A DNA stretch of 31,753 nucleotides, taken from NCBI GenBank assembly GCA_013151235.1, contig JAADIO010000052.1, positions 1-31,753 of the forward strand. The letters run 5' to 3'. Every line of letters begins with the position of its first letter. Position 1 is the stretch's first letter. The notes beneath the pieces are model-generated. The model made no database searches and was not told the origin of the DNA. It saw only the letters and a program-made list of their open reading frames with translations. This DNA comes from Deltaproteobacteria bacterium. GTDB lineage: Bacteria > CG2-30-53-67. Shown one piece after another: positions 1 through 31,753 of this stretch. The position numbers were made by a program, and so were the translations under genes.

Positions 1-1183
1 CCAGGGTGCCGCCGCCGTTGGTGAGGTCCCCGTTGAAGGTATTCACCGAGAGGCGTCCGCCGGTGAAGTCAAAGGTGCCGCCGGGATGTACCTGGATTGT
101 CGCCGCCGAAAGATTCCCTCCTTGCAACTGGTAGGTACCCGTTGCCCCAGGATATTTAGCGAGGGTGAGGATATACGTCACCGTGTTCGACCCGCCGGTC
201 TGGGTAAAGGCGCCCGTGCCGGAGTGGCCGATGTTCTCTACATTGGCGTTGAGGCTGCCGGTGCCGGAGAGGTCGTAGGTACCGCTGCCGCCGGAGTTAA
301 AGCCGAGGTAGAGGTTGTTCGTAACCGCATTCGTCCCACCCGTCTGAGTGAAGGCGCCCATACCGTAGTCGCCGATAAACTCGTAATTGGCACTGAGGCT
401 GCCAGTACTCAAGTCGTAGGTACCGCTCGCTCCGGAGTAAGAACCGAGATATAGGCGATTCGTGACTTGATTCATCCCGCCGGACTGGGTGAAGCCGCCC
501 GTGCCGCCATAGTCGCCGATGTACTCGTAATCTGCCGCAAGGCTGCCGGTGCCGGAGAGGTTGTAGGTACCTTTCCCGCCGGTGTTGTAGCCGAGGAAAA
601 GAATCGAGACCTGAGTTGTCCCACCGCTCTGGGTGAAGGCGCCCGTGCCATGCCAGCCGATGTACTCGTAATCGGCGCTGAGGCTGCCGGTGCCGGAGAG
701 GTCGTAGGTGCCGCTCCCGCCGGAGTTGTAGCCGAGGAAAAGACTCGAGACCTGAGTTGTCCCGCCGCTCTGGTCGTAGATGCCACTGCCGCCAGAGTTG
801 CTGCCAATGTAGAGGGCATTCGTTACGGTGTTTTTTCCGCTGGACTGGGTGAAGGCGCCCGTGCCGTAGAAGCCGATGTACTCGTTATTGGTGCTGAGGC
901 TCCCCGTGCCCGAGAGGGTATGGCTGCCGCTGGTCCCCGTTGCCGAGCCGAGGTACAAACTATCCACATCGATGCTGCCGTTGCCGCCGCCTACGGTGAG
1001 CGTGCCGCCGTTGATGTTGAGCGTGCCGGTACCTGCGCCATTGACGATGTTGCCGGTTACGTTGAGTGTGCCGCCGGAGAGGGTGTAGGCGCCATTCACG
1101 CCGGAGTAGTGACCGATGTAGAGGTTGTTCGTAACTGCATTCGTCCCTCCGGACTGGGTGAAGATACCCGTGCCGTAGTGGCC
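1..1183 (-). pseudogene. Continuation of the repeat surface protein in the shifted frame, running off the left edge
   Basis: Reading the minus strand from 1183 in the frame that resumes the repeat gives an uninterrupted open frame to base 1. It contains at least six further units of the type GTGAFTQSGGTTQVSSLFLGY, then NSGGSGTYDLSGTGSLSA, ending with a Gly/Thr-rich stretch (LSVNTFNGDLTNGGGTL). The gene is therefore much longer than its first open frame and extends outside the window, so its C-terminus (PEP-CTERM, autotransporter barrel or other anchor) cannot be seen. Relative to the neighbouring repeat unit at about 1320, the sequence lacks five bases (GATGT on the plus strand) between 1183 and 1184. 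This could be a real inactivating deletion or an assembly error in a repeat region. Confidence 0.7.
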
Positions 1184-1440
1184 ACTCGTCATCGGCGCTG
1201 AGGCTGCCGGTACCGCTCAGGTTGTAGGTGCCGCTCCCACTGAAGTAGTAGCCGATGTAGAGGTTGTTCGTAACTGCATTTGTCCCACTGCTCTGGGTGA
1301 AGGTACCCGTGCCGTAGTGGCCGATGTACTCGTTATCGGCGCTGAGGCTGCCGGTACCGCTCAGGTCGTAGGTGCCGCTCCCGCCGGAGTAGTAGCCGAG
1401 GTAGAGGTTATTTGTGACATCATTCGTTCCCAAAGACTGG
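205..1440 (-). repeat. Tandem coding repeats of about 141-145 bp (47-48 residues)
   Basis: The plus-strand phrase GCCGATGTACTCGT (or close variants) followed by a CTGAGGCTGCCGGT-like stretch recurs near 225, 370, 510, 655, 870, 1184 (damaged) and 1320. Spacing is mostly 140-145 bp, with longer gaps (about 211 and 318 bp) between the copies at 655, 870 and 1184. On the coding (minus) strand the unit encodes a YIGxYGTGxFTQSxGTN...GTYDLSGTGSLSA beta-solenoid rung pair. High DNA identity between units makes unequal recombination and assembly collapse both plausible. Confidence 0.8.
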
Positions 1441-1850
1441 ACATAGTTCCCCGTATTGCTGGTACCAATGGACTCGGTGTCCGCGTGGAGGGGGTGGCTG
1501 TATCCGTCGTATCCCTGGTTCAGCGTGATCGTTCCTGTTCCGGTGGCGTTGATCCAGAGGGAACCGAGGACGTCCGCAGGATGGAGGGTGTTGTAGTAGT
1601 AGACTGCCCGGTTAGTTGCGTCGGACTGGATGAGATTGACGTTATCCCCGGCCACTGGCTGCCCTGCTCCGCCAGCACCGCCCGGGGTCAGGCCCCAGTT
1701 GGAGCTGAAGTCCCACCGATTGCTGCCCCCGACCCAGTATTTACTGGCTGCCCCGGCGGGGAGGGCGACGAGGAGGAGCAACACGAGGATGATCAGGGAG
1801 GGTAAGTAGTTGATAATCAAGAACAATCGGTTTTTTCTGTGGTGGTTCAT
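960..1850 (-). CDS. Secreted tandem-repeat surface protein, N-terminal part up to a frameshift
   Basis: The start is the ATG at 1850, with AAGGGG about 9 nt upstream; a GTG directly before it (1853) is less likely. Residues 1-35 form a signal peptide: basic start, a long Leu/Ile/Val core, then an ALPAGAA-type cleavage site. A YWVGG...W...NWG module follows, typical of the heads of autotransporter-like beta-helix proteins. After that come Gly/Ser/Thr-rich repeats with the pattern YIGxYGTGxFTQSSGTN, then LYLGYxSGGSGTYDLSG. The protein is probably exported and displayed as a beta-solenoid. After about 222 residues the frame is lost at 1183/1184, and the remaining codons to the TAG at 960 are Arg/His-rich nonsense. 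The correct frame continues on the minus strand to position 1 and beyond (next entry). No specific function can be assigned. Confidence 0.75.
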   Translation of the reverse strand: MNHHRKNRLFLIINYLPSLIILVLLLLVALPAGAASKYWVGGSNRWDFSSNWGLTPGGAGGAGQPVAGDNVNLIQSDATNRAVYYYNTLHPADVLGSLWINATGTGTITLNQGYDGYSHPLHADTESIGTSNTGNYVQSLGTNDVTNNLYLGYYSGGSGTYDLSGTGSLSADNEYIGHYGTGTFTQSSGTNAVTNNLYIGYYFSGSGTYNLSGTGSLSADDEWPLRHGYLHPVRRDECSYEQPLHRSLLRREWRLHPLRRHTQRNRQHRQWRRYRHAQHQRRHAHRRRRQRQHRCG

Positions 1851-1969
1851 CACGGTTTCCCCTTTGACGGAACGGAAATGAACAATTATTGTAGAAACAA
1901 ATTCACCTGTACTGTTTCAGTAACATGAGAAGCTAAAAAGTCGCGAAAAAAATTCAATAATACAAGAAC

Positions 1970-1984
1970 TTTGGGGACGTTGTT
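1970..1984 (+). repeat. REP-like motif, copy 1
   Basis: The 15-mer TTTGGGGACGTTGTT occurs here and, exactly inverted, at 4656-4670. A shorter exact 11-mer copy (GGGGACGTTGT) lies at 2106-2116. Copies 1 and 3 face each other across tex. Confidence 0.7.
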
Positions 1985-2105
1985 TATTTGTTCATTTCGT
2001 CAGGTTTTTCAGGATATACGGATACTTGCGAATAACGGCCTCCACTCGCCGCACAGAAACCTCCTGGGGGTCAGACTTTTATAATTTTATATTTGGTGGG
2101 ATTAA

Positions 2106-2116
2106 GGGGACGTTGT
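2106..2116 (+). repeat. REP-like motif, copy 2
   Basis: This is an exact GGGGACGTTGT copy in the same orientation as copy 1, only 16 bp downstream of the tex stop codon at 2132. Confidence 0.6.
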
Positions 2117-2131
2117 GAAAGCGCCGCACAG

Positions 2132-4300
2132 CTACACCGACCCTATTTTTGGAGCTTCTGCCCGGGTCTGGCCGTTCTTCATCGAAAGGGATATCCGTTT
2201 CCGTTGCAGGTCTACCTCGAGTACTGTAACAGTAACCTTCTGATAAACCTTCACCACGTCTCCGGGGTTTTTTACAAATCTGTCAGAGAGCTGGCTTATA
2301 TGCACCAGTCCGTCCTGGTGGACGCCTATATCCACGAAGGCCCCGAAAGCAGTGATATTGGTGACGATGCCGGGGAGCTTCATTCCGGGCTTCACGTCAT
2401 CGATCTTTTCGACCCCCTCGGCAAACGCGAAAGACTCGAACTCTTCCCGGGGGTCCCGTCCCGGCTTGGCTAGTTCGTCCATAATGTCGTTCAGAGTTGG
2501 CAGGCCCACTCTGTCCGTTACATATCTTGCAAGATCGATGTTTTTTCTGGGGCCGTCCTCTTTCATCAGGTCAACGACTGTACATCCGCTATCCCGGGCC
2601 ATGGCGTCGACGATGTGATAGCTTTCGGGGTGGACCGCGGACCCGTCAAGGATATTTTCACCGTTTTGTATACGGAGAAACCCTGCCGCCTGCTCAAAAG
2701 CCTTGGGTCCGAGGCGGGGAACCTTTTTGAGTCCCTTCCGTGATCTGAAGGGACCGTATTCGTCCCTGTATGCGACAATACTCTTTGCAAGCTGTGGCCC
2801 CAGCCCTGAAACGTAGGTGAGGAGTTGACTGCTCGCTGTATTCACCTCGACACCCACTCCATTCACACAGCTGCTGACAACGTCATCAAGGCTTTTTTTC
2901 AACGCGGTTTGGTTCACATCATGCTGGTATTGACCCACCCCAATGGACTTGGGATCTATCTTCACCAGCTCGGCAAGGGGATCCATGAGTCGTCGTCCGA
3001 TCGATACTGAACCTCGAACGGTCAAATCATATTCGGGAAATTCCTCCCGCGCTGCCTCTGATGCAGAATAGATGGATGCTCCGCTCTCGTTCACCATCAC
3101 AACAATGATTTCACCTGGAAGGCCGAGGCCCCTGATAAATGACTCTGTTTCCCTGCCTGCAGTGCCATTCCCTATGGCTATGGACTCGATCCCGAAACGG
3201 CCACAGAGGTCTTTGATTTTCCCGGCAGCCTCGGAAGCCCCCTGATTAGAAAAGTGAGGAAAGATCGTATCGTTATGGAGTAGCTTCCCCTGGCGGTCAA
3301 GACAGACCACCTTGCACCCTGTCCTGAATCCCGGGTCGATGGCGAGTACGTTTTTGCGGCCCAAAGGTGGGGAAAGCAGAAGCTGCCTCAAGTTTTCGAC
3401 AAAGACATGTATCGCCTCCTCATCGGCCCGCTTTTTTACGGCAAGTCGTATTTCGCCCTCCATGGATGAAGAGAGCAGCCGTTTGTAACTGTCCTGGACA
3501 GCAATGCGTACCTGTTCAGATGCCGGACCACTCCCTTTGACAAACAGTGGTTCAAGCAGAGAGAGCGCTTCATTTTCGGACGGCGCTATGCGGAGGATCA
3601 GGAATCCCTCGTTCTCCCCGCGTCGAATGGCCAGGACCCTATGTGAGGGGGCCTTGGAAACAGGCTCCTCCCAATCATAATAGTCTTTGTACTTTATCCC
3701 TTCTTCTTTTTTCCCGGTGATAACCTTGGAGCGCATGATGGCTTTGGTTGAATAGAGTTCACGCATCTTTTCCCGTGCCCACTGGTTCTCGCTCACCCAT
3801 TCGGCGATAATGTCTCGGGCTCCTGCAAGGGCTTCATCCACGGACGCAATTCCTTTTTCCGTATTGATGAATGCAAAGGCTTCAGCTTCCGGGTTTATTT
3901 CACCCTGTTCGTATAATTTTGAGGATAGAGGCTCCAGCCCTTTCTCCTTGGCCACCGTAGCACGCGTGCGGCGTTTGGGGCGGAAGGGAAGATAGATATC
4001 CTCAAGGATGGTGATGGATTCAGCGTCTTGGATCTTCTTCTTCAATTCCTCTGTAAGTAAGTCCCGCTCTTCCAGGGACTTGACAATAGCGTCACGCCGT
4101 TTGTCCAGTTCTATCAGCCTTTCGATCCTGTCCCTTATCGCTGCGATCGAAACTTCGTCAAGGCTTTCGGTGGCCTCCTTCCTATACCGGGCGATGAAGG
4201 GGATCGACGCACCAGTATCAAGCAGGGCCACAGTTGACTTGACCTGCGAAGGCTTGATCGCAAGTTCTTTTGCGATTGTCTGAATATGCAATTCGTTCAT
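2132..4300 (-). CDS. tex: Tex, RNA-binding transcription accessory protein
   Basis: This 722-residue cytoplasmic protein matches the Tex/YhgF family from end to end. In order it has the helical Tex N-terminal domain (about 5-195, with FIARYRKEATESLDE and LPFRPKRRTRATVAKEKGLE), a YqgF/RuvC-like domain starting at about residue 317 (NVLAIDPGFRTGCKVVCLD), the helix-hairpin-helix region (VNTASSQLLTYVSGLGPQLAK, GPFRSRKGLKKVPRLG) and a C-terminal S1 RNA-binding domain from about 641 (FGAFVDIGVHQDGLVHIS). Tex binds nucleic acid and is linked to transcription quality control. The ATG at 4300 is preceded by AAGGAA. Length is normal for the family and no damage is visible. The gene stands alone, flanked on both sides by REP/transposase debris. 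Confidence 0.96.
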   Translation of the reverse strand: MNELHIQTIAKELAIKPSQVKSTVALLDTGASIPFIARYRKEATESLDEVSIAAIRDRIERLIELDKRRDAIVKSLEERDLLTEELKKKIQDAESITILEDIYLPFRPKRRTRATVAKEKGLEPLSSKLYEQGEINPEAEAFAFINTEKGIASVDEALAGARDIIAEWVSENQWAREKMRELYSTKAIMRSKVITGKKEEGIKYKDYYDWEEPVSKAPSHRVLAIRRGENEGFLILRIAPSENEALSLLEPLFVKGSGPASEQVRIAVQDSYKRLLSSSMEGEIRLAVKKRADEEAIHVFVENLRQLLLSPPLGRKNVLAIDPGFRTGCKVVCLDRQGKLLHNDTIFPHFSNQGASEAAGKIKDLCGRFGIESIAIGNGTAGRETESFIRGLGLPGEIIVVMVNESGASIYSASEAAREEFPEYDLTVRGSVSIGRRLMDPLAELVKIDPKSIGVGQYQHDVNQTALKKSLDDVVSSCVNGVGVEVNTASSQLLTYVSGLGPQLAKSIVAYRDEYGPFRSRKGLKKVPRLGPKAFEQAAGFLRIQNGENILDGSAVHPESYHIVDAMARDSGCTVVDLMKEDGPRKNIDLARYVTDRVGLPTLNDIMDELAKPGRDPREEFESFAFAEGVEKIDDVKPGMKLPGIVTNITAFGAFVDIGVHQDGLVHISQLSDRFVKNPGDVVKVYQKVTVTVLEVDLQRKRISLSMKNGQTRAEAPKIGSV

Positions 4301-4340
4301 GATTTCCTTGGGATCATCTGTCTACTTCCTGCCGCGTTTT

Positions 4341-4369
4341 ATGATAGGGGAAGTGTTGTAATCATGCAA
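4341..4369 (-). promoter_or_regulatory. Candidate sigma-70 promoter for tex
   Basis: On the minus strand, TTGCAT (4364-4369) and TATCAT (4341-4346) are separated by 17 bp, about 40 bp upstream of the tex ATG. The -10 is good and the -35 weak. Confidence 0.35.
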
Positions 4370-4463
4370 CAAATAAACCTTATGCGTGCGGTGGATAGAG
4401 GGTGGAATAAACAAGTCGAAGATATTCATCGACGAAGAGTGCAAGAATACAGGGGGCAGCGCA

Positions 4464-4631
4464 ATGGAAGTCAAGAACGGTGCGCGCCGGAGAGCGGTGT
4501 GCCGATTACGGGCTGTCATAGCCTCACGGAGTCGGATGGAACTGGGTTTGTCATCCGCTGAGATCGCCCGTCACCTTGGAGTGGCGATCTCCAGCATTTC
4601 GCGGTCGATCCAGAGGATTGAAGATCAGTGA
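4464..4631 (+). pseudogene. C-terminal remnant of a REP-associated tyrosine transposase (RAYT, IS200-like)
   Basis: The frame from the ATG at 4464 encodes ARRRAVCRLRAVIASRSRMEL, then GLSSAEIARHLGVAISSISRSIQRIEDQ, and a stop. This is the C-terminal helix-turn-helix tail that many RAYT proteins carry after the HUH nuclease domain. The catalytic HUH domain and its tyrosine are absent; the in-frame sequence upstream (4386-4463) does not resemble the family. The stump is followed 25 bp later by an inverted REP-like motif (4656-4670), which is where the element's end would be expected. It is a decayed mobile element, not a working gene. Family assignment rests on the motif style alone. Confidence 0.6.
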
Positions 4632-4655
4632 TCGCCATAGCAATGTACGTCCGGT

Positions 4656-4670
4656 AACAACGTCCCCAAA
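4656..4670 (-). repeat. REP-like motif, copy 3 (inverted)
   Basis: The plus strand reads AACAACGTCCCCAAA, the exact reverse complement of the 15-mer at 1970-1984. It marks the downstream end of the transposase remnant. Confidence 0.65.
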
Positions 4671-4686
4671 ATCGTCGTTAAACCGG

Positions 4687-5016
4687 CTACTCTCGTTTGA
4701 TAATGATTGTTTCAGCCATGTCGGTATCCACTGCATACTGGCTGTAACCGACCGAGAAGACAAAGGATGGAAAATCGGCGTTCAATTCAATGGGATTGCC
4801 GGGAAGCACACCCATGACCATCAGCTTTCGCAGTTTCTTTGAGTCGCCCGCTTTGATATAGGCGATGGTCCCCGTCTCCCCCGGCTTCAGGTGGGTCAGT
4901 GGAGTGATAAACTTCTTGTCGATGGCATTTCCATTGACTTTCTCCGACCTGGATTCTTCTTCCAGATGTTCCCACAACTTTCCCTGGGTTTCTTCAATCT
5001 GATCACGGTTATGCAT
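4687..5016 (-). CDS. feoA: FeoA-domain protein, ferrous iron transport
   Basis: The predicted protein has 109 residues. The start is the ATG at 5016, preceded by AGAGGAG and overlapping the stop of the upstream small gene; the longer in-frame extension is rejected because it lies inside that gene. Residues about 35-107 form the SH3-like FeoA fold (PLTHLKPGETGTIAYIKAG, then LRKLMVMGVLPGNPIELN, ending in AETIIIKRE). The N-terminal ~30 residues are an unusual charged extension. FeoA is a small cytosolic protein that supports the FeoB membrane transporter. It is the last gene of a feoB, zinc-ribbon, feoA operon with overlapping or near-overlapping ends; this reverses the common feoA-feoB order. 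Confidence 0.9.
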   Translation of the reverse strand: MHNRDQIEETQGKLWEHLEEESRSEKVNGNAIDKKFITPLTHLKPGETGTIAYIKAGDSKKLRKLMVMGVLPGNPIELNADFPSFVFSVGYSQYAVDTDMAETIIIKRE

Positions 5017-5200
5017 GGGTGTTACTCCTCTGTTTTTTGATAAAATGTATGATTCTTTGGACAAAGTCCAGTTCCCGGGGGGACTCGTATCCGCAGTAAG
5101 GACACTTGACCCTCTGACAGCCGCCGAAGGATGCGCAGGTCCGGCACTCTTTCCTGGAACGCTCAGCGGAAAACTCCTTTCGACAGAATGGACAGATCAC
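5009..5200 (-). CDS. Small Cys-rich zinc-ribbon-like protein between feoB and feoA
   Basis: This 63-residue protein starts at the GTG at 5200, which overlaps the feoB stop (GTGA); AGGAG lies about 7 nt upstream, inside feoB. It has seven cysteines: CPFC at the start, CRTC, a single C, then CPYC near residue 33-36. A basic tail with an amphipathic helix follows (LDFVQRIIHFIKKQ). The pattern suggests a zinc ribbon or a redox-sensitive metal site. Its position, translationally coupled on both sides, implies a role in Fe(II) uptake, perhaps analogous to FeoC, but it shows no recognisable similarity to FeoC's winged helix. The function is unassigned. Confidence 0.75.
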   Translation of the reverse strand: MICPFCRKEFSAERSRKECRTCASFGGCQRVKCPYCGYESPRELDFVQRIIHFIKKQRSNTHA

Positions 5201-7188
5201 AACTGGACTCCTGTAAAGTTCAGCATGGCGTTCACCAGGCCGCCGACCGCAAAGGCGAAGGGGAAGATAAAAAGGGCCATGGCGCCGGCTACCTTGAGCC
5301 CGCGTTCTTTCTTCATGATCAGAAACTGGGCAATACAGGGAACGAACAGGGTCAGGGTGATGACCGCCACAGCCAATTGGTTGCCGCTGAGTGTTCCAGC
5401 CTGTTGCAGGTCGTAAAGGCCGGCGGCACCGTAATCCCGGCGGAAAAAGCCGAACAGGAAGGATACCGCCGCTTCTTCGGGAAGGCCGATCCAGGCCATC
5501 ACATGTGCCAGCCAGGAGACGATGACGTCGAAGGTCCCGGTAATTTTCCCCAGCCAGATCAGGAGGCTGGCCAGAATGAACAACGGCAGGATTTCGATGA
5601 AATACCACTGCATGCGGGTGTAGGTCTTCATGAAGACGGCACCCGGGCGGGGCATGCGCAGAGGGGGGACTTCCATGTAGAAATTCGGCCGGTCGCCGGG
5701 CATCAGCCGTGCGGTAAGAAAGCCGATGAATAGAAAAATGCCCAGCATGAATACCGCCCAGACCGCCATAACGGCCGGTTCTTCCGCCATCATGCTGAGG
5801 ATGACCCCGAGCTGGGCGCTGCAGGGGATCGCCAGGGCCAGCAGCAAGGTGGCAATGATTCGCTCCCGCTTGGTTTCCAGGGTGCGGGTGACCATGGTGG
5901 CCATGGTATCACAGCCGAAACCGAGAGTCATGGGAATCACCGCCCGTCCGTTGAGGCCGATTTTCTTGAAAATCCGGTCGACCAGCAGTGCCAGTCGGGG
6001 TAGATAACCGGTGTCCTCGATGATCGAAAAGGCGATGAAGAAGGTGCCGACGATCGGTAGAATGATGGCGATGGCATAGCGGATCCCCAGGGTGATGATG
6101 CCATAGTCCATGCCGACAAGATCCCGGATTGGTTGCCAGGGGACGTAGGCCGTGAGGACGTTGTTGATCCAGGGATTGATCTGTTTCCCGAACAGGCCGC
6201 CCTCAAGAAAATCCACGACGGTGCCGGCGCCGAACTTACCGACGAACTTGTAGAGTCCGAAGTAGAGGACGAAAAGCAGGATGGGAACCCCCGTCAGGGG
6301 CCGCATGGTCCAGCCACCCAGACGGTTGGCGAAGGTTTTTCCCTTTGCGGCCGGCGGCGCAAACGCTTCTTCGCAGATCCTGGTTGCACGCTTGTGAAGC
6401 ATCATGGGTACCGTGTAACCGGCGGGCTCATCCGGCTTCTCTTCCAGTTCCTCCAGGGTGGCATTGAGAAGGTCGATTGATGGACCCTCGGCCCGCGCCT
6501 CTCCGGTAATAAACTCATCCCCCTGGATCAACAGCAGGGCAAGCGCCCGCTGTGACAGACCTCGACCCGTCGGCATGATCCGTGTAAGGGTCTTTATCGC
6601 TCCGTCAATGGCCTTGCCGTAATGGATCTCCGGGGTTTCCCCAGAGTGACGGCGGGAGACGATTTTCTTTTTCAGGGTATCGACCCCTTCCCCGGAAAGT
6701 GCCGATACGGACACCACCGGGACACCCAGCTTCTTTTCCAGAAGCGTCGTGTCGATGCGGATTCCCAGGCGGTCCGCTTCGTCGATCATGTTGAGGACCA
6801 GTATGACCGGAAGGCCGGACTCGATGAATTGCAAGGTGAGAGAGAGCATACGCTTCAGGTTCTTGGCGTCGATGACATGCAAGACCACATCGAACTTCCC
6901 GGCGAGAAGGATGTCACGGCTGACGCGCTCCTCTTCGGTGATCGGCAACAGGGAGTACATCCCCGGGGTATCCTCGATGGTGAACTCCTCGTCACCGATC
7001 CGGCATTTCCCTCGGGCAACCTCCACCGTCGTTCCGGGATAGTTGGAGACAATGACGTAAGAGCCGGTCAGCCGGTTGAAGAGGGCGCTCTTGCCTACAT
7101 TGGGGTTCCCGACCATAACAATTTTCTTGAGCCCGCTCACTTCGCTGGATTGGCCGCCATGGCAGCCGCAACTACTTTTCCGCTTCAT
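5197..7188 (-). CDS. feoB: FeoB, GTP-dependent ferrous iron transporter
   Basis: The predicted protein has 663 residues. The ATG at 7188 is chosen because GGAGG sits 7 nt upstream; an in-frame TTG at 7194 lies too close to it. A short Cys-rich N-terminus (CGCHGG) precedes the G domain: GNPNVGKS (G1), a YPGTTVE G2 region, DTPG (G3), NMID (G4) and a VSVSALSG G5 region. The cytosolic helical domain and the polytopic membrane domain follow, the latter with two gate-like segments (LGFGCDTMA... and the later VPCIAQF stretch). FeoB imports Fe(II) through the inner membrane. The length is at the short end for the family, but all parts are present. The gene has its own operator-like dyad (7216-7245) and is separated from the upstream arsR-type gene by a terminator, so it is probably controlled by that repressor. 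Confidence 0.95.
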   Translation of the reverse strand: MKRKSSCGCHGGQSSEVSGLKKIVMVGNPNVGKSALFNRLTGSYVIVSNYPGTTVEVARGKCRIGDEEFTIEDTPGMYSLLPITEEERVSRDILLAGKFDVVLHVIDAKNLKRMLSLTLQFIESGLPVILVLNMIDEADRLGIRIDTTLLEKKLGVPVVSVSALSGEGVDTLKKKIVSRRHSGETPEIHYGKAIDGAIKTLTRIMPTGRGLSQRALALLLIQGDEFITGEARAEGPSIDLLNATLEELEEKPDEPAGYTVPMMLHKRATRICEEAFAPPAAKGKTFANRLGGWTMRPLTGVPILLFVLYFGLYKFVGKFGAGTVVDFLEGGLFGKQINPWINNVLTAYVPWQPIRDLVGMDYGIITLGIRYAIAIILPIVGTFFIAFSIIEDTGYLPRLALLVDRIFKKIGLNGRAVIPMTLGFGCDTMATMVTRTLETKRERIIATLLLALAIPCSAQLGVILSMMAEEPAVMAVWAVFMLGIFLFIGFLTARLMPGDRPNFYMEVPPLRMPRPGAVFMKTYTRMQWYFIEILPLFILASLLIWLGKITGTFDVIVSWLAHVMAWIGLPEEAAVSFLFGFFRRDYGAAGLYDLQQAGTLSGNQLAVAVITLTLFVPCIAQFLIMKKERGLKVAGAMALFIFPFAFAVGGLVNAMLNFTGVQL

Positions 7189-7215
7189 TTCCAAACCTCC
7201 GTTCGATTTTGTTTA

Positions 7216-7245
7216 TATCTGAACATGTGCGGATATGTTCAGATA
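7216..7245. promoter_or_regulatory. ArsR/SmtB-type operator overlapping the feoB promoter
   Basis: There is a perfect inverted repeat TATCTGAACAT-N8-ATGTTCAGATA, with arms 7216-7226 and 7235-7245. The TGAACA/TGTTCA cores match the general form of SmtB/ArsR operators. On the minus strand a TATAAA follows the distal arm and a TGAACA (4 of 6 to TTGACA) lies 18-19 bp before it, so repressor binding would block the promoter. It sits 28 bp upstream of the feoB ATG. Confidence 0.75.
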
Positions 7246-7252
7246 AGTTGGC

Positions 7253-7283
7253 AAAAAAAATTCACCCGGCCTCCACATGCCGG
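7253..7283 (-). terminator. Intrinsic terminator at the end of the arsR-type gene
   Basis: On the minus strand a CCGGC-N8-GCCGG hairpin (arms 7279-7283 and 7266-7270) overlaps the last codons of the arsR-type gene and is followed after a few bases by a run of eight T (7260-7253). It would separate arsR transcription from feoB. Confidence 0.6.
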
Positions 7284-7618
7284 ATCCCTTCTTCAAACAG
7301 AGTGCGCACATGATCGTCGTCGAGTGAGTAATAGACCATTTTGCCGTCCTTTCTCGATTTGACCAGCCGGGCGGAACGCAGAATACGCAGTTGATGAGAA
7401 ATCGCTGATTGGGTTGCGTTGACCACGGCGGCAATGTCACAGACGCAGAGTTCTTCTTCGGAGATTGCGTGTAGAATTCTCACCCGGGTCGGTTCGGCCA
7501 GAACTTTGAAGATCTCGGCCAGGTCGACGATGGTTCGATCATCGTTCATCCGGGCCCTGGCTCTCTCCACCCGTTCTTTATCTACATAGTAGATCTGACA
7601 AATATCGTTTGCCGTCAT
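7262..7618 (-). CDS. ArsR/SmtB-family metal-responsive repressor, upstream of feoB
   Basis: The start is the ATG at 7618 (118 residues). The frame is open to a TTG at 7657, but that TTG overlaps the promoter -10 and cannot be the start. The winged helix-turn-helix spans about 35-100 (LAEPTRVRILHAI, then SAISHQLRILRSARLV, and the wing KDGKMVYYSLDD). The alpha-3 motif ELCVCD has the CxC pair used for As(III)/Cd-type sensing. In the last helix the D-x-H and a His 11 residues later are present, but the final ligand of the classic alpha-5 zinc site is out of register. The gene probably represses itself and feoB through dyads at 7629-7644 and 7216-7245. The inducing metal cannot be settled from sequence; control of an iron transporter by this family is notable. 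Confidence 0.88.
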   Translation of the reverse strand: MTANDICQIYYVDKERVERARARMNDDRTIVDLAEIFKVLAEPTRVRILHAISEEELCVCDIAAVVNATQSAISHQLRILRSARLVKSRKDGKMVYYSLDDDHVRTLFEEGIRHVEAG

Positions 7619-7628
7619 ATCTGCTCGT

Positions 7629-7684
7629 ATGAATAGTCGTTCATGCGTTGTGGACAATTTACGTTGTTTTGATGTTCATGTCAA
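7629..7684 (-). promoter_or_regulatory. Promoter and operator-like dyad of the arsR-type gene
   Basis: On the minus strand, TTGACA (7679-7684) and TAAATT (7656-7661) are separated by 17 bp. Just downstream, ATGAA-N6-TTCAT (7629-7644) forms a dyad between the expected transcription start and the ATG at 7618. Extra TGTTCA/TGAACA half-sites lie around the -35. Confidence 0.65.
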
Positions 7685-7964
7685 GAAGAATCTGAACAGA
7701 AGTTCCCCCAAAAACATCCACCCTCCAGGTCTCAATTGTTGAAAAGAAGAAGGACACTTGTTGTGCAACGTGTCCGGGGGGGGAGGGGCAAGATTCGGGG
7801 AAGTCCTGGAATCTGGATTTAAGATTCAAATTGTTGCCGCAAGGCTCTCAACCGGGACGTAAAATTTATTCGTTCTTTTTGACGGCTGCCGTCCGGAAAA
7901 TCGGTTGATTTGACAAATGCTTGCCGGTGTGGTTTGTTTTAAAAAAACATAGAGGAGGAAGATC
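7685..7964. other. Divergent intergenic region upstream of the copper ATPase
   Basis: No gene was seen. It contains a hairpin (GGACAC/GTGTCC arms, 7752-7775), a short perfect dyad GACGGC-T-GCCGTC (7881-7893), a TTGACA at 7910-7915 that is the best -35 candidate for the downstream ATPase (no good -10 at normal spacing), and a strong GAGGAGGAAG ribosome-binding site before 7965. The activator or repressor of the copper operon is not evident. Confidence 0.5.
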
Positions 7965-10505
7965 ATGTCACAGGATCCGGTTTGCAACATGGAGGTTTCG
8001 AGCGATTCCTCCAATCACTTCCACCACGAAGGGCAGGAGTATTACTTCTGCAGTGAACACTGCCTGCACAAGTTCAAAGAAAACCCGGATGAGTTCGTAA
8101 AAACGGGGTCTTCCCTCGATCCGGTCTGCGGGATGGAGGTTTCGGACGATTCCTCCAATCACTTCCGCCACGAAGGGCAGGAGTACTACTTCTGCAGCGA
8201 GCACTGCCTGAACAAGTTTAAAGAAAACCCGGATGGGTTCGTGAACAAGGCCCCTTCCGCGGAAACAGGCGGTGGAGCCGGCACCTACACCTGCCCGATG
8301 CACCCGGAGGTGATGCAGGACCACCCGGGTTCCTGCCCCAAGTGCGGGATGGCACTGGAACCGATGGTCGCTCCGGTTATGACGTCCGCAACCGCATATA
8401 CCTGCCCGATGCACCCGGAGGTGATGCAGGACCATCCCGGCCCCTGCCCCAAGTGCGGCATGGCATTGGAACCGGTGACGGTGCAGGCCGAGGAGAAGAA
8501 CGAAGAACTGATCTACATGAGCCGACGTTTTTGGGCCGGTCTCGTATTGACGATCCCCGTTTTCGTTCTCGCCATGGTTGCCGACCTGCTCCCGTCGTGG
8601 CTGCCGGCCGGCCTTTCCATGCACACGGTTCAATGGATCGAGTTTCTCCTGGCGACACCGGTCGTGCTGTGGGGCGGGTGGCCCTTCTTTGTCCGGGGTG
8701 TGCAGTCGGTCAGGACCTGGAACCTGAACATGTTTACATTGGTCGGTCTCGGCATCTCGGTCGCATGGGGATACAGTGTGGTAGCGCTTTTGTTCCCCGG
8801 GATCTTCCCGGCCGTCATGCGGAGTGACGCAGGCCTGGTCTCCGTCTATTTCGAGGCCGCGGCGGTGATCACGGTCCTGGTGCTGCTCGGACAGGTACTG
8901 GAACTGCGCGCCCGTTCCCGGACGAACGCCGCGATACAGATGCTCCTCGGCCTCGCTCCGAAGACGGCCCGTATCGTGCGGAAGGACGGGACCGAAGAAG
9001 ATATCCCCCTGGAGGATGTGAAGCCGGGTGACACCCTGCGTGTGCGTCCCGGCGAGAAGATTCCCGTGGACGGCACGGTACTCGAGGGGGAAAGCAATGT
9101 CGATGAATCGATGGTCACCGGGGAGCCGATCCCTGTGGCAAAGTCGGCCGGGGAGAAACTGATCGGTGCGACGGTCAACGGGACGGGTGGCCTCCTGATG
9201 CGTGCGGAGAAGGTTGGCTCGGACACCCTCCTTGCACAGATCATCCGGATGGTGGCCGACGCGCAGCGTTCCCGGGCGCCGATCCAGAAGCTGGCCGACG
9301 TGGTCGCGGGTTATTTCGTGCCCGCGGTGGTTGCTATATCTTTACTCACATTTTTTATCTGGTGGGGTGTGGGGCCGCAACCGCGCCTGGCCCACGCGGT
9401 CATCAACGCCGTCGCGGTCCTGATCATCGCATGCCCCTGCGCGCTCGGTCTTGCCACACCGATCGCCATCATGGTGGGAACCGGCCGGGGTGCCATGGCC
9501 GGGGTCCTGATCAAGAACGCCGAGGCCCTCGAGATTATGGAAAAGGTCGATACCCTCGTCGTGGACAAGACCGGCACGTTGACGGAAGGGAAACCGAAGC
9601 TGGTCGCCGTACGCACCGAGGCGGGATTCACGGAGGACGAGGTGCTCCGCATGGCCGCCGGGCTCGAACGTGCGAGCGAACACCCCCTGGCGGAGGCGAT
9701 CGTGGCCGGTGCGGAGGAGAAGGGAGTCGAACCGTCAAAAGCGGAAAACTTCCAGTCCGTAACCGGCAAGGGGGTTACGGGAGAAGTCGACGGGCACAGG
9801 GTCGGGATCGGAAATGTCAAGCTGCTGGAAGATTTGGGCATTGACCCGGGAGCGTTGCCTCAGGAGGCGGACCGACAGCGTGCCGAAGCGAAGACGGTGA
9901 TGCTGGTTGCCGTGGACGGCAAGGCGGCGGGGCTGATCGCTGTCGCCGATCCGATCAAGGAATCGACGGCCGAAGCCATTCGCGATCTCCATGCAGAGGG
10001 GATACGGGTCGTCATGCTGACCGGTGACAGTCGGGCCACGGCAGAGGCCGTTGCCGGCAAACTGAAAATCGACGAGATACACGCCGAGGTCCTGCCGGAA
10101 CAGAAGTCGGAGGTGGTGAAACGGCTCCAGGCGGAAGGGCGTATCGTCGCCATGGCGGGGGACGGGATCAACGACGCCCCGGCGCTGGCGCAGGCGCAGG
10201 TCGGAATTGCCATGGGGACCGGAACGGACGTGGCGATGGAGAGCGCGGGGGTGACACTGGTCAAGGGGGATCTGAGGGGGATCGTCCGGGCAAGGCGACT
10301 GAGCCGGGCCACCATGCGGAACATCCGGCAGAACCTCTTCTTCGCCTTCATCTATAATTCCGCGGGGGTGCCGGTTGCGGCCGGGATCCTCTATCCCTTC
10401 TTCGGGATCCTGTTGTCGCCGATCATCGCCGCTGCGGCCATGAGCTTCAGCTCGGTCTCGGTGATCAGCAATTCGCTGAGGCTGCGGAATGTGCAACTCA
10501 ACTAA
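7965..10505 (+). CDS. P1B-type copper-translocating ATPase with two YHS and two CPMHP metal-binding modules
   Basis: The protein has 846 residues. The N-terminus carries two YHS domains (about 4-46 and 52-93; [16 protein letters not shown] ... YYFCSEHC) and two short heavy-metal-binding modules (about 108-133 and 145-170; [15 protein letters not shown] ... CPKCGM). A standard P1B ATPase follows: CPC at 490-492 in the membrane, phosphorylated Asp in DKTGT at 534, a SEHPLAEA motif, TGD and [10 protein letters not shown], with [15 protein letters not shown] in the last helices. CPC together with MSxxS is the P1B-1 (Cu+/Ag+ export) signature. There is no classic CxxC HMA domain. It is the first gene of an operon with the YHS-reductase fusion 40 bp downstream. 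The start is supported by a strong Shine-Dalgarno sequence. Confidence 0.93.
7974..8245 (+). repeat. Tandem duplication of the YHS-coding segment (144-bp offset)
   Basis: The segments from 7974 and 8118 encode almost the same 42 residues and are near-identical at DNA level, offset by 48 codons. This indicates a recent in-frame duplication. Confidence 0.85.
8286..8474 (+). repeat. Tandem duplication of the CPMHP metal-binding module (111-bp offset)
   Basis: Two copies beginning at 8286 and 8397 encode the same [13 protein letters not shown]...[10 protein letters not shown] module with almost identical DNA, 37 codons apart. Confidence 0.85.
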
Positions 10506-10545
10506 GCCGGCTTGGTAAAAGGTCCGCCAATTAAGGGAGAGAGTC

Positions 10546-11619
10546 ATGGAACGGGATCCGGTATGCAACATGGAGGTCAAAGAGGACTCGGCCCTGACTG
10601 TGGAACGGGAGGGAAAGACCTACTTCTTCTGCTCCGAGGGGTGCCGGAAGAAATTCCTCCGGGGGTCCGGAAATACGCATGACAAAAAGGTCTACGACCT
10701 CCTGATCCTCGGGGGGGGACCCGCCGGCCTGACGGCGGCGGTCTATGCGGCGACCCTGCGGATGGAGGCCTTCCTGATCACCAAGGACCTGGGGGGCCAG
10801 GCAGTCGACAGCACGCAGATCGAGAATTACATGGGGTTCGATTTTATTGCGGGGACCGACCTGGTGAAGAAATTTGAGGATCAGCTTCTCCATTCCCACT
10901 ACATCGATCACCGGATCGGCGAGGTCCGGAAAGTCGTCCCGGACGGAGAGGTATTCCGGGTCACCGTGGATGAAGGAGAGACCTTCCGGGCCCGTGCGCT
11001 GATCCTCGCCACCGGCATGCGCCGCAGGAGGCTGGACGTCCCGGGGGAGGAAGCCCTGCAGCGGCAGGGGGTCTTCTACGGCAACATTCAGGATGCCTCC
11101 TTTGTCGAAGGGGCGGATGTGGCGATCGTGGGAGGGGGGAACTCGGCCCTGCAGATCGTAGAGACCCTTCATTCCGTGGTCGGGACGATCCACCTGATCT
11201 GCAATTCCACCCTCAAGGCCGACCCGATCGTAATCGAGCGGGTCGAGGCCTTCCCCGATCTCGTCAAGCACGAAGGATACGAGGTCCTGGAAATCACCGG
11301 GGAGAACAGGGTGGAGGGGATCTCCATCCGAAACCGGAGCGGCGGTGAAGTGGAGCATCTTGCCGTGGGAGGGGTCTTCATTTCCATCGGGCTCTACCCG
11401 GACTCCTCCATCTTTGAGGGATTGGTGGATCGAAACAAACGGGGAGAGATCCGAATCGCCCCCGACTGCTCCACCTCCCGGCCGGGGATCTTTGCCGCGG
11501 GGGACCTGACCGACGCCTACGGCAAACGGATCGTCATCGCCTCGGGAGAGGGGGCCAAGGCCGCACTTGCCGCTCGGGAATACCTTCTGAAGTTGTCCTC
11601 CGGCCCTGCGGCGTCATGA
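10546..11619 (+). CDS. YHS domain fused to a thioredoxin-reductase-like flavoprotein without the redox CxxC
   Basis: The protein has 357 residues. Residues 1-40 are a YHS metal-binding domain (DPVCNMEV ... YFFCSEGC). From about 45 a two-dinucleotide-domain flavoprotein follows, with the FAD motif LLILGGGPAGLTAAVYA, an ILATGMRRR linker and the NAD(P) motif VAIVGGGNSAL. An FAD-closing FAAGDLTD stretch is near 325. In thioredoxin reductase the CATC disulfide precedes the NAD(P) motif; here that place reads GVFYGNIQDASF, so no active-site disulfide exists. It resembles the ferredoxin/flavodoxin-NADP reductase branch of this family. Following a copper pump with the same YHS module, it may reduce a bound metal or a YHS-linked thiol; that is inference. 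Its stop overlaps the next start (ATGA). Confidence 0.88.
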   Translation: MERDPVCNMEVKEDSALTVEREGKTYFFCSEGCRKKFLRGSGNTHDKKVYDLLILGGGPAGLTAAVYAATLRMEAFLITKDLGGQAVDSTQIENYMGFDFIAGTDLVKKFEDQLLHSHYIDHRIGEVRKVVPDGEVFRVTVDEGETFRARALILATGMRRRRLDVPGEEALQRQGVFYGNIQDASFVEGADVAIVGGGNSALQIVETLHSVVGTIHLICNSTLKADPIVIERVEAFPDLVKHEGYEVLEITGENRVEGISIRNRSGGEVEHLAVGGVFISIGLYPDSSIFEGLVDRNKRGEIRIAPDCSTSRPGIFAAGDLTDAYGKRIVIASGEGAKAALAAREYLLKLSSGPAAS

Positions 11620-11777
11620 AGGTACGTTACGGCCGGGTTACCATTCTGCTGGCGGGAATCCTTCTGGTCAGCCTGCTGCATTTTACCACCAGCACCTCCG
11701 TCCACGGCTGGCATGTCTTTTTCAGGAAGCTCTATTTCATCCCCATCATCATGGCCGCTCCCGGTTGGAAGTGTTGA
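11616..11777 (+). pseudogene. N-terminal stump of a membrane sensor histidine kinase
   Basis: The ATG at 11616 overlaps the preceding stop. The 53-residue frame contains one hydrophobic helix (VTILLAGILLVSLLHF), then HGWHVFFRKLYFIPIIMAA, and ends at a TGA. The motif 'LHF-T...H...FRxLYFIPIILAA' is a familiar start of membrane-anchored sensor kinases in this bacterial group, which continue with a FGxRGG segment and then PAS and kinase domains. Here the similarity stops at the residue where FGxRG is expected, six bases before the end of the convergent Ehr operon. It is read as a truncated gene at a rearrangement junction; a genuine short membrane protein is the less likely alternative. Confidence 0.55.
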
Positions 11778-11782
11778 TTTTC

Positions 11783-13909
11783 TTACGCAAATGATGCAAC
11801 CGCAAGGAAGACGAGGAGTGCCAGGAGAGCGTACCCTGCATAGTTATTGATCCGGCCGTTGTGCATGCGGGCAAGCCGGCCGGCGATCCATTGTGCGGCG
11901 GCTGCCGGGGGATGTAGAATCAGGCGGTCGATCAGATGTACTTCCTCACGTTTCCGGCGGATTGCCACGCGGAAGTGCTCGGCGATGGTCTCGCTGCGGT
12001 TCACCACTCTGGGATGCAGGATCGCGTCAAAGATCACCCTCACGGGCTGGGCGAATCCGGTCGCCGTATAAGTCATCTCCGGCAGAAGGTGCCTGACTCC
12101 GCCGTCCCACCTGGGGCGGCGGACGACCCGGCGCCGTCCGGCAAAGACGAACCGTACGATGATTGCGCTGATACCGAGCAGGAAGATAAGGGTTAAAAAC
12201 ATGTACGAGGTGGACATGGCGAAGACGACGGGGTTTTTTGCTCCGCCGCGATGAAGGACCGCCAGGCCGCGGCCCGGGAGTATGCCCAAGCCGATCCGGG
12301 CGCCTAAATCGTGAAATTCGGAAGCGAAATCGGCAGGTAGTTGATCCGCGGGGGGATTTCCTGCAAAGAAGGGGGGGACGAGTGCGTCGGTGCCGCTCGC
12401 ATTGGTGATCGGTAGCACGGCCCGGTCCACGGCAGGGATCACGTAGGTCGGAAGCACCCCCAGCGCCAGGCATACCAGTGCAAGGAAGGCCATAGAGGCA
12501 AGGGCCGACTTGCCGGTCTCCCGCGCGGTGGAGGCAGCCTTGGATCTGGGCATTCCCAGAAAGCCCATGGAGAAGGCCCGGACAAAACAGGTGACGGCAA
12601 GTCCGGCGGTCAGCGCAAGACCGGCGCCTGCCGCCACAAAGGATATCTTGACACCGAGAGAGACCAGTTCCACGCTGCGCAGGAGTGACTCGATCGTAAG
12701 CCATTCACTGACGAATCCGTTGAAAGGGGGCATGGCGGAAATGGAGAGTGTCCCGACCAGAACGAAAAGCCCGGTCCAGGGCATCTTTTTGAGCAGGCCG
12801 CCCAGGCGGTCGAGGCTCCGTGTTCCGGCAGCACTTTCCATGACCCCGGCCCCCATGAAGAGCAGGGTTTTAAAAACGGAATGGTTCAGAAGGTGATAGA
12901 GCGTTGCGACAAAGGCGATGGCAGCCGGGATCCGGTGACCGGTTGCAAGAAACAGAACACCGGCCCCAAGTGCGGTGGTGATGATCCCGGCGTTTTCGAT
13001 GGAGCTGTGGGCCAGCAGCGTCTTGAAGTCGTCCTCAATGGTTGCATAGAGAATACCGATCAGGGCGGTGACCGATCCGGTAATGAGCATGACGGCGCCG
13101 GTCCCGACCTGCGTAACCGGCAGCAGATCGGCAGTCACACGGATGATACCGTAGAGGCCGAGGTTCAATGTCGCTCCGGCAATCAGCGGTATGCATGCGG
13201 ATGGAGCTGCGGTATAGGCTTGCGCGACCCAGAAATTCAAGGGGATCAATCCGGCTTTTACCCCGAATCCGATAAAGGAGAGGGCGAAAACGGTCCACCG
13301 TATGCCGTTTCCCAGGCCGGGGGCCGTTGTTCTCAATGCATCGAAGCTGAGTGCCCCGGAATGTACCGACAGTAACAGGAAGGCGGCCAGGACGGCAAGT
13401 GTACCCGCCTCGCCGGTGGCCAGCATGAGATACCCCGGACGCTCGCCGGCAACGGTGATCATCAGGTAGATGAGAATTGACATGATCTCCCAGGCCACGA
13501 GAAACAAAAATATATCCCCGGCGATAAGGACCAGGAGGATGGCGATTAACAGACCGAGGTACAGCGCGGCGAGGATGCCGCGATGACGTCCTTGATCGCA
13601 GCGTATTCGGTCGGCGGCGAAAATGGAAGCAGGCATGGCGACCAGAGCAGTGGCCACCAGGAAAAAAGCCGAGAGGTGATCAACGGTTATGGTCAACTCC
13701 CCTGTGCCGGGAAGGGTCCAGAGCGAGGCATGGAAAGGGCCGGCGGCGAAGAGGGCGCCTGTGCCGTAGATCAGCAGCGTCAAAGAACCGAGTCCGCCGA
13801 AGCCGGCCAGCGCAAAGGGGGATCTCTTTTCCGGCAGCAAGAGTACCGCCGTGATTCCCAGGGAATAGAGTCCGAAGGTGATGATCAGTAACTGGCCGGG
13901 ATCGGTCAT
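11783..13909 (-). CDS. hyfB: Hydrogenase-4 component B-like / NuoL-family ion-translocating membrane subunit
   Basis: This 708-residue polytopic membrane protein has the proton-antiporter fold shared by NuoL, MrpA and HyfB. The conserved Glu of the WEIMSI helix (about 140-145) and the Lys of GFGVKAGLIPLNFW are present, as is the HHLLNHSVFKTLLF-type region (here LYHLLNHSVFKTLLFMGAG). The C-terminal third is the variable HyfB-type extension. It should be an ion-translocating subunit of the Ehr complex. It is the last gene of the operon and starts by ATGA overlap with the small-subunit gene. HyfB genes usually come near the front of such operons, so the order is shifted. The stop lies six bases from the sensor-kinase stump and no terminator is visible. 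Confidence 0.88.
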   Translation of the reverse strand: MTDPGQLLIITFGLYSLGITAVLLLPEKRSPFALAGFGGLGSLTLLIYGTGALFAAGPFHASLWTLPGTGELTITVDHLSAFFLVATALVAMPASIFAADRIRCDQGRHRGILAALYLGLLIAILLVLIAGDIFLFLVAWEIMSILIYLMITVAGERPGYLMLATGEAGTLAVLAAFLLLSVHSGALSFDALRTTAPGLGNGIRWTVFALSFIGFGVKAGLIPLNFWVAQAYTAAPSACIPLIAGATLNLGLYGIIRVTADLLPVTQVGTGAVMLITGSVTALIGILYATIEDDFKTLLAHSSIENAGIITTALGAGVLFLATGHRIPAAIAFVATLYHLLNHSVFKTLLFMGAGVMESAAGTRSLDRLGGLLKKMPWTGLFVLVGTLSISAMPPFNGFVSEWLTIESLLRSVELVSLGVKISFVAAGAGLALTAGLAVTCFVRAFSMGFLGMPRSKAASTARETGKSALASMAFLALVCLALGVLPTYVIPAVDRAVLPITNASGTDALVPPFFAGNPPADQLPADFASEFHDLGARIGLGILPGRGLAVLHRGGAKNPVVFAMSTSYMFLTLIFLLGISAIIVRFVFAGRRRVVRRPRWDGGVRHLLPEMTYTATGFAQPVRVIFDAILHPRVVNRSETIAEHFRVAIRRKREEVHLIDRLILHPPAAAAQWIAGRLARMHNGRINNYAGYALLALLVFLAVASFA

Positions 13910-14664
13910 TGAGCGTCTCCTCCTCCCGTAGATGCAGCGGGCTTCATGGGTTGCACCGCCTCCTTGCGTCCGGCAAGGATCAGCAGGCCGTACAGGATGG
14001 CCGTCGGCGGGGGTGGACAGCCCGGGATTTCAAGATCAACCGGCAGGATGTCGGCGACCCCGGCGCCGGTCACGAAACCGGGTCCGAACAGCCCGCCGCT
14101 CAGTGCGCAACTCCCGACGGCCGCAACCCGTTTCGGCTCGGGCATGGCCTCGTAAGCCTTCATCAGGGGGGTCTTCATCTGGTCGGTAACCGGTCCGACC
14201 ACCAGGAGGATATCAGCCTGCCGGGGTGTCGGGGTGATGAAAAAACCGAGCCGGTGCATATTATAGAAGGGATTGTTCAGGAGCCTGACCTCGTTGAGGC
14301 AGGCCCCGCAGTCGCCGGCATCGACGATGCGGATGTGTAGTGATTGTCTGAATGCTTTCGGGAAAACCGATGAGGTTTTCTCAAGCTTCGCCCATTCGAA
14401 TCCGGTCTCCCACCGGATCGGTTTCGCAGTCTCCCGTGCACATCGATAACAGTGGATACACCGTGCACGCTCCACAACGATCCGATCATCCGCCTGCTGC
14501 AACGCACCTGCCGGACATAATGCGGTCAACCCTGCGCTGTCGGTCTTCCCGCAGACCGTATCCTGCGGCATTCCCGGGGAGGTCCCGGGGGTATCCTCCA
14601 TTTTCGCCGGGTAACGAGTGGTGACCACCCCGGTTTGCAGGCCCTTGAGTATCCACCGGCTCAT
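13906..14664 (-). CDS. hyfI: Ehr small subunit: 4Fe-4S ferredoxin domain fused to NuoB/HyfI-like domain
   Basis: The protein has 252 residues, with AGGAGG before the ATG at 14664. The N-terminal ~80 residues carry one ferredoxin-type site: Cys50 followed by Pro, and CxxCxxC at 69, 72 and 75; a second site is missing. The rest is the NuoB/HyfI domain with all four proximal-cluster cysteines: DCGAC (119, 122), GSC (186) and PGC (216). It therefore combines the jobs of HyfH and HyfI in one chain and should relay electrons on the cytoplasmic side. Intact cluster ligands here contrast with the lost NiFe ligands in the partner large subunit. It lies downstream of the embedded transporter gene and is coupled to the NuoL-like gene. 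Confidence 0.88.
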   Translation of the reverse strand: MSRWILKGLQTGVVTTRYPAKMEDTPGTSPGMPQDTVCGKTDSAGLTALCPAGALQQADDRIVVERARCIHCYRCARETAKPIRWETGFEWAKLEKTSSVFPKAFRQSLHIRIVDAGDCGACLNEVRLLNNPFYNMHRLGFFITPTPRQADILLVVGPVTDQMKTPLMKAYEAMPEPKRVAAVGSCALSGGLFGPGFVTGAGVADILPVDLEIPGCPPPPTAILYGLLILAGRKEAVQPMKPAASTGGGDAQ

Positions 14665-14708
14665 ATTAAATGCCTCCTGATGATTCCATAAAAAAGCCCC
14701 TCTGCCGG

Positions 14709-15767
14709 TTACGCCTTCGTCGTGATGTACAGGCCGGCGGCTGCAAAAAAAGCGATATACCCCATGATCAGGAACAGGGCTGTAAAGGATGCGGTATCGT
14801 TTGTGTTTTCATCGGTGATATAGAGTTTGTAGGCAATCATGTTTGCCAGGGATCCGAAGATACTGCCGAACCCCCCGACGTTCGTTCCCCAGAGCAGGGC
14901 TTTCCAGTTTGATGTGAACTTTGCGAAGAGGAGCGTTGACGGGACATTGCTCATGATCTGCGAGGCGAGGGCGGAAAAGAGGAATACATGCCCGGCGTGC
15001 TTGATCTCGGATGCCATCAGAATCTTCAGGTTTTCAGCAAGACCGAAGAAAAAGAAGAAGCTGAAGAGGAGGAAGTAGTCCACGTGCAGGGCTTCCCGGT
15101 CGAAGAGAAGTGCATAAACGACAACGATCCCTGAGGCGCGAATCGGCAGGATGTGCAGTACGGAGAGGAGGACGATGATCAGGAGGATCCCGTGGACGCT
15201 GGACCTGGCCGTATTGTGCATTGCCTCGGTGCTTTCCGGCGTTGCCTGTAAATGAATCGTGAGGGACAGGATAACCGGGAATAGAATCATCAGGGAAAAG
15301 GGGGCGATGGAGGTGATGAATTCCGCAGGGGACAGGTTGTAGAACCAGTAGATATAAAGATTCTGAGGGTTCCCGAAAGGGGTCAGGGCCGATCCTGCGT
15401 TTGCGGCCAGGGCCTCCAGAATCACGAGAAGGCCCCTCCTGTCGATGTTGAGCGCCAGGGTCAGCGGGACAATCACAAGGAGGGCGATATCATTTGTAAC
15501 GACCATCGAAAGAAAGAATGTCGTGACGATCAATTTGAGGGGGACCCCTCTTCCTTTCTCGATGCTTCGGGCAAACCTCGATATAATCCCACTCTGCTGC
15601 AAGCCCTTGACCGCTATAAAGAGGACAAAGAGGATGAAGAGGACCTGCATTTCCCGGGGCGAGGGGACGGGCGGATGTCCCGTATAGATGGATGTCAGGA
15701 GGAATCCAGTGCCGGAAGCGAGGAGCAACCATTCTTTTAGGATAAAATCGAACAATGCGTCTTTCAT
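14709..15767 (-). CDS. Ion-transporter superfamily permease (ArsB/NhaD/SLC13-like) embedded in the Ehr operon
   Basis: This 352-residue membrane protein has about ten hydrophobic helices. Two family signatures are clear: the VVTNDIALLVIVPLTLAL stretch near 110-130 and the re-entrant GSALTPFGNPQNLYIYW near 145-165, with a second half-repeat (LASQIMSNVPSTLLF, then LWGTNVGGFGSIFGSLANM). These are typical of the ArsB/NhaD/SLC13 ion-transporter superfamily, which moves anions or exchanges Na+ for H+; the substrate cannot be read from sequence. It lies between the large- and small-subunit genes of the Ehr complex, 33 and 44 bp from its neighbours and on the same strand. It should therefore be on the same fluoride-riboswitch-controlled transcript. 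It is shorter than many SLC13 members (400-450), but both half-repeats are present. Confidence 0.82.
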   Translation of the reverse strand: MKDALFDFILKEWLLLASGTGFLLTSIYTGHPPVPSPREMQVLFILFVLFIAVKGLQQSGIISRFARSIEKGRGVPLKLIVTTFFLSMVVTNDIALLVIVPLTLALNIDRRGLLVILEALAANAGSALTPFGNPQNLYIYWFYNLSPAEFITSIAPFSLMILFPVILSLTIHLQATPESTEAMHNTARSSVHGILLIIVLLSVLHILPIRASGIVVVYALLFDREALHVDYFLLFSFFFFFGLAENLKILMASEIKHAGHVFLFSALASQIMSNVPSTLLFAKFTSNWKALLWGTNVGGFGSIFGSLANMIAYKLYITDENTNDTASFTALFLIMGYIAFFAAAGLYITTKA

Positions 15768-15800
15768 GTTGTCCCGGATCAGCCTTTCGTAATGAAGTCT

Positions 15801-17381
15801 TTACCTGTCGTTTTCGGCCACGGAGAGCCCGAACGTCGCCAGGATGATCGGGAAGTCCTGGAATGCAAAGTTCTCGGCCGCCAAGTGAAATCCGTGCCAG
15901 TTCGTGAAGGAGGGGGTGATCAGCCGGTACCTCTTCACCGTCCCTGCATCGTCGATGCGGATCCAGTGCCACGTTGCTCCGCGCGGGGCCTCGACCCCCG
16001 CCAGTGCAACCCCCTCTGCGGGTTTGCAGGGAACCCGGACCGGACCATTCCGCAGCGCCCCGGTTGCCTGCTCCATGAGATGGACCGCCTCCCTTGCCTC
16101 GGTGAGGAGTACCCGAAGGCGCGCATAGCCGTCCCCTTCATCCTCGCAGGGGAGGCGGAACTTGAAGGCATCGTAGGCCGCATAGGGCTGCATCCTCCTG
16201 AGATCGTTGCAGCAGCCCGACCCGCGGGCCACGGGACCTACGAGCCCATGGTTGCGGGCCTCCTCTCTGGTGACGATCCCCACTTCCTCGATCCGGTCGA
16301 GGAAACTGCTGGTGTTGATCAGTATTTTTTCAATTCCGTTCAGGCGCCGGACAATACCCCCGGCCCGGGCTACGGTCTTGCCGCATGCCCGGTCATCCAG
16401 GTCGCGGCTTAAACCGCCGGGGACAGCCATGCCGAAGAGATAGCGATGGCCGGTGAGACTGCCGGAAAGCCTGAGCGCCTCTTCCTCCAGGATCGCCGTC
16501 TGGTTTGCGGCGACGACCAGCCCGGTGGAGTTGCAGATTCCTGCGACGGTTCCCAGGTGATGGCGGAACCGTTCCAGTTCGGAGAGGAAGACCCTTAATA
16601 CGCCGGCGCGTTCCGGTACCTCCGTGTCGCCGAGCTGTTCCACGGCCATGCAACCGGCGAGAGCGTGGGAGAAGGCCGTGGTGCCGGCGAACCGCTCGAC
16701 CATGAGGAGCGCATCATCGTATGCGCGCCCTTCCGCTCTTTTCTCCACACCGCGGTATTTGAAAAAGAGCCGGGGAAAGATCCGAATCACTTCTTCTCCG
16801 ATGGTCTCCAACTGGAAATGGACGGATTCCGCATCGCCGGAGAAGATGGGACCGACCGGCATGATGAAGGCGCCGGGTGCATCCACGATCCTTCTCGGCC
16901 GCCAGTTCCGACTTGGCCTGCGGTTGGCAAGGGTGGCATCGATATCAAATCCGTTGCGCATCGGTTCCACCCCTTCCTGCCAGGCATCGTCATGGAGGAT
17001 AAAGTCTCCCAGGCGGGGATGCCCTTCAAATACCAGACCGAAGAGGTCCTCCGCCTCCCGCTCATGCCAGTCCGCGGCGTGGACCTCTCCGCAGATGCTT
17101 TTGCATAGACGTTTTTTTATGGGAGTATCGGTCCTTAACAGGATACGCCCCATCTCACCCTGCCCGGCGAAGAGGTAAAAAAGATCACACCGCTCGGCAT
17201 TTTCTTCCACGATCAATCCGGCAAAATGATAGTTCCGCCGGTTGGATAGCCAGCCGCAGACCTTGGGCAGTTCGTCATTTCCGCACACGATTTCGGTGAT
17301 CCCATTCCGGATGCCGGTAACTTTTTCAATTGCAGCGGGCCAGAGGAGAGACGCTTGCTTCGTTACCTGCTCGATATTCAT
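15801..17381 (-). CDS. hyfG: Ehr large subunit (NuoC-NuoD/HyfG-like) lacking all NiFe-ligand cysteines
   Basis: The protein has 526 residues. The ATG at 17381 is chosen because GGAGG lies just upstream and it begins 4 bp after the previous stop. A NuoC-like domain (about 1-135, HEREAEDLFGLVFEGHP) is fused to a NuoD/NiFe large-subunit domain (from about 165; FKYRGVEKRAEGR near 208-219). In true hydrogenases the next motif is ERxCGIC; here residues 229-235 read ERFAGTT. The C-terminal DPCxxC is likewise replaced by FGLSVA near the end (DFPIILATFGLSVAENDR). All four Ni-Fe ligands are gone, so the subunit cannot carry the NiFe site and fits the Ehr (energy-converting hydrogenase-related) class. 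The physiological electron donor and acceptor are unknown. Confidence 0.9.
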   Translation of the reverse strand: MNIEQVTKQASLLWPAAIEKVTGIRNGITEIVCGNDELPKVCGWLSNRRNYHFAGLIVEENAERCDLFYLFAGQGEMGRILLRTDTPIKKRLCKSICGEVHAADWHEREAEDLFGLVFEGHPRLGDFILHDDAWQEGVEPMRNGFDIDATLANRRPSRNWRPRRIVDAPGAFIMPVGPIFSGDAESVHFQLETIGEEVIRIFPRLFFKYRGVEKRAEGRAYDDALLMVERFAGTTAFSHALAGCMAVEQLGDTEVPERAGVLRVFLSELERFRHHLGTVAGICNSTGLVVAANQTAILEEEALRLSGSLTGHRYLFGMAVPGGLSRDLDDRACGKTVARAGGIVRRLNGIEKILINTSSFLDRIEEVGIVTREEARNHGLVGPVARGSGCCNDLRRMQPYAAYDAFKFRLPCEDEGDGYARLRVLLTEAREAVHLMEQATGALRNGPVRVPCKPAEGVALAGVEAPRGATWHWIRIDDAGTVKRYRLITPSFTNWHGFHLAAENFAFQDFPIILATFGLSVAENDR

Positions 17382-17385
17382 CGTG

Positions 17386-18837
17386 TTATCCTCCAAGCGT
17401 TGTTGCGGCAAGCGTGATCAGCTTCTCAAGGGGACCCGGGATGAAAATTCCCAGGACAAGTATCGGTACTGCGGCGAATATCATGGTTGTTCTGCAACTC
17501 AACGGAAGGGGCTCAGGCCTTTCTCCCTCCCCTTCGATTGTCGGGGCCGACCCGAAAACCATACGGCTGACATGATTCATGATGGCGAAAAAGGCCACGG
17601 CGATAAAGAGGAGCAGCAACCCCACGGCGACATACTCCCCCCGGTGCAGCCCGGCTTTCAGGATGGAGAACTCGCTCATGAAGATCGCGAAAGGGGGCGC
17701 CCCGGCAATGGCCAGCCCCCCGAAAAGGAGAGCGACACCGGCACCGGGGGCCCTGGTGATCAGGCTGCGTACCTCAGCGATCTCCCGGGTGCCCGTCAGG
17801 AGCAGAACACTTCCTGCGGCGTAGAAGCAGAACGATTTTGTAACGGCGTGGGCCGTGATCTGCAGCATTGCAGCGGAAGACGCCGAAACCCCTCCTAGGC
17901 CGACGGCGGTCAGGATGATTCCCATGTGCTCAATGGTGGAGAAGGCGAAGAGCCGTTTGTAGTCCTTGACCTGGACCAGCAGAAAGGCCGCCGTCCCCGC
18001 GGAGATCAGCCCGAAGACCAGCATCCAGGTATCCGGACTGACACCAGGTGCATTCCGCAGGATGGGGACCAGGCGGAGAATCGCGTAGAGGACGGCGGTG
18101 GTTTTTACGCCCGAGAGAAGTGCGCACACGGGTGTCGGCGCCTGGCTGTGGGCATCGGGAAGCCAGGTATGGAGCGGCACCAGTCCGGCCTTGGCGCCGA
18201 ACCCGAGCAGAATCAGGGCAAAGGCCGTCCGCAACAGCACGGGTGACATACGGGGGGCGCCTGCCGCCAGCCCGGCCCAGGTATAGTGTTCGATACCGGC
18301 CCTTTGTGCCGCCCAGAAAAGGATCAGGAAACCGAGCAGAGCGATGGCCGCACCCATGACCGTAAGCACAACGTATTTCCACGCAGCCTCGAGGGCTTCG
18401 TGAGAGTTCTCAAACCCGACCAGCAGCACGGAAAACAGGGTGGTCAGCTCCACGGCGATCCAGATGATATTCGGCTCCTGGACCAGGGGCACCATGATCA
18501 TGGAAAAGACAAAGAGGTTGAAATTTAGATAGTATCGACGCAGGTCGGCCCGGTTGTGATGCTTCATGTAGCCGATGGAAAAGAGAGCGGCCGTCATGTT
18601 TACAAAGGCGACCGGGATGAGAATGAGAGCGCCCGGTGCATCCAGGGCGATCCAGCCGGGGATTGCCGCCACGATGTGTCCGGGAGATGTGATGACATTC
18701 AGGGCTGCCCGCACCGACAAGGCCAGCGTGGCCATCGCCGCGATCAGGGCGATGGTCGACTCGATACGTTCCCTGCGTGTGAGAAAAGAGAGTAGTGCGG
18801 CGGCCAGCGGTATCGTTATCAGAACAAAGAGGATCAT
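17386..18837 (-). CDS. hyfF: Hydrogenase-4 component F-like / NuoN-family ion-translocating membrane subunit
   Basis: This 483-residue membrane protein has the proton-antiporter fold. The conserved Glu (IAVELTTLFSVLLVGF) and Lys (GFGAKAGLVPLHTWLPDAH) lie in the expected helices, and the loop VKDYKRLFAFSTIEHMG matches the HyfF/NuoN family closely. It is the second antiporter-like subunit of the Ehr complex. The ATG at 18837 overlaps the stop of the upstream gene (ATGA), and GGAGG near its own stop serves as the ribosome-binding site of the large-subunit gene. Length is normal for HyfF. Confidence 0.92.
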   Translation of the reverse strand: MILFVLITIPLAAALLSFLTRRERIESTIALIAAMATLALSVRAALNVITSPGHIVAAIPGWIALDAPGALILIPVAFVNMTAALFSIGYMKHHNRADLRRYYLNFNLFVFSMIMVPLVQEPNIIWIAVELTTLFSVLLVGFENSHEALEAAWKYVVLTVMGAAIALLGFLILFWAAQRAGIEHYTWAGLAAGAPRMSPVLLRTAFALILLGFGAKAGLVPLHTWLPDAHSQAPTPVCALLSGVKTTAVLYAILRLVPILRNAPGVSPDTWMLVFGLISAGTAAFLLVQVKDYKRLFAFSTIEHMGIILTAVGLGGVSASSAAMLQITAHAVTKSFCFYAAGSVLLLTGTREIAEVRSLITRAPGAGVALLFGGLAIAGAPPFAIFMSEFSILKAGLHRGEYVAVGLLLLFIAVAFFAIMNHVSRMVFGSAPTIEGEGERPEPLPLSCRTTMIFAAVPILVLGIFIPGPLEKLITLAATTLGG

Positions 18838-19529
18838 TTGTCCGGCTCCTCCCTCAGTTTGGAGAGCCTTCCCACGGCGGTGTTTCCGACTCGTTTATGG
18901 ACGGCGCCGGTCAGCACACCCACCATGAAGGTCAATATGAGAACGTCAAAGGCCAGTGCCAGTTCGGCGATCAGGGGCAGGTTGGGGGCGATTGCCACCC
19001 CGGCGAAGAACGCCCCGTTTTCCATTGCCAAAAGCCCCAGGAGCTGCGGGACCGCCTCGCGGCGGACGGTCAGCGTATAGGCGCCGAGAAGGAGCCCGGC
19101 CAGGCCGATGGGGACATTAATGCGGACGGTTCCTCCTGCGGCGGCGGCCTTGATCCATGGAAGGCTGAAGAAATATGCAGCAATCGTCAGGATCAGAGCG
19201 ATAATCAGTGAAGTCGGGATCTCGACCGCCTGCGAGATCTCCCTCCGTGTGTAGACCTCTTCACTCAACATGCGGCGCAGGAGCCACGGGAGGAACCAGA
19301 CCTTCGTGAAGAGGTTGATCGTTCCCACGGCCATGAGATGCATGGAAAAAGGACGGAGGCCCAACAGAAACGCCGCCGCGACCAGACAGAGCGATTGGAG
19401 GATAAAGAACCGGAGGCAGGCGCGCACCTGGCGCGTGGCCACGATTCCGAAGGTGGCAATGATAAAAACACCTCCGGCAAGGGAGTCCAGGTTGGTCATG
19501 AGAGGCGTAATGTTTTGAAAGACCGCCAT
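18834..19529 (-). CDS. hyfE: Hydrogenase-4 component E-like (NuoK-related) membrane subunit
   Basis: This 231-residue membrane protein has about six to seven helices. The N-terminal part (GGVFIIATFGIVATRQVRACLRFF) and the segment LGLLAMENGAFFAGVAIAP match the HyfE family, whose second half is NuoK-like with a conserved Glu in the ENGAFF helix. It forms part of the membrane arm of the Ehr complex. GGAGGCGGAG precedes the ATG at 19529. It follows the NuoH-like gene by 11 bp and overlaps the HyfF-like gene by 4 bp. Confidence 0.88.
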   Translation of the reverse strand: MAVFQNITPLMTNLDSLAGGVFIIATFGIVATRQVRACLRFFILQSLCLVAAAFLLGLRPFSMHLMAVGTINLFTKVWFLPWLLRRMLSEEVYTRREISQAVEIPTSLIIALILTIAAYFFSLPWIKAAAAGGTVRINVPIGLAGLLLGAYTLTVRREAVPQLLGLLAMENGAFFAGVAIAPNLPLIAELALAFDVLILTFMVGVLTGAVHKRVGNTAVGRLSKLREEPDK

Positions 19530-19540
19530 TCTCCGCCTCC

Positions 19541-20491
19541 TTAATGCGTGAAGACACTGGTCAGCATTGCGATGACTGCGATCACGAATGCGGCGCTCAT
19601 GAATTCACTGATCCGGAAGAGTCTCAGCTTCGCCAGTGATGACTCGATGAGAACAAGGAGCATGATAAAAAGGAGGATCTTGAACAGGACCAGCGGAACG
19701 GCAGTGAGGATCGCACCCCACTCCAGGGTTGAAGCGAGCCCCCAGGGCGTCACGAGGACGTTCAGCAAAACGATCATGAGCACGAAAAACTTCATCCAGC
19801 CGCCCCACTTCATGAGCGCGGCGCTCCGTCCCGAGTATTCCAGGTCCTTTGATTCATCGATCATGGCCAGTTCGAAATGACCGCTGGGATTGTCGACGGG
19901 GATGCGCCCCTTCTCGGCCAGGATGAGCATGACGAAGGCGACCAGGAGCAGGAGATGCGACGGCTCGAAAAAATTGGCCGGGGGCGTCACCCATTTCTGC
20001 TGTACGATAAAGGGGATGGTGGAATCGGCTACGAAGGAGACGGTAAAAAATACGATGAGAAAGATCGGTTCCGTCAGGAAACCAACCATGCGGGTGCGGC
20101 TTGCCCCCATCGGGCCGTAAGGGTTTGCCGTATCCGCTGCCGCCAGTGCGGCAAAAAATCCGCCCAACGTTAGGACGAAACCGGCGCCGACCATGTCGGC
20201 CATGAATGCCCAGAAGAGAGGATAGTCGGTCAGGACGGGGATCAGGAGCGTCACAAAGATGGGGGTGATAAAGACGATGTAGGGAGCCACACGAAAGATC
20301 CATGAACTCTCCTTCGGTACGATTTCGTCTTTGGAGAAAAGCTTTCGGAGATCCCGGTAGGGCTGGAGGATGCTCGGCCCCTTCTTGGACTGTATAATCT
20401 CCTTCAGTCGGTTCAGCACCCCCGCCGCCAGGGGGGAGAATCCCATGACCATGAGTACCTGCAGGAGATTGAATAGGATACGCTTGCTCAT
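19541..20491 (-). CDS. hyfC: Hydrogenase-4 component C-like / NuoH-family membrane subunit, first gene of the Ehr operon
   Basis: The protein has 316 residues. The ATG at 20491 has GAAGGAG upstream; the frame is open further up, but that part runs through a terminator hairpin and riboswitch leader and is not coding. Family marks are ILQPYRDLRKLFSKDE near the start and the cytoplasmic loop EKGRIPVDNPSGHFELAMIDE followed by LEYSGR, as in NuoH/HyfC, which links the soluble and membrane arms. About eight hydrophobic helices are present. It heads a seven-gene operon in the order C, E, F, G, transporter, small subunit, B. Expression is likely set by the fluoride riboswitch in its leader. Confidence 0.9.
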   Translation of the reverse strand: MSKRILFNLLQVLMVMGFSPLAAGVLNRLKEIIQSKKGPSILQPYRDLRKLFSKDEIVPKESSWIFRVAPYIVFITPIFVTLLIPVLTDYPLFWAFMADMVGAGFVLTLGGFFAALAAADTANPYGPMGASRTRMVGFLTEPIFLIVFFTVSFVADSTIPFIVQQKWVTPPANFFEPSHLLLLVAFVMLILAEKGRIPVDNPSGHFELAMIDESKDLEYSGRSAALMKWGGWMKFFVLMIVLLNVLVTPWGLASTLEWGAILTAVPLVLFKILLFIMLLVLIESSLAKLRLFRISEFMSAAFVIAVIAMLTSVFTH

Positions 20492-20569
20492 GCCCGGCTC
20501 CTTCTCCCTGAAGATGAGTTTCGGTCCCCGAGTCGTACGGTCCGTCAAGCGGTGTATGAAGGCGGGCAC

Positions 20570-20592
20570 AAAAAAACCCGCTTTGCGGCGGG
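20570..20592 (-). terminator. Intrinsic terminator in the Ehr operon leader (riboswitch expression platform)
   Basis: On the minus strand a CCCGC/GCGGG stem (arms 20588-20592 and 20577-20581, 6-nt loop) is followed directly by seven T (20576-20570). It lies between the fluoride aptamer and the first gene. The upstream leader segment GGCGGG (20618-20623) is complementary to CCCGCC (20587-20592) in the terminator's 5' side and could form an antiterminator. Confidence 0.85.
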
Positions 20593-20639
20593 CTCCAGAC
20601 CGGACAGTACCGACTCCCCCGCCACAGAACAACCTCCGA

Positions 20640-20691
20640 GACAGGAGTCATTAGCCGGATTCAGGCGATTGTACGGGAGACTCCATCCCCA
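20640..20691 (-). promoter_or_regulatory. Fluoride (crcB-class) riboswitch aptamer
   Basis: The 52-nt minus-strand segment from 20691 to 20640 matches the fluoride aptamer position by position: TGGGG-ATGGAGTC-TCCCG (P1 with the GATG bulge), then ATCGCC...GGCTAATGACTCC. The pseudoknot is exact: GGAGTC (in the 5' part) pairs with GACTCC (3' part). P2 is GCC/GGC. Length equals the well-known Thermotoga aptamer as I recall it. A second GGAGTC downstream (20612-20617) can compete for the pseudoknot strand. In the fluoride-bound state the adjacent GGCGGG would be free to block the terminator. The logic is therefore fluoride-ON for the Ehr operon. Confidence 0.92.
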
Positions 20692-20705
20692 CATTTTTAA
20701 TTTCG

Positions 20706-20734
20706 TACGGTACCATGATATGAAAAAAAGTCAA
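20706..20734 (-). promoter_or_regulatory. Weak promoter candidate for the Ehr operon
   Basis: On the minus strand TTGACT (20729-20734) lies about 40 bp upstream of the aptamer. At 17-bp spacing the -10 (ACCGTA, 20706-20711) is poor, so the -35 is plausible but the -10 is not settled. A GGTACCGTACG self-complementary stretch covers this position. Confidence 0.3.
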
Positions 20735-20862
20735 GACTTTTCCCCGGCCTCTGACTCTGTGGGTTAAGCAAAGATCTTGAAGTATGCTCCCGCGTATATC
20801 CTATGGGGTTGAAAAGAGGCTGAAGGAGAAAGGATCAATCCCCATCTTTGCAGAAAATGTGA

Positions 20863-20918
20863 TTGACAGCGGGCTCCTTTTTTTTGTACTTTAACGGTTG
20901 AGCATATGTTCAACCGTT
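20863..20918 (+). promoter_or_regulatory. Promoter with a 26-bp operator palindrome for the second ArsR-type gene
   Basis: TTGACA (20863-20868) and TACTTT (20887-20892) are 18 bp apart. Immediately after lies AACGGTTGA-N8-TCAACCGTT (arms 20893-20901 and 20910-20918). The inner CATATG continues the symmetry, with a single mismatched pair. The palindrome covers the expected transcription start, as in autorepressed ArsR/SmtB promoters. Confidence 0.8.
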
Positions 20919-20925
20919 TCAATGA

Positions 20926-21297
20926 ATGGTTGCCATGAAGAAACGAGACCGTACATCCTGTGAAATCACCTTCGTCGACCGGCGGAGAGTCGCATCCGTC
21001 AGGAAGAGGATGAAGAGCGACGAGACCCTGCTGCGCCTGTCGGAGACGTTCCGGGCACTGGGGGACCCCACGAGGATGAAGATCATCTTCGCCCTTTCTT
21101 TGGAGGAACTCTGCGTCTGTGATGTTGCCAACCTGCTGGGAACGACGAAGTCCGCCGTCTCCCATCAGTTGAGGATCCTGCGGAACATGCGCCTGGTGAA
21201 ATACCGCAAGGAGGGGAAGATGGTTTATTACTCCCTCGATGACGAACATATCGAAGATCTTTTTGAGATGGGATTACAACATGCGGAGGAGAAGTGA
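20926..21297 (+). CDS. ArsR/SmtB-family metal-responsive repressor of the P1B ATPase
   Basis: The protein has 123 residues from the ATG at 20926; an in-frame ATG at 20935 is possible, and neither has a clear Shine-Dalgarno sequence. The winged helix-turn-helix (GDPTRMKIIFAL ... SAVSHQLRILRNMRLV ... KEGKMVYYSLDD) closely resembles the repressor at 7262-7618. It carries both known types of metal site: the alpha-3 ELCVCD Cys pair and an alpha-5 set D-x-H, then His and Glu at +11 and +14 (EHIEDLFEMGLQHAEE). It is translationally coupled to the downstream ATPase by a TGATG overlap and almost certainly represses it. A Zn/Cd/Pb-type inducer is likely but not proven. Confidence 0.9.
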   Translation: MVAMKKRDRTSCEITFVDRRRVASVRKRMKSDETLLRLSETFRALGDPTRMKIIFALSLEELCVCDVANLLGTTKSAVSHQLRILRNMRLVKYRKEGKMVYYSLDDEHIEDLFEMGLQHAEEK

Positions 21298-23201
21298 TGG
21301 GTTGTTCTTGTGGCAAAAAAGAATGTATTGAAGGGCGTTGGTGGCGTCATCCCCCCATGCGGAACGCCCTGATTTCAGGTCTCGTGACCGGCACGGCTTT
21401 TGTGCTGACCTATCTCGGGATCCTCCCGAGGTCGGCCGAGATTGTCATTTATCTCGTCGCCATCGCCATAGGAGGCTACCACTGGATGCGGGAGGGGGTT
21501 GAAGAACTGATTAAGGAGCGTGAGGTCGGGATCGATCTTTTGATGATCGCCGCCACGGTCGGTTCGGCGGTTCTCGGGATGTGGGACGAGGCCGCCTTCC
21601 TGGTCTTCCTGTACGGCGCGGCGGAGGGGCTGGAAGAATACACCTATGCCCGGACCCGGCATTCCATCCGGCAACTTCTCGACCTCGCTCCGAAAGAGGC
21701 CCGGGTCGTCCGGGAGGGGAAGGAGGTGACTATTCCGGCGGGAGAGATTCGGCCCGGGGAGGTCTTTATCGTCCGGCCGGGGGAGTCAATCCCGACGGAC
21801 GGGGTGATCATCACCGGCCGTTCTTCCGTGAACGAAGCGCCGGTGACCGGCGAGTCGGTCCCCGTGGAAAAGAAGAAGGGAATGAAGGTCTTCGCCGCGA
21901 CGATGAACGAGGAAGGGGCGCTTACGATCGAGGCCACGGCCGGATTCGAAGACAACACCCTCTCCAGGATGATTCACATGGTTGAAGAGGCGCAGGACCA
22001 GAAAGGGCGGGTGCAGTTGTTCATCGACCGGTTCGGGAAGAGATACACACCGCTGGTGCTCGTCTTTGCCCTTGGACTTCTCATCGCGCCACCCATGTTC
22101 GGGCTCTCTTTTGCATACTGGGCGGAAAGGGCGGTCGTCCTTCTCGTTGCCGCCGCACCCTGTGCCCTTGTGATGTCGACCCCCGTGGCCATCGCTGCCG
22201 GGATCGGCCTGGCCGGCCGAAACGGGGTCCTGATCAAGGGGGGCGTGGCCCTGGAGAACCTGGCCCGGATCAGGGTCGTCGCCTTCGATAAGACCGGCAC
22301 CCTGACGCGGGGTAAACCGGTCGTCACCGATGTCGTATCGTTCAACGGGAGTGAGAGCGAGATGCTGAAACGGGCCTGCAGCGTGGAGCGGTTCTCCGAG
22401 CACCCACTCGCGCGGGCGATTGCCGAAAAAGCGGAGGCATCCGGGATTGAAGGTGTTGAGGTAAAAAGGTTCAGCTCGATCTCCGGCTACGGCGCCCGGG
22501 CCGAGATTGATGGTGAGACCGTTTACGTCGGGAGCGACAAGCTCTTTGCCCGGTCCGGCCGGGATGGAGTCTCCAATGGTATGATCGAGGATCTCAGACG
22601 GGAGGGGAAGACGGTCATCTTTGTCGGCAGCGGGGAGAAGATCGACGGCATTATCGCCATCCGGGACGAGATCCGCCCCCGGTCGGAAGAGATCGTCTCC
22701 GCACTGCACCGGATGAGGATCAAGGTCGTCATGCTGACCGGGGACAACGAAACCAGCGCCGAGGCCGTCGCCCGTGAACTGAATATCGATAAGGTACGGG
22801 CCGGGCTCAAACCCGAGGAGAAGATCCGGGTCGTCCGGGAACTGGAAGAAGAATACGGTGCCGTGGCCATGGTGGGGGACGGGATCAACGATGCCCCGGC
22901 CTTAGCCGGTGCCACGCTCGGGATCGCCATGGGAGCGGCCGGGACCGATGCCGCCGTCGAGGCCGCCGACATCGCCTTGATGGGGGACGACCTCGGGCGG
23001 ATCCTCTATGCCGTCCGGCTCGGGAAGAAGTCCGGCCGGATCAGCCGGCAGAATATCGTTTTTGCGATCTCAACCCTGGCGGTTCTTATCCCGGCCGCCC
23101 TTACTGGCTGGATGAGCATCGCCGTGGCCGTAATATTCCACGAGGCCTCGGAACTCATCGCCGTTGCGAACGGACTGCGGGTCGCTCGGGAAGGGGATTG
23201 A
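21297..23201 (+). CDS. P1B-type heavy-metal ATPase (ZntA/CadA-like) with APC instead of CPC
   Basis: The protein has 634 residues from the ATG at 21297, with GGAGGAG upstream. A short Cys-rich tail (CSCGKKEC) replaces the usual N-terminal metal-binding domain. Eight-helix P1B core features are present: PTDGVIITG...NEAPVTGES, the membrane motif APC at 287-289 in APCALVMSTPVA, DKTGT with the phosphorylated Asp at 331, SEHPLA, TGDNE and [13 protein letters not shown]. The last helix reads IFHEASELIAVANGLRV. Overall similarity is to Zn/Cd/Pb exporters (P1B-2), but the first Cys of the CPC ligand pair is Ala, which should change metal selectivity. It is controlled by the coupled ArsR-type repressor. 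The protein is intact and sits in the cytoplasmic membrane. Confidence 0.92.
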   Translation: MGCSCGKKECIEGRWWRHPPMRNALISGLVTGTAFVLTYLGILPRSAEIVIYLVAIAIGGYHWMREGVEELIKEREVGIDLLMIAATVGSAVLGMWDEAAFLVFLYGAAEGLEEYTYARTRHSIRQLLDLAPKEARVVREGKEVTIPAGEIRPGEVFIVRPGESIPTDGVIITGRSSVNEAPVTGESVPVEKKKGMKVFAATMNEEGALTIEATAGFEDNTLSRMIHMVEEAQDQKGRVQLFIDRFGKRYTPLVLVFALGLLIAPPMFGLSFAYWAERAVVLLVAAAPCALVMSTPVAIAAGIGLAGRNGVLIKGGVALENLARIRVVAFDKTGTLTRGKPVVTDVVSFNGSESEMLKRACSVERFSEHPLARAIAEKAEASGIEGVEVKRFSSISGYGARAEIDGETVYVGSDKLFARSGRDGVSNGMIEDLRREGKTVIFVGSGEKIDGIIAIRDEIRPRSEEIVSALHRMRIKVVMLTGDNETSAEAVARELNIDKVRAGLKPEEKIRVVRELEEEYGAVAMVGDGINDAPALAGATLGIAMGAAGTDAAVEAADIALMGDDLGRILYAVRLGKKSGRISRQNIVFAISTLAVLIPAALTGWMSIAVAVIFHEASELIAVANGLRVAREGD

Positions 23202-23380
23202 AGGGGGAAGGCAAGGAAGGGCAAGGGGCAAGGCACAAAGGCACAGAGGGACAAAGGGACAAGGCACACAGCAAAAGCATCAACCACGGGGAACTCGGGG
23301 AGCACGGGGAAAAGTCGAAACCCACAAGCATGAACCACGGAGTTCTCGGAGAAAGACAAAAATGGGAAGGGAGGATCGTT
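23202..23380. other. Low-complexity purine-rich spacer, no gene
   Basis: About 180 bp of GGCAAGG/GGCACAAAGG-type short repeats, followed by two imperfect copies of an AACCACGG..CTCGG motif (near 23282 and 23332). The frame is open through it into the next gene, but composition and repeats argue against coding. Looks like dispersed repeat debris. Confidence 0.5.
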
Positions 23381-23911
23381 ATGAAACATACTTTGATGAT
23401 TGTGGGTACGCTTTGCGCTGTTTTCTTCATCCTGGCAGTGCCGGTTATGGCGCCGGCATCGGGGGCGGAGAGGATCCTCTTCCATATCAAGACCGATCTC
23501 GCCAAGGACGACGCCCAGATCTGCGTGGCTTACAACATGATCCGGGAGGCCCTGCGGGAGGGGAAGGAGGTCTCGGTCCTGATCGACGCCTCTGCCGTCA
23601 ATACCTACAAGCGGGGATGGCTCGGTCATGACGCCCTGGAAGGGTACAAACTGCCCGAAAACCTGCGAGCGGAGATCGCAAGGCAGACCGGCGTAGGGAT
23701 CGGCAAGGTCCCCGCGACCTACGGGGCATACCTGACGCTTTTGCACGATGAGGGCGCCCGGTTCTATATCAACGGCGGGATGCTCGTGGTGGCCGGGATC
23801 TCGGAAAAGTTCGGCGATCTGTCGAAACTTTCCGTTGACTTCTTTAAACCGGTCACCTTCAAGGAGATGCTTCATCTCTTTGGCGAAGCGGACCGGGTCG
23901 TGGTTTACTGA
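23381..23911 (+). CDS. Exported DsrE-like family protein
   Basis: The protein has 176 residues from the ATG at 23381, with GGGAGG upstream; an in-frame extension upstream is low-complexity and rejected. Residues 1-29 are a signal peptide ending near ASGA/E. The mature part begins ERILFHIKTD and has the DsrE/DsrF alpha-beta fold (AYNMIREALREGKEVSVLIDA ... LTLLHDEGARFYINGGML). Family members bind or relay sulfur, or serve as small periplasmic accessory proteins. The conserved sulfur-binding Cys is not evident: the only Cys in the mature part is in QICVAY. It follows the P1B ATPase gene, but the repeat-rich gap makes co-transcription uncertain. Confidence 0.75.
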   Translation: MKHTLMIVGTLCAVFFILAVPVMAPASGAERILFHIKTDLAKDDAQICVAYNMIREALREGKEVSVLIDASAVNTYKRGWLGHDALEGYKLPENLRAEIARQTGVGIGKVPATYGAYLTLLHDEGARFYINGGMLVVAGISEKFGDLSKLSVDFFKPVTFKEMLHLFGEADRVVVY

Positions 23912-23920
23912 GTGGCCCTA

Positions 23921-24064
23921 TTCGTAAATACTGTGGCATTCGAGTGCCGCAGGACGGTATCCTCTTTGATCCGCTCCTTATGCCGCACCACAAGGGTATG
24001 CCTCAGTCGCTCGTCTCGATGAAACCGCTCTGCAACTCTCTCGGTGCGTCACAGTATTTACGAA
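23921..24064. mobile_element. MITE-like element with 15-bp terminal inverted repeats
   Basis: TTCGTAAATACTGTG (23921-23935) is repeated exactly inverted at 24050-24064, bounding 144 bp with no coding capacity. No clear target-site duplication was seen in the flanks. The size and perfect ends fit a non-autonomous transposable element, though a large stem-loop terminator region cannot be excluded. Confidence 0.6.
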
Positions 24065-24123
24065 CAGGAATTACTGAAATGTAGCGATAAAGGTTGATGG
24101 AGATCACAAGTTGTGGAGGCAAG

Positions 24124-24942
24124 ATGGCAGCGTATGAAACGTTGATCCGGCTTTTTATGTTTTCGGGGGTTTTGATCGCAATGGCGGTTTGGGAGGTCTT
24201 CCGGCCTCGACGGGTTTTGTCGCAGCCCAAAGGTCGGAGGTGGGTCACGAACCTTTCGATCACGGTCTTGGATATGGTCTTCGTCAGGGTTACAATCGGG
24301 GGAGTTGCCGTAACTACGGCGATCTATGCGAAAGCACATGGATGGGGTCTGCTCCATGTTATTCAATTACCATCCATTGTTACCTTTCTGGTCACTGTAG
24401 TTGTTCTGGATATGGCCGTCTACCTGCAACACGTGTTGTCCCATGCCCTGCCGATCTTCTGGCGCCTGCATCGTGTCCACCACAGTGATCCGAACTTTGA
24501 TGTTACCACCGGACTTCGGTTTCACCCCTTCGAAATCTTTGTCTCAATGATTTACAAGGCAGCGGTGGTGGCCGCTTTAGGGGCGAGCCCGTGGGGGATG
24601 ATGGCCTTTGAGGTCATTCTCAATTCCTCTTCTCAGTTCAATCACGGCAATGTTGCGATCCCCCCGGCTCTGGACCGTATCCTTCGGCTGTTTGTGGTCA
24701 CCCCGGACATGCATCGAGTGCATCACTCCTGGAAGGTGAAGGAGACCAACAGCAATTTCGGTTTTTTTCTTCCCTGGTGGGATCGTCTCTTCGGGACCTA
24801 CCGGGACCAGCCTGATGACGGGCACCGAGAGATGACGATTGGTTTGAGGGAGTACCGGAATTTTGAGAAGTTGACTTTCCGGCACCTTCTCTGGATGCCT
24901 TTTTTAAGGCCGATGGGTTCTTACAGCTTCCGGAGGGAATAA
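24124..24942 (+). CDS. Sterol desaturase / fatty acid hydroxylase superfamily membrane protein
   Basis: The protein has 272 residues from the ATG at 24124, which has GGAGG 5 nt upstream. Four or five membrane helices surround the di-iron histidine clusters of the family: HVLSH, then HRVHHSD (HxxHH), a central RFHPFE and QFNHG, and HRVHHS near residue 200. A C-terminal FLPWWDRLFGTYRDQP motif is also typical. The enzyme should hydroxylate or desaturate a lipid using O2 and an iron centre; the substrate is unknown. An oxygen-dependent enzyme beside otherwise anaerobic functions suggests at least occasional O2 exposure. The gene appears monocistronic, with the MITE-like element just upstream. Confidence 0.88.
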   Translation: MAAYETLIRLFMFSGVLIAMAVWEVFRPRRVLSQPKGRRWVTNLSITVLDMVFVRVTIGGVAVTTAIYAKAHGWGLLHVIQLPSIVTFLVTVVVLDMAVYLQHVLSHALPIFWRLHRVHHSDPNFDVTTGLRFHPFEIFVSMIYKAAVVAALGASPWGMMAFEVILNSSSQFNHGNVAIPPALDRILRLFVVTPDMHRVHHSWKVKETNSNFGFFLPWWDRLFGTYRDQPDDGHREMTIGLREYRNFEKLTFRHLLWMPFLRPMGSYSFRRE

Positions 24943-24977
24943 AGTAGCCTTTCGAAACCTTCTTCACTGATTATTCC

Positions 24978-25009
24978 TTGACATTGGACACGACTCCAAG
25001 ATGTATAGT
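24978..25009 (+). promoter_or_regulatory. MerR-type promoter with 20-bp spacer and internal dyad
   Basis: TTGACA (24978-24983) and TATAGT (25004-25009) are separated by 20 bp, longer than optimal, as in promoters that MerR-family activators untwist. Inside the spacer lies the dyad TTGGA-N6-TCCAA (24984-24988 and 24995-24999), the expected operator. It reads into the MerR-type gene at 25036. Confidence 0.85.
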
Positions 25010-25035
25010 GTTCATGTGAAGCAAAAGGTGAGGCG

Positions 25036-25440
25036 ATGGAAAAACTGACGATCGGTAAGGCGGCAAGAGGGGCTGGGGTCTCCACGGATACGATCCGTTA
25101 TTACGAACGTCTTGGGCTTCTTCCGGATGCCGGGCGGCTGGAATCGGGTTGCCGGGTCTTCCCCGGGGATGTGGTCCGGACGATTCGGTTCATCAAGCGT
25201 GCCCAGCGTCTCGGATTCTCTCTCGATGAGATCCGGGAGCTTCTCGCCTTCCGGGAAGAGGGCGCAAGCTGCCGGGAGGTTAGGGCGGCGGCCTTGCACA
25301 AGATGGGGATTATAGAGAGGAAGATTGCCGACCTTTCGGCGATCCGGAACGCCCTGAAGAAACTGATTAGTTCCTGCGAGGCGGGGAACGGGGCCGTCTG
25401 CCCGATTCTCGAGGCGCTGGAGAAGGAGGAAGAATCATGA
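25036..25440 (+). CDS. MerR-family metal-responsive transcriptional activator
   Basis: The protein has 134 residues. The N-terminal helix-turn-helix (IGKAARGAGVSTDTIRYYE, then RLGLLPDAGR) and the long dimerisation helix are standard. Cysteines at 79, 114 and 122 correspond to the metal ligands of the family. The Cys79-Cys114 distance of 35 equals that in MerR (82 to 117), while the Cys114-Cys122 loop has the 8-residue spacing of CueR (112 to 120). The inducer (Hg, Zn/Pb or Cu) is therefore ambiguous. It autoregulates through the 20-bp-spacer promoter directly upstream and is coupled by ATGA overlap to the thioredoxin-fold gene. Confidence 0.9.
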   Translation: MEKLTIGKAARGAGVSTDTIRYYERLGLLPDAGRLESGCRVFPGDVVRTIRFIKRAQRLGFSLDEIRELLAFREEGASCREVRAAALHKMGIIERKIADLSAIRNALKKLISSCEAGNGAVCPILEALEKEEES

Positions 25441-25769
25441 AGATCGAGTTGCTTTATTTCGAGGGATGCCCTTCCTGGCGGAAAGCGGAGGAGAACCTGA
25501 AGACGGTCCTCGACGAACTCGGGATCACCGATCCGGTCGGGCATGTACGGGTGGAGACCCCGGAGGAAGCGGAACGGCTTTCCTTTCCCGGTTCCCCCAC
25601 GATCCGGATCGACGGGGCGGACATCGAGGCCGGTGCCGGTGAAGGAAAGAGATTTTCTCTTGCCTGCCGTATCTACAGGGAAGGGCAGGAGGCCTACGGC
25701 TGGCCGTCGGTCCGGATGATCCGGGAGGCGTTTGGCAGGATGGCCCGGGATGAAGGAGGCCGGCGATGA
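25437..25769 (+). CDS. Small thioredoxin-fold protein, partner of the MerR regulator
   Basis: The protein has 110 residues. It starts IELLYFEGCPSW, a beta strand and turn with one Cys in the place of the thioredoxin CxxC, followed by FPGSPTIRIDGADIE (the cis-Pro loop region) and a second Cys in SLACRIY. It resembles the small proteins named 'DF family (seleno)protein' in current annotation, as I recall, often found with metal-resistance regulators. Translational coupling to the MerR-type gene suggests it binds or reduces the same metal or a related thiol. The active-site neighbour of Cys is Trp (codon TGG). Confidence 0.7.
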   Translation: MKIELLYFEGCPSWRKAEENLKTVLDELGITDPVGHVRVETPEEAERLSFPGSPTIRIDGADIEAGAGEGKRFSLACRIYREGQEAYGWPSVRMIREAFGRMARDEGGRR

Positions 25770-25849
25770 GGAAGGCTCAAATCAAACAGAACACGAACCG
25801 GCCCGGGACCATCCGGGCGGAACTTGCAACATCCCCCCGATCGTGGTAA
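25766..25849 (+). CDS. Possible 27-residue peptide or gene remnant
   Basis: The ATG at 25766 overlaps the previous stop (ATGA) and has GGAGG 5 nt upstream, an excellent start. Only 27 mostly polar residues follow before TAA. There is no family resemblance. It may be a small peptide, a coupling leader for the next gene, or the stump of a lost third gene of the MerR operon. Confidence 0.35.
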   Translation: MRKAQIKQNTNRPGTIRAELATSPRSW

Positions 25850-25861
25850 CTCTATGCAGCG

Positions 25862-26176
25862 ATGAAAGATCTCTGTGCCCGCTGCACCATCTGCTGTTAT
25901 TACAAGAAACTGCGCGACGACGGGACGGTGGTATATACCGACCGGCCCTGCGAGTATCTCGATCTCGACTCCGGCCTCTGCATCATCTATGAGAACCGGA
26001 CGAAGATGAAGGAGGACTGCGTCCGGATCACACGGCGTGTTATCGGGATGGGGGCGCTTCCGTCGGGGTGTCCCTATGTCGCCCGGGAAAAAAACTACCG
26101 GGGACCGAAGCTGACGAAACGGCTGCGGAAGATGGCCGAGGCGGCCTTCGGTGATCCGGCGAAGAAAGGAAGATGA
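25862..26176 (+). CDS. YkgJ-like Cys-cluster (CxxCxxCC) metal-binding protein
   Basis: The protein has 104 residues. It opens with CARCTICCYY, the CxxCxxCC signature of the putative zinc- or iron-chelating YkgJ family, and has further conserved Cys in RPCEYLD, GLCIIYENRT, EDCVRI and GCPYV. The C-terminus is basic. It probably binds Zn or Fe-S as a small cytosolic protein; no reaction is known. The start ATG at 25862 has no strong Shine-Dalgarno sequence. The gene ends one base before the YbgC-like gene starts. Confidence 0.8.
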   Translation: MKDLCARCTICCYYKKLRDDGTVVYTDRPCEYLDLDSGLCIIYENRTKMKEDCVRITRRVIGMGALPSGCPYVAREKNYRGPKLTKRLRKMAEAAFGDPAKKGR

Positions 26177-26177
26177 G

Positions 26178-26579
26178 ATGTACAGGGTCCGGATCTATTA
26201 TAAGGATACCGACATGGGCGGGGTCGTCTATTACGGCAACTACCTCCGTTTCTTCGAGGCGGCGAGGACGGAGTTCCTCCGGGACCTCGGCGCCGATCTC
26301 ACCCGGTGGATGAAAGAGGGGATCACTTTCGTCGTGGTCCGGGCCGAGGTTGATTACCTCGCATCGGCTCGATACGATGATCTTCTTGCCGTCGAGACCA
26401 CCTGCGCTGCTCTTTCGGGGGCGCGCTTCGACCTTTCCTACCGGGTGGTCCGGGAGGGGGACGGGCGGCTCATGGTCACCGGCATGACGAGAATGGCGGC
26501 GGTCGGCAGGACCGGCCGTCCCGTCCGGATCCCGGAGGAGGTGCGGAAGGCGCTGGAGGAGGCGATGGGGGATCGTTAA
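26178..26579 (+). CDS. ybgC: YbgC-family acyl-CoA thioesterase (hotdog fold)
   Basis: The protein has 133 residues. The ATG at 26178 is chosen because MYRVRIYYKDTDMGGVVYYG is the canonical family start; the frame is open further upstream inside the previous gene. The DTDMGGVVYYGNYLRFFE motif contains the catalytic Asp of 4-hydroxybenzoyl-CoA-thioesterase-like enzymes. YbgC proteins hydrolyse acyl-CoA (or acyl-ACP) and often associate with the Tol-Pal locus, which is absent here. The neighbours are small metal-binding and nucleotide genes, so the pathway is unclear. Confidence 0.9.
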   Translation: MYRVRIYYKDTDMGGVVYYGNYLRFFEAARTEFLRDLGADLTRWMKEGITFVVVRAEVDYLASARYDDLLAVETTCAALSGARFDLSYRVVREGDGRLMVTGMTRMAAVGRTGRPVRIPEEVRKALEEAMGDR

Positions 26580-26633
26580 AGGAGACGGGAAACGGCAAAG
26601 GCAAATAACCCTTTACCGCAGAGGCGATCAATA

Positions 26634-28394
26634 ATGAAAGGTCTCTCGGAAAATGCGCGTCTGGTTCTTGAACAGCGTTATCTCAGGAGAAACGCCGAAG
26701 GAAAGGTGACGGAGACCCCGGAGGAGATGTTCGCCCGGGTGGCCCGGCACGTGGCGGCGGCGGAGGCGGGATACCGCCGGGGCCCTTCCCCCGCGGAGAT
26801 GGAGGAGCGGTTCTTCGAGGTGATGACCGGTCTCGACTTCCTCCCGAACTCACCGGCGCTGATGAATGCGGGGACCCGGCTGGGGCAGCTCTCCGCATGT
26901 TTCGTCCTCCCCGTGGAGGATTCGATCCGGGGGATCTTCCGGGCCGTATCCGAGATGGCGCTGATCCATCAGTCCGGCGGGGGGACCGGATTTTCCTTCT
27001 CCCGGCTCCGGCCGGAGGGGGACGTGGTTAGATCCACCGGGGGCGTGGCCTCCGGGCCGGTCTCCTTCATGCAGGTATTCGACCGGGCGACGGAGGTGGT
27101 GAAACAGGGGGGGCGCAGGCGCGGGGCGAACATGGGGATCCTGCGAGTCGATCACCCCGACATCCTCCGCTTCGTGGAGGCCAAGGGCGACCCCTCCATC
27201 CTCACGAATTTCAACCTTTCCGTGGCGGTGACGGACAGGTTCATGAAGGCGGCGCAGAGGGGCGGGGAGATCCCTCTCGTCAATCCCCGTACCGGCAAGG
27301 AGTGCGGCCGGGCCGATGCCGCGTCCCTCTTTGATGCGGTCACCGGCCAGGCCGCGCTGACCGGCGATCCGGGCATCCTCTTCATAGACGAGATCAACCG
27401 GAGAAACCCCCTTGCCGCGCTGGGACCCCTGGAGGCGACCAACCCCTGCGGCGAACTCCCCCTCTATCCCTACGAGAGCTGCATCTTGGGTTCAATCAAC
27501 CTTTCCCGCATGGTCCGGGGCGGGCGGGTAGATTACAAAAAACTCCGCCATGTGATCGAAGTCGGCGTCCGGTTCCTCGACAATATCATCGACCTGAACC
27601 GCTACCCGATCCCGAAGATCAGGAAGGCGACCCTGGCCAACCGGAAGATCGGTCTCGGCGTGATGGGGTTTGCCGACATGCTGATTCAGCTCGGGTTCCC
27701 CTATGATTCGGCTGAGGCGCTCCGGCTGGCGGGCCGCCTCATGGGTTTTGTCACCTCCGAGGCCCGCCGTGTGTCGGCCGGACTCGCCCGTGAGCGGGGT
27801 CCCTTTCCGAACTATCCCGTGAGCGTATACCCGAAGCGGGGGCTTCCCGAACTCCGGAACGCCACGGTGACGACCGTCGCCCCTGCCGGCACGACCGGGA
27901 TCATCGCCGGGACGACGGGGGGCATCGAGCCGCTCTTCGCCGTCGCCTTCTGCCGCCGTCTCCCCGGCGGGAGAAGCCTGGCCGAGGTGAACCCCCTTTT
28001 CGAGCGTGCGGCGTCGGGGAGGCGGTTTCTGACCTCCATGATCCGGGAAGAGATCCTGCGCCGGGGAAGCATACAGGGTATTCGCGGGATCCCTGCGGAG
28101 GTCCGCCGTCTCTTCCGGACCGCCTTTGATATCGCCCCGGAGGATCATCTCCGTATCCAGGCCGCCTTCCAGAGACATACGGACAACGCCGTCTCCAAGA
28201 CGGTCAACCTGCCGGAGGATGCCCCGCCGGAAGATGTGCGGAAGATCTATATAATGGCCCATGCCCTGAAGTGCAAGGGGGTGACCGTTTACCGCTGCGG
28301 GAGCCGGGAGGGTCAGGTACTCAGCCTGCCGGAGGCTGGAGGGATCCCGTCAGGACCGGAATGCGGCGGTGCCTGCCGCCTCTGCGGGGGCTGA
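26634..28394 (+). CDS. nrdJ: Adenosylcobalamin-dependent (class II) ribonucleotide reductase
   Basis: The protein has 586 residues. It makes deoxyribonucleotides from ribonucleotides using a thiyl radical generated by B12, without O2. The first redox Cys is Cys89 (LSACFVLP), the catalytic NPCGE loop is at 270-274 with the thiyl Cys272, and the second redox Cys is Cys283 (ESCILGSIN). The NRKIGLGVMGFADML and VAPAGTTGIIAGTTGGIEP motifs are typical. The C-terminal thiols (Cys577, 581, 584; CGGACRLC) would re-reduce the active site. There is no N-terminal ATP-cone, so the form is compact. No cobalamin riboswitch is visible in the 54-bp gap upstream. Confidence 0.95.
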   Translation: MKGLSENARLVLEQRYLRRNAEGKVTETPEEMFARVARHVAAAEAGYRRGPSPAEMEERFFEVMTGLDFLPNSPALMNAGTRLGQLSACFVLPVEDSIRGIFRAVSEMALIHQSGGGTGFSFSRLRPEGDVVRSTGGVASGPVSFMQVFDRATEVVKQGGRRRGANMGILRVDHPDILRFVEAKGDPSILTNFNLSVAVTDRFMKAAQRGGEIPLVNPRTGKECGRADAASLFDAVTGQAALTGDPGILFIDEINRRNPLAALGPLEATNPCGELPLYPYESCILGSINLSRMVRGGRVDYKKLRHVIEVGVRFLDNIIDLNRYPIPKIRKATLANRKIGLGVMGFADMLIQLGFPYDSAEALRLAGRLMGFVTSEARRVSAGLARERGPFPNYPVSVYPKRGLPELRNATVTTVAPAGTTGIIAGTTGGIEPLFAVAFCRRLPGGRSLAEVNPLFERAASGRRFLTSMIREEILRRGSIQGIRGIPAEVRRLFRTAFDIAPEDHLRIQAAFQRHTDNAVSKTVNLPEDAPPEDVRKIYIMAHALKCKGVTVYRCGSREGQVLSLPEAGGIPSGPECGGACRLCGG

Positions 28395-28413
28395 ACCCAG
28401 CTGTCCTTTTCGC

Positions 28414-28443
28414 TTGCCCCCCTTTTGCCATTTCTGATAGAAT
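28414..28443 (+). promoter_or_regulatory. Candidate promoter of the ferritin-like gene
   Basis: TTGCCC (28414-28419) and TAGAAT (28438-28443) are separated by 18 bp, 38 bp upstream of the ATG at 28482. No PerR/Fur-like box is obvious. Confidence 0.45.
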
Positions 28444-28481
28444 CTCTCCGCTTGTTCCATCATCGAAAGGGGTTGGTCCTT

Positions 28482-28997
28482 ATGAAAAAAAATCTTACGA
28501 ACTTTTTTGAAGGCAAGTCCTTCAATGCCGACGAGGCCGGGAAGATCGCCGTCGCCCTGGAACGCCACGGATTCCGCTTTTATAACGACATGAAGGATCG
28601 TGTCCGGAATGAAAAGATCCGTCCCGTATTTGCGCAGATGGCGGCGGAGGAGCAGAAGCATATTGCCGACATCGAGGCGCTGCTCGACGGTCCCGGCTCC
28701 GAATGGTACCTCGACCCGGCCGCCGAGGAGATGGTGCAGCGCTATTTCGAGGACTATCTTGAAGGGAAGCTCTTTCCCGCCGGGAGTGACGCGGAATCGG
28801 TAGTGATGAAACTCGAAAACGAGATCGCCGCCGTGCGGCTGGCGCTCAACTTCGAGAAGGATGCCGTCGCCTTCTACTCTGATCTGGCCCGTCTGGCCGA
28901 CGATGAGGAGACGAAGAAGGCCTTCAGCCTGCTCAGGGAGGTTGAAGAGGGCCATGTCCTGACCCTTTCGGGTCTCCTGGAACTGCTGGAGGGATGA
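28482..28997 (+). CDS. Rubrerythrin/ferritin-like di-iron protein
   Basis: The protein is about 171 residues from the ATG at 28482, preceded by AAAGGGG. Two four-helix-bundle half-motifs are visible: ALERHGFRFYNDM with AAEEQKHIADIE, and NEIAAVRLALNFEKDAVAFY with REVEEGHVLTL. These give the E, ExxH, E, ExxH ligand set of rubrerythrin-type di-iron sites (the last as EEGH). There is no C-terminal rubredoxin domain. Likely roles are peroxide reduction or iron handling in the cytoplasm of an anaerobe. It is immediately followed by the Nudix gene. Confidence 0.87.
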   Translation: MKKNLTNFFEGKSFNADEAGKIAVALERHGFRFYNDMKDRVRNEKIRPVFAQMAAEEQKHIADIEALLDGPGSEWYLDPAAEEMVQRYFEDYLEGKLFPAGSDAESVVMKLENEIAAVRLALNFEKDAVAFYSDLARLADDEETKKAFSLLREVEEGHVLTLSGLLELLEG

Positions 28998-28998
28998 G

Positions 28999-29496
28999 AT
29001 GCCGGAGATGCTCGAAATCGTGGACGGCAGGGACCGGGTGATCGGGATCGCCCCGCGGTCGGAATGTCACGGCAACCCTGCCCTGGTCCACCGCGTGGTC
29101 CATGTGCTTGTGGTGAACGGACGGGGAGAGATCCTCCTGCAGAAACGGGCGCCCGACAAGGATATCCAGCCGGGGAAATGGGATACCTCCGTTGGGGGGC
29201 ACCTCGATCCGGGAGAGGACTACGACACGGCGGCCGTCAGGGAGATGAAAGAGGAACTCGGGATTGCAGGGGCCGTCCTGAGACGTCTCTACAGTTACCC
29301 GCTGCGGAACGAGGTTGAGTCGGAAAACGTCACGACCTACCTCTGCCGTTACGACGGAGCGATAGACTTCGATCCAGGGGAGATCACCGAGGTACGCTTC
29401 TGGAGCCGGGAGGATATCGAACCGAAGCTCGGCTCGGGGATCTTCACGCCGAACTTTGAAGAGGAATTCCGTTATTTCAAAAATGTTCAATCCTGA
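28999..29496 (+). CDS. Nudix hydrolase (IPP-isomerase-like/YfcD type)
   Basis: The protein has 165 residues. The Nudix box GHLDPGEDYDTAAV, then REMKEELG, fits Gx5Ex7REUxEExGU exactly. The N-terminal part (EIVDGRDRVIGIAPRSECHG, then VHVLVVNGRGEILLQKRA) is the YfcD/isopentenyl-diphosphate-isomerase-like subtype. It should hydrolyse a nucleoside-diphosphate-linked substrate with Mg2+; the exact substrate is unknown. The start overlaps the end of the ferritin-like gene region (1-bp gap). The last seven codons and the stop lie inside the left arm of the 250-bp palindromic element, so the C-terminus is element-derived. Confidence 0.9.
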   Translation: MPEMLEIVDGRDRVIGIAPRSECHGNPALVHRVVHVLVVNGRGEILLQKRAPDKDIQPGKWDTSVGGHLDPGEDYDTAAVREMKEELGIAGAVLRRLYSYPLRNEVESENVTTYLCRYDGAIDFDPGEITEVRFWSREDIEPKLGSGIFTPNFEEEFRYFKNVQS

Positions 29497-29723
29497 TGGT
29501 GTCGTAAAAAGTTCTTTTCCGGATTCCGTTCATGCTTCGGCAAGCTTCCGGGCATGATGAGCTTGCCGAACCACACGAACGGAATATCAACGTCTTACAC
29601 CGTTCGCCCTGAGCGTGCCGAAGGGCCTGTCCTGAGCGTGCCGAAGGGCCTGTCCTGAGCGTGCCGAAGGGCCGAACGGACTTTTTACGATTTCATCAAT
29701 TTTTGATTGAACATTTTTGAAAT
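29474..29723. mobile_element. 250-bp palindromic element with 19-bp terminal inverted repeats
   Basis: ATTTCAAAAATGTTCAATC (29474-29492) is exactly inverted at 29705-29723. Inside lie further nested arms: GTCGTAAAAAGT (29501-29512) with ACTTTTTACGA (29680-29690), ATTCCGTTC/GAACGGAAT (29523-29531 and 29577-29585) and a perfect TTCGGCAAGCT hairpin (29536-29546 and 29560-29570). The right end stops at the base before the selC tRNA, and the left end supplies the Nudix stop codon. It has no credible gene of its own. Confidence 0.75.
29608..29673 (+). repeat. Three direct 23-bp repeats inside the palindromic element
   Basis: The unit CCTGAGCGTGCCGAAGGGCC plus TGT starts at 29608, 29631 and 29654 (the last lacks TGT). 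It is GC-rich with its own CCTTCGG/CCGAAGG symmetry and belongs to a widely scattered repeat type. No spacers are present, so it is not CRISPR. Confidence 0.85.
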
Positions 29724-29821
29724 GGGAGAGGATTCGGTGCTGGTGTCCGGCCCGGACTTCAAATCCGGTGGGGCGGCTTAACACCCCGCCTGGTGGGTTC
29801 GATTCCCGCCCTCTCCCGCCA
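29724..29821 (+). tRNA. selC: tRNA-Sec (anticodon TCA)
   Basis: The 98-nt gene has the hallmarks of selenocysteine tRNA: an 8-bp acceptor stem GGGAGAGG/CCTCTCCC, G73 and encoded CCA, anticodon stem CCGGA/TCCGG with loop CTTCAAA giving anticodon TCA, a long variable arm (GGCGG/CCGCC) and a T arm GTGGG-TTCGATT-CCCGC. It decodes UGA as selenocysteine with SelA, SelB and SelD, none of which is in this window. No selenoprotein gene was recognised here. Confidence 0.96.
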
Positions 29822-29949
29822 TTTATTTAATACAGCAATCAGTCGTTAGCAACCAGCATTCAGCGGATCTGCGGAAGTCACACCAAGCGTTTTCTCGAGA
29901 AGAATTTGAAGAGGGTCCCTGTTCGGTCAGTTCCTTGGTTGAGGTCATT
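29822..29949. other. Spacer between selC and the truncated groEL frame
   Basis: About 130 bp without a convincing gene. No terminator was seen directly after selC. Together with 29950-30075 it forms roughly 250 bp of unassigned sequence between the tRNA and the point where groEL similarity begins. Confidence 0.4.
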
Positions 29950-31008
<1,059 letters not shown>

Positions 31009-31018
31009 TCAAAAACCC

Positions 31019-31327
31019 CTACTTCATCACAGCCAGAATAGACGACTCCGAAATTATATAATACTCCTCCCCGTCAACCTTTATCTCATCCGGCCCGTAT
31101 TTTGAAAAAATAACCGTATCCCCCACCTTCACCCTCATCGGCAAAACCTTTCCATCATCAGTTACTCTTCCTTCCCCCACGGCAACAACCTCCCCCTGCT
31201 CGGGTTTTTCCTTGCTCGCGGTATCCGGAATGATGATACCTGAAGCGGTCTTTTTGCCCTCATTTTCCGCCGAAGGTTTAACCAATATTCTGTCTCCAAT
31301 CGGAGCAATTTTGTTCTTCGTGCTCAT
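31019..31327 (-). CDS. groES: GroES co-chaperonin
   Basis: The protein has 102 residues from the ATG at 31327. It contains IAPIGDRILVKP at the start, the mobile-loop region KKTASGIIIPDTA that contacts GroEL, and VKVGDTVIFSKYGPDEIK near the end. Length is normal and the gene is intact. It precedes groEL by 112 bp on the same strand in the usual order. There is no Shine-Dalgarno sequence of note. A consensus promoter lies about 100 bp upstream; no CIRCE inverted repeat (the HrcA site) was found. Confidence 0.95.
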   Translation of the reverse strand: MSTKNKIAPIGDRILVKPSAENEGKKTASGIIIPDTASKEKPEQGEVVAVGEGRVTDDGKVLPMRVKVGDTVIFSKYGPDEIKVDGEEYYIISESSILAVMK

Positions 31328-31428
31328 AGCTTTTTATTTTGAACGGCAAAATAAATTCACGCCGGAAAATATTCCGCAATCCAAAATTTTTATAAAAAAT
31401 TAACTGATAATCTTGTAAATACAATAAA

Positions 31429-31456
31429 ATTATACTCAAGCTGTAAAAGTTGTCAA
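31429..31456 (-). promoter_or_regulatory. Consensus promoter for groESL
   Basis: On the minus strand TTGACA (31451-31456) and TATAAT (31429-31434), both perfect hexamers, are separated by 16 bp and read toward groES. Confidence 0.8.
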
Positions 31457-31477
31457 ACATTGCAGTTATGATATATT
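31450..31477 (+). promoter_or_regulatory. Divergent promoter candidate for the pilin-like gene
   Basis: TTGTCA (31450-31455) and TATATT (31472-31477) are 16 bp apart on the plus strand. The -35 occupies the same base pairs as the groES -35, so the two promoters overlap back to back. Confidence 0.55.
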
Positions 31478-31485
31478 AAAAATGT

Positions 31486-31753
31486 ATGAAAAGAAATATT
31501 TTACGATATTTTTCCCTCCCGAAATCAAACCACGGACTTGAAATTGAAATAAAAAAAGGCGCAGGCTTCACGCTCATAGAATTGCTCGTCGTCATCTCCA
31601 TCATCAGCCTCCTCGCGAGCATCATCCTCTCCTCACTCAACAACGCCCGCGTCAAAGCGCGCGACGCATACAGAACCCGAACCGTGGAAGAATACAAAAA
31701 AGCGATCTATATGGCATACGACGAAAACGGGAAATACCCGGACCCGGGCTCAG
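31486..31753 (+). CDS. Type IV pilin-like protein (N-methylation motif), cut by the right edge
   Basis: From the ATG at 31486, 89 residues are visible. A positively charged leader of about 27 residues precedes GFTLIELLVVISIISLLASI, the prepilin peptidase site and hydrophobic N-terminal helix; the Glu at +5 is present. Then NARVKARDAYRTRTVEEYKKA and YDENGKYPDPGS follow, a style very common in pseudopilins of candidate-phyla bacteria. The leader is long. The product would be processed by PilD and assembled in a type IV pilus or competence pilus. The 3' end is outside the window. Confidence 0.88.
   Translation, partial: MKRNILRYFSLPKSNHGLEIEIKKGAGFTLIELLVVISIISLLASIILSSLNNARVKARDAYRTRTVEEYKKAIYMAYDENGKYPDPGS

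Follow-up and report, generated by a model that had tools for sequence, protein, structure and literature searches.

The window analysed here is a 31,753-nt stretch (contig JAADIO010000052.1) from a Deltaproteobacteria genome, and on its minus strand homologues of NuoH, antiporter-type subunits, NuoCD and NuoB lie together in one operon, as recognized by Pfam and NCBIfam matches. The first gene after the switch, with its ATG at 20491, encodes a NuoH/HyfC-like membrane subunit (19541..20491; PF00146; 72% identity to the Nitrospirota orthologue L089), followed by a HyfE-like membrane subunit (18834..19529; NF008556 below its curated cut-off, with a position conserved in the clade described below), a HyfF-like antiporter-type subunit (17386..18837; PF00361), a fused NuoC/NuoD-type large subunit (CD) with a HycE-like fold and without NiFe ligands (15801..17381; PF00329 and PF00346), a CitMHS/ArsB-type permease (14709..15767; PF03600), a NuoB-like small subunit (B) with an N-terminal ferredoxin domain (13906..14664; PF01058 and cysteine conservation), and a HyfB/HycC-like antiporter-type subunit (11783..13909; PF00361). 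By these matches, the operon encodes a Hyf/Ehr-type membrane complex with six subunits, which belongs to the group-4 hydrogenase/complex I superfamily. Upstream of the operon, genes for an ArsR regulator and a heavy-metal P-type ATPase run divergently from it. Moreover, metal-handling genes occur on both sides of it (5197-11619 and 20926-23201), including FeoB, a P-type ATPase with duplicated YHS and heavy-metal-binding domains, and the ArsR-regulated heavy-metal P-type ATPase.

Upstream of the NuoH-like gene, a fluoride riboswitch aptamer (RF01734) was identified at 20699-20635 of the minus strand, scoring 36.1 bits (E 1.2e-6; gathering score 34), and it was the sole riboswitch match when the whole window was searched with cmscan, in agreement with the fluoride riboswitch proposed by an earlier sequence-only reading of this DNA. 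This score is modest; our own covariance model R1, which has the window sequence as one of its seeds, gave 54.7 bits. A chance match was ruled out, because the aptamer is kept upstream of orthologous operons. Within the aptamer, pseudoknot strands GGAGUC (20679..20684) and GACUCC (20644..20649) form a perfect 6-bp pairing from the loop to the 3'-strand. They are followed, on the same strand, by the 5' arm of a predicted anti-terminator (20618..20626), which includes GGCGGG (20623-20618), by a second GGAGUC that could act as alternative partner of the pseudoknot strand (20612..20617), and by the predicted 3' arm of the anti-terminator (20584..20592), which includes CCCGCC (20592-20587) and overlaps the 5' arm of an intrinsic terminator. 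The terminator feature (20570..20595) consists of a hairpin at 20595-20574, GAGCCCGC-CGCAAA-GCGGGUUU, and a T-run extending to 20570, with a computed energy of -11.9 kcal/mol in our folding script. Pseudoknot, second GGAGUC, GGCGGG, CCCGCC and terminator had all been located correctly beforehand. The terminator was absent from the list produced by a simple terminator scan, probably because T residues are consumed by the extended stem, and a sigma-70 promoter scan upstream gave no match. A second and stronger fluoride aptamer (48.1 bits) was observed elsewhere in the source genome, before a dynamin-like GTPase gene (L001 1501-1568 minus; G000:C11:2032-2099 minus).

Folding calculations support an ON switch in the window leader, since the predicted probability of the terminator at the end of the T-run was 0.98 in the free ensemble and 0.02 when P1, P2 and the pseudoknot strands were held as in the bound aptamer. 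Shuffled linkers matched this difference in 12/300 and 1/200 cases (13/500 over two runs), giving modest support to an expression platform that, by the fold model, would consist of terminator and anti-terminator. Without fluoride, the pseudoknot strand would pair downstream, so that the anti-terminator is blocked and the terminator halts transcription; in the presence of fluoride, the pseudoknot would be locked by the aptamer, GGCGGG would pair with CCCGCC, and the operon would be transcribed. The sequestration of CCCGCC by GGCGGG anticipated by the sequence-only reading was borne out in the window folding. Its account of the free state stood in part: GACUCC is predicted to pair downstream, but the second GGAGUC is a minor partner (P only 0.09-0.12), and the strand pairs mostly with GGCGGGGG and its neighbours.

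In two related leaders (L093 and L096) the second GGAGUC is also present, and a G-C pair of the anti-terminator is replaced by A-U in a compensatory change; furthermore, the L093 terminator occupies the identical position, and GACUCC:GGAGUC2 pairing is its predicted free structure. The computed terminator state barely shifts in L093 and shifts weakly in L096 when the aptamer is formed, so that support for the fold model is confined to the window. The window, L093 and L096 leaders share with the fluoride riboswitch (crcB RNA, RF01734) the aptamer, the pseudoknot and a terminator-type ON switch, but they place the terminator about 40 nt past the aptamer and join the two via a separate anti-terminator. 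In many leaders of other relatives GACUCC itself forms the 5' arm of the terminator, as in the textbook arrangement, and a strong terminator was found in 30/59 leaders vs 95/295 shuffled ones.

Relatives of the operon were found from an alignment of two CD proteins alone, ignoring the RNA. One of the two was from the window and the other from the only close orthologous operon in a 386-genome sample, on a Nitrospirota contig (G213; 56% identity in CD and 72% in NuoH), which has the window gene order minus the permease and its own fluoride aptamer just upstream, at Rfam level (42.9 bits). The CD search of genome contigs returned 121 relatives, of which 80 were kept, nearly all from metagenome-assembled genomes and with no cultured member identified among them; one of the 80 (L119) is the G213 contig, and the CD sequences of L131 and L132 are identical. 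Wherever all genes are present, the gene order is H-E-F-CD-B-HyfB, and across the 80 loci the operon holds no genes beyond the six Ehr-type ones.

The NuoH gene is included in 69/80 loci, four of which (L094, L152, L158 and L171) lack usable upstream sequence, and in all of the remaining 65 a fluoride aptamer was detected upstream of NuoH, using a covariance model trained on 16 fluoride aptamers, of which two came from window-type operons. In 60/65 the aptamer directly precedes NuoH, within 900 nt of the ORF start in 59 and also in L137, where the ORF call is over-extended; a single co-oriented gene intervenes in four loci, encoding dynamin (L111, L112 and L130) or enolase (L169), and in L165 the aptamer lies 1.6 kb upstream. 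The Rfam model passed 12/16 re-tested NuoH-proximal matches (eight among the weaker ones); L097, L146, L148 and L137 fell below its threshold, with the pseudoknot still visible by eye in the first three. By comparison, no fluoride aptamer was found in 24 loci of other hydrogenase, Ehr and complex I complexes, where the best match had an E of 0.23.

In a tree that combined the 80 CD proteins of the clade with 31 others, the fluoride-linked ones formed one group with support of 100 and a stem of 1.11 changes per column. At least 14 phylum labels are represented in this clade and are interleaved in the tree, denoting horizontal transfer. Carriage on plasmids was considered and rejected, since a CD of more than about 35% identity was absent from the top 20 of 57 plasmid records. 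Ehr complexes are energy-converting hydrogenase-related, NiFe-less relatives of group-4 hydrogenases; the clade shares this lack of the NiFe site, and differs from other Ehr complexes in its long stem, its own C-terminal signature and its fluoride riboswitch link, the other loci tested being without the riboswitch. The earlier proposal of a NiFe-less Ehr-type complex behind a fluoride riboswitch is supported, and the system it called distinct belongs to a widespread clade and is no isolated oddity.

Many loci of the clade are fluoride islands. Within about 10 kb, we found DUF190 in 26, CrcB in 21, dynamin-like GTPase in 20, enolase in 16, a MutS-domain protein in 11 and pyrophosphatase in 3 of the 80 loci, and 36/80 loci carry at least two fluoride aptamers. 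In G004, a Na_H_Exchanger gene directly follows a riboswitch. The fluoride operon of Enterobacter cloacae FRM (ppaC, uspA, eno, gpmA, crcB and orf5249) resembles the clade loci in being a fluoride island driven by a riboswitch and in carrying genes for enolase, UspA, CrcB and pyrophosphatase, but its six genes include no complex I-like operon (PMC5533749). The dynamin-like genes directly follow a riboswitch in 8 of their 20 loci, and dynamin is unmentioned in a 2024 review (PMC11139923). DUF190 (COG1993) is likely a fluoride-response family; it adjoins CrcB, directly follows fluoride riboswitches in 10 loci, and was seen, for example, at L075 4075-4419.

The structure predicted for the CD subunit of the window (pLDDT 90) comes closest to E. 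coli HycE (TM 0.92; 7z0s_E), the closest solved relative by both sequence and fold. The name formate hydrogenlyase follows from this HycE-like fold, and the catalytic metal site is nonetheless gone. In the window, the four nickel positions are occupied by A232, T235, S520 and E523, and in the clade, aligned to HycE and to loci that keep RICGxC, mostly by A/S, S/T, S and E; the NiFe cysteine ligand set is absent from 80/80 CD proteins, by which a true hydrogenase or formate hydrogenlyase was ruled out for the clade. Residues E503, Q508, D509 and E523 are present in 80/80 and lie outside the search patterns. Because the remodelled-region peptides HAADWHE and FTNWHGF were themselves used as search patterns, selection accounts for part of their conservation; the clade C-terminal signature is TPSFxNWHGFHLAAExFAFQDFP. 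Formate hydrogenlyase and hydrogenase-4 (Hyc and Hyf) have the subunit types H, HyfE, HyfF, CD, B and HyfB and the HycE fold in common with the clade, which differs from them in the loss of the nickel ligands, in the ferredoxin domain on B, in the gene order, and in having no formate dehydrogenase seen nearby: the corresponding N-terminal motif occurred in none of 50 flanking ORFs of at least 550 aa near the 80 loci.

In the membrane part, the channel Lys, His and Glu residues of both antiporter-type subunits and the acidic residues of NuoH are conserved in the clade, with the key Lys/His positions kept in 66/66 HyfB-like (K218, H343 and K347 in the window) and 69/69 HyfF-like proteins (K216, K294, H330 and K334). 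The ferredoxin cysteines of the B subunit, which form a [4Fe-4S] site, are present in 69-70/70 proteins. The window and its nearest relatives retain all four N2-type cysteines (C119, C122, C186 and C216 in the window), three of which are found in 66-70/70 clade proteins and the fourth in only 34/70, suggesting from sequence that some members of the clade may have a weakened redox arm. In the 36/70 proteins where this fourth ligand (B residue 216; L093-L172) is replaced, mostly by Asn, the ferredoxin site is intact.

Taken as a whole, a fluoride ON switch governing a NiFe-less ion-moving complex, the two forming a horizontally spread fluoride-response module, is to our judgement the probable explanation of the locus; the aptamer, operon, nickel-ligand loss, conserved ion-channel residues and conserved riboswitch link behind it were computed. 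HF is a weak acid that enters the cell and lowers cytoplasmic pH and the proton-motive force, fluoride export requires that force, and among fluoride riboswitch targets Na+/H+ antiporters rank second in frequency (PMC11139923). In this context, HF influx would acidify the cytoplasm and drain the proton-motive force required by fluoride exporters, and the complex most likely moves H+, or exchanges Na+/H+, across the membrane, probably driven by low-potential electrons passing via the conserved ferredoxin domain to some acceptor at the remodelled CD site. A complex that fluoride induces and whose ion channels are intact would suit the restoration of H+ balance, and we infer that the complex most likely restores proton-motive force and pH under fluoride; fluoride dependence in the source organism, the direction of transport, the ion, and the electron donor and acceptor are likewise inferred. 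The fuller claim of a monophyletic, horizontally transferred, nickel-free and ferredoxin-driven ion pump for the fluoride response, with a pocket of invariant His, Glu, Gln and Asp, restoring proton-motive force and mislabelled formate hydrogenlyase, is one that we hold tentatively, at slightly under even confidence.

A complex no longer driven by redox chemistry, acting as a secondary Na+/H+ antiporter of an Mrp-like kind and retaining its CD/B arm as a structural remnant, would also account for the intact charged residues of the antiporter-type subunits, for the frequent placing of Na+/H+ antiporters under fluoride riboswitches (PMC11139923; the Na_H_Exchanger of G004) and for the fourth N2-type ligand lost in 36/70; nevertheless, a vestigial arm would not need a nearly invariant ferredoxin motif (69-70/70), nor would E503, Q508, D509 and E523 be required of it in 80/80 proteins, and we regard this alternative as rather unlikely. 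The reading of the complex as a real formate hydrogenlyase or hydrogenase, switched on for a metabolic shift under fluoride as in the 2024 review, has in its favour the relation to HycE and the published annotation of riboswitch targets (PMC2864571; PMC11139923), but with the NiFe cysteine set missing from 80/80, no formate dehydrogenase-like motif in the 50 large flanking ORFs and only six Ehr-type genes in the operon, it is scarcely credible.

The embedded permease could itself be the key effector in the source genome, exporting fluoride or a counter-ion with power from the complex, and its place inside the operon, between gaps of 33 and 44 bp by ORF coordinates, suggests that it is probably co-transcribed. 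However, it is absent from 80/80 relative loci, its nearest homologues (43-47% identity) are located outside such operons, one beside hypDE and one beside a low-molecular-weight phosphatase/ArsC-like gene, and the source genome carries CrcB, along with two CLC genes, so that this role is very improbable. We read the permease as a private insertion in the window operon, and the view of it as a part of the system, taken by the sequence-only reading, is not sustained. As a general fluoride exporter it was ruled out, being missing from relatives and encoded in a genome with its own CrcB. No sequence relatives of the permease were found in the PDB. In another genome (L067 7616-10737), a homologue with 45% identity begins directly after hypD-hypE-like genes, a hint that this permease family may be tied to hydrogenase or metal metabolism.

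Turning back to the ion-moving complex under a fluoride switch, we found no paper in the literature searched that ties fluoride riboswitches to an Ehr/complex I-type pump. Baker 2012 is reportedly the source of the fluoride riboswitch target list. The placing of crcB RNA upstream of formate-hydrogenlyase-type genes, also mentioned in the sequence-only reading, is already published: formate hydrogen lyase was named among crcB-motif targets (Weinberg 2010; PMC2864571), and in the 2024 review it ranks with the most frequent targets of fluoride riboswitches and is tied to formate oxidation and fermentation (PMC11139923). For this clade the formate-metabolism reading is wrong, because the metal ligands are gone. 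The link between the riboswitch and "formate hydrogenlyase" is therefore known, and what is new is the clade, its lack of nickel ligands, its almost invariable association with the riboswitch, and the finding that the permease is not part of it. Should most "formate hydrogenlyase" targets belong to this clade, fluoride resistance would include a respiratory-type ion pump beyond exporters and antiporters. Moreover, the riboswitch gives functional access to an Ehr-type complex, one of a group with poorly known physiology, and makes its role testable.

Elsewhere in the window, tandem repeats of 141-144 bp (187-1476) extend across a minus-strand ORF (960-1853) with a signal-like start followed by a repetitive, secreted-looking protein, the frame of which seems broken within the repeats. 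A selenocysteine tRNA gene lies at 29724-29821. At 29950-30960, a GroEL reading frame is truncated to its first 277 or so residues, and this segment has a GC of 0.44 and a reversed GC skew, vs about 0.58 GC in the remainder of the window, possibly denoting a chimeric contig end or a foreign insert.
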